Source of the DNA: Clostridiaceae bacterium
GTDB taxonomy: Bacteria; Bacillota; Clostridia; Acetivibrionales; DUMB01
Reading direction: 5' to 3'
Length of the DNA stretch: 64,000 bases
Assembly: GCA_012840085.1 (NCBI GenBank)
Contig: DUMB01000081.1
Location: forward strand, 1-64,000
This document shows, piece by piece, positions 1 through 64,000 of this stretch. Position 1 is the first letter of the stretch; every line of letters begins with the position of its first letter. Both the position numbers and the translations under genes were made by a program. The notes below the pieces were generated by a model. It made no database searches, had not been told where the DNA came from, and worked only from the letters and a program-made list of their open reading frames with translations.

Positions 1-10
1 AACGTTTGAT

Positions 11-110
11 GGTATAATGGACATGAGACCTAAACGCTCCTTTCTGGGAGGTAATTGTTTGTGGTAATTTCCATTATACCAGAAGCGTTTCAGGTCTCAT
101 TTTTATTATT
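11..110 (+). promoter_or_regulatory. Hairpin-rich argF leader: -10 box and terminator-like stem
   Basis: A TATAAT box lies at 13-18, and any -35 would be just outside the window. Two inverted repeats interlock. The first is a perfect 10-bp pair, 11-20 with 71-80. The second is a 16-bp arm at 23-38 with 84-100, perfect except for one inserted base, and it runs straight into a T-rich tract (101-110). The order A-B-A'-B' means the pairs can form only as a pseudoknot or as alternatives. The second stem looks like an intrinsic terminator, either of the gene upstream or an attenuator of argF. The structure is seen; the role is inferred. Confidence 0.55.
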
Positions 111-150
111 AAGTTAACAGAACAAAATACCATAATTGGAGGTAAAAAAA

Positions 151-1068
151 ATGAAGCACCTTATTAGCTTGCACGATATAACATTGGATGACATTAATAA
201 AATACTGGGTCTTTCAGAAACTCTTAAAAAGCAGCAGAAAGAAGGAATTCAGCACCATTTGCTGAAAGGTAAAACTCTTGGCATGATTTTTTCCAAATCA
301 TCTACAAGGACCAGGGTTTCCTTTGAAGTCGGAATGTATCAGTTGGGAGGCTACCCACTGTTTTTGAGCTCGGCTGATATACAGCTTGGCCGTGGTGAGA
401 CTATATACGACACAGCCAATGTGCTTTCAAGATACCTGGACGGAATAATGATCAGGACCTATAAACAAAGCGACGTTGAAGATTTGGCAAAATACGGAAG
501 CATACCTGTGATAAACGGCCTTACTGATCTTATGCATCCATGCCAGATCCTGGCAGACCTTTTCACTATATATGAAAAGAAAGGCACGCTTAAGGGCTTG
601 AAACTGGCATACGTGGGAGATGGCAATAATGTCGCCCATTCACTGTTGCACGGATGTGCAAAAGTCGGTATGGACATAGCGGTAGCAACTCCTAAGGGCT
701 ACGAATGTGACGGGCAGATTGTTAAAGAGGCACAGGAGGATGCTGCAGAGTCCGGCTCTAAAATCCTTCTGACAAACGACCCGGTTGAAGCTGTTGCCGA
801 TGCCGATGTAGTATACACGGACACGTGGGTAAGCATGGGGCAGGAAGATGAAAAAGAAGCCCGCATAAAGATATTCACCCCTTATCAGGTAAACGGCGAT
901 TTATTCTCCAAAGCAAAGAAAGACGCCATATTCCTGCACTGTCTGCCTGCCTACAGAGGCTTTGAAGTGACTGAAGAAATAATTGACGGACCTCAGTCAG
1001 TTATATTTGATGAGGCAGAAAACAGAATGCACGTACAAAAGGCAATCATGGTGCTGTTGATGGGTTAG
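151..1068 (+). CDS. argF: Ornithine carbamoyltransferase
   Basis: Condenses ornithine with carbamoyl phosphate to citrulline in arginine biosynthesis (cytosolic, usually a trimer). The 305-aa length is normal for the family. The carbamoyl-phosphate loop STRTR is at residues 51-55, HPCQ at 129-132, and the ornithine-side HCLP motif at 263-266. The ATG at 151 is preferred because GGAGGT at 138-143 sits seven bases upstream; an in-frame TTG at 136 overlaps that ribosome binding site. No other arginine gene adjoins it in the window, so it is either the last gene of an upstream cluster or a single gene read from the leader at 11-110. In the same motifs aspartate carbamoyltransferase would differ (HPxQ and HPLP), so the assignment is firm. 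Confidence 0.97.
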   Translation: MKHLISLHDITLDDINKILGLSETLKKQQKEGIQHHLLKGKTLGMIFSKSSTRTRVSFEVGMYQLGGYPLFLSSADIQLGRGETIYDTANVLSRYLDGIMIRTYKQSDVEDLAKYGSIPVINGLTDLMHPCQILADLFTIYEKKGTLKGLKLAYVGDGNNVAHSLLHGCAKVGMDIAVATPKGYECDGQIVKEAQEDAAESGSKILLTNDPVEAVADADVVYTDTWVSMGQEDEKEARIKIFTPYQVNGDLFSKAKKDAIFLHCLPAYRGFEVTEEIIDGPQSVIFDEAENRMHVQKAIMVLLMG

Positions 1069-1388
1069 TTACAACTTTGAGCCATTAATTGACTGATTCT
1101 GGCATGTGCATCTTTAAAGTATTAAATATTCAAGTTTTTCTTGAATATTTTGTGCACGTACTTGTTAGAATATTTTTTAGACTTTCTCCTTAATTATTTT
1201 GCAATTATTTTGCGCAATGACCTGTTTGAATAATTTACGCAACGGCTTGTTTGATTATTTTTCAGCAACGGGATTCATTCCCGGAAGCCACAACATAGTA
1301 ACTTACGGAATTTTCTCCGGGAAACTGCAACATGCCAAAGGTAGCAGTAGATACAAAAATATCAAAAAAATAAAATGTGGTGATATAT
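1069..1388. other. Intergenic gap with a 25-bp tandem dimer and a long-loop hairpin
   Basis: No gene is supported here. Positions 1214-1238 and 1239-1263 are two imperfect 25-bp tandem copies (both start GCAA and contain TGTTTGA). An inverted repeat TTCCCGG / CCGGGAA (about 1278-1284 and 1317-1323) follows. A 76-codon plus-strand reading frame starting at 1199 lacks a ribosome binding site and overlaps the next gene, so it is not called. Confidence 0.4.
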
Positions 1389-1862
1389 ATGGACTATTCC
1401 TTTATAATACGGAAAGCTGTTCCGGATGATGCTCAGGCTATACAGAATATAACAAAAGAAGCCTTTGCAAAATACAAAAGTGATACCAACATTGAGGTTC
1501 CTATGGAGGCCCTTGAGGAATCCCTGGAAGATATAAAAAAGGATATTGAGACAAAAGAAGTATTTATTGCTCTTGTTGATGGAAATCCGGTAGCTTCCAT
1601 AAGAGTTGCAATTTCACCGGATAAAACTGCCTACATCAGCAGGTTTGGAGTAAGACTGCAATATCATAATATGGGCATAGGAAAAGCAATAATGAGCCTT
1701 GTTGATGAACTGCTGATTTCCAAAGGCGTAAAAAAAGCTTATCTTCACACAGCTTCAAAGTATAAGGCTTTGGTGCGTTTCTACTATGGCAGGGGCTTTT
1801 ACGTTCATTCCACTACAGAAGAAAAAGGCTATATAAGGGCATTGATGGTAAAGGAGTATTAA
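1389..1862 (+). CDS. GNAT-family N-acetyltransferase
   Basis: A 157-aa protein with the Gcn5-related acetyltransferase fold, which transfers an acetyl group from acetyl-CoA to an amine. The N-terminal strand (FIIRKAVPDDAQAI) and the central acetyl-CoA loop near residues 93-98 (HNMGIG, matching Q/RxxGxG/A) are visible. The C-terminal FYYGRGFYV element is typical of the last helix-strand. The ATG at 1389 follows GGTGAT by four bases; a GTG at 1377 is possible but has no ribosome binding site. The substrate cannot be read from the sequence. The 3' end shows a short tandem duplication (AAGGAGTATTAAT then AAGGAATATTAAT). Confidence 0.85.
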   Translation: MDYSFIIRKAVPDDAQAIQNITKEAFAKYKSDTNIEVPMEALEESLEDIKKDIETKEVFIALVDGNPVASIRVAISPDKTAYISRFGVRLQYHNMGIGKAIMSLVDELLISKGVKKAYLHTASKYKALVRFYYGRGFYVHSTTEEKGYIRALMVKEY

Positions 1863-1907
1863 TTGGAAAAGGAATATTAATGGAAAAATGTAAACATCAA
1901 AAAAATT

Positions 1908-1984
1908 CGTTCCATTGCAAATAAAGTCGTTCCGCTGAAAATAAAAATGTTCCTTCGGAACAGGGTGTGAACAGGGTTAAGGGG
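1908..1984. repeat. Dispersed structured intergenic repeat, copy 1
   Basis: This 77-bp stretch is about 70% identical to 9292-9367, by hand alignment with one indel. It starts CGTTCC and ends TTAAGGGG in both copies. A 6-bp hairpin (1948-1962, TGTTCC/GGAACA with a 3-nt loop) is kept in the other copy by paired substitutions. Its function is unknown. Confidence 0.5.
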
Positions 1985-2026
1985 CAAGATATAAGGAAAT
2001 TAAGTTATGCATTCTTTTTATAAATC

Positions 2027-2067
2027 AATCCTTTGTAATCCACTTATCATGCAGATTACAAAGGATT
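2027..2067 (+). terminator. Rho-independent terminator after the acetyltransferase gene
   Basis: A perfect 14-bp inverted repeat (2027-2040 with 2054-2067, 13-nt loop) is followed by a pyrimidine-rich TTATCTTTCTC tail. The stem sequence is nearly the same as that of the terminator at 18661-18701. Confidence 0.75.
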
Positions 2068-2362
2068 TTATCTTTCTCTCCTTATCCTTTTTCCCCTACC
2101 CCTTTTCACTATAAAATCCCTAACTACGGAACAACTTTATTTACTTTTTTCTCTTCCATTTTTCCCATTTAATTCAACTCAACTACCCATTTCACGGAAC
2201 ATCTTTATTTTCATCCATTTAACCCCATCCATCAACCATGCGGGTTTGCATGGACGGGGAGGAAATGAGTTTATTTATATTCACACAGATATTAATAAAG
2301 TTATTGTCGTGTAAAGAATATTCCAGTATTCGATTCTGACTTATACTATCTTTGTAACTAAT
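2068..2362. other. Intergenic, no gene seen
   Basis: AT-rich spacer between a plus-strand terminator and the 3' end of a minus-strand gene. It contains a 6-bp hairpin CCATGC/GCATGG at 2236-2253 inside a C-run/G-run context, which could end the minus-strand gene weakly. Nothing else is supported. Confidence 0.4.
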
Positions 2363-2860
2363 TTAAAATAGCGCAAAAACTTTTTCCCATGCCTCTTTGT
2401 ATTGTATAATTTCGTTTGGTCTAAAGTCTATTCCTTTAAAAAAACTATTGCCAGACTTTTGATTAATCCAGCATGGAACATTGTTGTCACCTATTATCAA
2501 TTTCCTTTTTTCGCTATCATCCAAACTTAATTCTTTAGAATACTTAGATGTAACAAATTCAATCCAATCGTTATCAGTTAAAATATAAAAATCAGGTCTT
2601 TCTGTTTCTGTTTTACCACTAAAGTCAACACATATTAAAATAATATTATTGCCTTTAATACCTTTAACATTACCCCAGGTTCCTGATTGCTGGGATTTAA
2701 CTTCTACTCTGACATATTTTTCATGATTCTCATCAAATATTACTATATCAGTACTTTTATAATTTCCAATAGTTAATTGAGCATAAAGTCCCCTTTTACA
2801 TAATTCACTTGCAACAGCATACTCTCCCGCTAATGATAGGGTATTTTTTGATATTCTCAT
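2363..2860 (-). CDS. PD-(D/E)XK nuclease-like protein
   Basis: A 165-aa protein whose N-terminal half resembles the restriction-endonuclease-like fold. GEYAVASELCKRG (an alpha helix with a conserved Glu) is followed by STDIVIF (the Asp) and VRVEVKS (the ExK), which gives the spaced E-D-ExK signature of Mg2+-dependent nucleases. Small proteins of this type occur as stand-alone endonuclease-like or Holliday-junction-like proteins, and the cellular role here is unknown. The start is the second ATG: GGAGGG lies nine bases before it but directly abuts the first ATG at 2869. No methyltransferase or recombinase adjoins it, so it is not an evident restriction system. Confidence 0.5.
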   Translation of the reverse strand: MRISKNTLSLAGEYAVASELCKRGLYAQLTIGNYKSTDIVIFDENHEKYVRVEVKSQQSGTWGNVKGIKGNNIILICVDFSGKTETERPDFYILTDNDWIEFVTSKYSKELSLDDSEKRKLIIGDNNVPCWINQKSGNSFFKGIDFRPNEIIQYKEAWEKVFALF

Positions 2861-3080
2861 ACCCCGCATCCCTCCATTTTTACTACAATAATCAATGCTC
2901 AGTTAACTAACTTATAGGCTATGATTATACACTTTTCCACAAATCCGTATCATATGCCTTTATTTTACACTATGTTCCCTATAAAAGCACATATTTTCTT
3001 AGCCTTTTTCATCTTTTACCTATTACTTCTGAAATCTCCGCCTTATAGGGGTTTATATTGTAAATTCAAATTTTAATATA

Positions 3081-3105
3081 AAAAAAGAAGGGAATAACCC
3101 TTCTT
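3081..3105 (-). terminator. Terminator of the SLH-protein gene
   Basis: AAGAAGGG (3085-3092) pairs with CCCTTCTT (3098-3105) across a 5-nt loop. On the minus strand the stem is followed by a run of T (3086-3081), as expected of an intrinsic terminator just after the stop at 3127. A close relative of this terminator and its flank lies at 56290-56328. Confidence 0.85.
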
Positions 3106-3126
3106 ATAAAGTCATCGATGCTAGCG

Positions 3127-5094
3127 TTATTTAAGATATTCCATTGGTCTATATGAACCAAAATCATAATGCAGTGTATAATTAAGAGGCGAAAATTCCC
3201 ATCTGTTTCTAAATTCTTCTGGTCCATCAATCCCTATTGACATATCTATTAATATATCTTTTTCATACCACTTACCGACTTCCAAACCTTGTTCTTTTAA
3301 AAATGCAGGGTCAGTTGGCGGATAATAGATTATTCTTAATGTTGCTCTACCTCTTTCATTCATACTAAGGTAAATCAGCGATTCATCAGTTATTAATTCT
3401 GCCTGTGAAACTACTTTATACTTTTTGTAGTTTTCAATTTCCCGTTTTAACATTTTATCTGGGAAAATCATATCTTCAATTTTTCTATCGTTACCTTTTT
3501 CATCAACATATTTGTTAGTAGGTTGAGCAGGATTATAGTAGAAAAGAACTCTTTTTTCATAATTACCTGTTCCACCTTTATTATTATATGTGCTGTAATA
3601 CTTTGCTTCAGCATCTAAATTCCTGTAGTCAACTGTATATTTAGTATTAAAAAACTGTTCATACATTGGCTTAAATAATTTCAATGTACTAGAACTCATT
3701 TCAGCATTATATTTGTTTAATATCGACATACCTGAAGTTTTGTCCAATTTCAATGGATACTCATACAGCCTTTTATTTACATATGGAGAAATTGAACGCC
3801 AGATTTCTGCATTGGATGGTTTTTCTACCTCTGGCATAGGCTTTTCTTTTAAATCCCTTATGCCCAAATGTAATTCTTTAAGAGTTTTGTCGATACTATC
3901 GGTATTAAGTTTGCTTAATCTACTTATCAACTCTTTACCATCTTCTTTAGTGATAAACCCATAAGGATTTAAATTTCCTTCTTTATCGGTATCAAATATC
4001 CCTGCCAAATATAGAAGCACCATTTCTTTCTGGTACGGCTCAGTAATCATGCGAATATCACTAATATTTCCTTTATACTTTTCCCAATGGGTTAATATTA
4101 TATATTTTCTCCCATAATCATTAACAAGCATATTAACTTGATTCGGCTGAAGTCTTGGAATTTCAGTATATTCTTTAACAAAATGTCCATCTATTCCGCT
4201 TGTGAAAAATCCTTTTATTCCTATAAGTTCATCCATTATTTTTGCAACTATCTTTGCCGCTTCTCTTCTTAAAATAGGCTTCTCATAAGATGGGTATTCT
4301 GCTGAAGGTCTTACATATCCCATTTTTTGAGCATATTCCATAGTAGCCTCTTTTCCCATAGCATTTAGCAACTGAGTCGTAAATTCCTCCACGCTTAATG
4401 TATTACTGAAATCCACAGGTAACTCAGGAATTTTTCTTCGGTCTTTATCCAAAAACCTCATAAGAATAGTGCATGCTTCTGCCCTTGTAGCATTTTTATC
4501 AAATCCGAAACTTCCATCGGGGAAACCAGTTATAATCCCTGACACAAACACTTTTAGTGCGATATCTTTAGAATCGCCAGAAAGAGTTGAGTAATCAGTA
4601 ATAAAATAAGAATAACTTTTATAATTCTCAGGAATATCAAGGCTTATTCCTTTGTTTTTAGCACTTGTTGTTGCTCCCGCCCTGACAATCATCCTTGCCA
4701 TTTCTCCACGGGTAATATAACGGTTATAGTCCGAGAACTCTCCATTTTTGATAATACCTAATTCTTCCGCCTTAGCAATATATCCTTCTGCCCAATGAGC
4801 ATTTGGGGAAGATTTAATGTTATTATCAATAGAAGAAATTAGAATCTTTGTAAATTCATTTACCCTGATTTGAGCATTTGGCTTAAATGTCTTATCAGGA
4901 TACCCTGCTATTAATCCCCTTTTTGTCAGTTCCATGACATCTTTGTAAAACCAATCCCTCTCCTTTACATCTGAAAAATGCAAAGGGGTGCTTGCAAATA
5001 CCGTTTGTGTCAAAGAAGGGCAAACAGGCAAAATCATGCTTAACACCATGATTAATGCTGTTACTTTAAATAAATATTTTACTCTTTTTCTCAT
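3127..5094 (-). CDS. Secreted S-layer-homology (SLH) domain protein
   Basis: A 655-aa exported protein. Residues 1-35 form a signal peptide (basic start, hydrophobic core, cut near VFAS). Three SLH modules follow at about 40-90, 97-140 and 150-215, with the expected FSDV..WFY start and GYPD.TF / GFPDGSF turns followed by TRAE. SLH modules bind pyruvylated secondary cell-wall polymers and anchor proteins to the cell surface. The remaining roughly 430 residues have no family I recognise. They contain further segments resembling SLH helices (REAAKIVAKI) and end HYDFGSYRPMEYLK. GGAGGA lies five bases before the ATG. The final codons, terminator and 3' flank have a second, orphan copy at 56290-56413, so a paralogue existed about 53 kb away. 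Confidence 0.9.
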   Translation of the reverse strand: MRKRVKYLFKVTALIMVLSMILPVCPSLTQTVFASTPLHFSDVKERDWFYKDVMELTKRGLIAGYPDKTFKPNAQIRVNEFTKILISSIDNNIKSSPNAHWAEGYIAKAEELGIIKNGEFSDYNRYITRGEMARMIVRAGATTSAKNKGISLDIPENYKSYSYFITDYSTLSGDSKDIALKVFVSGIITGFPDGSFGFDKNATRAEACTILMRFLDKDRRKIPELPVDFSNTLSVEEFTTQLLNAMGKEATMEYAQKMGYVRPSAEYPSYEKPILRREAAKIVAKIMDELIGIKGFFTSGIDGHFVKEYTEIPRLQPNQVNMLVNDYGRKYIILTHWEKYKGNISDIRMITEPYQKEMVLLYLAGIFDTDKEGNLNPYGFITKEDGKELISRLSKLNTDSIDKTLKELHLGIRDLKEKPMPEVEKPSNAEIWRSISPYVNKRLYEYPLKLDKTSGMSILNKYNAEMSSSTLKLFKPMYEQFFNTKYTVDYRNLDAEAKYYSTYNNKGGTGNYEKRVLFYYNPAQPTNKYVDEKGNDRKIEDMIFPDKMLKREIENYKKYKVVSQAELITDESLIYLSMNERGRATLRIIYYPPTDPAFLKEQGLEVGKWYEKDILIDMSIGIDGPEEFRNRWEFSPLNYTLHYDFGSYRPMEYLK

Positions 5095-5407
5095 AAAGAT
5101 CCTCCTTCAACTCTAACTTGTTCTTCCTTATTCCTGCTATTTGTGCAAACTTCAGATTAACTCGTTCTGCAAGTAGAACATATTAATAGTTTTAATTTAC
5201 AAAAAAAATATTAATTGACAACCGTACCGCCCAATTCTACAACAGTGAAGCCTTGCCGTGAAATATGTCATTGAGAATGAAGTTTACAATTAGCTCAGTC
5301 TTTTGTGATTATAATATTTCTATATAGCATAGTAGGAACTAATTACTTTTAACTTGAGTAGCAAATAACATGATTTAAATAGTATTTAATCAAATACCGT
5401 AGCAAAA

Positions 5408-5743
5408 TTATCGATGGCGGCAAATCTTCCAATGAAAAAAACCACTTTCTTCAGTTTCTATATTCTTTTCAAATGCTCCATCTATAAGGTCACATAGCAC
5501 GAAAACCTTATATATTCCATAGGGAGACACAGGATGATTATGCTTTTTTATGTCCAATACCGCTATCAATCTTTTTGGTATTACGTTTAATCCTGCTTCT
5601 TCCTTTAATTCCTTTACGATATTCTCTTTTATTGATAAATTGGCTTTTGCCCATCCTTCAGGTAGTGACCAGCAACCATCAATACTTTCATTTTGGTTCC
5701 ATATGTATTTACCTCCACGATGACTGTATTGTTCCGTCCTGTT
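5408..5743 (-). pseudogene. Decayed Nudix hydrolase gene
   Basis: Minus-strand reading gives about 111 codons without a start codon, bounded by stops. It clearly resembles the C-terminal part of a Nudix (ADP-ribose-type) hydrolase: DGCWSLPEGWA, then the Nudix-box-like KENIVKELKEEAGL, then AVLDIKKHNHP and YKVFVLCDLI, then ETEESGFFHW. The reading frame shifts near 5420, where the expected LPP tail lies in the next frame. The N-terminal half, including any start, is gone. Intact members are about 200 aa. Most of the 715-bp gap between the SLH gene and the YcxB-like gene is therefore debris of this gene. Confidence 0.65.
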
Positions 5744-5809
5744 TTACTTTTGTAACATAAAATATAAAGAATGCCAAATAACTGCAACCTTTATGATATT
5801 AATTTTAGC

Positions 5810-6331
5810 TTAAATACTTTTTAATTTATTTCCGAACTTTTCAACAAGAAACTCTTTGAATTCGCTAAGATTATCTACATCTTTTTTTCTTATCAATGAT
5901 GCCTGGTTTACTGTTAAATAAAAAATAAAATAATCTTTGCTTTCCAATAAGGCATAGAATTGACTATACTTTAGCTCGCCTGTTGACTTAAGTTCTTTAT
6001 TCTCAAAAACTATTCTGTCTTCATAAAATTTTAAAGTATTAATGCTGTCAAACGCTCCTGTTTTATCAGTTTTTATTCGTTGTGCATTTCTTCGTTCAAC
6101 TTTAAATACAACAACAGCAATTGCTAATGCAAACAATACAATCCAACTTATTATGAGTTTGGTAAAACTTAAATTCTCACCTTCAAAACTAATTATTATG
6201 CTTGCAATCAAAGAAATTAACCCCAGCAAAGGAATAATTAACTTGTTTCTTCTGAAGGCTGCAATATATAAAAACTTCCTGTAATCCTCCTTTGACATGG
6301 TCGTATTAATGATGACTTTAGGCTGTTGCAT
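5810..6331 (-). CDS. YcxB-like membrane protein
   Basis: A 173-aa protein with two adjacent transmembrane segments (roughly residues 30-55 and 60-82, IIPLLGLISLIASIIISF and LIISWIVLFALAIAVVVF). A soluble C-terminal domain follows, with the pattern seen in YcxB-family proteins (FYEDRIVFEN, then YSQFYALLESKDYFIFYL). The family has no settled biochemical function. The start is the ATG eight bases after AGGAG; an upstream in-frame ATG at 6355 lies before that ribosome binding site. The family match is from recalled sequence pattern, so it is moderately sure. Confidence 0.65.
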   Translation of the reverse strand: MQQPKVIINTTMSKEDYRKFLYIAAFRRNKLIIPLLGLISLIASIIISFEGENLSFTKLIISWIVLFALAIAVVVFKVERRNAQRIKTDKTGAFDSINTLKFYEDRIVFENKELKSTGELKYSQFYALLESKDYFIFYLTVNQASLIRKKDVDNLSEFKEFLVEKFGNKLKSI

Positions 6332-6355
6332 ATTATTCACTCCTATATAACCCAA

Positions 6356-6576
6356 CTCATATATAACCCATGTTGTTTAATGGGCGGGTATGGAAACCTG
6401 CACCTGCTTTTACTGCTGAGATTATTATATCATTGTTTTATATAAATCAGCAAAAACTTACTTTTGTTTCTTTGCTGTATAAGTTATTCTTCGTGCTTTC
6501 CGGATCCTGTTTAAGAGAAATTAAAAATGAAAATACATAATATGATAACAGTCTTTTTAACTTCAATATACTTGAT
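6356..6576. other. Short intergenic gap, nothing identified
   Basis: A 15-bp direct repeat (TATATAACCCA twice, 6345-6370) spans the 5' end of the YcxB-like gene. Otherwise this is AT-rich sequence without a supported gene. Confidence 0.3.
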
Positions 6577-7083
6577 TTAATTATTGAATTTCAAGTTATC
6601 CCCAACTGAAATGCTTTTCTCTACTAAATTACCATTCTTTGGTTTATATGAAATATAAATTTCTGACTCCTTGTATAAATCTCTCAAGTCTTGTTCGCTC
6701 AATCCCCTGATATCGAAAATAATATATGCCATACTCTCTGCTGTGTCTTCAGTCCCAACATTATTCCGTTCATAAGTTGTCCCACCGGTTGTCCTGACCC
6801 CGTCAATTTTATCAATGATGAATAGATCAGGTATTGTAATTTTTCTTTCTTCTGCTTTTTTTGAATTAGTTATTTTAACGTTAATGAGCAACTTTCTTAA
6901 ATCATTTATTGTGACACCCTCAGGTTTGCTTGAGTCATCAATCTTGTCGTATTCTTCCTGTGTAATTTTATCTATTGCAATTGATGTTGTAATTTCAGGA
7001 TTACTCTGCTTGCATCCCGCTATAGTAAAAGAAAAAGTTATAAGGATTGTTACAAGCAATATTAATCTTTTGGAAAACACCAT
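6577..7083 (-). CDS. Putative lipoprotein of unknown function
   Basis: A 168-aa protein with a lipoprotein signal: a basic start, a hydrophobic stretch, and the lipobox IAGC with Cys24 as the likely acylated residue. The mature part is hydrophilic and carries no motif I recognise. It is probably tethered to the outer face of the membrane. GAGGGG lies six bases before the chosen ATG; the longer frame (start 7122) would put residues before the signal peptide. It lies downstream of a second small lipoprotein and pcm in the same direction, possibly in one transcription unit. Confidence 0.7.
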   Translation of the reverse strand: MVFSKRLILLVTILITFSFTIAGCKQSNPEITTSIAIDKITQEEYDKIDDSSKPEGVTINDLRKLLINVKITNSKKAEERKITIPDLFIIDKIDGVRTTGGTTYERNNVGTEDTAESMAYIIFDIRGLSEQDLRDLYKESEIYISYKPKNGNLVEKSISVGDNLKFNN

Positions 7084-7177
7084 TATTATCCCCTCTATTC
7101 TATTAAGTGTACAGCATTCCACGAATGCGGCTTATAAAGACGATACGAACTACTCTCGTGACTATTTGAAAATTGCA

Positions 7178-7378
7178 TCATCGGGCACATTTGCAAATGA
7201 AGGTAAATCTATTACTGTCTTCCAGCAGCACAGTAGGTTTCACAGGCTCTTCTGACTCTTGCATTACATAAGCGCGAACAGGTATATTTTGCTCAGTAGA
7301 CTTGGCATTATTCGAACATCCTGTTAAAACACATATCAGTATCATCAATAGAAGCTTCATAAAATGCAATTTTCTCAT
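7178..7378 (-). CDS. Small lipoprotein, probably truncated
   Basis: A 66-aa protein with a lipoprotein signal (lipobox LTGC, Cys21). The ATG is preceded by GGAGG with a 7-base gap. The mature part is about 45 residues and ends abruptly after TVLLEDSNRFTFICKCAR. Other clostridial lipoproteins continue after such a 'PTVxLxxxxRFxF' strand with a beta-rich domain, so this gene may be cut short by a frameshift near 7185. The first 44 codons of the longer reading frame (to 7510) overlap pcm and lack a ribosome binding site. Confidence 0.55.
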   Translation of the reverse strand: MRKLHFMKLLLMILICVLTGCSNNAKSTEQNIPVRAYVMQESEEPVKPTVLLEDSNRFTFICKCAR

Positions 7379-7500
7379 ATCATTGGCCTCCATCGTAGAA
7401 TGAAAATATATAATCACATCGGCAAGTTGTTCATAAAATGTCGTTAAATAACAGATAAAAAAATTGGCCGGAATTGTGTATATACGCTTAAAACATAAAA

Positions 7501-8172
7501 TTATTTGCACTCTCCAACCATAGGCACAAATCTTACATAATGAGTATCCCTTTCGATAAGGCTATCTTGAGTCTTTATTATTAGCTTGAGTATTTGAGTT
7601 TGATTTTGCGGCCCTACCGGTATTACCATTCGCCCATTCTTTTTCAACTGCTTCAGCAATTCAGGAGGAATGTGGGGAGGAGCTGCTGTTACCATAATAC
7701 TGTCAAAGGGGGCGTATTCTTCCCAGCCATCATATCCATTACCCAACTTATATTCCACGTTTTTTATTCCCAGTGTCGCTAAAGTTTGTTTTGATTTTTC
7801 ATGAAGTTCCTCAACTATTTCTATAGTGTATACTCTATTAGCCAGTCTTGCCAATATGGCTGTCTGATAGCCTGAACCTGTGCCTATCTCCAAAACCTTC
7901 TCTTTCCCCGTCAATTCAAGAAGCTGGGTCATATACGCAACCAGTGACGGCTGAGATATGGTCTGGCCAAATCCTATAGGCAGTGCACTATCAAGGTAAG
8001 CACTGGCCTTAAGATTATCGGGGACAAAAATCTCTCTGGGTATCGACTTTATTACGTCTATTATTCTCTTGTCTTGTATCCCGTAAAAAACCTCCTGAGA
8101 AAAACTTATAGCTCGCCATCTCCTTTCCATAAAACTATTTTTTAACTCCAGCTTTGATATCTTTTCTTCCAA
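7501..8172 (-). CDS. pcm: Protein-L-isoaspartate O-methyltransferase
   Basis: Methylates the side chain of L-isoaspartyl residues in aged proteins, using S-adenosylmethionine, to start their repair (cytosolic). The 223-aa length fits the family. LPIGFGQTISQP is the substrate-site signature, VLEIGTGSGYQTAILA is SAM motif I, and FDSIMVTAAPPHIP is the family's post-II motif. The start is a TTG only a few bases after the stop of the preceding membrane-protein gene, so the two are probably translationally coupled. An internal ATG 14 codons in lacks a ribosome binding site. Confidence 0.95.
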   Translation of the reverse strand: MEEKISKLELKNSFMERRWRAISFSQEVFYGIQDKRIIDVIKSIPREIFVPDNLKASAYLDSALPIGFGQTISQPSLVAYMTQLLELTGKEKVLEIGTGSGYQTAILARLANRVYTIEIVEELHEKSKQTLATLGIKNVEYKLGNGYDGWEEYAPFDSIMVTAAPPHIPPELLKQLKKNGRMVIPVGPQNQTQILKLIIKTQDSLIERDTHYVRFVPMVGECK

Positions 8173-8177
8173 CCCAA

Positions 8178-8669
8178 TTATCTTCTTGCAAATCTCACTT
8201 TGCTTCTTCTTACATATCTCTTTCCAAACAATACAAACAGATATGGTGCAAGCAGTGAAGGGATTGCATATATCCAGTTTATATTTTCTGCCGTACTAAT
8301 TCTTGCCAGTGCCCATGTAATTATCGTGAAAATTTCAAAGGGAATATACAACCAATAAAATATCATACTATATGTACCGTAATACTGCGTGATTTGTTCA
8401 AGGGCAAATATTACGATTGAATAGATTACTAACAGCGTTGCGGACTTTGCTATAGTTTTTCTGTCATAATTTCTGCGTAGTATAATTCCAATTATAACAA
8501 AAAGAATTACACTTAATATCAGTCTGACATAAAATGCTGTTGTTCCCTTTTCAAGAGTCCATTCAGACGTTCCAGCAACCAATATGGCTGAGGTAATGAC
8601 ATCGGCAATTCGCAGAATTGCACTCCCGATTAAAGTCAGTGCAGGCAGTACCAGTAATTTTTTCATCAT
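8178..8669 (-). CDS. Integral membrane protein of unknown function
   Basis: A 163-aa protein dominated by four or five hydrophobic helices (LPALTLIGSAILRIADV, YVRLILSVILFVIIGIIL, TLLVIYSIVIFAL, IYAIPSLLAPYLFVLFG) with an arginine-rich C-terminal tail (KRYVRRSKVRFARR). I do not recognise the family. The start is one of two consecutive ATG codons placed four and seven bases after GGAGGG. It lies eight bases before pcm in the same direction and probably shares its transcript. Confidence 0.7.
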   Translation of the reverse strand: MMKKLLVLPALTLIGSAILRIADVITSAILVAGTSEWTLEKGTTAFYVRLILSVILFVIIGIILRRNYDRKTIAKSATLLVIYSIVIFALEQITQYYGTYSMIFYWLYIPFEIFTIITWALARISTAENINWIYAIPSLLAPYLFVLFGKRYVRRSKVRFARR

Positions 8670-8767
8670 TATACCCTCCTTTAAGGCTTGGTTTTCTTCC
8701 CAATTACAAACAGCATGGCTATTATAGAAAGAACACGAATAATACATCCCATATATAAACAATCTTA

Positions 8768-9184
8768 TTATTTCAAAATCATTATAAATGTGCCAATTGT
8801 AATGAATATGCCTCCTAGAATTGTTTTGACAGTAGGTGCTTCATTTAATATCAGAAAAGCCAGTATCATTGTAATGACAACACTAAATTTGTCCACCGGA
8901 ACCACCTTCGAAGCATCCCCGATTTGCAATGCTTTATAATAACAAAGCCAGGATAATCCTGTAGCAATACCCGACAAAATCAAAAATATCCAACTCTTTT
9001 TGCTGAGGCCGGAAATCTGATCCTGGGTTTTTGTAATAAAAACTATAACCCATGCCATCACCAGTACAACCACTGTACGTATTGCAGTGGCTAAATTGGA
9101 ACTTACCCCCTCAATCCCTATCTTGGCAAGTATGGATGTCAGTGCAGCAAATACCGCTGACAACAATGCATATATAAACCACAT
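8768..9184 (-). CDS. EamA/DMT-family transporter (single-domain)
   Basis: A 138-aa membrane protein matching one EamA repeat of the drug/metabolite transporter superfamily, with about five hydrophobic helices. WFIYALLSAVFAALTSILAKIG forms the N-terminal helix, GLSWLCYYKALQIGDASKVVPVDK is the conserved central signature, and the helix ending ILGGIFITIGTFIMI closes it. Single-repeat members work as dimers, and the substrate is unknown. The start is the ATG seven bases after GGAGG; the longer reading frame (9235) includes the ribosome binding site. It probably heads the unit that continues into the membrane protein and pcm. Confidence 0.88.
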   Translation of the reverse strand: MWFIYALLSAVFAALTSILAKIGIEGVSSNLATAIRTVVVLVMAWVIVFITKTQDQISGLSKKSWIFLILSGIATGLSWLCYYKALQIGDASKVVPVDKFSVVITMILAFLILNEAPTVKTILGGIFITIGTFIMILK

Positions 9185-9291
9185 GTAAATTCCTCCTTTA
9201 GCTTTGGGAGCATATAATATGCAATTTATAAACATTTAGTTATTTTTATCTGCTTAGCAATTTAGCAATAAAATATCATTCGTTCAAAACC

Positions 9292-9367
9292 CGTTCCGTT
9301 GCACTCAAGTCATTCTGACGGAAATAATCATGTTTTTATGAAACAGAGCGTGAACGTGATTAAGGGG
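9292..9367. repeat. Dispersed structured intergenic repeat, copy 2
   Basis: Partner of the element at 1908-1984. Its hairpin at 9331-9345 (TGTTTT/GAAACA, 3-nt loop) occupies the same place as the hairpin in copy 1 with different paired bases. The final bases of this copy overlap the stop codon of the minus-strand gene that ends at 9360. Confidence 0.5.
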
Positions 9368-9962
9368 TGGAAACTGAATATAAATATAATATTCCGCCAT
9401 TAAATTCAATGGTAAAGCCATCCTTAATAACATCATAATTTTCAATATCAATTCCAAAAGAAAATTTTGAAACAGGGCCATATCCTCTCTGCCCAACATC
9501 TATTATATTGTTATTATTATCATATATATTAAATGCGTTTGCCGGATGATAACTTGTGAAAGTGCCATCCTCATTAATAATATAGTGATACAAGAATTCT
9601 CCACTGTCATATTTAATAAATTGTTTTGCATCAAAATTGAAATAAATATCATTTCCTCGATGCATAACTCTCTCTATCAGAACTCTTACTTTACCCATTT
9701 TGCCTATTTCTTTATTCAATCGTACTACTTCATTTTTGTTTTTCGGAATCCAGGTTGGTTCTATAAATGCCGTAAATGTAGCCGGTTTTTGTATTTCATA
9801 AATTTTATAGCCATCTTTGTTCAGAACATTATTAAATATTCCCTCTTTGCTTATATAATTTTTATAGAATATTGAAGACATTAGAATAATACATAAAATA
9901 ATGCATATGGAACCTGCAATCAGAATAATTTTATTAGTTGAACTCTTATCCTGCAATGCCAA
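9360..9962 (-). CDS. Single-pass membrane protein of unknown function
   Basis: A 200-aa protein with one N-terminal transmembrane segment (IILIAGSICIILCIILMSSIF, about residues 12-32). A beta-rich extracellular domain follows that I do not recognise; it includes FTAFIEPTWIPKNKNEV and an acidic turn YDNNNNIIDVG. There is no ATG at the 5' end. TTG codons at 9962 and 9956 both lie close after a GGGGGG tract, and the second has the better spacing. No functional context is visible. Confidence 0.65.
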   Translation of the reverse strand: MALQDKSSTNKIILIAGSICIILCIILMSSIFYKNYISKEGIFNNVLNKDGYKIYEIQKPATFTAFIEPTWIPKNKNEVVRLNKEIGKMGKVRVLIERVMHRGNDIYFNFDAKQFIKYDSGEFLYHYIINEDGTFTSYHPANAFNIYDNNNNIIDVGQRGYGPVSKFSFGIDIENYDVIKDGFTIEFNGGILYLYSVSTP

Positions 9963-10537
9963 ATCCCCCCTTCCTTATAAATGCTGATTTTAATTCTTGG
10001 CGGATAGAACTTTATACATATAATTCTACTAATAATTTAATGAATGTGACATATTTGTTGTTTTACCGAAGAGTTTTTCCACTCCCTTAACTTTGAATGA
10101 AATTTTTCAGGCAATATGCCCGCAATAATCAAACATATCTATTTAATTTTACACCATATACCCCGTAAAATCACCTGCTTTTTACATCTTTTCACCTTTT
10201 AGCCAATTATTCTGATACCCCCTCAATTTTCCAAACATAGAAGATACCATCCTGTGGGTTAAGTATTCTTTGCAGTTGATTTATATCTTTCCTCGATATA
10301 GGTTCTTTTCCCCGATCTATATCTTTGCCTTTATCTTTTCTCGACGTTTATCTTTTCTCGATTTACACCTTTTCCCGATTTACATCTAAACAGCATGCCA
10401 TCTGCTTATCCGTTAATACGGCATATAATTTCTCCTGTCCTGCAATAGCTGTATGGTGGTAATATAAGGGCAATTTTCAGTATCAATCATAAAAAAATAT
10501 AAAAAATAAAAAAATTTTTATAAAAAAGAAGGATTTT
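9963..10537. other. Intergenic region with low-complexity pyrimidine tracts
   Basis: No gene is supported. The stretch around 10125-10215 resembles 2940-3030 (shared TTTTACAC, TAAAA.CAC and CATCTTTT.ACC blocks). Both lie upstream of minus-strand genes. A 17-bp degenerate tandem repeat (annotated separately) follows. Confidence 0.35.
10278..10391. repeat. Degenerate tandem repeat, about 17-bp period
   Basis: Five to seven units of consensus GATTTAYAYCTTTTCYC are visible. Clear ones start at 10278, 10343 (GACGTTTATCTTTTCTC), 10360 (GATTTACACCTTTTCCC) and 10377; 10295 and 10314 are longer variants. It lies about 220 bp upstream of the LacI-type regulator gene. Confidence 0.6.
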
Positions 10538-10538
10538 T

Positions 10539-10580
10539 TTGAATCACACAGAATATATATTTATTAAAATTTGAACGTTC
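10539..10580 (+). promoter_or_regulatory. Candidate autoregulated promoter with LacI-type operator
   Basis: TTGAAT (10539-10544) and TATTAA (10562-10567) are 17 bases apart, a plausible sigma-A pair. The self-complementary GAACGTTC (10573-10580, central CpG as in LacI-family operators) lies where transcription would begin, 32 bases before the regulator's ATG. A regulator bound there would block its own operon. The sites are seen; the regulation is inferred. Confidence 0.5.
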
Positions 10581-10611
10581 CAAAAAACGAACAATGAAAC
10601 GGTGAATGTGA

Positions 10612-12873
10612 ATGCCAACTATAAAAGATGTTGCGAAATTAGCGGGAGTTTCCCATGGTACAGTATCCAATATACTAAATGGCTCTAAAGCTGTAAGTCT
10701 GGACAAGGTCAAAAGAGTTGAACATGCCATTAAGGTACTTGGCTATCAGCCGGATGCCACAGCCCGAAGCCTTAAAAAAAGCAAAACCATGAGCGTGGGA
10801 GTAGTCCTTCCAAATATAACTGATGCTACTTTTTCACAGTTGTTTACAGGGATTGAAAGAGCCCTTAGTGAGAAGCAGTACGCTGCCAGCCTTTATATAA
10901 CATCTGAGATAGCAGCCAATGAAAACAAGATTTTTGAACAGATACGCAGACAGCGCATGGACGGTGCGATAATTGCCACCTGCCAGCCACAGAATACAAA
11001 AGTTTTCGAGGAGCTTTTAAAGGCAGGAATAAAGCTGGTCTTTGTTGAGAGAAACATCGAGGATAAGGACTACAACTTTGTCGGTTTCAATAATTATAAA
11101 ATCATTTATGATACTGTTTGCCGATTGATATCAGACGGGTACAAAACAATTGCAATTGTTACCGGTCCCAAAGAATACTCAAGCGAAAAGCTGTGTATTG
11201 ATTCTTACTTGTCTGCTATAGAAGAACATGGCATCCCCTCAAACAATAAGCTGATTGAAATTACTAATTTTAATAAAGAAAGCGCATTTAAAGCTGCTTT
11301 CAGATTGCTCCAGCTGGGGGAGGTACCCGAGGTTATAATTACATCTTCCATGCAATTGGCCGAAGGCATAATGGCGGCAATAAACATATGCGAAGGCACC
11401 TTGGTCAGGAAACCTTTTGTTGTGAGCTTGGGCGAAGACTCATGGACAAATATCAGCTATCCCGATATAATCAAACTTCCCAGGCAGTTTATACAAGCCG
11501 GTGAGATTGCTGCCGACATATTGATAGATAATATTCAAAACCCTGCTTTTTACGATGCAAAAAGCATTATGCTTGATTGTCTGGATAAAAACGCAGGAAA
11601 GATATGCGGCGCACGCCCTCCAAAACAACATGTCACCAGAAATTCATCAGATACCTTGAAAGTATTAATGCTCGACAGCTCAGCCTCTTATGCTACATAT
11701 TCACTTCTGGCTGATTTCAGAAAAGCAGAGGGAATTAATGTAGATATCGACGTATTAAGCTACAAGGAACTCTATGAAGCCATAAAGCAGGAGTCATTGT
11801 CCGGCACATATGATGTCTTTGAAATAGATATACCATGGCTTCCTGAGATGGCTGAAAGAGGATATCTGACTGATTTGACCCGGTACATTGAAGCAAATCC
11901 CAAAACAATAGAAGGTTTGATCCCAGGTATACTTGATGAGTATGCAAAATATGATGACAAGTTTTATGTCATGCCCTACATGTTCGGTACCCAACTGCTC
12001 TTTTACAGAAAGGATTTGTTTGAGGACATAAAATACCAGAGAATGTTTTATGACCAGTACCGTGCTGAGCTGAACCCACCAAAAACATGGATTGAGTTCA
12101 ATGCTGTAGCAAAATTCTTCACAAAGGAATATAATCCCGAATCACCTACGCTATACGGCACAACATTGGGAGGAAAATTTTCCAGCGGCGCGGTATGTGA
12201 GTTTTTACCGAGAAAATGGGCTTTTGGCGGAAGTTCTTTCGACGAAAAGGGCAACGTAATTCTTGACAGCAAAGAAACGGTAAAGGCCTTAAAAAACTAT
12301 TGTGAGAGCTTTAATTACGCCTCTCCCACATCCACAGAACACTGGTGGGGAGAACAGGTTGAAGAATTTTGCCAGGGAAAGGCTGCAATGATGGTGCTGT
12401 TCATATCCCACGCTACTGATATCAACGACAGATACAAGTCTAAGGTGGCAGGCAAAGTAGGTTTTGACATAATACCGGGACAAAAACCCCTGCTCGGAGG
12501 ATGGTCTCTTGGAATAAACAGCAACAGCAGCAAAAAAGACAGTGCCTTTAAATTCATAAGCTGGGCATGTTGTAAAGAAATGGCCATACCTTACACTATC
12601 CTTGGCGGGTCCACCCCTTGTGTAAATTTATACAAAAACTCCGAACTTGTTCTGGTTTACCCATGGCTTCCTAAATCGCTGGAGAGTTTTAAAATCAGCA
12701 AGAAAAGGTCAATGCCAAAAGCCGTAGGGGGAGTTGTCGTATCTGAAAGGCAGTATGAAGAAATATTGGGGGAAGCAGTATACAAATCCATAACAAATCA
12801 GATGTCGCCTGAGGAAGCAATAGGTATTGCGGCGTCCAAGCTTCAAAACTTATTGATAAAAAATACAAATTAA
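10612..12873 (+). CDS. LacI-family regulator fused to a solute-binding-protein domain
   Basis: A 753-aa protein, more than twice the usual LacI length. Residues 1-55 are a LacI helix-turn-helix (TIKDVAKLAGVSHGTVSNIL, then hinge TARSLKKSKT). Residues about 58-340 are the usual periplasmic-binding-like effector domain (VGVVLPNITDATFSQLFTGI). From about 347 to the end is a second ligand domain resembling type-1 extracellular solute-binding proteins of carbohydrate ABC importers (DVFEIDIPWLPEMAERGYL, MPYMFGTQLLFYRKDLFED, GWSLGINSNSSKKDSAFKFISW). There is no signal peptide, so this domain is cytosolic and probably senses a second sugar. A GGTGA ribosome binding site precedes the ATG. It is the first gene of the transport operon, 13 bases before the permease, so it very likely controls that operon. 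Confidence 0.9.
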   Translation: MPTIKDVAKLAGVSHGTVSNILNGSKAVSLDKVKRVEHAIKVLGYQPDATARSLKKSKTMSVGVVLPNITDATFSQLFTGIERALSEKQYAASLYITSEIAANENKIFEQIRRQRMDGAIIATCQPQNTKVFEELLKAGIKLVFVERNIEDKDYNFVGFNNYKIIYDTVCRLISDGYKTIAIVTGPKEYSSEKLCIDSYLSAIEEHGIPSNNKLIEITNFNKESAFKAAFRLLQLGEVPEVIITSSMQLAEGIMAAINICEGTLVRKPFVVSLGEDSWTNISYPDIIKLPRQFIQAGEIAADILIDNIQNPAFYDAKSIMLDCLDKNAGKICGARPPKQHVTRNSSDTLKVLMLDSSASYATYSLLADFRKAEGINVDIDVLSYKELYEAIKQESLSGTYDVFEIDIPWLPEMAERGYLTDLTRYIEANPKTIEGLIPGILDEYAKYDDKFYVMPYMFGTQLLFYRKDLFEDIKYQRMFYDQYRAELNPPKTWIEFNAVAKFFTKEYNPESPTLYGTTLGGKFSSGAVCEFLPRKWAFGGSSFDEKGNVILDSKETVKALKNYCESFNYASPTSTEHWWGEQVEEFCQGKAAMMVLFISHATDINDRYKSKVAGKVGFDIIPGQKPLLGGWSLGINSNSSKKDSAFKFISWACCKEMAIPYTILGGSTPCVNLYKNSELVLVYPWLPKSLESFKISKKRSMPKAVGGVVVSERQYEEILGEAVYKSITNQMSPEEAIGIAASKLQNLLIKNTN

Positions 12874-12886
12874 GGAGGAATTAAAT

Positions 12887-13873
12887 TTGTTATCAATCAA
12901 TCAAGCTGAAACAAGCCTGCAAAAGAAGTCAAAAGGCAATTTGCTGTCAAAACTTGCAAAAAGCAAAGAATTCTCGGTGCTGGTTGCCTTATTTGTACTT
13001 TGCCTGGTGGTATCATTATTAAGTCCATATTTCCTCAAAATGCAAAACATATTTAATGTTTTGAGGCAGATTTCAGTTATAGGCATACTGGCTGTCGGAG
13101 AAGCGCTAATTATCATCACCGGTGGCATAGACCTGTCTGTTGGTTCCGTATTAGGATTTATGGGAGTTATGACAGCATTATTGGCAAAGTTGCACTTGCC
13201 CCCTGTAATTATATTCTTTGCAGCTATTATAATAGGAAGCGCAGTTTCAACAATTAGTGGTCTTCTGACAACTAAAATCAAAATAAACCCGTTTATTGTT
13301 ACATTGGGAATGATGAGCATTGCGAAAGGATTCTCTCTTTTAATCACCGGTGGAATGCCCATTTCTATTGAAAACAATATTACATATCTGGGCAGCGGAT
13401 ATATTGGACCTGTTCCGGTACCTGTAATAATAATGTTTATCGTTGCAGCAATCGGACATATTTTCGCATCAAGAACCCTTCCGGGAAGAAATATATATGC
13501 CGTCGGAAACAATGAGCGTGCAGCAAAGTTATCGGGTATAAGGGTTGACAGGGTAAAAATCATGGTGTTTTCAATTATGGGCGCCCTTTGCGCTTTGTCA
13601 GGCATGATACTGTCAGGAACATTGAAAACAGCCGAACCTACCGCAGGTTCAGGATACGAAATGGATGTAATCGCAGCAGTTGTAATAGGAGGAGCCAGCC
13701 TGTCCGGTGGAGAGGGTTCGATAATTGGAGTTATAATAGGCGCAGCCATTATGGGAGTTTTGAGAAACAGCTTTGTGCTTCTTGGAGTTTCCGCATACTG
13801 GCAGGTTGTTGCAATCGGCGTTGTGACAATAGGCGCTGTTGCCCTGGACAGTTTGAAGACCAAAAGGGATTAG
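12887..13873 (+). CDS. Ribose-type (CUT2) ABC transporter permease
   Basis: A 328-aa integral membrane protein of the RbsC/BPD_transp_2 family. It forms the channel of a sugar ABC importer with the binding protein and ATPase encoded next to it. The signature GEALIIITGGIDLSVGSVLG lies near residue 70, and the loop GASLSGGEGSIIGVIIGA near 270, with about eight to ten hydrophobic helices. Translation starts at TTG (12887), nine bases after AAGGAGG at 12872-12878, which overlaps the stop of the regulator. A long reading frame on the opposite strand is a composition shadow. The sugar is not defined by sequence. Confidence 0.94.
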   Translation: MLSINQAETSLQKKSKGNLLSKLAKSKEFSVLVALFVLCLVVSLLSPYFLKMQNIFNVLRQISVIGILAVGEALIIITGGIDLSVGSVLGFMGVMTALLAKLHLPPVIIFFAAIIIGSAVSTISGLLTTKIKINPFIVTLGMMSIAKGFSLLITGGMPISIENNITYLGSGYIGPVPVPVIIMFIVAAIGHIFASRTLPGRNIYAVGNNERAAKLSGIRVDRVKIMVFSIMGALCALSGMILSGTLKTAEPTAGSGYEMDVIAAVVIGGASLSGGEGSIIGVIIGAAIMGVLRNSFVLLGVSAYWQVVAIGVVTIGAVALDSLKTKRD

Positions 13874-13881
13874 AATGGGTG

Positions 13882-13904
13882 AAACCTCATAAAACAAGAG
13901 GTTT
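13882..13904 (+). other. Hairpin between permease and binding-protein genes
   Basis: AAACCTC (13882-13888) and GAGGTTT (13898-13904) form a 7-bp stem, followed by TTATATA. In ABC operons such stems often mark RNA processing or partial termination that sets subunit ratios. That role is inferred here. Confidence 0.4.
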
Positions 13905-14031
13905 TATATACGGGATTCTAATCTGGGCTTGAAAGGAGGTAATGGAGGATTTTCGCCAAAGGGATCCGTTACTTAAAAACAAGCAAACCAATAAACAAAC
14001 CATTAAAAAACCAATAAGGAGGAAAATGTTT

Positions 14032-15135
14032 ATGAAAAAGTTTTTGGCATTAATAAGCATTATAATGGTTGTAACAATGTTGTTTACGGCTTGCGGTTCA
14101 AAGACAGAAACACAACAAACTCAAACACAGCAAAGTGGAAACAGCGGTTCATCAGGAAAAACAAATGAAACAGCATCAGGACAGGAAGTACCCGATGTTG
14201 CACTTCCTAAAGGAGCACATGTTGAAGCTGTAAAACAATTGCCAGAAAAACCTTTAAGAATAGCATTTCTTTCCTGGCAGAACAACCCGTTCTGGTTCCC
14301 TGTAAGGGATGGTGCTTTGGCAGCAAAAGAATACCTGGCAAACTTTAATACTACCGTCGATTATATAGTAATGGGCGAAGATATGACAGCAGACAGAGTT
14401 GTTGCTGCAATGGAAACCGCAATTGCAAAACAATATGATGCTATAGCTGTAGTACCTGTGTTTGACGGAACAGAAAACATCATAAATAAAGCTGTAGAAC
14501 AAGGAATTCCTGTATTCTCATTTATTGCTGAAGGCTCCAAGCCCAGCAACAGAATAGCTTTCATGGGACAGGACGCTTATGCAGCAGGTCAGCTGGCTGG
14601 TCAGACCATTGAGAAAATTACCGGCGGAAATGGAAAAATTGGCGTAATCACAGGTGTATTTGGTGCAACACAGCATGAACAGAGAATGAACGGTGCGTTA
14701 GATTATTTGGCAGAAAATGTACCAGGTATCGAGGTAGTAGGTAAATACGAAAATAAAGACAAAGCCGAAACTGCATATTCTTTAACTAAAGATATGCTGA
14801 CTGCTCATCCTGATCTCAAAGTTGTATATGTAACTGCAGGCGGACCTTTTGGAGCAGCTAAAGCTATCCAGGACATGGGACTTACAGGGAAAGTCGGAGT
14901 TGTATGTTATGACCACATTCCTGACAATCTGAAATACGTTAAGAGTGGAGAAATATATGCCGCAATAGCTCAGGACCCGTTCGGACAGGGATTTGACTCC
15001 TGCGTATACCTCTACAACTATCTGGTGGCAGGTCAGAAGCCTGACAGTGATTTCATACCTGTTCAGTTGGATGTAGTAACACCTGATAATATCGATGAAA
15101 TGTATTCTGAAGATGAGTATATGAATGCAGAGTAG
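14032..15135 (+). CDS. Ribose-type ABC transporter substrate-binding lipoprotein
   Basis: A 367-aa lipoprotein: a hydrophobic signal ending TACG with Cys21 acylated, then a Q/T/S-rich linker, then a Peripla_BP_4 sugar-binding domain (LRIAFLSWQNNPFWFPVRDGA, IDEM-type C-terminus). It captures the substrate outside the cell and delivers it to the adjacent permease. The ATG at 14032 lies nine bases after GGAGG. An ATG at 14026 is too close, and an in-frame ATG at 13942 with its own AAAGGAGG would add 30 polar residues before the signal peptide, which is unlikely to be compatible with export. The F-W repeats in the first strand suggest aromatic stacking on a sugar ring. Confidence 0.93.
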   Translation: MKKFLALISIIMVVTMLFTACGSKTETQQTQTQQSGNSGSSGKTNETASGQEVPDVALPKGAHVEAVKQLPEKPLRIAFLSWQNNPFWFPVRDGALAAKEYLANFNTTVDYIVMGEDMTADRVVAAMETAIAKQYDAIAVVPVFDGTENIINKAVEQGIPVFSFIAEGSKPSNRIAFMGQDAYAAGQLAGQTIEKITGGNGKIGVITGVFGATQHEQRMNGALDYLAENVPGIEVVGKYENKDKAETAYSLTKDMLTAHPDLKVVYVTAGGPFGAAKAIQDMGLTGKVGVVCYDHIPDNLKYVKSGEIYAAIAQDPFGQGFDSCVYLYNYLVAGQKPDSDFIPVQLDVVTPDNIDEMYSEDEYMNAE

Positions 15136-15202
15136 GACTTAATAAGCACATATGGATAATCGCCGGCCAAAGCGGATTTTTAAAATGCATATTAAGTCCT
15201 AC
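15132..15202 (+). other. Long inverted repeat spanning the stop of the binding-protein gene
   Basis: A perfect 13-bp inverted repeat, GTAGGACTTAATA at 15132-15144 and its complement at 15190-15202, has a 45-nt loop that begins inside the last codons. It could protect the upstream mRNA 3' end after processing. Confidence 0.45.
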
Positions 15203-15285
15203 AAAAAGATATTAAAAAATATCATTAATAATATATTATTGCAAATTTAATAATCATTGTCCATATAAATATTATCATTAATAAT

Positions 15286-15313
15286 CAGGAATAGGGTCCT
15301 TTCCCTATTCCTG
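15286..15313 (+). terminator. Strong hairpin before the ATPase gene, possible partial terminator
   Basis: A perfect 11-bp stem (15286-15296 with 15303-15313, 6-nt loop) lies 33 bases before the ATPase start. No T-run follows directly, so it may slow or partly end transcription and favour high binding-protein output over ATPase. The role is inferred. Confidence 0.5.
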
Positions 15314-15345
15314 GTTACAGCATATTTTCATTGGGGGTTAGGATA

Positions 15346-16869
15346 TTGAATACTGGAGTTTTGCTTAGAATAGAATCCATTTCTAAAAGTTTTCCCGGAG
15401 TCAAAGCACTTGACGGAGTCAGTTTCGACATACTTGAAGGCGAAGTGCATGCAATCGTTGGGGAGAATGGCGCCGGGAAGTCAACTCTTATGAATATTTT
15501 ATCCGGCGTTTATGCACCAGATACAGGTAAATTGTATTTTGCCGGAAAGGAAGTACAATTTAAGGACCCCAGGCATGCCCAGGAGACAGGTATCGCAATG
15601 ATCCATCAGGAATTGTCCCTGGCAAACCATCTGAGTGTTATGGAAAATATATATTTGGGCAGATTGACAAGAAACAGGTTCGGTTTTGTTAATTATAAAG
15701 AAATGTATAAGAAGTGTAAAAGTGATCTTGAATGCCTGGGAGTTACGGATATAGACCCTGACACACTTATAGCGGATTTAAGCGTCTCCCAGATGCAAAT
15801 GGTGGAAATAGCCAAAGCACTTTCGTTCAAGTCTAAACTGATTATCATGGATGAACCTTCTTCCTCCCTAACCCGCAAAGAAACGGAAATGCTGTTTGCA
15901 ACCATAAATAGTTTGAAGCAAAGTGGAGTGTCCGTTTTATACATTTCCCACAGGATGGAAGAAATATTTGAGATTTCAGACAGAGTAACCGTGCTGAGAG
16001 ACGGGACATACATTAAAACCTTAAATACAAAAGACACAAATGCCAAAGAGCTTGTTTCCCTCATGGTAGGCAGGGAATTCAACAAAACATTTCAGAGAAA
16101 AATCAAGAAAATTCAAGATGGAGAAAAGCCTATACTGGAAGTTCAAGGGCTTTCCTATGGAAAAAAGGTTAACAATGTGAGCTTCAAGCTCTATCCCGGT
16201 GAAATTCTTGCACTTACCGGACTTGTCGGGGCTGGAAGGACCGAACTGGTACAGACTTTATTTGGGTTATACAGGAAAGAAAGCGGAAAAATTCTACTAA
16301 ACGGAAAAGAAGTTGAAATAAATTCCCCTACCGAAGCAATCAAGCACGGTTTGGGTCTGGTGCCTGAAGGTAGAAAAACACAGGGACTGTTCTTGGGAAT
16401 GAAAATCAGAGAAAACATTACAATGGCTAATTTACCTAAGCTATGCAGGTTTTTATTTATAGAATCAAAGAACGAACAGGAAAAAGCAGAATATTATGTG
16501 TCCAAACTAAGGGTCAAGGCTACCGATATCGAGCAACAGGTACGTTATTTGAGCGGTGGTAACCAGCAAAAAACGATAATTGCCAGGTGGTTGCTTAACA
16601 ATCCCAAAGTGTTATTTCTGGATGAACCGACCCACGGGGTAGATGTAGGCGCAAAATCCGAAATATATGAAATTATCAACAATCTTGCATCAGAAGGTGT
16701 GGGTATAGTTCTGATATCTTCAGAACTTCCTGAAGTCCTGACGCTCGCCGATAGGATTCTCGTAATGCATAACGGGCGCATTACCGGAGAATTGTCAAGA
16801 GAGGAAGCAGATCAGGAAATTATTATGGAATACGCAACAAATCAATTGAACAAGGAGATGGTAAAATGA
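15346..16869 (+). CDS. Ribose-type (CUT2) ABC transporter ATPase, two nucleotide-binding domains
   Basis: A 507-aa cytoplasmic ATPase with two ABC domains in tandem. The first has a perfect Walker A (GENGAGKST), signature LSVSQMQMVEIAKAL and Walker B LIIMDEPSSSL. The second has the degenerate Walker A typical of the RbsA/XylG family (GLVGAGRTE), the signature LSGGNQQKTIIARWL and VLFLDEPTHGVDVG. It powers import through the permease encoded upstream. The TTG at 15346 (eight bases after GGGGG) is preferred to TTG 15331, which overlaps the ribosome binding site. Its stop overlaps the next gene's start by four bases, indicating translational coupling. Confidence 0.94.
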   Translation: MNTGVLLRIESISKSFPGVKALDGVSFDILEGEVHAIVGENGAGKSTLMNILSGVYAPDTGKLYFAGKEVQFKDPRHAQETGIAMIHQELSLANHLSVMENIYLGRLTRNRFGFVNYKEMYKKCKSDLECLGVTDIDPDTLIADLSVSQMQMVEIAKALSFKSKLIIMDEPSSSLTRKETEMLFATINSLKQSGVSVLYISHRMEEIFEISDRVTVLRDGTYIKTLNTKDTNAKELVSLMVGREFNKTFQRKIKKIQDGEKPILEVQGLSYGKKVNNVSFKLYPGEILALTGLVGAGRTELVQTLFGLYRKESGKILLNGKEVEINSPTEAIKHGLGLVPEGRKTQGLFLGMKIRENITMANLPKLCRFLFIESKNEQEKAEYYVSKLRVKATDIEQQVRYLSGGNQQKTIIARWLLNNPKVLFLDEPTHGVDVGAKSEIYEIINNLASEGVGIVLISSELPEVLTLADRILVMHNGRITGELSREEADQEIIMEYATNQLNKEMVK

Positions 16870-18011
16870 ATGCAAGAGAGAGACTGTTAGCCTCACTTAA
16901 TCATAAAGAACCTGACAGAGTCCCTTTTGATATAGGCGCTACACCTGTTACCGGGATAGCAAAAACAGCATATGTAAATTTGCTGAAATACCTGGGAATG
17001 CCTGAAGAAGAAATCAGCTTTTTTGATGTGGTTCAGCAAATTGCTGCTCCAAGCGAAGCTTTTTTACAAAAGCTTGATGTAGACGTGAGGAATGTTTCGC
17101 CAAACGCTCCTTCAAACTGGAAGCTGGAAATTCATGAAGAAGGAGAATACAACGTATTCAGAGACCAGTGGAAAATAAAATGGAGAATGCCCAAAAACGG
17201 AGGGTTCTATTTTGATATGGCTGAGCATCCTCTGGCTGATGCTCTTGATGTAGAAGATATTGAAAAATTTGAGTATCCTGATGCTGATGATCCTGTAAGG
17301 TATGAAGGTATACGTGAAAAAGCCCTTGAAATACGCAACAGAGGCTATGGCGTTGTAATGTCCAGCATCTCCGCAGGTATATTCGAGCTTGGAGGATGGC
17401 TGAGAGGATATGCGAATTTCTACGCTGACCTGGCAGGAGATCCGGAAATGGCCTGCAAAGTTATGGATAAGGCTCTCGAAGTGAAAATGAAATACTGGGA
17501 AAAGGTGCTAGATATAGCAGGAGACTTGATTGATGTAGTTCAGGAAGCAGATGACCTTGGAAGCCAGGACAGAATGCTCATATCCCCTGAAATGTACAGA
17601 AAGTATGTAAAACCCAGACATAAAGAGTTGTTCAGCTTTATACACAGCAAAACAGATGCCAAAATATTTGTTCATTCCTGCGGAAGCTTCAGAGAAGTTA
17701 TTCCCGACCTGATAGAAGTAGGTGTAAACATTATTAATCCTGTGCAGTTTAACGTAAACGGCATGGATAGCGCAGGATTAAAAAGGGATTTCGGCAAAGA
17801 TATTGTGTTCTGGGGCGGCGGTGTGGACACTCAGAGGATACTTCCCAAGGGAACTGTTCAGGAAGTCAAGGATTGCGTAAAAAGGCAAATTGAAATTCTG
17901 GCTCCTGGTGGTGGCTTTGTGTTCAACACTGTCCATAACATACAGGCAGATGTACCACCTCAAAATCTTGTTGCCATGTGGGAAGCTCTCCAGGAGTACG
18001 GCAAATATTAA
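16866..18011 (+). CDS. Uroporphyrinogen decarboxylase (UroD/MtaA)-like protein
   Basis: A 381-aa protein of the UroD superfamily (TIM barrel). N-terminal MNARERLLASLNHKEPDRVP and the C-terminal GGGFVFNTVHNIQADVPPQNL are typical of the branch shared with MtaA/CmuA methylcobamide methyltransferases. KIFVHSCGSFREVIPDL holds the His-x-Cys expected for Zn binding in that branch. HemE itself starts differently (the 'RPVW.MRQAGR' motif is missing), so heme synthesis is unlikely. The gene overlaps the transporter ATPase by four bases and precedes a sugar mutarotase. A role with the imported substrate, for example removing a methyl group, is possible, but no corrinoid protein is encoded nearby. The reaction is unknown. 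Confidence 0.82.
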   Translation: MNARERLLASLNHKEPDRVPFDIGATPVTGIAKTAYVNLLKYLGMPEEEISFFDVVQQIAAPSEAFLQKLDVDVRNVSPNAPSNWKLEIHEEGEYNVFRDQWKIKWRMPKNGGFYFDMAEHPLADALDVEDIEKFEYPDADDPVRYEGIREKALEIRNRGYGVVMSSISAGIFELGGWLRGYANFYADLAGDPEMACKVMDKALEVKMKYWEKVLDIAGDLIDVVQEADDLGSQDRMLISPEMYRKYVKPRHKELFSFIHSKTDAKIFVHSCGSFREVIPDLIEVGVNIINPVQFNVNGMDSAGLKRDFGKDIVFWGGGVDTQRILPKGTVQEVKDCVKRQIEILAPGGGFVFNTVHNIQADVPPQNLVAMWEALQEYGKY

Positions 18012-18114
18012 TGGTTCTTCTAAAGCTTAACAGTTATTTAAATCCAGAATAAAAGGCAAGTCACACATCCATATCAGACCGGCGATGTGACTGCTTGAAA
18101 AGGAGTCGTGTCTT

Positions 18115-18591
18115 GTGAAAAAGAACGGTATTCTTAATAAAGAACTTAGTGAAGCCATAGCGGCTATAGGCCATGGTCAGATAATGATGATAGTTGATGC
18201 AGGTTTTCCCATACCTGAAAACGCAAAAAGAATAGATTTGGCCATTGCAAGGGATTTCCCTGATAATGTAACTGTGCTCAAATACATTCTGGACGATTTC
18301 ATCTATGAAAGATGCATTGTTGCTGAGGAGCAGAAACTGTATAATCCCAGGCTCTTTGAAAAGATTTCAGGGCTTATTGACAGGTGTCCTGTTGAAACCA
18401 TACCTCATTCTGAAATATTGGAAAACTATCCTGATAAGGTGAGATTTTTCGTTCGTACCGGATCTTTTGAGCCTTGGGGCAATATCATTCTCTACTCCGG
18501 CATTGACGCACCTGTATGGTTCAAAAAAGAAGGTGTCATAACACCCGATTACTATAAGGAAAGGGCCAGTTACAAGGAAAAAACAAAATAA
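18115..18591 (+). CDS. RbsD/FucU-family sugar mutarotase
   Basis: A 158-aa protein of the D-ribose pyranase/L-fucose mutarotase family. It interconverts ring forms or anomers of a sugar so that the kinase or isomerase receives the correct form. Family marks are LSEAIAAIGHGQIMMIVDAGFPIP (containing the catalytic-region His of GHG) and the C-terminal RTGSFEPWGNIILYSG. It is about 20 residues longer than RbsD, with an extra tail (ITPDYYKERASYKEKTK). GTG start after AAGGAG. It is the last gene of the operon, which has no sugar kinase, so phosphorylation must be encoded elsewhere or not be needed. Confidence 0.88.
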   Translation: MKKNGILNKELSEAIAAIGHGQIMMIVDAGFPIPENAKRIDLAIARDFPDNVTVLKYILDDFIYERCIVAEEQKLYNPRLFEKISGLIDRCPVETIPHSEILENYPDKVRFFVRTGSFEPWGNIILYSGIDAPVWFKKEGVITPDYYKERASYKEKTK

Positions 18592-18660
18592 ACAGAGCAA
18601 GTATTAAATAAATTCTTTTTTTGCAAACAAAATCGTTCGTTACAAAAAAACTAATGAAAA

Positions 18661-18701
18661 AATCCTTTGTAACCTGTATTATAAACGGATTACAAAGGAT
18701 T
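18661..18701 (+). terminator. Terminator of the LacI/ABC/RbsD operon
   Basis: The arms AATCCTTTGTAACC (18661-18674) and GGATTACAAAGGATT (18687-18701) pair over about 14 bp with one bulge, followed by TCTTATTA. The stem is nearly the same as that at 2027-2067, 16.6 kb away. Confidence 0.75.
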
Positions 18702-18843
18702 TCTTATTACTCAGCCCATAATGCTGATAATATTAATTCAAATAATGTATTTTTATATTTACTGTATTTTGCATTTTATATTATATTTTTTATATTCTAT
18801 ATTTAATGAATTTTGTATTTTATATTTATCCAAATAGCATACT

Positions 18844-19599
18844 TCAATAATTTTCTTTGACATATTGAGCCCACTGTTCATATATTTCTTCTTCAGATAC
18901 ACCAAATATTTCTTCATATGCTGAAGGATTCTCTACCAATCTCATGGTTTTATCCATACCATAATTCTTATGAAGAAATTCTATATATGTATAAGAAAAA
19001 GCATAGAGTCCTTTATTACCGAATTTAATAGGGTTGCTTATTTTTGTATCTTCTATATCGGGTACATTTCTCAGCGGATAATTTGGCTTGGCATTACCTG
19101 ATAAATAGCCTGCCAGCCCTTCATTTAAAAACTTCGGCGCTTTTTTGTTTATCTGATAGACCACCGTATGTATATATTCATGTACAACAGCTTGGACTAC
19201 ACTGTTATAGTCATGTACTGATCCCGGATTTAACGGCGAAACAATAATCACTTTATCTCCTATATTATCTCCAATATACCACTCAGGACCTAAAATCATC
19301 CCTAAATAACCATATTTTTTTGCCTGAAAGGTTTTGTGGTCAGGATAAATATATATTTCCGTTTTTTTCGATGGGCTGAAATTCATAGCTGAGTTGATAT
19401 TTTTATAAGTTGTCTCCAAAAGTTCAGCCATGTCTTGCGTAGCATTCTCATCTTGTTTTTCATAATAAAAAATAAAATTATCTGTTTCTTTGTTTACCAT
19501 CTTATTTGTTTTCAGATTAAATGTAGGAATAAACGTAATTATCAACATAAATACCAGTGCCATGATAGTGATTAATAATATTCTTATCTTTTTGGACAT
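18844..19599 (-). CDS. Membrane-anchored zinc metallopeptidase (MA-clan type)
   Basis: A 251-aa protein with an N-terminal transmembrane or signal segment (ILLITIMALVFMLIITFIP). An extracytoplasmic gluzincin-like domain follows. The zinc site is HEYIH (residues 140-144), with a third ligand expected at Glu160 in KFLNEGLAGYLSG, the spacing usual for peptidase-MA-like families. DKVIIVSPLNPGS precedes the active helix. The C-terminal FGVSEEEIYEQWAQYVKEN resembles the tail helix of such proteins. Its target is unknown. GGAG lies seven bases before the ATG. It converges with the operon on the plus strand. Confidence 0.83.
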   Translation of the reverse strand: MSKKIRILLITIMALVFMLIITFIPTFNLKTNKMVNKETDNFIFYYEKQDENATQDMAELLETTYKNINSAMNFSPSKKTEIYIYPDHKTFQAKKYGYLGMILGPEWYIGDNIGDKVIIVSPLNPGSVHDYNSVVQAVVHEYIHTVVYQINKKAPKFLNEGLAGYLSGNAKPNYPLRNVPDIEDTKISNPIKFGNKGLYAFSYTYIEFLHKNYGMDKTMRLVENPSAYEEIFGVSEEEIYEQWAQYVKENY

Positions 19600-19659
19600 A
19601 AATATTCTCCTTTTTCATGCTTAGATTTTTTATGTCTGGAAAATTTCACGCTGAAAAAA

Positions 19660-20133
19660 CTATTCCGGCTTTTTAAGTTCTTTTCTCATTTTGTAATTGA
19701 TTAATTTTTGTCCTCCCCTCTCCACCTTTTGCTTTAGAACAACCTCATAACCTCTCTTTTCAAAAAATGGTTTAGCCGTAATGGATACATCCGATGTTAA
19801 TTCACTAATGCCATGTAAAACTACTTCTTTTTCAATGACATCGGTTAATGCAGTAGCAATACCCTGCCTTTGATAATCCTTGTGAACATAGAGCAAATCA
19901 TAATATCCTTTGTATGTCAGTGATGCAAAACCTGTAATAACTCCATCCTGTTCTGCTACAATATTAAAATTTTCTGATAATCTGCGGTCCCATGCTACTT
20001 TATCAATATCTTTGGGTGCCCATGCATCAACTTCCGCAGCAGAATAATCTCTTAAGTTAATAGTATGAACTGTATTATAGAACAAGTCAATAATTTCTGA
20101 TATATCATTTGGTGAATAGCTCCGGATATACAT
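19660..20133 (-). CDS. GNAT-family N-acetyltransferase
   Basis: A 157-aa acetyltransferase of a subgroup with MYIRSYSPNDISEIIDLFYNTVH at its N-terminus, DLLYVHKDYQRQGIATALTD (RQGIAT acetyl-CoA loop) in the middle and KPFFEKRGYEVV at the end. The substrate is not known. The start is the ATG six bases after GGAG; ten further codons upstream precede that site. The 62-codon remnant at 20160-20348 lies just upstream in the same direction. Confidence 0.88.
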   Translation of the reverse strand: MYIRSYSPNDISEIIDLFYNTVHTINLRDYSAAEVDAWAPKDIDKVAWDRRLSENFNIVAEQDGVITGFASLTYKGYYDLLYVHKDYQRQGIATALTDVIEKEVVLHGISELTSDVSITAKPFFEKRGYEVVLKQKVERGGQKLINYKMRKELKKPE

Positions 20134-20159
20134 CCTGTACTCCTTTTTTAAAACAAGTA

Positions 20160-20348
20160 TCAATATCTTATAATATTTTTTAGTTTTCGTTTTTCGCTCA
20201 ATAGTTTTTCCTTGTTATGTCTGGTGTCGTCCAGTAAAAAGCCTGCCCAGTCCTCGCAAAGTTCCAGGCAGATTCCGGGCCTGCGTTCATCAGGATACTT
20301 TACTTCAAACTGTTTCAAAGGCGCTTTTGCACAGTCCAGTGCCCACAT
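20160..20348 (-). pseudogene. Fragment resembling a putative immunity protein (N-terminal part)
   Basis: About 62 codons that resemble the conserved 'WAxDCAxxVLxxFExxYPxDxRPrxAIExxxxW' block of a family annotated as putative immunity proteins: WALDCAKAPLKQFEVKYPDE, then RRPGICLELCEDWAGFL. The match continues a few codons upstream of the ATG (RTLV), and the rest of the roughly 170-aa family is missing. It is therefore probably a truncated remnant. The family identification is from recalled pattern and is only moderately sure. Confidence 0.45.
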
Positions 20349-20813
20349 TACAAGAGTTCGGCGGTTTTACATATGAATTAATTTTTTTAAATCCTGCAAT
20401 CACTTACTGCCACGTGAAAACAGTACTTTATTTTTTTTATTTGATTTCTACATCTGAAAACATAGCTTTAACTCCTTAAATGTTGTTTCTTGATCTTATA
20501 TTCTATCATATCAGTCTTCTGATTATTAAATCCACTTTATGTTTCTTGCCGTCTGAAAAAGCAGGTACAATGTTGCCTTCAATCTTTTTGCCGTCAACAG
20601 TTATTTACAAACTCCCCTTTCATCAAGCACTTTAATGAACATCGCTACGGCCTGGTCTCTCATTTCAATAGCAGTAGTCAATGCAAGCCTTCATCCTGAC
20701 GACTAAAGTCATGGGCTTTCAACCAAGTATTTCGCAACATGGTTAATACATAAAAAAACAAGCTGTCAGAATGAACGGTGAAAATTGCATATGAGGATAA
20801 TTAAGCATGCAAA
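20349..20813. other. Gene-poor gap made largely of decayed coding sequence
   Basis: No intact gene is present. The minus strand holds a GH94-like C-terminal remnant (20506-20604, separate entry). It also holds a short open stretch ending at 20601 that reads MRDQAVAMFIKVLDERGVCK, of unknown origin. Confidence 0.4.
20506..20604 (-). pseudogene. Remnant resembling the C-terminus of a GH94 disaccharide phosphorylase
   Basis: Thirty-two codons read ITVDGKKIEGNIVPAFSDG then KKHKVDLII before a stop. This matches the usual ending of cellobiose/chitobiose phosphorylases (a 'VDGKxxEGNxIPxFxDGKxHxVxV' tail). A stop codon lies immediately upstream in frame and no further homology was found, so this is only debris of a lost gene. 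Confidence 0.45.
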
Positions 20814-21482
20814 TTACTTCTGCCATACCAATAAATATCTCCAAAAGAGTTTTCGCTTAATTTTTGCTGTTGGTATATGTTTTCTTGCCAATAACCTTAT
20901 TTCATCCATTGTCATATATGTATCATGTTTACTATGCCTTTCCCAGACTTCCTTTGCATGTTCGTCATCTTTTTGAAGCCTGCCGTTTTTTATCAGGTTC
21001 ATTATTATGTTAGGTAAAAAGGCACTGCCCCATATAATATAATCACTTAATGATTTTGCTTTTACAAGGTCTAATATTATGAGTTTACCGCTTTTTTTAA
21101 GTTTATCCTTTGCAAAATTTAAAAGCCACTCATAAGGCAAATGATGTGCTGTAGCTGTGGTTATAATAACATCAAGGCTGTTATTTTCAAATTCCATATC
21201 GAGAATATTTCCGCAAATATACTCAATGTTTTTATTCGGGTGTAACACTTTTGCTTTCTCAATCATTTTATCTGCAAGGTCAACCGCTATTACTCTTTTA
21301 GCTTTTTTGGACAGCATAAATGAAAGTTCACCTTTGCCGCAACCGATGTCAAGGCAAGTCTCAATATTGTCCGGTACAAGCTTTATGAGTTGATTGAAAT
21401 AACAATTATTGTGATTCCATTTCGGCTCATCAAGCTCTGATATTTCATTGAAATCAGTTTTCACAACATTGTAATCTTCCAT
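20814..21482 (-). CDS. Class I SAM-dependent methyltransferase
   Basis: A 222-aa methyltransferase with the Rossmann-fold SAM motifs: ETCLDIGCGKGELSFMLS (motif I), VIAVDLADKMIEKAK (the acidic residue binding the ribose), LDVIITTATAHHLPYEW and SGKLIILDLVK. The C-terminus (KIKRKLFWRYLLVWQK) is basic and may touch the membrane or a nucleic acid. The substrate is unknown. The internal ATG (third residue of the longest frame) is preferred because CGGGGA abuts the first ATG but lies six bases before this one. Confidence 0.88.
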   Translation of the reverse strand: MEDYNVVKTDFNEISELDEPKWNHNNCYFNQLIKLVPDNIETCLDIGCGKGELSFMLSKKAKRVIAVDLADKMIEKAKVLHPNKNIEYICGNILDMEFENNSLDVIITTATAHHLPYEWLLNFAKDKLKKSGKLIILDLVKAKSLSDYIIWGSAFLPNIIMNLIKNGRLQKDDEHAKEVWERHSKHDTYMTMDEIRLLARKHIPTAKIKRKLFWRYLLVWQK

Positions 21483-21550
21483 ATTCATTCCCCGTTTATA
21501 AAACTTAATACTATATAATCTTTATACAAGACCGGGATTATTTAACGGTA

Positions 21551-21781
21551 TTATTCTGATAAGTTCCCATCGCCATAATCTATAATAATTTTTTTACAAT
21601 CATCACAGCAGTATGCTTCAACACATGAACCTTTCAGAAAAGAAAATTCAGACAGAACAATAGCTTCTTTATTAAATATGGCAGCTCCAAAAACTTTTGA
21701 TTTTTTAGGCTTCCAGTTAATCTCTTGTTGACTCTGAATTACTCCATATCTCATATCTTTACCGCAGTAAGGGCATATCAT
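21551..21781 (-). CDS. Small zinc-ribbon protein (PF20097-like)
   Basis: A 76-aa protein starting MICPYCGKDMRYGVIQSQQE and ending with a second Cys pair (YCCDDCKKIIIDYG). Together the pairs make one four-Cys zinc site. A central NWKPKK and a long loop (the variable region of the family) are present. Such proteins are common in Clostridia and have no known function. GGAG lies nine bases before the chosen ATG; 16 more codons upstream precede it. Confidence 0.7.
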   Translation of the reverse strand: MICPYCGKDMRYGVIQSQQEINWKPKKSKVFGAAIFNKEAIVLSEFSFLKGSCVEAYCCDDCKKIIIDYGDGNLSE

Positions 21782-21875
21782 AAAGTTCATCTCCTGAATA
21801 AAAATAGTTTTGTTCGCATTATCTCCCATTTTCTCTGCAAGAAATCTTGCCGTTTCTTATAATCATTTCGTTTTA

Positions 21876-22277
21876 TTAAATCTGCTTGTTCTTTACTCTC
21901 TGTATTAAATCCTCCCCTTTTTCCTTAATTATATCTCTTGTTTTTCTGAAATCCTCAATTGGTCCGCCTGATGGGTCTCCAAGCCCCCAATCTTCTCTGT
22001 GCCGGCATGGTACATAGGGACACTCTACATTGCATCCCATCGTTATCAATATATCTATTTCCGCCGGAATATCACTTAATAGTTTCGGACGGTAGCCGCT
22101 CATATCCACTCCTGCTTCTTCCATTACCTGTACTGCAAGTGGTTTCACTTCAGGGTAATTTTCCGTTCCTGCCGAGTATGCATCCAATACCTCGCTTCCC
22201 AAATTCTTTGCCCACGCTTCTGCCATTTGGGAACGGCAAGAGTTGTGGACACATACAAATGCAACCTTCTTTTTCAT
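21876..22277 (-). CDS. arsC: Arsenate reductase, low-molecular-weight phosphatase type
   Basis: A 133-aa protein that reduces arsenate to arsenite with thioredoxin as electron donor. The phosphatase loop VCVHNSCRSQMAEAW (CX5R) is at the N-terminus. The two redox cysteines sit in MGCNVECPYVPC, and WGLGDPSGGP is the catalytic Asp loop. No arsenite pump or ArsR is in the neighbourhood, so a general LMW phosphatase role is possible though less likely. The ATG at 22277 has GGAG 12 bases upstream, a long spacing; a start at 22301 has no ribosome binding site. Confidence 0.88.
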   Translation of the reverse strand: MKKKVAFVCVHNSCRSQMAEAWAKNLGSEVLDAYSAGTENYPEVKPLAVQVMEEAGVDMSGYRPKLLSDIPAEIDILITMGCNVECPYVPCRHREDWGLGDPSGGPIEDFRKTRDIIKEKGEDLIQRVKNKQI

Positions 22278-22361
22278 ATGACTTTTGTGCTCCTTTTTCA
22301 TCAACGTGATTAAACCTGTACCTTGAGTTGTTGGCTATGAGCTGGAAAGGATACATCACCT

Positions 22362-23552
22362 TCACTCACTTGCTTTGAAATTGTATACGGGGGTTATAAT
22401 ATCAACTATTTCCACAGTATCCTGAATGTTGTTAATAATCTCATCCATAGGCTTGTAGGCCAGAGCACATTCATCCAGCGTTGACTTGTTAACAGTGGTG
22501 GTATATATTCCTTCCATTGTTTTTTTAAATTCTTCAAGACTGATGGTTTGCTTGGCCTTTCTCCTGCTCATCAGCCTTCCTGCCCCGTGGGGCGCAGAGT
22601 AATTCCAGTCTTTATTGCCTTTGCCGATGCAAATAAGGCTTCCGTCCCTCATGTTTATCGGGATCAATACCTTTTCTCCTTTCCGGGCGGAAATAGCGCC
22701 TTTCCTTAAAATCATACAGTCCAAATCAATATAGTTGTGTATAGTTGTAAATTGTTCTTCTATTTCAAACCCCATTCTGTTTATAATCTCGTCAACAATA
22801 GCTTTGCGGTTATATACAGCATACAGCTGTATTATTTTCATGTCATGCAGGTAGTTATTGTAACTTTCCCCCTGTACATAGGCCAATTGTTTGTTGATTT
22901 TGGCCGGGCTGATTTTCTGAATTTCATCCTGGATTTCCTTTTCCCGCCCTTCTGCCTTCAGTTTCTTCACTATTTCAGCCTTTAGCCTGCTTATATCCGT
23001 AAGCTCCTTATAAGCCAATTCCTGATAGTATTCTGCAACCTGCTTTCCCAAATGCCTGCTCCCGGTATGGACAACCAGATATAATGTCCCATTTCTGTCT
23101 TTGTTGACTTCTATAAAGTGGTTTCCGCCTCCTAAAGTACCAATACTCAATCTTGCTCTTTCAAGATCAACATGTTTTTTGCAGACTAAATTGTCAAAAT
23201 CTATTCTCTCAACATATTTATGCTCTTTTTTTCTGATATCAAATCCTGAAGGAATGTAATCATAAATAATTTTATCCAGTTTTTCAAAGTCAATCTTTTT
23301 CTGCTTCAGTTTTATTGTTTCCATGCCGCAACCTATATCCACACCCACCAGATTGGGTACAATTTTATCAGATACAGTCATTGTCGTACCGATAGTGCAA
23401 CCTGCACCGGCATGGGTATCAGGCATAATCCTGATAATACTGTCCTTCACAAATTCCTGGTTGCACAATTCCAGTATTTGAGCCATTGCTTCATTTTCTA
23501 CATTATCAGTGAATACTTTGGCAGTATTATATTTTCCTTTAATTTCCATCAT
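22362..23552 (-). CDS. rtcB: RNA-splicing ligase RtcB
   Basis: A 396-aa GTP- and Mn2+-dependent ligase joining RNA 2',3'-cyclic phosphate and 5'-OH ends, used in RNA repair. The metal and guanylylation motifs are all present: MPDTHAGAGCTIG, VGVDIGCGMET, GTLGGGNHFIEV, HTGSRHLGKQVAEYY and SAPHGAGRLMSR (the last carries the His that accepts GMP). The length matches the short bacterial form. AGGTGA precedes two consecutive ATG codons. No archease gene or RtcR regulator accompanies it in the window. Confidence 0.95.
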   Translation of the reverse strand: MMEIKGKYNTAKVFTDNVENEAMAQILELCNQEFVKDSIIRIMPDTHAGAGCTIGTTMTVSDKIVPNLVGVDIGCGMETIKLKQKKIDFEKLDKIIYDYIPSGFDIRKKEHKYVERIDFDNLVCKKHVDLERARLSIGTLGGGNHFIEVNKDRNGTLYLVVHTGSRHLGKQVAEYYQELAYKELTDISRLKAEIVKKLKAEGREKEIQDEIQKISPAKINKQLAYVQGESYNNYLHDMKIIQLYAVYNRKAIVDEIINRMGFEIEEQFTTIHNYIDLDCMILRKGAISARKGEKVLIPINMRDGSLICIGKGNKDWNYSAPHGAGRLMSRRKAKQTISLEEFKKTMEGIYTTTVNKSTLDECALAYKPMDEIINNIQDTVEIVDIITPVYNFKASE

Positions 23553-23868
23553 ACTTTCACCTGATTCCGTCCATAACCTTTCCTATATAATATCGTAAAA
23601 ATATATGCGCTTACAACATAAAGAAACGACTGCTTCCTGCTCTATATATTATTTTGGACGTAGAAATCGGGCAGATTATCAATTTGAAGAAATAAAAAAA
23701 GCAGTGTGCATGAAAAACGACCACATAATTTGATATGGCCGTTCTTCAACACCCACTTCATTTTTGATATTTAACCTGTCATACATTAACCTGTCTGCCT
23801 GACAGGGGCATATCACTCTTTTGCTACCCCGGCATTTATTTTAGTAACTGTTTTATTGCCACATAAAA
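23553..23868. other. Intergenic gap with small hairpins
   Basis: No gene is supported. An imperfect stem pairs AACGACCACAT with ATATGGCCGTT (about 23714-23742). A 6-bp stem CCTGTC/GACAGG lies at 23790-23806. Either could end transcription of the GH31 gene that stops at 23869. Confidence 0.35.
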
Positions 23869-26256
23869 TCAAAATTTGATTTCACATACCTGATTATTGC
23901 CAGTATCTTTAATGTTTACTGTAAGGATTTTCTGCTCATCGTTGTATGAGAATGAATGTTCATCACGGCATAAAACTTGTGCGATTGTCCGGTTAATATT
24001 GTGAAATCTTAACAGGTAGTTTTTTCTTCCGCTAATATAATTTTTACGTATAGGTTCAATTTTAAAATTAAGAGCATCTTCATGTAATTTAGCTGAAAAA
24101 TTCGTTATGGAATATTCACCCTGCTTATATTTATTACTGAAACCATCATCTTCATAAAATGAATATGAAAAATCTCCCGTAGCATATATATCAAGAATTA
24201 ACGTTTCCGCTACCTTTTCTCCTACATAATTTTGCGGTTCAACCGAAGGAATGATTGAGTTCTGTCTTATAAACACCGGAAGTACATCCAATTGGGCATC
24301 CACTGTCACATAGTTGTTTCCTTCATATACCTCATCAGTCCAATAGTTGTACCATATTCCGTCAGGCAAATATACACACCTCTTGTAAGTTGACGGCCTG
24401 TACACAGGGGCAACCATAATATTTTCGCCAAACAAGAACTGGTCGCATAAATTATGCACATTTTCATCCTGCGGGAATTCCAGTACAAGAGGCCGCATAA
24501 CCGGAATACCTGTCAGGGAAGCTTTATAAAATTCGTTATATACATATGGAAGCAATGAATATCTGAGTTTTATATATTCTTTACATATTTCCTCAACTTC
24601 ACTCCCAAAAGCCCATGGTTCATGCGGCTTTGTGCCCATGTTCGAATGGCCCCTGAAAAAAGGCGTAAAACATCCCAACTGCATCCAGCGGGCAAACAGC
24701 TCAGGTGTGGCATTATCCTGGAACCCTCCTACATCACCACCCACAAAAGGTACTCCTGACAATCCTATATTAAGAAACATGGGTATAGAAGCTGCCAGGT
24801 GTTCCCACCAGCTGTGGTTGTCCCCTGTCCATACAGCAGCATACCTTTGTATTCCTGCATAGGCTGACCTTGTGACTATAAACGGCCTATCCTCCGGTTT
24901 TATGGACTTAAATCCTTCATAGGTGGCGCGGCACATGTTCAGGCCATAACTGTTGTGATACCTGGCAAATGTTCCGGGGTACCCGTCATTCCACATCATT
25001 ACATCATTCGGTACTGTGCATTCCATCCTGTTATGGGAATCCACCGAAAAATCGCTGGGTTCATTCATATCGTTCCATATTCCCGCTACACCTTTATCCA
25101 GTAAAACTTTATGCTTTTCGCCCCACCATTTGCGGGTTGATTGTTTTGTAAAGTCAGGAAATGCAGCATCACCCGGCCATACCTTTCCATGATATATCTC
25201 ACCGCTTGCTTGTTTGCAGAAATGGTCGTTTTTGATTCCCTCCATGTAGACTTCATAATCAGCATCTTTTTTAACACCCGGGTCAATAATGGTTACCACT
25301 TTGAAGCCATCATTCTTTAATCTCTTAATCATCTTTTCAGGATCGGGGAACCTGTTCTCGTTCCATGTAAACACACGATATCCGTCCATGTAGTCTATAT
25401 CAAGATATATTGCATCACATGGTATTTGTTTTTCTCTGAAATTTTGAGCTATTTTTAATACAGTTTCTTCAGGATAATAGCTCCAGCGGCATTGCTGATA
25501 ACCCAGAGCCCATAACGGAGGCAGTTCCATTTTTCCTGTTAATTCTGAATAATTTCCTACCACACTTTTTATGTCAGGTCCATGCATGAAGTAGTAATCC
25601 ATTTCATCGTCCTGTACTTCAAAAGTATAATATTCCTCGCTCTCCTCACCAAGATCAAAGGACATCCTGCACGTTTTGTCAACAAATAAACCATATGAAT
25701 ACTCATCATTGAATGCTATAAGCAAGGGGATGGACTTATACAACGGGTCTTTTGTCGGAGTATGCAAAGGGTCATCAGTATTCCACATAACATATTTTCT
25801 TCCGCGTTTGTCCAGATACCCTGTCTTTTCCCCAAGCCCATAATAATGAGTGCTGTTGTTTGCTTTCTTCTTGCATTTTACAAATCCCTTGGAAAACAAA
25901 AAGCTGTATTCATCATCTTCACATATGCTTCTTCCTTGCATATCAAATATTGCAATTCTTGAATCGCCGGTTTTGACTTTTATATTTAATAACCCCGTAC
26001 TTATTGATAGTTCATCAGAATCAATTGTAAAATTAAAATCATTACATATTGGCTCATTTATAACTGCAAATGAAGGTATATTCAGAAATTTACCACGGGA
26101 ATTGAATATTACTCTTATACAACTCTTAGAGAGAATGGAAATTCTCATTATGCCCTTTTCGCATAAAATTACAAATTGGTTGTTATCCTTTTTGACATCC
26201 AAAACTTTCCCAGGCTGTTTATATAAAATTTCTTCCTTTGTTATCCAGCTTTCCAT
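23869..26256 (-). CDS. GH31 alpha-glucosidase
   Basis: A 795-aa glycoside hydrolase family 31 enzyme cutting alpha-glucosides from the non-reducing end. The catalytic nucleophile is Asp396 in GIWNDMNEPS, and the acid/base Asp lies near residue 470 in VWTGDNHSWWEHL. The N-terminal galactose-mutarotase-like domain (HYYGLGEKTGYLDKRG) and the barrel entry (PPLWALGYQQCRWSYY) are normal. There is no signal peptide, so it acts on imported oligosaccharides in the cytosol. It is the last gene of the alpha-glucan operon, 29 bp after GH13. AGGAGG precedes its ATG. Confidence 0.95.
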   Translation of the reverse strand: MESWITKEEILYKQPGKVLDVKKDNNQFVILCEKGIMRISILSKSCIRVIFNSRGKFLNIPSFAVINEPICNDFNFTIDSDELSISTGLLNIKVKTGDSRIAIFDMQGRSICEDDEYSFLFSKGFVKCKKKANNSTHYYGLGEKTGYLDKRGRKYVMWNTDDPLHTPTKDPLYKSIPLLIAFNDEYSYGLFVDKTCRMSFDLGEESEEYYTFEVQDDEMDYYFMHGPDIKSVVGNYSELTGKMELPPLWALGYQQCRWSYYPEETVLKIAQNFREKQIPCDAIYLDIDYMDGYRVFTWNENRFPDPEKMIKRLKNDGFKVVTIIDPGVKKDADYEVYMEGIKNDHFCKQASGEIYHGKVWPGDAAFPDFTKQSTRKWWGEKHKVLLDKGVAGIWNDMNEPSDFSVDSHNRMECTVPNDVMMWNDGYPGTFARYHNSYGLNMCRATYEGFKSIKPEDRPFIVTRSAYAGIQRYAAVWTGDNHSWWEHLAASIPMFLNIGLSGVPFVGGDVGGFQDNATPELFARWMQLGCFTPFFRGHSNMGTKPHEPWAFGSEVEEICKEYIKLRYSLLPYVYNEFYKASLTGIPVMRPLVLEFPQDENVHNLCDQFLFGENIMVAPVYRPSTYKRCVYLPDGIWYNYWTDEVYEGNNYVTVDAQLDVLPVFIRQNSIIPSVEPQNYVGEKVAETLILDIYATGDFSYSFYEDDGFSNKYKQGEYSITNFSAKLHEDALNFKIEPIRKNYISGRKNYLLRFHNINRTIAQVLCRDEHSFSYNDEQKILTVNIKDTGNNQVCEIKF

Positions 26257-26285
26257 TGAACGCCCTCCTAAAGCAAATAATTAAT

Positions 26286-28082
26286 TTATTTAGAGATAAT
26301 GCAGACTTGATACGGTTTTAGTTCTGCCTGTACAGCACCTTTATAGTTATTTATATCATCATTATAACAGATTTTGTTGTCCTTGCATTCTACTTTATAC
26401 GCAACACCTGAAATCATATCGTGTAAATATTCAATATCTTTATATGACTCTTTGACAGGAAGTATGATATTTGCACACTCATCACTATTATTTATGACAA
26501 TGTATATCCTGTCCCCTTCCAGTTCTCTGAAAAAGCTATATACAGAATTGTCAGAGCTGCAATAGTTGCATTTAAAACTTCCGGATCTTAAAGCGGGCTT
26601 TGAATTTCTTATTTGTATCAGTTTTTTGTACCATTCCAGCAATTCCATGTTTTGCTTTTGAGACTCCCACTCCATTGCCTTGCGGCATTCAGGGTCATTA
26701 CCCCCTTCCATCCCAATTTCGTCTCCGTAATAAATTACCGGGATGCCCGGGAAGCAAAACTGGAAAGCTGCTGCAGCTTTCATTTTATCGATATTCCCTT
26801 TGCAAAGCGTTAAAAACCTCGGCGTGTCATGGCTCCCTATGAGATTAAACAATGCAAAATGAACCGTTTTCGGATAGACTCCCAAAAATTTATTGAGTCT
26901 TGAGTCAAATTCCATACTGCTGATACACTGCTTTGCAAAGAAATCAGTTACTGCGTCCCTGAAGACATAGTTCATGACAGAGTCCATTTGATCACCTCTT
27001 AGCATGTCCCTGTTTTCCCTCCATGTCTCAGCCAGAATAAAGCAGTCAGCTTTTATGGATTTGACCACTTTTCTGAATTCATGCCAGAAAGTGTAGTCCA
27101 CTTCGTCTGCACAATCCAGCCTCCACCCGTCAATTCCCGCTTCCTCAATCCAGTAGCTTGCCACTTTCAATATGTAAGCGCGTACTTCGGGATTGCCGAG
27201 CCTTAGTTTAGGCATCATCTTATAGTATCCTATAGTTTCGAAATTCAATTTTTCCCCGTCCACAGGGAAACTCTCTATATAAAACCAACTCTTATAGTTG
27301 GACCTGTCACCGTTTTTTATGACATCCTGGAACTCCTTTGAATAGTATCCTATGTGATTAAACACCCCGTCAAGAATTATCCTGATTCCCTTTAAATGAC
27401 ACTTGTTGACCAGCATTTTCAAGTCCTCGAGATTCCCAAAGTGGGGATCTATTTTAAAGTAATCGACAGTGTCATATTTATGATTTGTCGGTGATTCAAA
27501 AACAGGATTCAGGTAAATAGCATTCACGCCTAATTGCGCCAGATAATCCAGCCTTTTCTCTATTCCCTTCAGATCACCGCCCATAAAATTATCCCTGGTG
27601 GGTTCACTGCCCCAGCCTGCAACATCAAAAGGGTCGTTGCTGGTGTCCCCATTGCAGAACCGCTCAGGAAATATTTGATAAAATATGGAATCCTTTAACC
27701 AGTCCGGAACTTTAAAAATGTCCTCCTCATTTGTATACAAATATTCAAAAAAACCGTTGTCAGGAACTGAATTACTTTGGCCATAATAATTAAGCCAGAT
27801 TGTATTGCCTTCAATTTCAATCTCAAAATAGTAATTTATATACCTTGTGGCTTGCTCTGTTACTATTATGGTTTCATAATAGTCATACATATTGTCCCTG
27901 GCGTAACATTCCATCCTGGAGTATGAAGGATAAGTCTCTTCCTTTTTGCACCTGTTCCAATAGACTAAAACACATGTCCCGCCAAAACCTCTTTTTGTCC
28001 TCAGCCTGATTGCCAGCTTATTTCTTTCAAGAGGGTAGACATATTCTCTCGTTGGTTCATGAATGATAATCCCGCTAATCAT
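26286..28082 (-). CDS. GH13 neopullulanase/cyclomaltodextrinase-type enzyme
   Basis: A 598-aa GH13 enzyme. The first ~120 residues form the beta-rich N-domain of the neopullulanase group, and the barrel begins at DWLKDSIFYQIFPERF. Catalytic residues are the nucleophile Asp323 (GWRLDCADE), the general acid Glu352 (ILAETW) and the transition-state Asp in IGSHDTPR. DGVFNH (region I) is intact. It lacks a signal peptide and so cleaves imported maltodextrins or cyclodextrins in the cytosol. It lies between MalG-like permease and GH31 genes, and GGGGG precedes the ATG. Confidence 0.94.
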   Translation of the reverse strand: MISGIIIHEPTREYVYPLERNKLAIRLRTKRGFGGTCVLVYWNRCKKEETYPSYSRMECYARDNMYDYYETIIVTEQATRYINYYFEIEIEGNTIWLNYYGQSNSVPDNGFFEYLYTNEEDIFKVPDWLKDSIFYQIFPERFCNGDTSNDPFDVAGWGSEPTRDNFMGGDLKGIEKRLDYLAQLGVNAIYLNPVFESPTNHKYDTVDYFKIDPHFGNLEDLKMLVNKCHLKGIRIILDGVFNHIGYYSKEFQDVIKNGDRSNYKSWFYIESFPVDGEKLNFETIGYYKMMPKLRLGNPEVRAYILKVASYWIEEAGIDGWRLDCADEVDYTFWHEFRKVVKSIKADCFILAETWRENRDMLRGDQMDSVMNYVFRDAVTDFFAKQCISSMEFDSRLNKFLGVYPKTVHFALFNLIGSHDTPRFLTLCKGNIDKMKAAAAFQFCFPGIPVIYYGDEIGMEGGNDPECRKAMEWESQKQNMELLEWYKKLIQIRNSKPALRSGSFKCNYCSSDNSVYSFFRELEGDRIYIVINNSDECANIILPVKESYKDIEYLHDMISGVAYKVECKDNKICYNDDINNYKGAVQAELKPYQVCIISK

Positions 28083-28132
28083 TGCTTTCCCCCTAAACAG
28101 ATAAATTATTTTCCCCTCAAATTATAAACTTC

Positions 28133-28963
28133 TTAGTTTTTTATTGCTCCTGACACCAGTCCTTTTATGATGAATTTTTGCATTGAAAAAAAGAACACTA
28201 CTATAGGAATTGTTGATATTACAAAACCTGCCATGATAAGGTGCCACTGCTGGTTATACTTACCATAGAAATACATCTGTGAAAGTGGTATTGTAAGAGG
28301 TTTTGCAAGAATCAGATATGGTAACAGAAAGTCATTCCATATCCATAAAGCATTAATTACGGCTACAGTAGCCGATATCGGCTTCATAAGCGGGAACACA
28401 ATCCTTAGGGCAAGATTGAAAATATTACATCCGTCAATTATGCCTGATTCCTCAAGTTCTATAGGTATTGATTTGACAAAGCCCCTAAAAAGAAAGATGG
28501 ATGTGGGACACATCAGCGCGCCATATATGAGGACCAATCCGGGAAAGTTGCCGGTAGCCCCTAAATCCTTTGCGGTCTTGAGCAAAGTTATCATAACAGT
28601 ATGAAATGGTACAAACATGGCACTTAAAAATATGAGCATAATTACATTGGCAACTTTTCTTCGCCACCTGGCAATGGCATATCCGGCCATAGCACTTATT
28701 ATTATTATCAATACAATACTTGAAACAGTTAAAGCTATACTGTTGAAAAACACCTTAAAAAAATCCGCCTTTAGAATAACAGTCTTATAATTTTCAAGAT
28801 ACAGGGAGCTTGGCAGGGATACAGCTGATATCAGAATTTCCCTTTTTTCTTTAAAGGAATTCAAAACCGCAATTATTACAGGAAACATGTAACATATTGC
28901 AAAGATATATACAACAGCAGCCAAAATTGCTTTATAAAATTTATTCTTCTTACTTTCAGGCAT
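28133..28963 (-). CDS. MalG-type (CUT1) sugar ABC permease
   Basis: A 276-aa permease with six hydrophobic helices and the EAA loop (ELEESGIIDGCNIFNLALRIVFPLMKP) that contacts the ATPase. It pairs with the MalF-type permease encoded just upstream, whose stop is one base before this ATG; its ribosome binding site GGAGG lies inside the upstream gene. Its substrate is presumably alpha-glucan oligosaccharides, inferred from the GH13 and GH31 genes downstream. Confidence 0.94.
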   Translation of the reverse strand: MPESKKNKFYKAILAAVVYIFAICYMFPVIIAVLNSFKEKREILISAVSLPSSLYLENYKTVILKADFFKVFFNSIALTVSSIVLIIIISAMAGYAIARWRRKVANVIMLIFLSAMFVPFHTVMITLLKTAKDLGATGNFPGLVLIYGALMCPTSIFLFRGFVKSIPIELEESGIIDGCNIFNLALRIVFPLMKPISATVAVINALWIWNDFLLPYLILAKPLTIPLSQMYFYGKYNQQWHLIMAGFVISTIPIVVFFFSMQKFIIKGLVSGAIKN

Positions 28964-28964
28964 T

Positions 28965-29858
28965 TTACAGTTTTTCCTCCCTCATCTTAAGAAATTTCAT
29001 AAGAAATACGGTTATTACAGCAATGATTAAAAACAATATTACCGATATCGCAGTTGCATACCCTGTCCTTTGCATATTAAATCCGAGAGTGTAAATATAA
29101 AGCGCCATTGTAGTGGTTGCATAACCCGGTCCTCCGGAAGTCATGGCCAGCGGAAAGTCAAATACCTTCAGGCAGGAAGTTGTTGCCAGTATAACATTCA
29201 TTACAATTACCGGAGAAATCAACGGCAACTTTATTCTGAAGAATACTTCTCTTGCAGACGCCCCATCAATATATGCCGCCTCAATTATATCAGTAGATAT
29301 ATTTTGCAAACCTGCTATATAGATAATCATCGCATACCCTGCACTTTGCCATATGGCTGTTATGCCTATAGAGTAAATTGCAATTGACGTATTCCCAAGC
29401 CAGCTTATCTGCAAATATTCAGGGTTACCCAGGATTTCCATAAAGGACCTGTAAACATCCCCATATATAAATGTCCATACAAAGCCAACAATAATTAAAC
29501 TCATTACATTAGGCAGGAAGAAAACTGTTCTGAGGACACTCTTTCCCGGTATGTTGGTGTCCAGCAATAATGCCAGTGCCAAGGAGACTATATTTCCTAT
29601 TATTACAACAAAGAGAGCATACTTTAAAGTAACCGTAAGGGATGTCAAAAAGTTTTCGTCCCTGAAAGCTTCCAAAAAGCTAGATAAACCTATAAAATTT
29701 ACGTTCCGGTTATATCCGTAGAGGTCTGTAAATGAGTAATATATACTTCTTATAAACGGAACAATAAAGAATAAAAAGAATAATACAAATGCAGGTAAAA
29801 TAAACAAAATAAAAGCCAGGTCATTTTTCCTTATTTTTGTTGAGTATGCCGACATTGT
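28965..29858 (-). CDS. MalF-type (CUT1) sugar ABC permease
   Basis: A 297-aa permease with six predicted helices and the EAA loop IIEAAYIDGASAREVFFRIKLPLI. It forms the heterodimeric channel with the MalG-type protein. The ATG at 29858 has AAAGGA eight bases upstream. A TTG-initiated frame from 29927 would add 23 polar residues and has no ribosome binding site. The solute-binding protein gene lies immediately upstream. No ATPase gene belongs to the operon, as is common for CUT1 systems that share one MsmX-like ATPase. Confidence 0.93.
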   Translation of the reverse strand, partial: TMSAYSTKIRKNDLAFILFILPAFVLFFLFFIVPFIRSIYYSFTDLYGYNRNVNFIGLSSFLEAFRDENFLTSLTVTLKYALFVVIIGNIVSLALALLLDTNIPGKSVLRTVFFLPNVMSLIIVGFVWTFIYGDVYRSFMEILGNPEYLQISWLGNTSIAIYSIGITAIWQSAGYAMIIYIAGLQNISTDIIEAAYIDGASAREVFFRIKLPLISPVIVMNVILATTSCLKVFDFPLAMTSGGPGYATTTMALYIYTLGFNMQRTGYATAISVILFLIIAVITVFLMKFLKMREEKL

Positions 29859-29941
29859 CCTGTTCCTTTCGCTCCATGTTTTATTTTTAGAGGGAAAGGC
29901 ATTGTAAACTTCACCTTCCCCCTGCAATGACCCAATAGTTG

Positions 29942-31279
29942 CTATTCAGATTGAGATATTGATCTTGCCTTATCCCATGCTTCATCAAGGCTTCCAAGTA
30001 CACTGTTTATATCTTTTTTGCCAAGGAGAAACTCAGGAAGTACTTTTTCGAATTCTGAATGGAAGGGAGTAGGCCAGCCCCTGTCTCCCTGGGTGCAAAT
30101 CTTACCTTCAGCAATAAGTCTATTTACATCTTCAGCAACAGGGTCAAAACTTAGCGACACGCCTTTTACAGCAGAGAAGAGTTTTGCTTTGTTACTCCAT
30201 ATTTCTGCTATTTCCTTTGTGGTCATGAATTCAAAAAACTTTTTGCATTCATCGATATATTTTGATTTGCTGGATATGCAAAGGCTGAAGTCAGGGAACT
30301 GGTGAAGTTTAGCTTCACTGGGATCTTCGGAAACCGGGAAGCCCATAATCCCTATATCAATATCCGGTGCAATATCACGTATTGGCTCCAGTGCCCACAA
30401 TCCCTGAGCCATCATTGCCGCTTTCCCCTGGGCAAACATCGAACATGCTCCGTTATAATCAGTGTCAAACGCCGTCTTTGTGTTGCCATAGCTATAAATA
30501 AGACTTAATAGTTCAAATGAAGTTTTCCACTCTTCTGTGTTTGTGAATGAAGCTTTCCCGGAGTTTTTATCAGCGTCCCAGTTCAGGTTCTTTCCGTATA
30601 CTGCCGGTGAGAAAGCACTGATTGCAGCCATCTTTATAGTCCATCCATCCTTGAAGCCCAGTGCAAATGCCGGTATATTTTTGCTTTTTAATACCTCGCA
30701 GACATTTTTCAGTTCGCTAAGAGTTTGTGGAACGGTCAGCCCGTTATCGGAAAATATCTTTTTGTTATAGAAAACCCCTATACAACTGCCGTCTATAGGC
30801 AATGCCCATACCTTTCCGTTTCCATCGGTAAATGAACTGGATTTCAATGTATCTTCTACTATGTTCTTTAAGAACGGTTCATTTGTAAGTTCCACCAGGT
30901 ATCCGCCTTTTGATATGTCAATGACTTCTACGCCTGCGCTGAATATGTCAGGGACTTCCCCTGTAGCCAGCCTTGCTTTTAGAATTGCTGAAGGATCATT
31001 GGTGACTATCTCCTGCTCAATAGTAACATTGGGATATTTTTTATTGAATTCATCGATTATTTCGCTAAAGGTTTCCTGAGCCTCTTGCTTACCATGAAAC
31101 AGTAAAAGATTAACTTTTTCAGCTTTTGGCTCTTCCGCCTTTTCCTCTTTGGTCTCTTCTTTTGAAACGGCATCTGATTTTTCATTTTCTGCATCTTTGA
31201 CTGCCGCCTTATTTGAACAACCCATAGAAATAGAAATCAGTAGTATTAAAGCAATGGCCAGACAAAATATCCTTTTCAT
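29942..31279 (-). CDS. CUT1 ABC transporter solute-binding lipoprotein
   Basis: A 445-aa lipoprotein: signal with lipobox SMGC (Cys21), a charged Glu/Lys-rich linker (about residues 25-55), then a type-1 extracellular sugar-binding domain. Family marks are VNLLLFHGKQEAQETFSEII, WALPIDGSCIGVFYNKKIF and FAQGKAAMMAQGLWALEPI. It delivers sugars to the two permeases that follow. It is the first gene of the operon after the two-component pair. GAGGAG lies just upstream of the ATG, and a 14-bp palindrome sits 40-53 bases further up. Confidence 0.93.
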   Translation of the reverse strand: MKRIFCLAIALILLISISMGCSNKAAVKDAENEKSDAVSKEETKEEKAEEPKAEKVNLLLFHGKQEAQETFSEIIDEFNKKYPNVTIEQEIVTNDPSAILKARLATGEVPDIFSAGVEVIDISKGGYLVELTNEPFLKNIVEDTLKSSSFTDGNGKVWALPIDGSCIGVFYNKKIFSDNGLTVPQTLSELKNVCEVLKSKNIPAFALGFKDGWTIKMAAISAFSPAVYGKNLNWDADKNSGKASFTNTEEWKTSFELLSLIYSYGNTKTAFDTDYNGACSMFAQGKAAMMAQGLWALEPIRDIAPDIDIGIMGFPVSEDPSEAKLHQFPDFSLCISSKSKYIDECKKFFEFMTTKEIAEIWSNKAKLFSAVKGVSLSFDPVAEDVNRLIAEGKICTQGDRGWPTPFHSEFEKVLPEFLLGKKDINSVLGSLDEAWDKARSISQSE

Positions 31280-31318
31280 TTATACTCCACTCCTCTTAGA
31301 AATTTAAAATGGATGTGC

Positions 31319-31348
31319 CATAAGATCTTATGCGCAGTAATAATTATA
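31319..31348 (-). promoter_or_regulatory. Candidate promoter and palindromic operator of the alpha-glucan operon
   Basis: On the minus strand a TATAAT box (31348-31343) is followed by a perfect 14-bp palindrome CATAAGATCTTATG (31332-31319), so the palindrome lies just downstream of the likely start of transcription. A T-rich stretch stands where a -35 would be. A repressor site or a start-proximal regulatory site is plausible. Confidence 0.45.
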
Positions 31349-31414
31349 GAGTAAGCTAAAAGATGAAAAAATGAAAAAATTAAACTTCAAATTAAAAAAA
31401 ATTAACTAAAAAAA

Positions 31415-33022
31415 TTAGTGTACCTCGGAAGGAGGGTATCCAAAAAACTTCTTGAAACTCTTGGTAAAATAGTAGGGATTGCTGTACCCTACAAGTTCTG
31501 ACACTACTTTAATCTTAAAGGTTCCCTTTTCTAAAAGCTCTTTTGCCTTAAGCATCCTGATTCTTGTAAGATAGTCGATAAAATTCTCACCCGTCTGGCT
31601 TTTAAATAATCTGCTTAAGTAAATATGATTCATATAATACTTTTGAGACAGCTGAATCAGGTTGATGTCTTCATGATAATTGGCTTCAATATAATTTTTA
31701 ATATCCTGTATTATATCAATACTCTCTTTTTGTCTTCTGTCATTAAGATTATTGAGAATTCTCTGAATTGTATCCAATGTCCACCTCTCAAGCCCGCTTA
31801 TAGATGAAAGCTTCTCAATGATATCTATATAGTTCTCTTCATCAAACAAATTTGTATTAAAATCTGTGCTTAGCTTACGGCAACTTCTTTCAAATATTAA
31901 CATTAAATCGATAATTGCTTTTCTGAGACTTGAGATCTTACAATATTGCATTTTATTAACATTTTCAAATAATGATTTAACAAGTCTTACAGCTTCATCT
32001 TTTCCGGAATTTTGCAATATACTTGACAGCTGCTTTTCTTCTATATAGTATAAGTCCTCCTTCTGGTCTTTAAAATTCTTTATCCCGCTGTAAAATATTA
32101 TATCCTTTCCTCCTATTTTCTCGAATTTTAAAGCCTTCTTCGCCTCTTCATATGCGTGTCTAATATTGTTAAAACCTTTCTTCCAATCTCCTATTCCTAT
32201 TCTAAGGTTTATGCCATGTTTGTTTTGAACGGTATTGATTATTTCATCAGCAAGTTTTATCTGTTCTGCGATTATTTTTTTATAATCCTGTTCATCACCC
32301 TTACATAGGATTATAACTTCATATATTGATTGCATGTTTTTAAAAACATTATAATTTTGATACTGCCTTACGATTTGTTTTATATCATTGTATACCTGTA
32401 AAAAGCCATCTTCATTTAAATCTACATAACCTCTTCCTAAGTTGTACATGTCTTTTATAAATATTGACATTACAGAAAAGCATTTATAGTTCAGGTCGAT
32501 ATTTATATTTCCGACTTTCTCAAGCAAATCATCATATTTATCAAAAACACCTGAAATTAAGGAATTTAAAACATTCTCCTCAAGTAAGGGCAAACTGGCA
32601 TCCAATTTTGCTTCAATAAGTTTTTTGTTCTCCTGCTCTTTCCTCTTTGTGTCAATCTTCTTTAAAACTCTTTTTAATACTTCGTTTAAGTCATCTTCAT
32701 CAATAGGTTTAAGAATATATTCAAAGACTCCCGATGAAATGGCCTGTTTCATATACTCATAGTCAGAATAACCGCTTATTACGATAATTTCGCAATCCGG
32801 CCGTACATGCTCCAGCTCTTTCAAAAAATCAATACCACTGTACTTGGGCATCTTCATATCCGTTATAATCAGGTCAGGTTTTTCCAAAGCCATGATATGT
32901 AAAGCTTCTTCACCATTTTGGGCCTCACCGATTAACTTCATTCCCAGTTCTTCCCATTTTATGACTTTTATAATTCCTTTCCTTACCCAGCCTTCATCTT
33001 CAACAATAAGAGTTTTGATCAT
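31415..33022 (-). CDS. YesN-type response regulator with AraC DNA-binding domain
   Basis: A 535-aa protein. Residues 1-120 are a receiver domain (IVEDE acidic pocket, phospho-acceptor Asp55 in LIITDMKMPK, Lys in YILKPID). A middle linker of about 300 residues follows. The last 100 residues are two AraC helix-turn-helices (LIQLSQKYYMNHIYLSRLFK and VSELVGYSNPYYFTKSFKKFFG). The start ATG overlaps the kinase stop by four bases (ATGA), with GGAAGGAG just upstream. Together they form a sensor pair that most likely activates the adjacent glucan uptake operon. Confidence 0.94.
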   Translation of the reverse strand: MIKTLIVEDEGWVRKGIIKVIKWEELGMKLIGEAQNGEEALHIMALEKPDLIITDMKMPKYSGIDFLKELEHVRPDCEIIVISGYSDYEYMKQAISSGVFEYILKPIDEDDLNEVLKRVLKKIDTKRKEQENKKLIEAKLDASLPLLEENVLNSLISGVFDKYDDLLEKVGNINIDLNYKCFSVMSIFIKDMYNLGRGYVDLNEDGFLQVYNDIKQIVRQYQNYNVFKNMQSIYEVIILCKGDEQDYKKIIAEQIKLADEIINTVQNKHGINLRIGIGDWKKGFNNIRHAYEEAKKALKFEKIGGKDIIFYSGIKNFKDQKEDLYYIEEKQLSSILQNSGKDEAVRLVKSLFENVNKMQYCKISSLRKAIIDLMLIFERSCRKLSTDFNTNLFDEENYIDIIEKLSSISGLERWTLDTIQRILNNLNDRRQKESIDIIQDIKNYIEANYHEDINLIQLSQKYYMNHIYLSRLFKSQTGENFIDYLTRIRMLKAKELLEKGTFKIKVVSELVGYSNPYYFTKSFKKFFGYPPSEVH

Positions 33023-34851
33023 TTTACTCCTTCCTCCTTGCAAATTCTTGCAGGAATCTTGATTTTAACACTTGTGCCCACATCTTCTTCACTTTCTATA
33101 CTTAAGCTTGCTTCATTATTGTAATAAATTTTAAGCCTTACAAATACATTCTTAAGCCCGATGCTTGGCGATTTATCAGAATAGAAACCGCTTTCGGTAT
33201 TATTTAATTCCTCAATAATCCTGTTAAGCTTATCCGGTGGTATGCCCTTACCGTTATCGGAAATGTCAAAGAATATATAATCTTCGTCTTTCCAGCAGGA
33301 TATGTAAATAATATCCGTACCCTCTTTATCATTGAATCCATGAATTATTGCGTTTTCTACAACCGGTTGCAGCGTTAACTTTAAAATTGAATATTCTTTT
33401 ACATAGTGAGGTATATCAATATAATACTGCAGTTTATCTCCAAACCTCATTTTCTGTATTGACAGATAGTTCATCACATGTTCACATTCATCATTGATTG
33501 TCACAATATTCTCATTTGTTTTAATACTATACCTTAACATTTTGCCTAACGACTTTGCCATTATATTGATTTCTTCAATATTGTTCAGTATTGCAATACT
33601 GCTTATGGACTGCAGCACATTATAAAGAAAATGTGGGTTTATCTGAGCCTGAAGTGCCTTCATTTCTGCGTCTTTCTGTCTTATACTTAACTCATACTCC
33701 TTTTGAATGGAATTCTGGAGCTTAGCAAGCAAAGAATTGAAACTTTTGCTTAATATACTGATCTCATCATTTCCCGATTCATCAACTCTTAAATTCATAT
33801 TTCCTATTTCTATTTTATTCATAGCGTCAGAAAGCTTTTCTATTGGATTCGAAATATGCTTTGAGACAAGGAAAGTGACAATAATTGAAATTAAAACAGC
33901 AAAAACACAGATAATCAATACAATTCTGGTAACTAAAGATACATTGGCTGAATATTCGTCAATAGGTATAAAATTGATAACCTTCCAGTCTGAGATTTCA
34001 CTTGTTGTATATACAGCAATGTATGTGTTATTAAACATATTTACTGTCATATGCCCTCTGGAAAGTTTTAATTCCTTTAAAACATCTTCGCTGAGAGTTT
34101 CTGCAGTATGTTTTTCTGAAGAATCATAAACAATTGTGCCGTCAGGGCTTAATATATAGGTAAAAGAATCTTTATAAGGCTTTATATCGGAAGCAATTTT
34201 TCTAAGGTTTGAAAGATCCAGATTAATAAAAAGGGTACCTAAAACGCTATAGTCACTTTCGGTATTTATTACATTTCTCGAAATAGTAAATACTTTCTCG
34301 TTATAGTCAGTTACTTTGAAACCAAGCGGTATATGAGTATGAGTCGGGATTAACAGCCTTTCATTATTCTTATCATTAAGTTCTTCCAATGCCTGATTAA
34401 ACCATTCTGGCATGTCTTCTTTTAAAAAGTCTTTTATATATCCTGCCTCTTTCCTTGTAATAAAAATCAAATAATTGCGCTTATCAACATAAATAATGCT
34501 AAAGATATCCCGCCTGGAATTTATAAGTGAATGCATTACATTCTTGACATTGGTGTATGTATCAATAAAACTATATTCGTCACTAAAATCCTGAGTTGCA
34601 ATATACTTTTGAAAATCTTTGTTGATATATAAGGAGCGAAAGATTTTGTCAACTTCTTCAATTGAAGATTCCAAATTGTTTTTCCCGAGTTCGATAAGCT
34701 TGTTGTTTAAAATAATAGACTCATTCTTTATTATTTCTATGAAACTTGAATAAGTCGTATAAATCACAATAATAAGTATGCTAACTATTAAAAACAGGAA
34801 AACAATAGTCAATTTATATCTGATACGGTGAAAATTTAGTATATTAGGCAT
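33019..34851 (-). CDS. YesM-type sensor histidine kinase
   Basis: A 610-aa membrane sensor. An N-terminal helix (LTIVFLFLIVSILIIVIY) and a second helix near residue 300 enclose an extracellular dCache-like sensor. A HAMP segment follows (SNPIEKLSDAMNKIEIGNMNLRV), then the phospho-accepting His in LQAQINPHFLYNVLQSI and an ATPase domain (VENAIIHGF, DNGKGIPP, SIGLKNVFVRL). It senses an external sugar signal and phosphorylates the response regulator with which it overlaps. The chosen ATG has GGAG eight bases upstream; the ATG at 34869 has none. Confidence 0.94.
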   Translation of the reverse strand: MPNILNFHRIRYKLTIVFLFLIVSILIIVIYTTYSSFIEIIKNESIILNNKLIELGKNNLESSIEEVDKIFRSLYINKDFQKYIATQDFSDEYSFIDTYTNVKNVMHSLINSRRDIFSIIYVDKRNYLIFITRKEAGYIKDFLKEDMPEWFNQALEELNDKNNERLLIPTHTHIPLGFKVTDYNEKVFTISRNVINTESDYSVLGTLFINLDLSNLRKIASDIKPYKDSFTYILSPDGTIVYDSSEKHTAETLSEDVLKELKLSRGHMTVNMFNNTYIAVYTTSEISDWKVINFIPIDEYSANVSLVTRIVLIICVFAVLISIIVTFLVSKHISNPIEKLSDAMNKIEIGNMNLRVDESGNDEISILSKSFNSLLAKLQNSIQKEYELSIRQKDAEMKALQAQINPHFLYNVLQSISSIAILNNIEEINIMAKSLGKMLRYSIKTNENIVTINDECEHVMNYLSIQKMRFGDKLQYYIDIPHYVKEYSILKLTLQPVVENAIIHGFNDKEGTDIIYISCWKDEDYIFFDISDNGKGIPPDKLNRIIEELNNTESGFYSDKSPSIGLKNVFVRLKIYYNNEASLSIESEEDVGTSVKIKIPARICKEEGVK

Positions 34852-34904
34852 TTTAGCAGCTCCAACCATAAAATTTTCTCATTATTTAGTCCTGACATAC
34901 ATCA

Positions 34905-35768
34905 TCAAAACTCAAAGAGTCTGATACGGCTTATCTTACCTACTTCTTCCGGTAGTTTTTCTACTATATTTTCTATGAATTCTTTTGAAAGATTCAGTTC
35001 CTCTCTCAGCCTATCATCATATATAAAAGTTGTATGTGTCCCTAATAAATTTTCATAATAATTTGTACTGATAGAATCAGCAAGATGCATTATTTTTACG
35101 TTATTACTGGTTTTGCCGTTTATAAACGGGGTATGATGATACCTTATAATTTCAACAATTTCTTCCGGTAATCCCCATTCTTTACATATCCACATTCCAA
35201 TTTCCGTATGAGTTATTCCATTTAAAATAATTTTTTCTGCTACTATTTGATGTAATCCTTTTTGCAACTGCGTTGAATAAATTTTATCCAATTGCTCCGG
35301 CAAACATATATCCAAAACTGTTGTACCGATGTCGTGTATCAATCCGTAGGTAAAGATTTTCTCCTTATCACTAAGGCCGGTTTCGGCTGCAATCATGTAA
35401 CTTGCAATAGAAGTGCCAATACAATGCTTCCAATATTTAATATGATCGAATGCTTTAGACCTTCCCATCCTGCTTGGCAATAATAATCTGGTAATATATG
35501 CTATAGCAATCATTCTTGTATTTTTAGCACCCAAATACAAAACTGCATCTTTTAAGGAAAGAAATTTACGATTTAGTTTTGTGTTATAGTTTAAGGCTTG
35601 TATCAATGTTGATTCAAGTTCCGGCAGCGAGGATATTTTTTCGATACACTTATCTATATTAAACTCGTAAGGCTCCAACAGCATGTTCAAAGTATTACCA
35701 AATGCCTTTGGAATTTTGGGTAAATAATTTGACTCTTGAATTAATTTTATAATTGGATGGTTCTGCAT
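34905..35768 (-). CDS. HDOD-domain protein
   Basis: A 287-aa protein with one HDOD domain, an HD-related output or signalling domain often found near two-component and chemotaxis genes. LPKIPKAFGNTL, the SLKDAVLYLGAKNTRMIAIAY block, YGLIHDIGTTVLD and ITHTEIGMWICKEWGLPEEIVEIIRYHH are the family marks. The HD pair is kept (HDIG), but most HDOD proteins are not thought to hydrolyse cyclic nucleotides. AAGGGG lies seven bases before the chosen ATG. It sits between the sensor kinase and chemoreceptor genes. Confidence 0.88.
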   Translation of the reverse strand: MQNHPIIKLIQESNYLPKIPKAFGNTLNMLLEPYEFNIDKCIEKISSLPELESTLIQALNYNTKLNRKFLSLKDAVLYLGAKNTRMIAIAYITRLLLPSRMGRSKAFDHIKYWKHCIGTSIASYMIAAETGLSDKEKIFTYGLIHDIGTTVLDICLPEQLDKIYSTQLQKGLHQIVAEKIILNGITHTEIGMWICKEWGLPEEIVEIIRYHHTPFINGKTSNNVKIMHLADSISTNYYENLLGTHTTFIYDDRLREELNLSKEFIENIVEKLPEEVGKISRIRLFEF

Positions 35769-35882
35769 TTGTGGCCCCCTTATTAATTTCGTATTGCAAA
35801 CATAAATTAAATTTTTACTTAATTTATAAGGCAAAAGTCCGGGGGATTCAGCTATTTAGTTAATTCAGTTATTTATGTTAAT

Positions 35883-36063
35883 TTCCTTATACTTTAAACT
35901 TCCCGGTAATTTCTTATGGATTTTGTGCCAAGCCTCCCGGTCCTTCACTGACTTTTATAATTTCCATCACTTTTTATTTACCCATTTTCTACAGTGAAAT
36001 ATTAAGCTTCTCTATAATTTTTATTGTATCTTTCATTGCTTAATCTATCAACATATATTTTTA
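35883..36063 (-). pseudogene. Degenerate, internally deleted copy of the chemoreceptor gene end
   Basis: The sequence mirrors the 3' end of the intact chemoreceptor just upstream. TATACTTTAAAC and TTTTGTGCCAAGC at 35888-35932 match TATACTTTAAAC and TTTTGTGCCAGC at 36318-36362. ATTGTATCTTTCATTGC (36023-36039) matches ATTGCATCTTTCATTGC near 36556. The stretch between the two matches is shorter than in the intact gene. It has stops and frame shifts. Confidence 0.6.
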
Positions 36064-36316
36064 ACCGTAAAGGTTTGCTGCCTGTGCACAGCCTTTTGTA
36101 TTGTCATCCGGCTTACGATTCTTTAACTTTCAAATAAATGTTACCACTTCCGGGCATAGATTCCATACTCTTTTAAATTTTTTATTTATTTCCATATTCT
36201 GTCATAATCCAGCAGTAACCCATCAGCAGGATTTCCAGCGGGTTTATATAATCCGGATCAGTTTCATTGGCACAGGTCTTCGCCATAATTCAGGAGTCTG
36301 AATTTTAATAATTTCT
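36064..36316. other. Intergenic gap, only short unassigned reading frames
   Basis: On the minus strand a 33-codon frame (MAKTCANETDPDYINPLEI..., about 36283 downward) and a shorter one ending KVKES are present. Neither has a convincing ribosome binding site. They may be more debris next to the chemoreceptor tail copy. Confidence 0.3.
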
Positions 36317-38305
36317 CTATACTTTAAACCTGCTGATGATTAACTGTAGGTTTTGTGCCAGCTTGGACAGTTCTTCGCTGGCATTTGAAACCTGCTCAAC
36401 GGAAGCAGCCTGTTCTTCCATGGATGCTGCCAATTCCTCGGTTGCGGCAGAATTTTCTTCCGCTATTGCAGAAAGATTTTGCAATGCTGTAAGGATATCA
36501 TTTTTTGCTTTTTCCATTTCCCGTCCGGAAACATTAAGTTGTTCTACAACTTCAATTGCATCTTTCATTGCCTGCTCTATTAACATATATTTATTCTTAC
36601 TGCTGACTACACTGTCAGTTTGCTCTTTGGTTATGACAGCCACTCTTTTCATTGTTTCAACTGCATCCTTGGCATTATTTTGCAGTTCATTAACTATTTT
36701 ATTGATCTCCTTTGTCAATACTGAAGACTGTTCTGCCAGCTTTCTTATCTCATCAGCAACTACAGCAAAACCTTTTCCTGTTTCCCCTGCTCTTGCTGCT
36801 TCGATAGCTGCGTTAAGTGCCAACAGATTTGTCTGTTCTGCTATGGATGTAATTACATTGCTTGCTTGTCCAATCTTGGTAGAACTTTCATGGGTTTTTA
36901 ATATAACTTCATAAATTTCCCTTGCTGCTTTGTTGCTTTCTTCAGTTATTTCAGTCAAAGAGTCAATTTCCTCCAATCCCTCTTTAACAACTTCGGCCAC
37001 TTTATTTGAAGCAGCGTTTAAATTACTCAAATTCTCCTGGTCTTTTTCAATACTCATACCCAGCAAGGTAGCTTTTGAGAATCCCTCCTGGACATTTTCC
37101 GCCTGGTTGGAAGCGCTTCTTGCTATTTCTCCTACTGTTTTTGACACTTCTTCTGCAGAAGAGGCAGATTGCTGCATGGATGCGGTTAATTCCCCGGAAG
37201 CAGTTACTATCTGTTCTGAAGAACTTTCTATTTCCCGAATGATATTTCTAAGATTGATTGTTATGGTTTGTATTGATTCTGCCAGCAGGCCGGTTTCGTC
37301 ATTTTTCTTGAGATATTTTTCCGGAACGTCTTGCGTAATATCCAGAGAAGCTATTTTCTTAGAATGTTTTGCCGTTTCAATAATAGGTTTTGCGATTGAA
37401 TTGCCAAAGGAATATACCAGAATAATACTCAATAAGAAAGTAATAACACCAACCATGACTATGTATTTTTGCAGCACCGGAATTGCTGATAAAACTTCAT
37501 TTCTGCTTGCGGTAATAACCACTATCCAGTCAGTTCCTTCTATAGGCGTATATGCGCTATATAAATCATTTCCCCGGAAGGAGTAATTGCTCACTCCGGT
37601 TCTTTCTTTCAAAATCTTTTCAGATTGCTGCGCTACTGATTTAAGGGTTTCATCATTTTTTACTTCTTCAATGGGGTTCCATTGATTCAGTACTTTGTCT
37701 CTGTCAGGATGGGCAACCACTGTACCTTTGTTATTAATAATATAGCTATACCCTTCATTACCGTAACCAATATCCTGTATAATATCACTCAGAGCATTTC
37801 CATCCCTGCGTCCTATCAGTACACCTACGACTTTGCCGTCCCGACTTATGGGAGCAGCATACATTAGCACAACCTCATTGGTTACTCTGCTGACCAGCAG
37901 ATCGGAGACGTTGCTCTCGCCACCAAATGCTTTTTTTATGTAGTCTCTATCACCTAATTGACCGGTTTCCCCACTTAAATAACGGGCAGTACCGTTAGGC
38001 TCAACAACTGCAATATCAATAAAGTTGGTTTTTTCTAATTGCTTTTGCAGAACAGGCTTTTGCATTTCCCAATTCATGCTTTGAATATCTTCATTTATTG
38101 CTATCATTTCCAGGGACATTTTTTGAGTTTCAATTCTGCTCTGAATTAATTTTGATGCTCCGACGGATATTGAACTTAGTGCTTTTTCTGCTTCTTGTCT
38201 AAGAGAAGTGCTTGCTCTGAGCAGGGAGATAAGACCCAAAGCACTTGACGATAATAGAATTAAGATTGAAAAATTGACTATTAATTTTGTTTTAATACTT
38301 TTCAT
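36317..38305 (-). CDS. Methyl-accepting chemotaxis protein
   Basis: A 662-aa transmembrane chemoreceptor. N-terminal helix ([22 protein letters not shown]), an extracellular double-Cache sensor (about residues 35-270, with SYRG-type [10 protein letters not shown] and [17 protein letters not shown]), a second helix near 280-300 and a HAMP domain. The signalling hairpin has the invariant tip [21 protein letters not shown]. It controls CheA activity in response to a small ligand. It lacks a C-terminal CheR-binding pentapeptide, ending RFKV. GGAG precedes the ATG. Confidence 0.96.
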
Positions 38306-38621
38306 TGTTTACTCCTCTCTTTAGATGCCTATACAGTATCCTGCAATTCATTTGCTGTATCTGTTGTATATTTATTCATACATATCATTGAACTTTTAAA
38401 AATAACTTCTGTACAGCGCCTATAAGGTAATTATTTTACGGTTCTATTATACCCTTTGGCAATAAACTCCACAATATTACAAAATTCGATATTTTCAGAT
38501 AAAATACTCCTGCAATACAAATAAGCACCTTATACGGGTGCTTATCAGTATCATGTTCATATTTGTATTTTTACATTTATTTTTATGATTATGGACCTTC
38601 TTTTACTTTATATGGAGTAAG
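38306..38621. other. Intergenic gap with a terminator-like hairpin
   Basis: No gene. ATAAGCACC (38521-38529) pairs with GGTGCTTAT (38537-38545) across 7 nt and is the best candidate to end the minus-strand transcript that comes from the glycyl radical operon. The T-run after it is weak. Confidence 0.45.
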
Positions 38622-38852
38622 TCATTGCAACGGTACTACCTGGTAGAATAATATCAATCGTGTTGTTTTTTCGTCTGCTTTTTGAAATTCTCCTCCTGTA
38701 ATTCTTTGCAGCCCTGCTTCTTTATCTAAAAGAGTTATGTTTCTCATATCGGTTCCATCAGGATATTTAATAAATTGCCCCTTAAAAGGTTTTTTGGCTG
38801 TAATGCTCAAAATTTCATGGCTTTGAGGTGTCCCTTTATCTGCTTCCTTCAA
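38622..38852 (-). CDS. Short reading frame of unknown identity, possibly a C-terminal fragment
   Basis: Seventy-six codons from a TTG without a ribosome binding site, ending TTRLILFYQVVPLQ. The frame stays open upstream into the end of the ASKHA gene, with no ATG. The composition is protein-like (KKPFKGQFIKYPDGTDMRNI). I do not recognise it. It may be the tail of an older gene whose front was replaced when the glycyl radical operon arrived, or simply a chance frame. Confidence 0.35.
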   Translation of the reverse strand: MKEADKGTPQSHEILSITAKKPFKGQFIKYPDGTDMRNITLLDKEAGLQRITGGEFQKADEKTTRLILFYQVVPLQ

Positions 38853-38875
38853 ATTAAATATTGTGTATTGTATAT

Positions 38876-40711
38876 TTAACTCAGATTTCCGAAATATACT
38901 GCACCGACAGCCTGAGCGAACTGCGCCACCGTATATTCAGGGTTAGCCTTCAACTGCTTCATAAGGGAAGTGTTTGCCATCCCGGAATCTGCAACATCGA
39001 GCACGATACCCTCTCTTATTTCGTTTGCGCCTTCTTTTATCAATTCAAAGCATCTCTTGTTTGCCACAAGTCCACCGAAAAGCACACGCCTTGCTGTTCC
39101 TGGATTGAGAATTTCTTCAGTTTCTATCCAGGTTACAGCTAAAAATGCACCTATGTCTTTCCAGATTCTTTTATTGGCTTCATCGTTTTCTCTCTCAACC
39201 AAATCCATCATATGCTTAAGAAATGGCTTTCTCATATCCTCAGGTTCAGTAGGTACATAATAACCTGTATGCCCATCCACTTCCTTTTCAATCACGAAAC
39301 CTTTATTAAACAGCTCCTGGTAAAGATCCGGCCTCTTTCTCGGAAAATACTTCATTGCAAGCCGGAAAATGCCGCTCTGGCTGCAGTATTTCTGCAGTGT
39401 TCCCGGAAGTTCGGTATTAAAATTGTTTATGCTTCTTAAATCATCGGAAGGATATTGCTTTTCAACAAAGCTTCCAAGGTCAATGATGAAATTGTACACC
39501 TCAAGAGGGATATCCGGAATTATTCCGTCCCCGTTAATCCAGCCGGTTCCCAATTCAGTTCCAAGGGTATGTGCGAATATACCATCAGCAACTAATTCAG
39601 AGGAACCTGCCGCAACATTTTCTACTGCTGCAGTAAAGGCAGCCATTGAACCGTCGTTTATAATATTCACGGACCCGTCTTTCTTGATATACTTACGAAG
39701 TATGTCATTTAAGTTTGTAAGTTTCAAGAAGTCTTTTTCATAATCGATATTGGGGTTATTTCGTATACCCCTTGTCTTATATACTTCGCCTCCGACAATC
39801 TTATTTTTTACAACCACATCAGGAAATGTCAAACCTATCGCATCTATCTCCACATATCTGCCATTAAGAAAAGCTTCTGCTTTTTCTACTGCGTCAAACA
39901 TATAATCATTACTTGCGTTCTTATCCAGTGCCTTATTTATGTCCCTTATTAATTCATTTTTAGCATCAGAGGCAATATTTAGACTTTCAAGTGATACTTT
40001 GGCTCTCATAAGTCTAACTATGAGACAGATTGGTTCTATTAACTGCCTTGTTTCCCTGAATCCGGCAGGAAACCAGTTATATTCCTTACAGCTGTCTATT
40101 TTGCCACCTTTTACTAGAACAGTTTTAATAACTGTTCCTCCCACATCAATTCCGCATATGATCTTTCCGCCAAGGTTTTCCGTAGCCTTTTTGAATATGC
40201 CTAGATCCCGGTTCTTTTCCCTTCCTTCAGTATCGATTTTATTAATTACCGGCATTTCAGAGATGTCCAGGATATTGAATCTGAAACCTGGTGCATCAGC
40301 ACATAGGGCACTCAACATTCGGTCTATTACATTAACAGCCCTGCCATATCCCCGCCTGTCGGAACGCTTGCTGTCTACATAAAATACCTGGTTTAATTCT
40401 GTTGCCAGTTCAGTAAGTGAAGAATTACTCTTGTCTATATAGATATTCATTTCCTTTCCGCCAAGGCTGGAAAGTATATTATATATTTTAGCCCAAACGT
40501 AGCTTTTAACAAAGTTGATTTCTTCGGTGCCAAGGCCATTAAGAATCGGCAGGCATATTTTGAAAAGCCGCTTTTCGTCGTTTTCTAAAAGCGTAAGCAC
40601 ACAATTCATTAGCTGTTTTTCAGTTTCCTCAAGGTTTTCGAAGGCTTCGGAAACAGTGCTTATAAACACCGGTTCTCCCGCTTTGGCGGATTGTAGAAAT
40701 TTCTTTATCAT
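38876..40711 (-). CDS. ASKHA-fold (ROK/BadF-like) protein of the glycyl radical operon
   Basis: A 611-aa protein. The first ~180 residues are unfamiliar. From about residue 188 it shows the phosphate-1 loop of actin-like ATPases and sugar kinases (IICGIDVGGTVIKTVLVKGG), then a phosphate-2-like SVNIINDGSMAAFTAAVEN, then HTLGTELGTGWI and the adenosine-side VLFGGLVANKRCF. It is probably a kinase for the imported compound or an ATPase reactivating a radical enzyme. Its ATG overlaps the stop of the activase by four bases, so it is coupled to the activase. The substrate cannot be told from sequence. Confidence 0.7.
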   Translation of the reverse strand: MIKKFLQSAKAGEPVFISTVSEAFENLEETEKQLMNCVLTLLENDEKRLFKICLPILNGLGTEEINFVKSYVWAKIYNILSSLGGKEMNIYIDKSNSSLTELATELNQVFYVDSKRSDRRGYGRAVNVIDRMLSALCADAPGFRFNILDISEMPVINKIDTEGREKNRDLGIFKKATENLGGKIICGIDVGGTVIKTVLVKGGKIDSCKEYNWFPAGFRETRQLIEPICLIVRLMRAKVSLESLNIASDAKNELIRDINKALDKNASNDYMFDAVEKAEAFLNGRYVEIDAIGLTFPDVVVKNKIVGGEVYKTRGIRNNPNIDYEKDFLKLTNLNDILRKYIKKDGSVNIINDGSMAAFTAAVENVAAGSSELVADGIFAHTLGTELGTGWINGDGIIPDIPLEVYNFIIDLGSFVEKQYPSDDLRSINNFNTELPGTLQKYCSQSGIFRLAMKYFPRKRPDLYQELFNKGFVIEKEVDGHTGYYVPTEPEDMRKPFLKHMMDLVERENDEANKRIWKDIGAFLAVTWIETEEILNPGTARRVLFGGLVANKRCFELIKEGANEIREGIVLDVADSGMANTSLMKQLKANPEYTVAQFAQAVGAVYFGNLS

Positions 40712-41631
40712 TGCTTCACCTTTTTTTCTCTTGCTATTTTTACACCTTTATCTGAAATTATCTGGTACAGCGCATCCAGTTCCGGCTCCGGCAGCGGCTT
40801 TATACCCTTTAGCAGCTCATTGGCTTTTCCCATGAGCCTGTATTTGTTTTCGCCAAGGGGATTATAATTCATGAGTTCTATAGGTATTTTATTATTTACT
40901 TCATAGACAAATGATGCAATTTCACCAATATTCTCTTTTGTTGCAGTAATGCCGGGTACCAGGGGAATCCTCACCAAAATGTTTTCTTTTTTTGAAGCCA
41001 AAAACTCAAAATTTGACTTTATAAGTTCGTTTTCCACACCGGTATATTTCTTATGGTTGGCTGAGTTGAAAACTTTTAAATCAACAATGAACAAGTCCAC
41101 ATAGTCAAAAAATTTTTCAAAGATTTCTTTTTTAGCGTACATACAAGTTTCAATTGCTGTGTGTATGCTATGCTTTTTACACTCCATTAAAATTCCTAAT
41201 GCAAATTCATGCTGAAATAGTGGGTCTCCACCTGAAATGGTTATACCTCCGCCAGACTTATCATAAAATGGCTTATCTTCTAAAAGTACATCTATCACTT
41301 CCCTTTGGGAAACTCTTTTCCCATCAAAGCATAGAGCTGCAGTGGGACATGCCTCTACACAGTTGCCCTCATTAATGCATTTTTCCCTGTCAATCACAAT
41401 ATGAGGGCTTGCACTACCTATAGACAATGCACTGTTTTTACAGGCTGCAACGCACCTATGACAACCTATGCATTTTTTTTCGAAATACCACAGATTGATT
41501 TTGCTGTCAATACCTTCCGGATTATGGCACCAGATACAACTCAAGGGACAACCCTTCAGAAAAACCGTGCTTCTGATTCCTGGTCCGTCATGAATCGCAA
41601 ATTTTTTAATATCTATAATATTCCCATACAT
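40708..41631 (-). CDS. Glycyl radical enzyme activase 1 (radical SAM)
   Basis: A 307-aa radical SAM protein that installs the glycyl radical on the enzyme encoded directly upstream. The SAM cluster is CPLSCIWC (Cys28, 32, 35). A ferredoxin-like insert follows: first site Cys54, 57, 60, 64 (complete), second site Cys85, 91, 95 with Glu88 where the second Cys normally stands (CINEGNC). GGGITISGGDPLFQ is the SAM-binding GGE-like motif. The insert is typical of activases for dehydratase-type glycyl radical enzymes and absent from PflA. Its start overlaps the enzyme's stop. Confidence 0.94.
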   Translation of the reverse strand: MYGNIIDIKKFAIHDGPGIRSTVFLKGCPLSCIWCHNPEGIDSKINLWYFEKKCIGCHRCVAACKNSALSIGSASPHIVIDREKCINEGNCVEACPTAALCFDGKRVSQREVIDVLLEDKPFYDKSGGGITISGGDPLFQHEFALGILMECKKHSIHTAIETCMYAKKEIFEKFFDYVDLFIVDLKVFNSANHKKYTGVENELIKSNFEFLASKKENILVRIPLVPGITATKENIGEIASFVYEVNNKIPIELMNYNPLGENKYRLMGKANELLKGIKPLPEPELDALYQIISDKGVKIAREKKVKQ

Positions 41632-44006
41632 CAGATATCTCCATAGCTTGTTCTTTCAATGATTTCATCCTGGAGGTCGCTGGCAAGTTCGGTGAAGTAT
41701 GCCGTATAACCTGCTACTCTGACAGTAAGCCCTCTATATTGTTCTGGCTTCTGTTTTGCCTTGAGCAGGTCTTCCCTCCTCACTACGTTGAATTGGACGT
41801 GGTTTATCCTAAGATCCACAAACGTCATAAGCAGGGATGAAAACTTTTTGATCCCTTCTTCAGTCTTGAAAAAGTCAGGAAGGAACTTCATGTTGAGTAA
41901 AGTGCCGTTACTGCCGTACATGGAATTTATCCTTGAGACTGATTTCAAAAGTGCTGTCGGCCCGTTCCGATCCCTTCCATACATTGCTGACATGCCGCCA
42001 TCTGCAAGAGGATCCCTAGATAGCCTTCCGTCCGGAGAAGCCCCAACATTGTGTCCCATGGGTATGTGTGCAGAAACGGTATAAAGCCCTGTATGGTACG
42101 GACCACCCCTGGCATTTCTGTAATCTTTCAATTTCTCAGCAAAGTACTCAATCCATTTGGCACCTATATTATCAACCCATGCAACATCATTGCCGTACTT
42201 TGGAACTTTATTTATGAGGTATTGCCTCAATTCTTCACTGCCTTCATAGTTTGTCTGAAGTGCCTTTAATAGTTCCTCAGCCTTAAGGGTACCCTCGTCA
42301 TAAACCAGCTTTTTGATAACAGCCAGACTGTCTGCTATATTTGCCACCTGGATGGCCTGTATTCCTGATAAATTGTAGTGAGCACCGCCAGCAGTGACGT
42401 CAATGCCTTTTTCCAGACAATCGTCAATAACGCTGGAAAGGAAAGGTGTCGGCAGGAATTCGGCATGCATCCTGTCAACAGCGTCACAAACTGCAATCAT
42501 CCTGTCTATAAAGTGGTCAAGCTGTTTTTTATATGCTTCCTCAAGGTCCTCATAAGACTTATAGTCAGTCAGATAACCTGTTTGCAGACCCATCTGGACA
42601 CCTGTCTGAAGACAGATACCATTGTTAAGGGTCAGCTCCAGCACTTTGACAAGGTTGAACATGGCAGCATCGCTCCAGCCAAGGTTGTTTCCATGGGTGG
42701 TAAGCTCGACACATCCAACTATGGCATAATTAGTAGCATCCTCTTTGCTTATACCTTGATTTATTAGAGCCGGAATTATGCTTTCATCATTAAAGATCTG
42801 AGGCATCCCGCTACCCATTCCTATAACCCTGCTACACTGGTCGACAAACTCACTGGATGAACCCTTGAACAATCTGGCAGATAGATTTGGCTGAGGAAGC
42901 AGCAAGTGTTCCTGCGCTTTTAGGAACAGGAAGGACAACTCATTCGAGGCATCCCTGCCATCTTGAGTTTGGCCGCCGCAGGCAATATTAAATCCTATGG
43001 GGAAGCCGGCAAAGTATTTTGCGCTGTTAGAATTTCTTAAATACACTATCTGGTTAAACTTAAGCCATAAAGCTTCAATTATCTCCAACGCACCGGAAAG
43101 ATCCAACTTTCCGCTTTCAATGTCCCTTTTAAAATATGGGTACAGATACTGATCAGCTCTTCCAGGCGAAAAGGAGGAGGCATTTGATTCCATTTGCAAA
43201 ATGACAAATAAGAACCATAATGACTGAACTGCCTCCCGGAATGTCTCTGGCGGATTATCGGCAAGCTTTGCGCATATTCTTTCAATTTCTATAAGATTCT
43301 CCCTCAGTCTGCCGTCAGAGACTTCCACAAGCATCTTTTTTGCGAGCTTGCTATACCTTCTCATAAAATCCTGCGCAGCAGAAAGCACAATAATTACACT
43401 TTCATAGAAAACCTTTTTATCATCTGAGGCCATCTTAAGTTTTTCTTCAGCTTCCTTTTTCAATCCTGCCGGCCCTATTGCCAGCCATTTTTGCGTATTG
43501 GGGCAAATATGCCCTTGGGCATGGTCTGTCTGATTGATTTTTACTACTTTGCCAATAGCGGATATTTCTGCCCCTAGCCTGTCTTTTACTGCATCTTCGA
43601 GAGACTTTCCTTTCCAATATGGAAGAATAGTTTTCCTAAATTCTTCGATATCTTCTTTTCTGACATTGAACTGATCCTGTGGCCTTTCATGAAGAGTTTC
43701 AATCTCACGGTCAATCCATGAAATACCCGCTTCGGGTGAAACCACACCCGCTCTCACGCCAGGTGTACGGTTTCCTACTATCAACTCCAATGGATCAATC
43801 CTTATCTCTATCTTGTTAAGTGCCAACGAAAGACTCTTAGCTCTTCGAAGAATGCGAGGAAGATTCTCATTTTCCTTATAACACTGAGTTATAAGTAGTG
43901 CCTGTTCCAGGGATAGAAACCTTGGCTCGCTAAGCATTCTTTCCTTTAGCAGGGATATCCTATGGCTTATTTGTAATTTTGAAATCTCTTCGATATAGTT
44001 TGCCAT
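41631..44006 (-). CDS. Glycyl radical enzyme 1, dehydratase-like
   Basis: A 791-aa member of the PFL2/glycerol-dehydratase group. The radical Gly is 766 in VRVAGY; the thiyl Cys is 432, with Glu434 two residues on (GCVE). Compared with glycerol dehydratase from memory, His166 (QGHI) and Asp446 (GWSDAAMF) are kept, so a 1,2-elimination on a hydroxylated substrate is plausible. The double Cys of pyruvate formate-lyase is missing. The substrate is unknown: the rest of the pocket (ELTTHGNN) differs from glycerol, choline and hydroxyproline enzymes as I recall them. It lies 67 bp after the permease pair and overlaps its own activase, so it probably acts on the imported compound. Confidence 0.93.
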   Translation of the reverse strand: MANYIEEISKLQISHRISLLKERMLSEPRFLSLEQALLITQCYKENENLPRILRRAKSLSLALNKIEIRIDPLELIVGNRTPGVRAGVVSPEAGISWIDREIETLHERPQDQFNVRKEDIEEFRKTILPYWKGKSLEDAVKDRLGAEISAIGKVVKINQTDHAQGHICPNTQKWLAIGPAGLKKEAEEKLKMASDDKKVFYESVIIVLSAAQDFMRRYSKLAKKMLVEVSDGRLRENLIEIERICAKLADNPPETFREAVQSLWFLFVILQMESNASSFSPGRADQYLYPYFKRDIESGKLDLSGALEIIEALWLKFNQIVYLRNSNSAKYFAGFPIGFNIACGGQTQDGRDASNELSFLFLKAQEHLLLPQPNLSARLFKGSSSEFVDQCSRVIGMGSGMPQIFNDESIIPALINQGISKEDATNYAIVGCVELTTHGNNLGWSDAAMFNLVKVLELTLNNGICLQTGVQMGLQTGYLTDYKSYEDLEEAYKKQLDHFIDRMIAVCDAVDRMHAEFLPTPFLSSVIDDCLEKGIDVTAGGAHYNLSGIQAIQVANIADSLAVIKKLVYDEGTLKAEELLKALQTNYEGSEELRQYLINKVPKYGNDVAWVDNIGAKWIEYFAEKLKDYRNARGGPYHTGLYTVSAHIPMGHNVGASPDGRLSRDPLADGGMSAMYGRDRNGPTALLKSVSRINSMYGSNGTLLNMKFLPDFFKTEEGIKKFSSLLMTFVDLRINHVQFNVVRREDLLKAKQKPEQYRGLTVRVAGYTAYFTELASDLQDEIIERTSYGDI

Positions 44007-44073
44007 ACTTTTTCACTCTCCTAGCCTCCAATTGAAATCCGGAGTACAATGGCATTATTAATTTCCAGGAATA

Positions 44074-45042
44074 TCATACAGTTTCACGCTTGCGTTTTCT
44101 GCCATAGCAGTCAAGACAGATAATGGCCACAATCACTATACCTTGTATAATCTGCTGAACATAGGCATCAATGCCAAGCATGTTCATAGAATTTTGAAGT
44201 ACGCCGAACACCAGCAGACCGATGGCTGACTGTGGTGCACTGCCGATACCGCCTGCGAAAGAAGTACCGCCTACCACTACACCGCAGTTGACCACAAGTG
44301 CAGTGGTATCACCGTATGTTGAGGATCCTGAATTCAGCATGGATGAAAGCATTACTCCACCCAGCGCAGCAGTAATACCACAGATTACAAAAGTCATCGC
44401 TTTTGTGGGAAGGACATTGATACCGGAATACTTAGCTACCTCGTAGTCACCGCCTATAGCATAGCAATTTCTGCCAAATGAAGTATAGCGCAAAATGTAA
44501 TGGATAATAAAGAACACAGCAATCATGACTATAACAAGATTAGGTATTATATTAAATAATTTGTCGTTGGCAAGTTTCACAAAATTTGGGTTATTACAAG
44601 GGATGGGATGTGCATCAGTTAACTGCTGGGCTATACCCGTGAGCATCATACCCATTCCCAATGTAATAATGAAAGGCTCTGTCCCCTGATATACGACTAA
44701 ATAACCGTTTATAGCGCCCACAATGGCACCGACAAGCAGCGCAGCCAATATGGAAATCCACATGGGAATATTGGCATTCATCAACTTGATTGTTACGATA
44801 CCCGACACAACCATAATGCCTCCAATGGACAGATCGCATCCTCCGGCCACGAGGACCAGCGTAACACCGAAAGCAAGGATCATAAGTATGGACACCGATT
44901 TTATCATATCGAACAGATTGTATGCTGTGTAAAAGTTGGTTTTTGAAAAAACCATAATCACCAAAATCACTATAATGGCCAAAACAGCCTTTTGCTTGGT
45001 TGCGATATTAAGAAGCTTTTTGCCAATGTTAATATTTTTCAT
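44074..45042 (-). CDS. Ribose-type (CUT2) ABC permease, second subunit
   Basis: A 322-aa RbsC-family permease with the signature GVTLVLVAGGCDLSIGGIMVV near residue 62 and the loop GGTSFAGGIGSAPQSAIGLLVFG near 272. It is paired with a second, different permease upstream, so the channel is probably a heterodimer rather than the usual RbsC homodimer. It is 12 bp downstream of that gene, with an AGGAGG-type site before its ATG. Its substrate is inferred to be the compound processed by the glycyl radical enzyme downstream. Confidence 0.94.
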   Translation of the reverse strand: MKNINIGKKLLNIATKQKAVLAIIVILVIMVFSKTNFYTAYNLFDMIKSVSILMILAFGVTLVLVAGGCDLSIGGIMVVSGIVTIKLMNANIPMWISILAALLVGAIVGAINGYLVVYQGTEPFIITLGMGMMLTGIAQQLTDAHPIPCNNPNFVKLANDKLFNIIPNLVIVMIAVFFIIHYILRYTSFGRNCYAIGGDYEVAKYSGINVLPTKAMTFVICGITAALGGVMLSSMLNSGSSTYGDTTALVVNCGVVVGGTSFAGGIGSAPQSAIGLLVFGVLQNSMNMLGIDAYVQQIIQGIVIVAIICLDCYGRKRKRETV

Positions 45043-45054
45043 CCCAGTTTCCTC

Positions 45055-46029
45055 CTAAAGTTGCTTGCGACTATCAAGCCAGATGGCAAGAACTAAGATA
45101 GCACCTTTCATCATGTATTGCATATAGACCGAAACACCCAGCAAATTCAAACAGTTAGACAGGAGTATGACCAGCGTGGTACCTAACACAGTACGCAGTA
45201 CGCTTCCATTCCCACCTATCAGTGTTGTACCACCGACAACTACCGCAAGAATAGCATTTGTTTCATAACCTTTACCGATAACCGGAGATGCGGCAGTCAC
45301 ACGTGAGAACAGTACAATGGCACCCAAAGCGGTCATCAAACCGGAAATCGTGTAAATTAAAGTTATGCTACGCCTAATATGTATTCCAGCAAGTTCTGCT
45401 GCAGTTTTATTACCACCTGTCAAATAAATAGTCCGTCCCATGTATGTTTTGTTTTGGAATATATACAACAACAGGAGGCAAACGAGAAACATGATGAAGG
45501 ACACAGAAAGGATTCCAACGGTTCCTGTACCTATCGTTTTATAAATGGAAGTATTTGCTTTTACCAAGCTCATTTGCTTCGTTCGCCCTCCGCTGTAAAT
45601 CAGCGCTAAAGCACCATATACCGTGCTCATACCATAGGTGATAAACAAAGCCTCAGCTTGCTTCATAGCTCCGCTGGCCAGTATCAGTACGCTGTTCAAA
45701 TATCCGCAAAAGGTTCCCAGGCATATGCCTACTATCAACGCACCTACCTGTCCAAGAGGTTCAATAAGAGAAATGGTTACAACAGCTACAAGGGAAAGTA
45801 TGCCTGATACTGACAGATCTATGAAACCGCCTATAATTACAAAGGTCATGCCAAGAGCAACCATGATTAAGGGGCCGAACTGACGCATAATATTTGTCAT
45901 ATTACCTGTTGTCAGGAATTTCGGTTCAACTATTGAGGTTATTATTACAAGTAAAGCGATCGCAGCCAAAACCAGATAATCTCTAAATACAGTCTGAATA
46001 ACGTTTTTGAAATTAATTTGCTCTTTCAT
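45055..46029 (-). CDS. Ribose-type (CUT2) ABC permease, first subunit
   Basis: A 324-aa permease of the same family, clearly different from its neighbour (GPLIMVALGMTFVIIGGFIDLSV, then AVVVGGTTLIGGNGSVLRTVLG). The ATG at 46029 with AAGGA eight bases upstream lies inside the end of the ATPase gene (17-bp overlap). A longer frame from 46056 lacks a ribosome binding site. It probably dimerises with the following permease. Confidence 0.93.
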   Translation of the reverse strand: MKEQINFKNVIQTVFRDYLVLAAIALLVIITSIVEPKFLTTGNMTNIMRQFGPLIMVALGMTFVIIGGFIDLSVSGILSLVAVVTISLIEPLGQVGALIVGICLGTFCGYLNSVLILASGAMKQAEALFITYGMSTVYGALALIYSGGRTKQMSLVKANTSIYKTIGTGTVGILSVSFIMFLVCLLLLYIFQNKTYMGRTIYLTGGNKTAAELAGIHIRRSITLIYTISGLMTALGAIVLFSRVTAASPVIGKGYETNAILAVVVGGTTLIGGNGSVLRTVLGTTLVILLSNCLNLLGVSVYMQYMMKGAILVLAIWLDSRKQL

Positions 46030-47530
46030 GTTCCAGATCCTTTCTGCCAAATTCAAGTGCCTTCTCCATTATCTGATCTGCCGAAGCCGTTTTAGGATCA
46101 AATTCGCCCGTTATTCGTCCGTCGCATATGGTAAGCACACGATTACTCATATTTAGAACTTCGGGTAGTTCGGAGGATATCAGTATAATAGATCCACCAC
46201 TTTCGGCAATCTTCTTCATTAAAAGGTATATCTCGTATTTAGCTCCTACGTCTATACCTCTTGTAGGTTCATCCAGAATAAGAATGCGCGGGTTCGTTTC
46301 CATCCAGCGTCCTACTATACACTTCTGCTGGTTGCCTCCTGAAAGGCTCCGAACCTTGGTCTTGACAGACGGGGTTTTAATCCCAAGCGCTTTAACATGT
46401 TTTTCGGCCATACCCCTTTCTGCCGAACTATCCAAAAATCCAAACCTCGTTATCTTGTCCAGGTTTGCCATAGAGATATTGGATTCCACCGTGAAGGGAA
46501 GCACAAGGCCCTGCAACTTTCGATCCTCCGGCACCAGGGCGATACCTGCCTTCTTTGCGTCTCTAGGATTCTTTATTTTGACGGGCTTTCCGTCTATAAG
46601 AATCTCATGGCCCTTTACCTTGTCCGCACCAAATATCGCTCTTACAATCTCAGTCCTTCCTGCTCCGACAAGCCCCACAAAACCAAGAATCTCTCCTTTT
46701 CTAAGTTTAAAGGATATATTGTGCAATTTTTTAGTATTGATTGATCGAACTTCCATTAGCGTTTCGCCTACGCAGTCAGGCCGTTCGGGATATTCATTTT
46801 CAATTGGACGGCCTACCATCTTCGCAATCATTTCAGCACGCGTAATTTCAGTAATAGGTTTGGTATCGATGACATGCCCGTCGCGCATGACAGTCACCAT
46901 ACTGCAAAACTCAAATATTTCGTCCAATTTATGGCTAATATATATAATGGAAATGCCTTGATCTTTTAGATGATGAATAATCTTGACCAGTTCCTTCATT
47001 TCATCAGCAGTCAGGCTGCTGCTTGGCTCATCCATGATAATGAGCTTGGAATCAAATGATAATGCCTTAGCGATCTCCACCATCTGTTTTTCAGAAACAC
47101 TAAGCTCGGAAACCAGCTTGTAAGTATCGATATTGCTGCCAATGCTTTTAAGCAACTCTTTCGCTTTTGCATGGACTCCGCGCATACCACCCATTTCACC
47201 GAAGCGCCCGAGAAAAATATTTTCGCCGACACTCATAGTATTTACAAGGTTTAATTCCTGATAGATGATGCTAAGACCTCTTTTCATAGACTGAATGGGC
47301 GTCGTGCTTTTAATGTCCTCACCGTCAAAAATAATAGTGCCTGAATCCTTCTGATACACGCCGGACAATATTTTCATCAGCGTCGATTTACCAGCGCCGT
47401 TTTCTCCTACTATACCATGCACAGTGCCACGCCGGACTTCAAGCGAAACTTGATCCAGAGCCTTGACTCCAGGAAAGGATTTGCACACATTTTTTATACT
47501 CAGAATAATATCCTGTCCAGTATTTTCCAT
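46013..47530 (-). CDS. Ribose-type (CUT2) ABC ATPase of the glycyl radical operon
   Basis: A 505-aa double ATPase. Domain 1: Walker A GENGAGKST, signature LSVSEKQMVEIAKALSF, Walker B LIIMDEPSSSL. Domain 2: degenerate Walker A GLVGAGRTE, signature LSGGNQQKCIVGRWM, Walker B ILILDEPTRGIDVG. It energises the two permeases. It resembles the ATPase at 15346-16869 in layout, but differs enough to be an independent system. The ATG follows a GAGG-type site. A 170-bp AT-repeat gap separates it from the binding-protein gene upstream. Confidence 0.94.
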   Translation of the reverse strand: MENTGQDIILSIKNVCKSFPGVKALDQVSLEVRRGTVHGIVGENGAGKSTLMKILSGVYQKDSGTIIFDGEDIKSTTPIQSMKRGLSIIYQELNLVNTMSVGENIFLGRFGEMGGMRGVHAKAKELLKSIGSNIDTYKLVSELSVSEKQMVEIAKALSFDSKLIIMDEPSSSLTADEMKELVKIIHHLKDQGISIIYISHKLDEIFEFCSMVTVMRDGHVIDTKPITEITRAEMIAKMVGRPIENEYPERPDCVGETLMEVRSINTKKLHNISFKLRKGEILGFVGLVGAGRTEIVRAIFGADKVKGHEILIDGKPVKIKNPRDAKKAGIALVPEDRKLQGLVLPFTVESNISMANLDKITRFGFLDSSAERGMAEKHVKALGIKTPSVKTKVRSLSGGNQQKCIVGRWMETNPRILILDEPTRGIDVGAKYEIYLLMKKIAESGGSIILISSELPEVLNMSNRVLTICDGRITGEFDPKTASADQIMEKALEFGRKDLEHERAN

Positions 47531-47558
47531 AGGAGATGACCTCTTTCAAATAGTTTTA

Positions 47559-47602
47559 GTATTAGAACCCGTTTTGGCAGATGCCACAACGAGCTCTAAT
47601 AC
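47559..47602 (-). other. Hairpin after the binding-protein gene
   Basis: GTATTAGA (47559-47566) and TCTAATAC (47595-47602) form an 8-bp stem with further partial pairing inside. Placed between the binding-protein and ATPase genes, it may stabilise the binding-protein message. Confidence 0.4.
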
Positions 47603-47618
47603 ATTTTTATATCTTTAT

Positions 47619-47670
47619 TTATGTTTTTTTATATGTTTTTTATATGTTTTTTATATGTTTTTTATATATC
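47619..47670. repeat. 11-bp AT-rich tandem repeat
   Basis: About four tandem units of ATGTTTTTTAT lie between the ATPase and binding-protein genes. Such tracts change length easily by slippage and could affect their expression ratio. Confidence 0.6.
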
Positions 47671-47704
47671 TTTGTTTATGTGTTTTTATAGAAACATTTT
47701 TATA

Positions 47705-48733
47705 TTACCATTCTGGGGGAGTGAAACTGTCTATATTATCTATGTTAACTATATCGAGAGGAATAAAGTTCAAAGGTTCAACTTTTTCGCCATCAATAAC
47801 CTTTCTGGCTAGTTCAAGGGACTTTTTGGTCATGTTTTCAAAGTTCTGCATTATAGTTACACTCTGATCACCTTGCCTTACTTGTTCAAAACCAGCTCTG
47901 TTTCCGTCAACTCCTACTATGAACAAGCCTTCCATATTTGCAGCCTTTGCAGCCTGGATAACACCAGTCGCACCATTATCCCAGTGTACAAATACTCCCT
48001 GGATCTTATCGCCATGCTTGGTGATCATATCTTCCATAATAGCCATAGCTTGTTCTGTAGACCACTGCTGAGTTGCTTTATAGTCAATGACCTGAATCTT
48101 GGAATCCTTGATAGCATTGTTAAAGCCGTCATGACGTTTGATCTGCGCATCATGACCCGATTGTCCGCCTATCTCAACAATAGTTGCTCCATCGGGGAAG
48201 AAATCCATGAAAGCCTGCGCTGCAGCTTCACCAGCCTGATTATCATTTACGCCTACAAAGAAATCACGTGCACTCTGTTTATCAGCTGGCAAATCAGAAG
48301 AATACAATCCTACAACCACGCCGGCACTTTTTGCCGCCTCAAGAGCAGGAACGATAGCATTGATATCATTCGGGTTTACGAATAGGGCTTTTACACCCTG
48401 TGCGACTGCGTTGTTCACTGCCTGAGTTTCAGCCTGAACGTCGCCCTTCGCATCAAGGATTATGACTTCGAAGTTATAATCTTTGCCATACTTTTGGAAC
48501 ATTCTTGACGAAAAAGCTTGGGATTCATTGGCCATATCAGCAACGATAAAAGCAATTTTGTCCAGTCCTTTTCCTGAATCTGAAGATTTATCGGGTTTTT
48601 CAGCTGAATCATTTACCGCGGACTTTTCATTACCTTTCTCTTTATTCGGTGCGGTACCGCCACAAGCTGCTAAACTTATAAGCATAAAAACTGCCAACAA
48701 TATGGCCAAAATTTTCTTATTAGCTAATTTCAT
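47705..48733 (-). CDS. Ribose-type ABC substrate-binding lipoprotein of the glycyl radical operon
   Basis: A 342-aa lipoprotein with lipobox LAAC (Cys24), a short charged linker and a Peripla_BP_4 domain (KIAFIVADMANESQAFSSRM, ALFVNPNDINAIVPALEAA, GQSGHDAQIKRHDGFNNAI). It captures an unknown sugar-like compound. It is the first gene of the operon that carries two permeases, a glycyl radical enzyme, its activase and the ASKHA protein. GGGAGG precedes the ATG. It is divergent from the deoR gene with a 788-bp shared upstream region. Confidence 0.94.
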   Translation of the reverse strand: MKLANKKILAILLAVFMLISLAACGGTAPNKEKGNEKSAVNDSAEKPDKSSDSGKGLDKIAFIVADMANESQAFSSRMFQKYGKDYNFEVIILDAKGDVQAETQAVNNAVAQGVKALFVNPNDINAIVPALEAAKSAGVVVGLYSSDLPADKQSARDFFVGVNDNQAGEAAAQAFMDFFPDGATIVEIGGQSGHDAQIKRHDGFNNAIKDSKIQVIDYKATQQWSTEQAMAIMEDMITKHGDKIQGVFVHWDNGATGVIQAAKAANMEGLFIVGVDGNRAGFEQVRQGDQSVTIMQNFENMTKKSLELARKVIDGEKVEPLNFIPLDIVNIDNIDSFTPPEW

Positions 48734-49521
48734 TTATAGACTCCTCCCTTTACTTTCTTAAAAATTTATTTTTTATTGTTAACCTGAGTTAAAAAATTGG
48801 ATTCCGCACCGACAAGCTAAAATACTAAAAGCAATATTAGCATAAGCTTAAAGCTTAAAACATAAAGCTTAAAGCTTAACTTTACAGTTTTTATTACCCT
48901 CCTTTCCAGATAATTTACACTTGTTCAGCACAGAAGCCATTTCTATGAAAAAAAATAATTAGCAAGTAAAGGCTTCAAGTTTCTATGTGGTGTTTTCCTT
49001 AAAGAGAATGATTATTTACAGTGCTAAATTATCGAACCAGTCCATTTATAAATTAATACATCTTCTTTGCGACAAACTTATTATATACCACACACTTTCA
49101 TAATTCAATAGTAAATTTATCTTTTTCAAAATTTTCTTCTTTCATTTGAAGGTTATATTCATTCTTATCGGAAGTTCATGTATATCAAACACATTTTGGC
49201 TATTTTCAGAGGTTTTTAGCCATATTTTTTGTCTTTTTCGACATTTTTCGACCATATTACAATTCACCACTTTTTAAGTTTCAACAATAAACTAATTTTT
49301 TATGAAATCATATTGAATTTCATTCGTAATTGTTGTATCATAAATTATAATACTAAAAGATTTAATAAAATTGAGTTTCCTTTGTGAGAATTGGGTTTCC
49401 TATATGAAAATAACAATATATAAAAATAGCAATAAGTCATATTTATGTTTGATTATTTAATAATTTTTGCTAATATATAATATAAGTAACTAACTATTAA
49501 TAATTTTCAGGAGCTGATTTA
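48734..49521. promoter_or_regulatory. Divergent control region with a 20-bp tandem repeat
   Basis: No gene. Positions 48841-48860 and 48861-48880 are two near-identical 20-bp tandem copies, each holding two AAGCTT-centred palindromes (pattern CATAAGCTTAAAGCTTAA), 108-147 bases before the binding-protein ATG. A TATAAT box at 49476-49481 precedes the deoR gene. The repeated palindromes are the best candidate operator for the DeoR regulator; this is inferred. Confidence 0.45.
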
Positions 49522-50274
49522 ATGGGAGTTTTAAATGAAAGACAGTTAGCTATTTTGAATCGCGTGATTAGTTCGTCCAAGATAAATGTAGCTGATCTTT
49601 CAAAGGAGTTTTCCGTTTCACAAGTAACTATCCGCCAGGATTTAAAACTTCTTGAGCAAAACGGAATGCTTAAAAGGTTTCATGGCGGTGCAATGCCGGT
49701 TTCAGATGATGATATTATGAAGCGGCTATCAATTAACTATGATATCAAATTAAATATTGCTAGAAAAGCTGCTTCATTGGTAAGCAATGGAGAAACAGTC
49801 ATGATTGAATCCGGCTCCACTAATGCCCTTTTAGCAATGGAACTGGCAAATAAAAGTGATATTACTATCATAACAAATTCCACTTTCATCAGCAGATATG
49901 TAAGGGGAATGAGCAATCTTAAAATAATCATCCTGGGTGGTGATTATCAACATGAATCGGAAGTCCTTGTTGGACCTCTTACTAGAATTTGTTTGAAGCA
50001 ATTCCATGTGGACAAGGTATTCATAGGAGTCGACGGCTTCAGCCCAAATACCGGATTTACATGTATTAATCTTATGAGGGCTGAAGTTGCACGTGCGATG
50101 GCTGAGCGTGCCAATAAGGTAATAGTAGTCACAGACTCCACCAAATTTGATAAAGTAGGCGTAGCTTGTCAGTTTAAGCCCACTGAGACGCACATGGTAA
50201 TAACAGACAAGAATTTACCCGAAAAACATCTGCAGGTTCTTAAAAACTTTGGAATTGAAGTTGTACTGGTTTAA
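49522..50274 (+). CDS. DeoR-family transcriptional regulator
   Basis: A 250-aa regulator. The N-terminal winged helix-turn-helix reads NERQLAILNRVISSSKINVA, then DLSKEFSVSQVTIRQDLKLL, with the wing LKRFHGGA. The C-terminal DeoR sensor domain (about 75-240; FIGVDGFSPNTGFTC) normally binds a sugar phosphate. It starts the plus-strand operon, so it very probably controls this operon and the divergent transporter operon in response to a phosphorylated intermediate, perhaps the ROK kinase product. AGGAG lies seven bases before the ATG. Confidence 0.93.
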   Translation: MGVLNERQLAILNRVISSSKINVADLSKEFSVSQVTIRQDLKLLEQNGMLKRFHGGAMPVSDDDIMKRLSINYDIKLNIARKAASLVSNGETVMIESGSTNALLAMELANKSDITIITNSTFISRYVRGMSNLKIIILGGDYQHESEVLVGPLTRICLKQFHVDKVFIGVDGFSPNTGFTCINLMRAEVARAMAERANKVIVVTDSTKFDKVGVACQFKPTETHMVITDKNLPEKHLQVLKNFGIEVVLV

Positions 50275-50291
50275 TAATGAAAGGGGATAAA

Positions 50292-51248
50292 ATGATGGAA
50301 AAATACTTCATAGGGATAGATGTCGGCGGAACAAAGCTGGCATACGGCTTATTCGATAGGGCTTGTAATTTGATAGACAGGTTCAAAGCGAAAACCAATC
50401 CCGAACTGGAACCTGATGAAATGCTTGATGAAATGTGTACCCATATTGATACCCTATTGAAAAACAATTCTCTAAAAAGGTCAGACCTTATGGGGGTTGG
50501 AGCCGCTTTCCCTTCACATATAGATTATGACAACGGTTTTATCATCACCACCTCCAGCCTCCCCAAATGGGATAACGTTCCTGTTAAAAAACTGTTTTCA
50601 GAAAAGCTTGGCGTGACAGTGGAAATTGATAATGACGCAAACGTTGCAGCAATAGCAGAACATCTTTTTGGCGCCGGAAAAGGCAAAAAAGATATGCTTT
50701 ACATTACTATAAGCACAGGAATCGGCGGAGGCATAATAATTAACAATTCCATATACCGTGGTAGCTATGGTGCCGCCGGGGAATTCGGGCATATGATCAT
50801 CAGTGATGACGGTTATCTGTGTGGCTGCGGTAACAAAGGCTGCATAATGTCCCTTGCATCCGGTCCGAAGATAATCAGATATACAAGAGAAAAACTTGAA
50901 GAAGGCTGCCATAGTATCCTGTCGGCTATGGTTGAGAATTTGGATGACCTGACCTGCAAGCATATTCAGGATGCTGCCAATATCGGAGATCAGCTGGCCA
51001 TTGACGTTATCAATCGGACCGGTGATCTGCTCGGAATAATGTTTGCAAACCTTTATCAGATTTTCAATATCAATCATTTTGTTGTGGGTGGAGGCGTTTC
51101 AAAATTTGGCAAACCTCTCTTTGACAGGTTTAATGAAAAGTTCAGAAAGCTTTCAAAGATATCTTACGCCTATCCTGTAAATATCGTTCCTGCCGTACTG
51201 GGTGATGATGTTGGTATCATAGGTGCAGCAGCCCTGATGTTGCAGTAA
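50292..51248 (+). CDS. ROK-family sugar kinase
   Basis: A 318-aa kinase with the ATP loop FIGIDVGGTKLAYGLF, the active-site region VEIDNDANVAAIAEHLFG (catalytic Asp), and GAAGEFGHMII supplying the zinc His. The Cys cluster CGCGNKGCIMSLASG carries three zinc Cys but reads CIMS where most glucokinases read CLE, which may change sugar choice. It phosphorylates a hexose or related compound. AAGGGG precedes the chosen ATG; the frame from 50277 begins before that site. The 3' end carries a 20-bp tandem duplication of the last codons and stop (51235-51272). Confidence 0.92.
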   Translation: MMEKYFIGIDVGGTKLAYGLFDRACNLIDRFKAKTNPELEPDEMLDEMCTHIDTLLKNNSLKRSDLMGVGAAFPSHIDYDNGFIITTSSLPKWDNVPVKKLFSEKLGVTVEIDNDANVAAIAEHLFGAGKGKKDMLYITISTGIGGGIIINNSIYRGSYGAAGEFGHMIISDDGYLCGCGNKGCIMSLASGPKIIRYTREKLEEGCHSILSAMVENLDDLTCKHIQDAANIGDQLAIDVINRTGDLLGIMFANLYQIFNINHFVVGGGVSKFGKPLFDRFNEKFRKLSKISYAYPVNIVPAVLGDDVGIIGAAALMLQ

Positions 51249-51353
51249 TTAACTTGATGTTGCAGTAATTAAAATGTCTAAAAACCAAGTAATAATGTTC
51301 ATATCATAAATTCAGTAATCCTAGTAAAAAAACAGAATAGGGGGTTTATAATA
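51249..51353. repeat. 20-bp tandem duplication after the ROK gene
   Basis: TGATGTTGCAGTAATTAA occurs at 51235-51252 and again at 51255-51272. It duplicates the final codons and stop of the kinase gene. The rest of this gap holds only the ribosome binding site (GGGGG) of the next gene. Confidence 0.65.
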
Positions 51354-52169
51354 ATGGCACAATCCTTTCCCGTACTATGCGGGTCAATTGCCGGCAGCAT
51401 AGGAGGAAACGGGGTCTTGATGCACAACGCAGCATACAAGGCCCTTGGCTTAAATTATTGCTATGTTTCCTTCCAGCCGGATAATCTAGAAGACACTATT
51501 AAGGGAGTCAGGGCAATGGGAATAAGAGGCCTCGGTGTCACAATGCCTTTCAAGCAGGAAGTAATTCAGTACCTTGATGAACTGGATGATTCCGCAAAAG
51601 CTATTGGCGCCGTAAACACCATCGTGAATAATAACGGTATTCTTAAAGGCTATAATACAGACTGGACAGGAGCTATAAGGTGCCTTGAGGAAACCGGAGA
51701 TATTTATGGCAAAAAAATTGTTGTTATAGGTGCTGGAGGAGCAGCCAGGGCAATTATCTATGGTTTAAAAAAATATACTGATGATATCCTGGTATATAAC
51801 ATCGAAGAGGATATCGGAAAGGAAGTATGCAATCATTTTGGTGTCAACTATGCAGGTGTTCCCGCTGACTTTAACAGAAGTGTAGATTATGACATATTAA
51901 TCAATGCTACATCTGTTGGTTTCAAGACTGAGGCCTCTGTTCTGACAGCAGAACAAATGCGGGAAAACAAAATTGTACTTGATGTTGTGTTTATGCCCTT
52001 TGAGACAACCTTCGTAAAGATTGCCAAAAGTCTTGGATGTACTGCTATTCCCGGCTATAGAATGTTAATTCATCAGGCCTGCTATCAGTTTGAACTCTAC
52101 ACAGGTGTTAAGGCTCCCTTTGAAGTGATGGAGAAAGCTATGCTCGATAAGGTGAAGGAATCAAAATAG
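51354..52169 (+). CDS. Shikimate dehydrogenase-like oxidoreductase with altered substrate site
   Basis: A 271-aa NAD(P)-dependent dehydrogenase of the AroE family. The catalytic Lys67 (GVTMPFK), Asn88 (GAVNTIV) and Asp103 (GYNTDW) are kept, and the nucleotide loop is VVIGAGGAARAI. The N-terminal substrate loop, normally 'SxSPxxHN' with two serines gripping the shikimate carboxylate, reads GSIGGNGVLMHN: one Ser position is Gly and three residues are inserted. It therefore probably oxidises or reduces a different cyclic or polyhydroxy compound. The operon context (ROK kinase, VOC, ABC, glycyl radical enzymes) argues for catabolism. Confidence 0.85.
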   Translation: MAQSFPVLCGSIAGSIGGNGVLMHNAAYKALGLNYCYVSFQPDNLEDTIKGVRAMGIRGLGVTMPFKQEVIQYLDELDDSAKAIGAVNTIVNNNGILKGYNTDWTGAIRCLEETGDIYGKKIVVIGAGGAARAIIYGLKKYTDDILVYNIEEDIGKEVCNHFGVNYAGVPADFNRSVDYDILINATSVGFKTEASVLTAEQMRENKIVLDVVFMPFETTFVKIAKSLGCTAIPGYRMLIHQACYQFELYTGVKAPFEVMEKAMLDKVKESK

Positions 52170-52192
52170 TGATTAATCAAGGAGGGTTATCC

Positions 52193-52606
52193 GTGATTCG
52201 CAGTGTTGCTCACATAGCATTCAATGTAAAGGATATCAAAAAATCTCTTCATTTTTATTGCGACATTCTTGGTTTGCAAATGGCTTTTGAAATGAAAGAT
52301 AAAAACGGCAATCCGTGGATTTATAATGTCAAAGTGGCAGAGGGCCAGTACCTTGAATTAATAGTGGGAGGAGTTCATGAGTATTCCTATAAGCCTGGCA
52401 ATGTTGGTTTCTCCCACCTTTCCCTGGAAGTCGAAGATATTAATGAAATTGCAGACAATTTAAGGGAAAACGGGATAACTATAGATGTTGAGCCTAAATT
52501 GGGAAGAGACATGAATTATCAGTGCTGGGCCAAAGACCCCGATGGGAACAGGATTGAATTCATGCAATTCTCCCCCTCTTCCCCTCAAGTCAAAGGACAT
52601 TGGTAA
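52193..52606 (+). CDS. VOC-superfamily (glyoxalase-like) metalloprotein
   Basis: A 137-aa protein of the vicinal oxygen chelate fold, with two beta-alpha-beta-beta-beta modules. All four metal ligands of the glyoxalase type appear: His in VAHIAFNV, Glu in YLELIVGG, His in GFSHLSLEV and Glu in RIEFMQF. It may be an epimerase, isomerase or glyoxalase acting on an intermediate. Oxygen-dependent dioxygenase chemistry is unlikely in an anaerobe. The GTG start at 52193 lies six bases after GGAGGG; an earlier GTG at 52169 overlaps the stop of the dehydrogenase and has no good site. Confidence 0.87.
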   Translation: MIRSVAHIAFNVKDIKKSLHFYCDILGLQMAFEMKDKNGNPWIYNVKVAEGQYLELIVGGVHEYSYKPGNVGFSHLSLEVEDINEIADNLRENGITIDVEPKLGRDMNYQCWAKDPDGNRIEFMQFSPSSPQVKGHW

Positions 52607-52623
52607 AACCAAAAAACATACAT

Positions 52624-52681
52624 AAAAAGTACCGGTTCCAAATTAGGAAATACAAACCTCTCTTGGAGCCGGTACTTTTTT
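52624..52681. terminator. Bidirectional terminator between convergent operons
   Basis: A 17-bp stem (52624-52640 with 52664-52680, one non-Watson-Crick pair) has an A-run on its left and a T-run on its right, so it can end transcription from both the VOC gene (plus) and glycyl radical enzyme 2 (minus). Confidence 0.88.
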
Positions 52682-52721
52682 GTAACAACCTTTATTCTGT
52701 TTCGATGTCTATTTATTCACT

Positions 52722-55127
52722 CTAGAGCGTATGCTCAGTTCTTGCAATAATATCATCCTGAGTGTCCGGAGACAGGTTGGTAAAGAAGGCTGAATATCCT
52801 GCTACTCTTACTATGAGATCACGGTACTTTTCAGGTTCTTTTTTAGCTGCAAGGAGAGTTTCTCTTGAAACAATGTTGTATTGCACATGCCAGCCTTTAA
52901 GATCTGCAAAAAAGGTTCTAAGCATGGCCATAAGTTTCCTCTTATCTGCTTCTTCCTTAATTACGGCTGGAGATAGCTTCTGATTCAGAAGTACACCACC
53001 CATGATTTTATCTGTAGGCAGCTTGGCAATTGATTTAAAAACTGCTGTCGGTCCCAGAATATCAGTGCCTGATGACGGTGAACAGCCTTCCGCCAGCGGA
53101 GTATAAGCCTTTCTGCCATCCGGGGTTGCTCCTACCACCGAACCTGAGGGAACGTTTGCCGATATGCTTGAGGTTCCTGCATAATAACCACAGCCAATAG
53201 GCCCTCTGCCAAAGCGTGTAGTATGGTATTTATCCATTTCTTCAATAAAATACATATATGCTTCCTTAAGGAGAAGGTCAACATAATCATCATCATTTCC
53301 GAATTTTGGAGCATAGTTTAATAATACTTGACGGAGTTTTTCTCCTTCTACTCCTTCAAAGTTATTCTCAAGATTCTTTGCCAATTCCTCTTTACTTATA
53401 CGTTTTTCTTCGAAGACCAGCTTCTTTATGGCAGCCAGAGAGTTGCCCAGATTTGCGATTCCTACCTGCAGACCGGATATAAAATCGTATTTGCTTCCGC
53501 CTTCCTTTATGAATTTACCTTTTTCAATGCAGTCATCGACAAAGGCTGAGCAAAGAATATCAGGTACGTTTTCTTCCAGCACCGTATCAACTACAGTGTC
53601 TATGGTTACCGCTGCTTTTGCATAGAACTTGACCTGGTCTTTCCATGCTTCCATCAACTGATCAAAGCTTTCAAAATCTACAAGTTTTCCTTTTCCCGGA
53701 TGAAATGTTTTTCCGCTCCCGGTATCAAGGCCATCATTCAAGGCAGCTAAAAGAACGCGTCCAAAATTAAGAAAGCTCATTCCGGTGCATCTGTAACCCC
53801 ATTTACCTGGTACTGCAATCTCAATACAGCCTATGGCTGAATAATTGTATGCGTCCTCTTTTTCAACACCCAGCTTTATCAGCCCGGGAATAACAATCTC
53901 GTCATTATTGAAAGCCGGCATTCCAAATCCCATTTCTATAACCTTTATACATTCCATCATGAAATGATCACTCATATTTTTGTGGAAGCGTACTGACAAA
54001 TTGGGCTGTGTTAGCCTGGTTTTTCCAACAGACCATAATATTAAATAGCTCAACTCATTGACTGCATCTCTGCCATCAACAGTCTGACCTCCGATAGTGA
54101 CATTCTGATACAGAGGGCCACCGGCTGAAAAACGTGTATGGGACCAGGAACGTACCTTCTTGACACCTAAAATTTTGATCCAGGTACACTCAAGAAGCTC
54201 CATAGCAAACTCCGGTGTGATGATCCCGGCTTTCAGATCTCTTTCATAAAAAGGATACAGATACTGGTCCATACGCCCAAAGGATAATGAATGTCCGTTA
54301 CTTTCTATCTGCAGCACCAGTTGGAGGAACAGAGTCATCTGCAGCGCTTGATAGAAAGTTTCAGGCGGTTTTTCAGCTATGTGCCCACAGTTTTTACTGA
54401 TAAGCAATAATTCCTGCCTGCGTGTTTCATCATTTTCCTTTTCAGCCAATTCCAGCGCTAATGCTTCATACCTGCGTATATATGTCTGAAGCGCCTTAAT
54501 GCCTATTTCAACAGATTTATAAAACTGTTCCTTTTTCAAGTCAGCCCAATCCCATAGCTTTAATTTGCTCCTGTAGAATTGGATTTCATCGAGATAAGCA
54601 TTTAAGCCCACCGTCAGGATTTTTTGATGGTTTACCGCAATGTGTCCGTCTCCAGAAGTTAGGTTTCCTTCAGCTTTAATAATTCCGGCGTCCAGAATTT
54701 CTTTTAATTCCTTGGGCATAAGGGCGTAGCCTTTGTCTATCGTAGTCTTTCCTATCCAATAAGGAGAAATTGCCCTTATTTCCGCTTTAATCTCTTCAGA
54801 TGGGTAAAAGGCATCTCCAGGACGCTTGTCTAACTCATCCAGTTCATCTAACATCCACGTCACTGAGTACTCCGGAAAAAAAGGTGCTGCATTTATTCTT
54901 GAAGACAGATTCCCAACAACCAATTCTCCGCGGTCAATATATATAGTCATCCTCTCCAGAGTTTCTTTTAGCGCAATAGCACGTTTTACTGGTACAGGGA
55001 AAGCCTCATACTTCTGGTAAACCTCAGTATATATCTTCGCTCTTTCAACACAAATGGTAGGTTTAGTAGACAATACCTTCTCCCTCAAATAATGGACTCT
55101 TTCAGATAAGCCAAGTTCATTTTTCAT
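52722..55127 (-). CDS. Glycyl radical enzyme 2, PFL2-type of unknown substrate
   Basis: An 801-aa glycyl radical enzyme. The radical Gly is 777 in VRVAGY; the thiyl Cys is 434, with Glu436 (GCIE). His162 (DGHI) and the ESNGHSLS serines are kept, but the region after the active Cys (IAVPGKWGYRCTGMSF) lacks the Asp of dehydratases and carries a conserved-looking RCTG instead. Its reaction thus probably differs from that of enzyme 1: perhaps another C-O or C-C cleavage. It lies downstream of its own activase, which ends four bases before its ATG. It converges with the AroE/VOC operon. Confidence 0.92.
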   Translation of the reverse strand: MKNELGLSERVHYLREKVLSTKPTICVERAKIYTEVYQKYEAFPVPVKRAIALKETLERMTIYIDRGELVVGNLSSRINAAPFFPEYSVTWMLDELDELDKRPGDAFYPSEEIKAEIRAISPYWIGKTTIDKGYALMPKELKEILDAGIIKAEGNLTSGDGHIAVNHQKILTVGLNAYLDEIQFYRSKLKLWDWADLKKEQFYKSVEIGIKALQTYIRRYEALALELAEKENDETRRQELLLISKNCGHIAEKPPETFYQALQMTLFLQLVLQIESNGHSLSFGRMDQYLYPFYERDLKAGIITPEFAMELLECTWIKILGVKKVRSWSHTRFSAGGPLYQNVTIGGQTVDGRDAVNELSYLILWSVGKTRLTQPNLSVRFHKNMSDHFMMECIKVIEMGFGMPAFNNDEIVIPGLIKLGVEKEDAYNYSAIGCIEIAVPGKWGYRCTGMSFLNFGRVLLAALNDGLDTGSGKTFHPGKGKLVDFESFDQLMEAWKDQVKFYAKAAVTIDTVVDTVLEENVPDILCSAFVDDCIEKGKFIKEGGSKYDFISGLQVGIANLGNSLAAIKKLVFEEKRISKEELAKNLENNFEGVEGEKLRQVLLNYAPKFGNDDDYVDLLLKEAYMYFIEEMDKYHTTRFGRGPIGCGYYAGTSSISANVPSGSVVGATPDGRKAYTPLAEGCSPSSGTDILGPTAVFKSIAKLPTDKIMGGVLLNQKLSPAVIKEEADKRKLMAMLRTFFADLKGWHVQYNIVSRETLLAAKKEPEKYRDLIVRVAGYSAFFTNLSPDTQDDIIARTEHTL

Positions 55128-55131
55128 TTAA

Positions 55132-56022
55132 CTATCCTCCTATTACAGTTTTTAACCCCTTATTATTTGCATACACTAAAAATGGCTCCAATTCACTTTT
55201 ATCCAATGCTTCTGTCCTGAGTTTATAGTCCCGCCCCAACTGCTGATATTTTCCTTTGCCAAAAGAATGGTACGGCAGCAGATGAAGTTCACTTATGTTA
55301 TTAAAAGAATCAAGATAGTCAATTATAGCGTGCATATCATCAGCGTTATGGTTAAATCCAGGTATGACGGGTATTCTAATTGTTACAGGAACCTTTTCTG
55401 CTTCCAGCTTTCTCAGATTATATTCAATCTGTGCAAAATTCCCACATGTCACTTCATTTAGTTTTTTGCCATTAACATGTTTTAAATCTATGAGAAATTC
55501 ATCTACATATTTAATGGCAACTTCAATATTTTCCCAGGGAACATCCAGGCAGGTTTCCACCGCTATTGAAATCCCCTTCTTCTTCAACTCTTTTGCCAGC
55601 ATAATCAGCTGTTCAGGCTGTGCAAAAGGTTCTCCTCCGGAAAATGTAACGCCCCCACCGCTGTTATCATAAAATACCCTTTCTTTTTCAAGCTCCTTTA
55701 CCAGCTTTTCAACATCAATTTCTTCCCCTATAACCTGAATTGCTTTTGCAGGACATATATCCTTAAAAAGTAAAGGATCCGTAATATTATCACGGTTTAT
55801 CGATATGCCTTCATCAGTCCTAATAAACTCTTTATTTCTTGATACCTTTACACATTCCATACAACCTATGCATTTTTGTTTATCAAAAAAAATGTCATAG
55901 TCAAAGCTTTGACTCTCCGGATTACTGCACCACGGGCATCTTAGAGGGCAACCCTTGAAAAAAACAATTGTCCTGATACCATTACCATCATGAGTAGAAA
56001 ATCTTTGCACATTAAATATCAT
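55132..56022 (-). CDS. Glycyl radical enzyme activase 2 (radical SAM)
   Basis: A 296-aa activase generating the radical on the enzyme encoded just downstream. The SAM cluster is CPLRCPWC (Cys25, 29, 32), and GGGVTFSGGEPF is the SAM motif. The ferredoxin insert is reduced: Cys51, 54, 57 and Cys90 remain, enough for one extra cluster, while the middle of the usual two-cluster insert is missing (CVKVSRNK replaces Cxxx C). This contrasts with activase 1. GAGG lies seven bases before the ATG. Three TTTCG motifs lie 45-70 bases upstream. Confidence 0.93.
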   Translation of the reverse strand: MIFNVQRFSTHDGNGIRTIVFFKGCPLRCPWCSNPESQSFDYDIFFDKQKCIGCMECVKVSRNKEFIRTDEGISINRDNITDPLLFKDICPAKAIQVIGEEIDVEKLVKELEKERVFYDNSGGGVTFSGGEPFAQPEQLIMLAKELKKKGISIAVETCLDVPWENIEVAIKYVDEFLIDLKHVNGKKLNEVTCGNFAQIEYNLRKLEAEKVPVTIRIPVIPGFNHNADDMHAIIDYLDSFNNISELHLLPYHSFGKGKYQQLGRDYKLRTEALDKSELEPFLVYANNKGLKTVIGG

Positions 56023-56066
56023 ATTATATTCCTCACATTTCTTGCTTTAATATTATTTTAAGTCAG

Positions 56067-56093
56067 TTTCGAACGAAAGTCAATATTCTTTCG
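56067..56093. promoter_or_regulatory. Candidate operator of the second glycyl radical operon
   Basis: TTTCG (56067-56071), its inverted partner CGAAA (56074-56078) and a further TTTCG (56089-56093) lie within 27 bp upstream of the activase 2 gene. CGAAAG (56074-56079) also pairs with CTTTCG (56088-56093). A regulator site is plausible but unproven. Confidence 0.4.
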
Positions 56094-56289
56094 ATTAGAA
56101 TTATATTAACATTTGTTTATCACATGATATTAACTATTTGTACTTGGTACTGCTCATGCTCCATTTACGAATACAAGTAATTGACTTTTCCTTCGAATTT
56201 TATCAGTGAACATTCTAAATTGATAATGCTCTTTAGTCATATCACTCTTTTGGTGCAAGACCTACGTCAGAAATTCAGATTTTAATACA

Positions 56290-56328
56290 AAAAAAGAAGG
56301 GTTAGAGCGAAGTGCACCCTTCTTTTTT
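56290..56328. terminator. Bidirectional terminator left from a lost SLH gene
   Basis: A perfect 12-bp stem AAAAAAGAAGGG (56290-56301) pairs with 56317-56328. It and its left flank (GAAATTCAGATTTTAATAC) closely match the terminator and flank at 3060-3105 behind the intact SLH gene. Confidence 0.85.
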
Positions 56329-56347
56329 AAACTTGTTAATATGCATT

Positions 56348-56413
56348 CTATTCAAGATATTCTATAGGACCATAGGGACCAAAATCATAATGTCTTGAAT
56401 GATAGCTGTTTTT
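56348..56413 (-). pseudogene. Last codons of a lost SLH-protein paralogue
   Basis: The minus strand reads RHYDFGPYGPIEYLE-stop, against LHYDFGSYRPMEYLK-stop at the end of the intact SLH protein (3127). It is followed by the same kind of terminator and 3' flank. Upstream of about 56414 the frame meets a stop and no further similarity was seen, so only the tail survives. Confidence 0.8.
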
Positions 56414-56480
56414 TAACATAACTTATTTGTCTGTGTCTAATTTATAATAATGTTACCTTATTAAACTATTACCTTTTAAA

Positions 56481-58130
56481 CTACAACCTCTTCAATTTCT
56501 CCAGTATCTCCTTATACTCCCGGTCCAGCTCCTCCACATTGTCGCCCTTTGAAGGCATACTCAGCCTGCCAAGAATTTCTGCCAGGCGGGTCTGAAGAAG
56601 CATTTTGTCATATGGCTTATCAGACTGCTGCGTCAGGGCCTCTTTCTTTCTTTTTTGCTCTTTATACTCTTCCAGTGCTCCATCAAAGCATACCGTCCTG
56701 CAGTTTTCGATGGATATAATGTGGTCCGCCACATTGCTTACAAATCTCCTGTCATGAGAAATAAATATTACAGTGCCTGTATAATTTAAAAGTGCTTCTT
56801 CCACCGCTTCCATGGAATATATATCAAGATAGTTGGTCGGCTCATCCAGAACCAGCACATTAAAATCACTGACAATTATTTTTGCCAGAGCTGCTTTTAC
56901 TTTTTCACCCCCGCTCAACAGCGAAACATCTTTCATGAGATCTTCCCGCTTGAAAAGAAGTCTTGCCAGCAGAGTTCTTACAAATGCCTCATCATACAAG
57001 CTATCTTTCATGACATTTTGAAGCAGAGTCATATTGTCCTCCAGAATACTTATGTCCTGGCTGAAATATCCTATCTTTACCCCTATAGCCCTTTGTATAG
57101 CCGGGTCGCCGTTTACAATCATTCTGACAAGCGTGGTCTTTCCGCTTCCATTAGGGCCAATTATAGCCGTCTTGCTGTTGTTATAAATCTTAAACTTCGC
57201 ATCCTCGAAAATGATCTTGTCTCCGAAGCTTTTATTAAGTTTGTCTGAACTGAATACCACCTTGCAGTGGAGCTGCCCCATTTTCTGTAAATCGACATTT
57301 ACCTGAGGCAATTCTCTCGGTTTTTCCTTTACTTCAAGTTTTTCAATCCTGGTCCTTATAGCGTTTATCTGCCTGTCTAATTTAGCTTTTTCACTTTGCC
57401 CGCCCATTTTATGCAGCCTTGCTTCGGAGTTGCCCATTCTTTTGGGAGGCCTTTTTATGCTCGCCACCTTGTGCTTTTTCTCTTCTATTACCATTTCCAG
57501 CCTGCTCTTTTCTGCTTTGTACTGTTCGTATTCAAATAAAGCTCTTTTTCTTTCCTGCTCCTTTAACTCTTTGTATTTCGAATAATTGCCTTTATAAAGG
57601 CGTATTTCTCCATTCTCAATCTCAAGTATTGAATTGCAGACTTCATCTAAAAACTCCCTGTCATGAGATACCACAAGTATAGCTCCGTTGAAGTTTTTCA
57701 TCTCATTTTGCAGCAGCTCTATTCCTTCACTGTCAAGATTGCTTGTGGGTTCATCCGCTATAATCAGCGCATTGTCCTTGCTTAAAGCCCTGGCTATCTT
57801 CAGCCTTGTGATTTCCCCGCCGCTTAAACCTTCACTGCCCAGATTATTTACCCCCAGCCTGCTGGCAGCATATCCGTCTATGTCTCCTTTTTCTATATAA
57901 TCAAAATATGTTCCAAGCTGCGTTATATAGGAATAGGTCCCGAAAATCTTCGCTGTTCCCTCATCAGGCATGGTTTTGTTTGTAAGAATATTAAGGAATG
58001 TGGTTTTACCTGATCCATTAACTCCGACAATACCGATCCTGTCATTTTTGTATAGTTTGAAATCATCAACTTTCAATATCAGCCTGTCACCATAATATTT
58101 TCTTATCATATTCATTTGGGCCAATAACAT
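56481..58130 (-). CDS. ABC-F family ATPase, antibiotic-resistance (Vga/Lsa-like) type
   Basis: A 549-aa protein with two ABC domains and no membrane segment. Domain 1: VGVNGSGKT, LSGGEITRLKIARAL, LIIADEPTSNLD. Domain 2: IGPNGSGKT, LSGGEKVKAALAKI, VLVLDEPTNYLD. The long basic linker between them (EYEQYKAEKSRLEMVIEEKK to NAIRTRIEKLEVKEK) inserts near the ribosomal P-tRNA in this family, and members of the Vga/Lsa/VmlR branch protect ribosomes from lincosamides, pleuromutilins or streptogramin A. The charged C-terminal extension fits. A role in ordinary translation is possible. ATG 58130 follows GGAGG by seven bases; the TTG at 58145 overlaps that site. Confidence 0.88.
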   Translation of the reverse strand: MLLAQMNMIRKYYGDRLILKVDDFKLYKNDRIGIVGVNGSGKTTFLNILTNKTMPDEGTAKIFGTYSYITQLGTYFDYIEKGDIDGYAASRLGVNNLGSEGLSGGEITRLKIARALSKDNALIIADEPTSNLDSEGIELLQNEMKNFNGAILVVSHDREFLDEVCNSILEIENGEIRLYKGNYSKYKELKEQERKRALFEYEQYKAEKSRLEMVIEEKKHKVASIKRPPKRMGNSEARLHKMGGQSEKAKLDRQINAIRTRIEKLEVKEKPRELPQVNVDLQKMGQLHCKVVFSSDKLNKSFGDKIIFEDAKFKIYNNSKTAIIGPNGSGKTTLVRMIVNGDPAIQRAIGVKIGYFSQDISILEDNMTLLQNVMKDSLYDEAFVRTLLARLLFKREDLMKDVSLLSGGEKVKAALAKIIVSDFNVLVLDEPTNYLDIYSMEAVEEALLNYTGTVIFISHDRRFVSNVADHIISIENCRTVCFDGALEEYKEQKRKKEALTQQSDKPYDKMLLQTRLAEILGRLSMPSKGDNVEELDREYKEILEKLKRL

Positions 58131-58203
58131 AAAAAATCCCTCCAAACCTGCAGCTGGAGAGAATTTTCCAAGTAATCCCTGTTAAATATAACTTTCTATT
58201 ATA
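58112..58203 (-). promoter_or_regulatory. Possible translational attenuator of the ABC-F gene
   Basis: On the minus strand a TATAAT box (58203-58198) is followed by a leader of about 60 nt. CTCCA (58159-58155) can pair with TGGAG (58144-58140), which contains the gene's ribosome binding site. A 19-codon frame from TTG 58171 (AGGG five bases upstream), ending at 58112, overlaps the ABC-F start. A ribosome stalled there could open the hairpin. This is inferred from structure only. Confidence 0.4.
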
Positions 58204-58936
58204 TCAAATATAATTTTCTATTAAATAAATCTTTAAATTATTTCTCTTAATCATCTTCTATGATAATAAACAGTTAACACGCTCTATTAATTATGATCTT
58301 TATAATCTTCGTTCCTTTGCCCGTAAATTCGGCTGACATGGCATTGGTACATATGTGCCGGACAATACCGGACGAAATTTCAGTTCTAAAGATCTCAACA
58401 ATGCTATCTCATTTCCTGGCACAACAAGTTAACTTATAATACTAATTTAATAAATAGAAATTTTATAATAGAAAGTACCTCATTAAAGGATTAAAGGAAC
58501 TAACTATCCACTCCAGCATAAAACATAAAAATTAAAGCATTGAATTAAATTATTCTGTTTTAACCGGATAAAAATGGATTAGTTCTTCATTGCTCCTTTA
58601 ATACCTTCCTTTCATGATTTTAACGTGTCAGCCTTTACATTTCATCAGTTTATCATTTTCTTTATTAGTTTACCATTGTACACCATCTTTGTAAAGGGGG
58701 CCGGATCATGTCCAGTCGTGTTCTGCTTTTTCCATTAAATACAGAGCTTCCTGTTCTTCCATTTCCGGGTGTCCATTGCAATGCATTAAGTTCTTCTGTC
58801 TCCATCAGTGCATCAACGTGCCTCATTACCCTCGTTCATGGGTTCACGTGTTTTTACCAAAAAAGCATCCTATGATTTTATATTTTATCATAGAAAGCTT
58901 ATTCTACAGAGTTTTCTTCACAGTCTCCAAAGTTTC
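58204..58936. other. Long intergenic gap with a terminator-like hairpin at its far end
   Basis: No gene is supported. CTATGAT (58870-58876) pairs with ATCATAG (58887-58893). On the minus strand the stem is followed by GATGCTTTTTTGG, so it may end the GH116 transcript. A short minus-strand frame near 58716-58830 (ending EKAEHDWT) has no start signal. Confidence 0.4.
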
Positions 58937-61477
58937 TCATGTACGGCAATATTCTATTGCTATGGAATCACCTTTTTTAATTTTCTGTATATGACCATTT
59001 TTAAACAGTATTTTTGTATATCCTTTCTTGTACTCAATATCAAAGTCAGCTTCCTCTCCGTTTAATGCAAATTTTCTGCATTCACACTTTTCTCGTAACT
59101 TTAGCCCTCTAAGCTCAATATCATTATAGAATAGCCTGTCAAATGTAATGACCAAATTGCTTATACCCTGCTTTTGCGAACAATTCAGCTTAGCCCAATA
59201 TTTTGTAGTTATCAACGGCATAATCATGCTTTCTGCTTTCTGCATAACCGGACTAATTAAAATAAGCTTTTCTATTTCATCCGCATGAAAACCAGTTAAT
59301 GCATTTAATATAAACCATGCTGACGTACAATTCATATACCTGTCAACGCTATCCCAGCACGGGAATCCTGTCCTGCAATCATACCATAACGTAGTCGTCC
59401 ACGGGGTTCTGCATATTTCACATATTGCATCATTGAAATATCTGATATATTCCATTCCTTTATCAACCATACCTAATTGTATCGCAAGACAATCGAGAAA
59501 CACCATACTGTACTGAGGCCATGCATGTTCCTTATAATTCCTGTCTACAAGTTTGCCTTCTTTTGTAACTTTGATAGGAAGCATTCTATATAGCTCTTTG
59601 TTTCCGTTAAATTTATATATGTTCTCAACTGCCTTTTTCATGAGGTCGACAGGTAACAGGCTTTCAAGTCCCAGAAGCCTGGCTATCCATTCTCCTGCCA
59701 GCTGACCTACAAAGACTTCATCACACCTTGCTTTTGTAGCAATGTTGTAAGACGTACTGAAGTATTCTCCATTCCATAGATTTTCCATTATGCTTTTCTG
59801 CGCCTTATTAAAAAGCGAAATGGCTTCCTGCTTCATTGGTTCGTCATTTTCTATAGAAGCAATCCGCTCCATTATTCTTAATGTGGCAAGCCATAGAGTG
59901 CCATTATAGGAAAACAAGCCATCATGATGTTCTACATCCCAGGTGGAACCGCCTTCTGGTATCCCATCTCCGTCAGTATCAGCCGATTTGACCCATTCAT
60001 ACGCTCTGTGTATATGGGGAAGCATTCTGTTGAAAAATGTCTTATCCCCAGTCATCATAAGATCCCTGTAACATTGAAATATAAATGAGCATGATAGGTC
60101 AGGCCACAATGTATCTCCATATTCTACATTACTGCTTCCTATATTCTCATATACATTTCCACAGAAATGCGGTATATGGCCATCACCTGCTTGCAAATCT
60201 GCAAAAAGCTGTAATTCAGTCCTGTTTATTTCCGGATAGAACAATTGATATGCAGCATGTGCAATAATGCGCTGATCCATGGTACCAAGGGAACCAAACA
60301 TACCCCTGCTGGCTTCAAGGGTTGCTAAAGTTCCGTTTTTCGTTAATACAGTGTTTGAAGTTAGTGGCGTAGAATCATTTATTATTTTTGAAACCAACCA
60401 GTCAGGTAAATCTGTAGACATTAGATAACGATGCAATTCCGTAGTTTGATCTAAAAGTTGATGATAGTTTTCCAACAGTGAACCCGCAATTTCATATGCT
60501 GAATGTAACCTGTTTTGATAATAATGGCTATAATCAATATCCTCTGAGTTACTTTCATCTTCTGTTACTGAATATTGGCTTTTATAGTGAGGTGCATATT
60601 TATTAACGTCATTTCCCGACATAATTGTATTCCTGTCAAACACCTTATGATAAGGCATATACCATGAAACACATACAGGTATTTCAATTCTCTGCAGTGG
60701 ATCAACCTCAGCTTCAAGCCCAATAGTACCGGAGGGATGAACCTCGCCTTCTACACCCTTAATTGTCATATCGCCGAAAGGTTCATTTCTGGATAGTGCT
60801 TCCAGCAATTGTTCCTTTTCATTTATAGTATTCCATACATACCTTGAAAGCTTCAATTTTTCATTATATAAAGTTAATAATGCATACTCTCCAAGAGCAT
60901 TGGGGTAAACCTGTTTAGCTTCCTCACATGTTCTAAAAATCAAACCCATCATTTTATCATCCTGAACAGGTATAATATAATTGCCCGACCTGTTGCACAA
61001 CAATTCATTGTCCTTAAAACCGCCACAACCGACAACATGCTCCCATGATACATACAAATTGACTTTGATTTTATCATCAAACATATTCTGTATCTTAAAT
61101 ATAAAAACTGCTCCGGGATAATTTGATTTTTCAACATCATGTGGAACCAAAGGGCTAAATGCAGTCACTTCCAGTCTAATTGGAATATCTACACAAAAAT
61201 ATTCTGCTTTTGCCACTGGATATAAACCGGTATATTTTACAGTACTAACCCCTTGAAATTTAGAATAATCCTCTGTCTGCAACATCCTGAAATATGATTT
61301 TCCATTCTGTTCCTCGATTCTGATAGCAAAGAAACATCCTTCAAGCTCAATTATCGGAACAGCCCAATTACCGTTTGTAATAATTGTTCCCGGTTTGCCA
61401 TTTGTTAAAAGTTCTATCATTCCTGTGCCTATTCCTCCTAATGGGACACCGGTAGGATATCCCGTACACATCCTCAT
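58937..61477 (-). CDS. GH116-family glycosidase (DUF608/beta-glucosidase type)
   Basis: An 846-aa protein of the GH116 family (relatives include bacterial beta-glucosidases, beta-xylosidases and human GBA2). The N-terminal beta-sandwich begins GVPLGGIGTGMIELLTNG, the family hallmark. The (alpha/alpha)6 catalytic part shows NVEYGDTLWPDLSC and ADTDGDGIPEGGSTWD, the acid/base Asp region, then YNGTLWLATLRIMERIA. There is no signal peptide, so it probably works on imported disaccharides or glycosides. GGAGG lies eight bases before the ATG. A strong terminator separates it from the beta-helix gene upstream. Confidence 0.87.
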   Translation of the reverse strand: MRMCTGYPTGVPLGGIGTGMIELLTNGKPGTIITNGNWAVPIIELEGCFFAIRIEEQNGKSYFRMLQTEDYSKFQGVSTVKYTGLYPVAKAEYFCVDIPIRLEVTAFSPLVPHDVEKSNYPGAVFIFKIQNMFDDKIKVNLYVSWEHVVGCGGFKDNELLCNRSGNYIIPVQDDKMMGLIFRTCEEAKQVYPNALGEYALLTLYNEKLKLSRYVWNTINEKEQLLEALSRNEPFGDMTIKGVEGEVHPSGTIGLEAEVDPLQRIEIPVCVSWYMPYHKVFDRNTIMSGNDVNKYAPHYKSQYSVTEDESNSEDIDYSHYYQNRLHSAYEIAGSLLENYHQLLDQTTELHRYLMSTDLPDWLVSKIINDSTPLTSNTVLTKNGTLATLEASRGMFGSLGTMDQRIIAHAAYQLFYPEINRTELQLFADLQAGDGHIPHFCGNVYENIGSSNVEYGDTLWPDLSCSFIFQCYRDLMMTGDKTFFNRMLPHIHRAYEWVKSADTDGDGIPEGGSTWDVEHHDGLFSYNGTLWLATLRIMERIASIENDEPMKQEAISLFNKAQKSIMENLWNGEYFSTSYNIATKARCDEVFVGQLAGEWIARLLGLESLLPVDLMKKAVENIYKFNGNKELYRMLPIKVTKEGKLVDRNYKEHAWPQYSMVFLDCLAIQLGMVDKGMEYIRYFNDAICEICRTPWTTTLWYDCRTGFPCWDSVDRYMNCTSAWFILNALTGFHADEIEKLILISPVMQKAESMIMPLITTKYWAKLNCSQKQGISNLVITFDRLFYNDIELRGLKLREKCECRKFALNGEEADFDIEYKKGYTKILFKNGHIQKIKKGDSIAIEYCRT

Positions 61478-61505
61478 CCTGAATTCCTCCGTTTACAGTA
61501 TATTG

Positions 61506-61548
61506 AAAAAGTGTTGGTCAAGGCAGACCTGGCCGCCTTGACCAACAC
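61506..61548 (-). terminator. Terminator after the beta-helix protein gene
   Basis: A perfect 14-bp stem (61511-61524 with 61535-61548, 10-nt loop) is followed on the minus strand by TTTTT (61510-61506). It lies between the beta-helix stop and the GH116 start, so GH116 needs its own promoter or read-through. Confidence 0.9.
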
Positions 61549-61563
61549 ATCTAATTATTGAAA

Positions 61564-62820
61564 TTAATTTATATTAATGTTATCCTTAACTACTGTAATC
61601 ATTCCATTATTAGATACACTGGTTCCTCCCAGCACCTCGATTATATTATTTGATACAATCGCTCTTCTCGCTCCGCTACCAATTATTACTCCCGTTCCAT
61701 TGGCCTTGATATAGTTTCCTGTAATAACCACATTCCATCCGCCCGCAATGTGAATTGCCGGATTTGAATAACCTCCCATATCTCTGTTAATCACACTGCT
61801 TGATATGGTAATGTGCTTGCAATCTCCTATATAAAACGCAGTATTTCCATTACTCTTAATGTCACATGCAGAAATATTCAATTCTGTAAATGCTGTATCC
61901 ACATCGAATGCTCTCAGATGTACCCAGAAAGATCCACCTGTAATAGTCAGCTTATTCATGCCAACAAATTTCATAGCGGTAGCGCAAAAATCCACTGAAG
62001 AGTTTGTTAAAACACCCCATGTGCCTGCATTATTTTCATTATCTTCAAACAGCATTCCTACTTGGGCACCAAAGACAAATGTATTACTTACACGGAGCAT
62101 ATCGTTATGTCTAAAAATAATGCCCGTTCCATTATTGAGGAAATAGCCGTTATAGGTTGTATTCGGGGTCCAAACCTCTACATTGTGGAGAGTTGTAACA
62201 TCCCATCCATAGTCAAGGTCTATACCTACCTTAGCAACTTTGGAAATGAACACATTCTCTATAGAAGATCTGCCTGTGTTCGCTTCAGGGGAATCAACAC
62301 AATCAATACCAATCCATGCATGCGTGATTTTTACATTGCTGATACGAGTACCAACTCCTGCTAATAAAATTGTTGGAGCATACTGGGTAGGTGTACTACT
62401 TGTTTCATTTTGATCATAATCAAATGCAAGACCACTTATAGCCGCGCCTTTATTCAATCTAATACCTGAATTTGCCGGATTGGTAGGTTTGATTACAGGC
62501 ATGTTTACATCATCAGCCCCCCATGCTGCCGACATTTCACCGATCATCGACTGCTTGGTAAGATTGAGGGTTTGTGTTATCTTATATGTCCCAAAAGGAA
62601 CAAAAACAGGTTTTTTCTGTGAAGCTGATTGTGCAATCGCGTTTTGAAACGCAGCCGTATCATCAGTAACTCCGTCTCCTACCGCTCCAAAGTCTTTTAC
62701 GTTAATTACATTATCTGTAGAGGCCTCGCTTATAGTATTTAAAGAAACAAAAATCAGCGTAACCACAAGTGCAAGTAAAACTATTCTACTTTTTTGCCTG
62801 CATTTAAATAGCATCTCCAT
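61564..62820 (-). CDS. Secreted right-handed beta-helix (pectate-lyase-3-like) protein
   Basis: A 418-aa exported protein. Signal peptide at residues 1-33 (VLLALVVTLIFVSL core). The start of the mature chain, INVKDFGAVGDGVTDDTAAFQNAI, is the hallmark of the pectate lyase superfamily (Pectate_lyase_3/GH28-like and GH55-like helices). Many short strands with Asn and Ile/Val follow (GIIFRHNDMLRVSN, ISACDIKSNGNTAFYIGD), forming the coils. It probably binds or cleaves plant polysaccharide; GH28 catalytic Asp motifs are not evident. It follows an SBP gene in the same direction by 50 bp. Confidence 0.83.
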   Translation of the reverse strand: MEMLFKCRQKSRIVLLALVVTLIFVSLNTISEASTDNVINVKDFGAVGDGVTDDTAAFQNAIAQSASQKKPVFVPFGTYKITQTLNLTKQSMIGEMSAAWGADDVNMPVIKPTNPANSGIRLNKGAAISGLAFDYDQNETSSTPTQYAPTILLAGVGTRISNVKITHAWIGIDCVDSPEANTGRSSIENVFISKVAKVGIDLDYGWDVTTLHNVEVWTPNTTYNGYFLNNGTGIIFRHNDMLRVSNTFVFGAQVGMLFEDNENNAGTWGVLTNSSVDFCATAMKFVGMNKLTITGGSFWVHLRAFDVDTAFTELNISACDIKSNGNTAFYIGDCKHITISSSVINRDMGGYSNPAIHIAGGWNVVITGNYIKANGTGVIIGSGARRAIVSNNIIEVLGGTSVSNNGMITVVKDNININ

Positions 62821-62872
62821 AACTCACCATTCCTTTCCCCAAAACTTACTATACATTTATTCCAACACACAG

Positions 62873-64000
62873 TTATTTTTTAGATGCAAGGAAAGCATCA
62901 ACTTGTTTTTGCAGTTCCGCAGTGATTTTATCTACACCTGCAGCCTTTTGCTTTTCTATATAATCAGCCACTGACTGGTCGACATCTTTACAAACTCCTA
63001 ATAATAAGAGCTTGCCAAATTCATCCTGTATCTGATCCCTTTTCGCAATTTCATTCTTTATATTTTCTGAGTCAAAGAACAGGCCATATAATGGTGAGTT
63101 AATATTATTCGGTTGGCTTGCAAATTCAGCTTCCCTCTGCCAGAATCCTGAAGGATATTGTGTTGTTGGCCTCATAAACTGAGGTTTCCAGAATGCCCAC
63201 TGTGAAGGCCAATCCAGATAATTACCATTTGATGTATCCATTCCTTCCGGATAGGCAGCTGCTTCGCCGTCAAGAACATATGTCTTGCCCGGTATTCCGT
63301 ATAAAACCATATCATAAAACTCTCTATCTGTCTCCAGCAGGTTCATAAACATCAGAACTCTTTCAGGGTTTGCGGCGTTTTTATTAATAGCTACTACGTT
63401 TGCCAGTGGAGTACGGTTATAAAATTTCTTTTCAGGATAAAGCTGCGATCTGTCAGTTTCTATGCCATTGGTATAATTTTTAACAACAGATGACCACTCA
63501 TGAGTGCTATAGGTTAAAAATGCTTTTCCCTGATCAAAGAAAGTATTGATATCTGTTTTATCTATAACTGCATCCTTTGGAATGATACCAGCATCATACC
63601 ACTTTTTGGCATATTCAACCGCCTCTTTAAAGGCTTGTGTCTGCTCAAAAGGAATTACTTTGATATCAGGATCATTCATATCAAATACAAATCCATGAAA
63701 ACTCAAGTCTGCCAATTCATACTTTAATTGCGTAATTAGTCCGACAGCGTATGGGAATCCCCCTTGTGTACTTATGTTAAATATCCTCAAGTTTGGGAAC
63801 GCTTTTTTAGCATCATTTAATACTTTATCAATATCTTCAATTGTTTTTATCGAATCTGTTTTAATGTCGAAACCGTCTTTTGGCAGGAGATCTTTACGCC
63901 ACATCAGATAGCCCCTCTGATTTTGTTTCATTGTCCATGGCAGACATAATATATTTCCGTTAACTGTAGCTGCTTCCAACACTCCTGAGCTTTGGTATGT
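62873..64000 (-). CDS. Extracellular solute-binding protein, 5' part outside window
   Basis: The 3' part (about 375 codons) of a binding protein gene; the reading frame stays open to the window edge. It resembles the long LplA-type sugar-binding proteins of CUT1 importers that serve polysaccharide breakdown products: LCLPWTMKQNQRGYLMWRKDLL, EYAKKWYDAGIIPKDAVID, and the C-terminal DEFGKLLLLGVCKDVDQSVADYI. The signal peptide and lipobox would lie beyond 64000. Located upstream of the beta-helix and GH116 genes, it suggests a plant-polysaccharide locus that continues past the window, probably with YesM/YesN regulation and permeases. Confidence 0.85.
   Translation of the reverse strand, partial: TYQSSGVLEAATVNGNILCLPWTMKQNQRGYLMWRKDLLPKDGFDIKTDSIKTIEDIDKVLNDAKKAFPNLRIFNISTQGGFPYAVGLITQLKYELADLSFHGFVFDMNDPDIKVIPFEQTQAFKEAVEYAKKWYDAGIIPKDAVIDKTDINTFFDQGKAFLTYSTHEWSSVVKNYTNGIETDRSQLYPEKKFYNRTPLANVVAINKNAANPERVLMFMNLLETDREFYDMVLYGIPGKTYVLDGEAAAYPEGMDTSNGNYLDWPSQWAFWKPQFMRPTTQYPSGFWQREAEFASQPNNINSPLYGLFFDSENIKNEIAKRDQIQDEFGKLLLLGVCKDVDQSVADYIEKQKAAGVDKITAELQKQVDAFLASKK

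Follow-up and report, generated by a model that had tools for sequence, protein, structure and literature searches.

The gene at the center of this analysis encodes an AroE-family protein, here called P0001, that family models would name shikimate dehydrogenase. Our leading reading, tentative and just short of probable, assigns P0001 to an anaerobic 1,5-anhydrohexitol catabolic locus and not to the shikimate pathway: it would be an oxidoreductase of the AroE fold that acts on a ring ketone/secondary alcohol, probably with NAD(H). That P0001 is a catabolic AroE paralogue with another substrate is a supported prediction, for which anhydrohexitol metabolism is the better-supported setting. If this is true, P0001 would give anaerobes a possible way to feed 1,5-anhydrofructose, which arises as a by-product when starch and glycogen are broken down, into the radical anhydrohexitol pathway that was described recently. 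It would also suggest a physiological role for a set of AroE paralogues that have, to our knowledge, no assigned substrate. Bacterial routes to and from 1,5-anhydroglucitol are of wider interest because two neutropenias are described in which its 6-phosphate, formed from this compound, builds up (PMC12441222).

The features of the window, meaning the whole 64,000-nucleotide stretch of DNA that was analyzed, are collected in Table 1. The DeoR, ROK, P0001, and VOC genes form one plus-strand run (the DeoR-ROK-P0001-VOC operon), with 105 bp separating the ROK gene from P0001 downstream of it and the VOC start read as GTG at 52193 after AAGGAGGG, the mechanical ORF starting at 52169. Divergent from this operon are the ABC transporter genes, followed by those for GRE1, its activase, and P611, and GRE2 is convergent with the P0001 operon and not part of it. 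The original prediction had named a ROK kinase, a VOC protein, and an ABC transporter as neighbors; all three are present, but the list was too short, since two glycyl-radical enzymes (GREs) with their activases, a DeoR-family regulator, and P611 are also found here. In PDB searches, GRE2 matched YbiW structures at 1040 bits, compared with 652 for the best glycerol dehydratase, and GRE1 matched PflD (8yjo) at 684 bits and glycerol dehydratase at 603. P611, for which neither Pfam (at 0.001) nor the PDB gave a match, is a possible second kinase. A VOC gene also lies beside GRE2 in Enterococcus, but it has only a 19-residue stretch in common with the window VOC, and no link between VOC and GRE2 is therefore proposed. 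At a second Clostridiaceae locus, discussed below, no VOC gene lies between the AroE-like gene and GRE2 (L003:3464-3729), and VOC is thus dispensable there.

Table 1. Features around the P0001 gene, numbered from the first nucleotide of the window, with the basis for each assignment
Feature	Position	Strand	Basis
P611, 611 aa, ASKHA/ROK-like motif IDVGGTVIKT	38876..40711	-	Conserved in G044, G261, G414
Radical-SAM activase of GRE1	40708..41631	-	PF04055 and Fer4 domains; 37.0% to YbiY, 29.5% to PflC
GRE1, PflD-like glycyl-radical enzyme	41631..44006	-	42.8% identical to E. coli PflD (781 positions)
Ribose-type ABC permease	44074..45042	-	Sequence and operon; 57-96% homologues in G044, G261, G414
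Ribose-type ABC permease	45055..46056	-	Sequence and operon; 54-94% homologues in G044, G261, G414
Sugar ABC transporter ATPase	46013..47530	-	Sequence; 70-96% homologues in G044, G261, G414
RbsB-type substrate-binding protein	47705..48733	-	Below every curated NCBIfam cut-off, hence no sugar named
DeoR-family regulator	49522..50274	+	PF00455 and PF08220 above cut-off; best NCBIfam YciT, 251.8 bits, below cut-off 450
ROK-family sugar kinase	50277..51248	+	PF00480 235.5 bits; TIGR00744 241.2 bits, below cut-off 260.35
P0001, AroE-family oxidoreductase, 271 aa	51354..52169	+	ORF call, family matches, catalytic K67/N88/D103
Rewritten substrate loop of P0001, codons of residues 10-24, GSIAGSIGGNGVLMH	51381..51425	+	Alignments
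VOC (glyoxalase-like) protein	52193..52606	+	PF00903 71.6 bits
GRE2, YbiW-like glycyl-radical enzyme	52722..55127	-	58.9% identical to E. coli YbiW (802 positions)
Radical-SAM activase of GRE2	55132..56022	-	TIGR02494 330 bits, above cut-off; 43.9% to YbiY

P0001 is a recognizable member of the AroE family. The Pfam domains Shikimate_dh_N (PF08501, 82.2 bits) and SDH_C (49.9 bits) were both above their cut-offs, PF01488 (21.8 bits) was just below its cut-off of 24.3, and TIGR00507 aroE (221.5 bits) exceeded its cut-off of 200.2, whereas NF001319 gave 251.7 bits against 252 and NF009202, the model of the SDH-L group, gave 211.5 bits against 306, which places P0001 short of the SDH-L score. The catalytic set of shikimate dehydrogenase is intact, K67, N88, and D103 being present as originally noted. 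Over the aligned parts, P0001 is 28% identical to AroE and 37.6% to YdiB. A 95% identical copy at locus L003, from another Clostridiaceae metagenome-assembled genome, differs from it with a dN of 0.023 and a dS of 0.392, and by this comparison the P0001 gene is under purifying selection. The structure model (pLDDT 89.3, falling to about 73 for residues 11-20) has an AroE-like fold, with VIA Z scores of 34.3 for 7cok, 33.3 for four AroE chains, and 31.1 for 1npy; Foldseek ranked 1nvt first and 1npy second. Fold comparison was set aside as a guide to substrate because nearly all rows shown have the AroE fold and lie close together. With regard to cofactor, residues R150, T151, and R154 of E. coli AroE are described as linked to NADPH (PMC7144000), and P0001 has I150, E151, and I154 at those positions. 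Because this Arg/Thr/Arg set is replaced by Ile/Glu/Ile, P0001 is predicted to be NAD(H)-dependent and is most probably NAD-linked.

The catalytic residues are retained, but the substrate loop, CGSIAGSIGGNGVLMHN, departs from the SxSP pattern. The earlier reading of this loop, a Gly in place of one Ser together with an insertion, needs correction on both counts: both SxSP serines are lost, being paired with N19 and G20 by MAFFT, and no insertion is present, given that phmmer aligns HI0607 without a gap through the loop and that P0001 has one residue fewer between the strand-end Gly and the conserved His than the AroE of the same genome (GLLGNPVEHSVSPQLH). The loop is identical in the L003 copy. 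It is not unique to P0001 in lacking SxSP, as HI0607 and relatives in Klebsiella, Paraburkholderia, and Caballeronia also lack it there. The SxSP serines bind the carboxylate of dehydroshikimate, a compound that presents a ring ketone beside a diol in addition to that carboxylate. We propose that the serines were lost because the substrate has no carboxylate, and that Lys, Asn, and Asp were retained because the ketone-plus-diol chemistry is unchanged; both are proposed for two lineages, as described below.

The genome that carries P0001, which is 97% complete, has a second AroE at C66 with the canonical loop HSVSP, and these two genes account for its PF08501 matches. In a first tree of 48 rows, in which the bootstrap had not settled, the canonical AroE paired with the AroE of G044, a genome that also carries parts of the cluster (100/99*), and P0001 grouped neither with biosynthetic AroE nor with YdiB. 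It and its L003 copy joined plasmid proteins of Paraburkholderia and Caballeronia (96/88*), and that group then joined six SDH-L rows (96/95*, unsettled bootstrap), P0001 being sister to these and not inside them. The same ten rows stayed together (90/82, no asterisk) in a second tree built without the N-terminal and loop columns and without three long rows; L095, L097-L099, and L103 are absent from both trees, and the second also omits L016, L017, and L025. Neither of the two findings that would have refuted the original prediction, a sole AroE in this genome or a grouping of P0001 with biosynthetic AroE, was obtained. The trees tentatively place P0001 as a sister of SDH-L, and by curated score it is not a member. 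Like SDH-L (HI0607, PDB 1npy, NF009202/PRK12550), it has no SxSP, a gap-free loop alignment, and the catalytic Lys and Asp at the same numbers, but it is only 34-38% identical, reads GSIGGNG where SDH-L reads GRPSNFG, and lies in a different gene neighborhood. Compared with biosynthetic AroE and YdiB, the fold and the catalytic Lys, Asn, and Asp are alike, and P0001 differs in lacking SxSP and in its separate branch.

Recurrence of the gene cluster in other genomes was examined by way of GRE2. A threshold of 1e-280 recovered it from 5 of the 391 class genomes, and one of 1e-240 from 10 of the 398 phylum genomes. Two genomes are shared by the samples, and with G044 added the set comprises 14 genomes, from which 24 stretches, containing 21 GRE2 genes besides that of the window, were screened by blastp against the window proteins. 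An AroE-family gene is present in the clusters of three of the 21 GRE2 stretches: L050 (G044), L070 (G261), and L071 (G414). G261 and G414 belong to families other than that of the source genome, and in them the AroE-family gene starts 27 and 48 bp, respectively, downstream of a co-directional gene for a transporter permease. GRE2 is encoded on that contig too, about 9 and 14 kb away, and the clusters contain both GREs, an ABC transporter, ROK, DeoR, and P611. In G044, the GRE1 operon is on contig C32 and the AroE-like gene on C166. GRE1, searched genome-wide in the source genome (G000), G044, G261, and G414, gave matches of 95% in G044, 64% in G261, and 78% in G414. Each of these four genomes has two PF08501 matches, one of them elsewhere with SxSP (an SLSP copy in G261 and G414), and the ten other GRE2 genomes have one in nine cases and three in G797, on contigs other than those of its GRE2 genes. 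The original prediction of a probable catabolic dehydrogenase acting on a new substrate is accordingly supported in its first part, since both the DeoR-ROK-P0001-VOC operon and the presence of an AroE-family gene in the G261 and G414 versions of the cluster argue for a catabolic role; the new substrate stays a prediction.

Of the remaining GRE2 stretches that were fetched, only those of G430 and G722 contain a GRE1-like protein (44-45%), and none contains P611. In G430 (L081) and G722 (L082), a 516/527-aa ORF with the appearance of an FGGY-type kinase lies between YbiW-like and PflD-like GREs, and this cluster variant adjoins ABC and ROK genes and an apparent ribulose-phosphate 3-epimerase, the names being read from sequence. 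P611 was considered as an exclusive pathway marker and rejected, as a class sample of 320 genomes contained eight others, seven from family f55 and one from f61, that have P611 with no GRE1, GRE2, or AroE-family gene in nine fetched stretches, three of which are shorter than 11 kb; these P611-only stretches therefore serve as a negative control for the AroE association. Overall, P611 homologues (L048, L070, L071, L072, and L131-L139) occur with GRE1 in four genomes and elsewhere without GREs, usually beside ROK.

The AroE-family genes of the G261 and G414 clusters are of a second lineage. They have also lost SxSP and read ENPGVVIQ, and together with an Agrobacterium gene they form a clade (100/99*); a profile of the three genes scored 344 bits against the 5-ketofructose reductase 7cok, compared with 243 for the next chain. 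P0001 reads GGNGV, without the [DE]NP loop motif of the 5-ketofructose reductase family, and sits in the SDH-L-side clade and not in the 5-ketofructose reductase clade, which is represented in the tree by relatives of 7cok and not by 7cok itself. A single clade of the G261 and G414 genes with P0001 and L003 was rejected (AU p 0.00038, for a group chosen after inspection of the tree), and the two arrivals of AroE-family enzymes in this cluster type therefore look independent. AroE-family enzymes thus seem, from these trees, to have entered the anhydrosugar cluster type twice. With 5-ketofructose reductase (PDB 7cok/7col; Tatumella KFR), P0001 shares the loss of SxSP and the AroE fold (the VIA Z of 7cok is tied with those of the AroE rows), but it differs in clade, in lacking the [DE]NP motif, and in having lost the NADPH-linked Arg/Thr/Arg. 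The Tatumella enzyme is described as using only NADPH and as reducing only 5-ketofructose among the compounds tested, a Clostridium pasteurianum shikimate dehydrogenase homologue did not reduce 5-ketofructose, and anhydrofructose is not named in that text (PMC7954740). Reduction of iminosugar precursors to iminosugar products has been reported for E. coli AroE and YdiB (PMC9881201).

The original prediction had suggested cyclitols and sugar acids as substrates, but the two neighboring GREs point to 1,5-anhydrohexitols instead. In E. coli, YbiW and PflD are described as cleaving 1,5-anhydroglucitol-6-phosphate and 1,5-anhydromannitol-6-phosphate to 1-deoxyfructose-6-phosphate after phosphorylation by a PTS (PMC12441222). 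The E. coli K-12 genes ybiW-ybiY adjoin fsaA, and pflDC lie with PTS (frw) genes, fsaB, and gldA. The window resembles this pathway in its YbiW-like and PflD-like GREs with activases and differs in having an ABC transporter and kinases in place of a PTS, in having no FSA gene, and in the addition of an AroE-family enzyme. In the pathway that we propose, the ribose-type ABC transporter would import a 1,5-anhydrohexitol or 1,5-anhydro-D-fructose, and P0001 would act on 1,5-anhydrofructose or its 6-phosphate, reducing the ring ketone to give 1,5-anhydroglucitol and/or 1,5-anhydromannitol. Alternatively, P0001 may run in reverse and interconvert 1,5-anhydroglucitol and 1,5-anhydromannitol. ROK and/or P611 would phosphorylate O6, the YbiW-like GRE2 and PflD-like GRE1 would open the ring, and DeoR may control the divergent operons. 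The substrate, cofactor, and direction assigned to P0001, like its sharing of a pathway with its neighbors, are predictions from sequence and gene order.

Several observations favor the proposed reduction of 1,5-anhydrofructose. In hand-drawn Fischer projections, 1,5-anhydro-D-fructose is 5-keto-D-fructopyranose (numbered from the other end) minus the C5 hydroxyl, and the ketone, the adjoining ring CH2-O, and the diol configuration coincide in the two sugars. The lineage found in G261 and G414 is that of 5-ketofructose reductase, an enzyme that reduces a ring keto sugar, and it also lacks SxSP; SDH-L relatives of P0001 lie beside sorE and fructose genes, and the iminosugar activity reported for AroE and YdiB likewise counts in favor. 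The reaction proposed here is that of a 1,5-anhydrofructose reductase known from Sinorhizobium morelense and of the mammalian enzymes AKR1E2/DHDH, as described in PMC12441222. The mammalian enzymes belong, judged by name, to protein families other than that of P0001. The S. morelense enzyme is presumably of the Gfo/Idh family. Among the papers listed in literature searches, we found none linking an AroE-family enzyme with anhydrosugars, and in the library searched "anhydrofructose reductase" and "shikimate dehydrogenase" never occurred together in one paper. Against the proposal, GRE1 is only 43% identical to PflD, 18 of the 21 GRE2 stretches are not in AroE-family clusters, and P0001 still scores above the TIGR00507 aroE cut-off. 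The convergent orientation of P0001 and GRE2, the separate contigs in G044, the position of P0001 outside the 5-ketofructose reductase clade, the narrow substrate range of the Tatumella enzyme, and the FSA result given below also weigh against it.

The gene contexts of the SDH-L group bear on a different reading, in which P0001 is an SDH-L-kind keto-sugar or sugar-acid oxidoreductase (for 5-ketofructose, a sorbose-like sugar, or a keto-gluconate) that is co-regulated with the anhydrohexitol genes and is not a step of their pathway. An SDH-L relative adjoins sorE in Klebsiella (L032:5983-6792) and another lies among fructose genes in Sphingobium, the contexts of other SDH-L relatives being uninformative. 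In E. coli, a DNA match to the SDH-L gene was found in 249 of 5426 genomes (174 of them with a match covering at least 80%), and the gene adjoins sorE in all five records listed for these 249 genomes, suggesting a possible role in sorbose use. The nearest relatives of P0001 (44-46%), in Caballeronia, stand beside an SDR gene, a D-glycerate dehydrogenase gene, and an MFS gene. These neighbors and the apparent sister position of P0001 to SDH-L would suit such an enzyme, but G261 and G414 also have an AroE-family gene in this type of cluster, which calls for a role there, and we regard this reading as improbable.

A further reading concerns the step after ring opening. No match to TIGR00875 or PF00923 (FSA/transaldolase) was found in the source genome, nor was PF00923 matched genome-wide in G261 or G414; G044 has one match (98.9 bits, in a 351-aa frame), and all ten other GRE2 genomes have a PF00923 match of at least 160 bits. 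With no FSA match, the E. coli route after ring opening is unavailable as such, and either another aldolase serves in this genome or the pathway differs after ring opening. An FSA-like gene is nearby in five of the 21 GRE2 stretches, and the AroE-family gene is in none of those five. P0001 might accordingly act downstream of the GREs in an FSA-free branch, for example on 1-deoxyfructose-6-phosphate or a fragment of it, and the mutual exclusion of AroE-carrying clusters and FSA in the 21 GRE2 stretches and 14 genomes speaks for this. However, that pattern ignores relatedness, and many clostridia may be without transaldolase for other reasons. Moreover, the AroE-fold enzymes considered here are known for substrates with a ring, 1-deoxyfructose-6-phosphate cannot form a pyranose because its O6 is phosphorylated, and its reduction would have no obvious productive product, so that we consider a downstream role distinctly improbable.

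A reading in which P0001 works as a dehydrogenase of shikimate or quinate, perhaps a catabolic one, is very unlikely in our view: it would fit the retained catalytic set, the TIGR00507 score, the identity to YdiB, and the weak oxidation of shikimate reportedly shown by HI0607, but neither SxSP serine remains, the genome has a canonical AroE besides, and in the tree P0001 stands apart from YdiB. Shikimate or quinate catabolism was thus rejected as the main reading, and, in agreement with the original prediction, no other aromatic-pathway gene was recognized among the listed ORFs of the window, on part of which family searches were run.

Returning to the reading of P0001 as an anhydrohexitol-pathway oxidoreductase, a broader hypothesis may be stated, although we think it unlikely to hold in full: the AroE fold would have been recruited at least twice, from SDH-L-like and 5-ketofructose reductase lineages, as 1,5-anhydrofructose reductases or anhydrohexitol-epimerizing dehydrogenases of an FSA-free glycyl-radical pathway, and SxSP-less "shikimate dehydrogenases" such as SDH-L would generally be misannotated keto-sugar reductases.

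P0001 itself is rare. It was found at the order level in 2 of 58 genomes at 1e-60, its own included; NF009202 matched 1 of 391 genomes of the class sample at 1e-55, namely the source genome; and a four-row profile matched 8 of 398 genomes of the phylum sample at 1e-62, the seven other genes scoring 213-221 bits, far weaker than the 531 of P0001. In a plasmid collection, 14 records matched at 1e-30, the best at 45.6%.

Two further features lie elsewhere in the window. The minus-strand region 23869-31279 encodes GH31 and GH13 enzymes followed by an apparent maltodextrin-type ABC transporter. GH31 glycosidases are described as making small amounts of 1,5-anhydrofructose (PMC12441222); the GH31 gene (23869-26256) lies about 25 kb from the P0001 locus, which may be coincidence. 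On the plus strand, a 753-aa ORF at 10612-12873 looks like a fusion between a LacI-type repressor and an ABC solute-binding protein.
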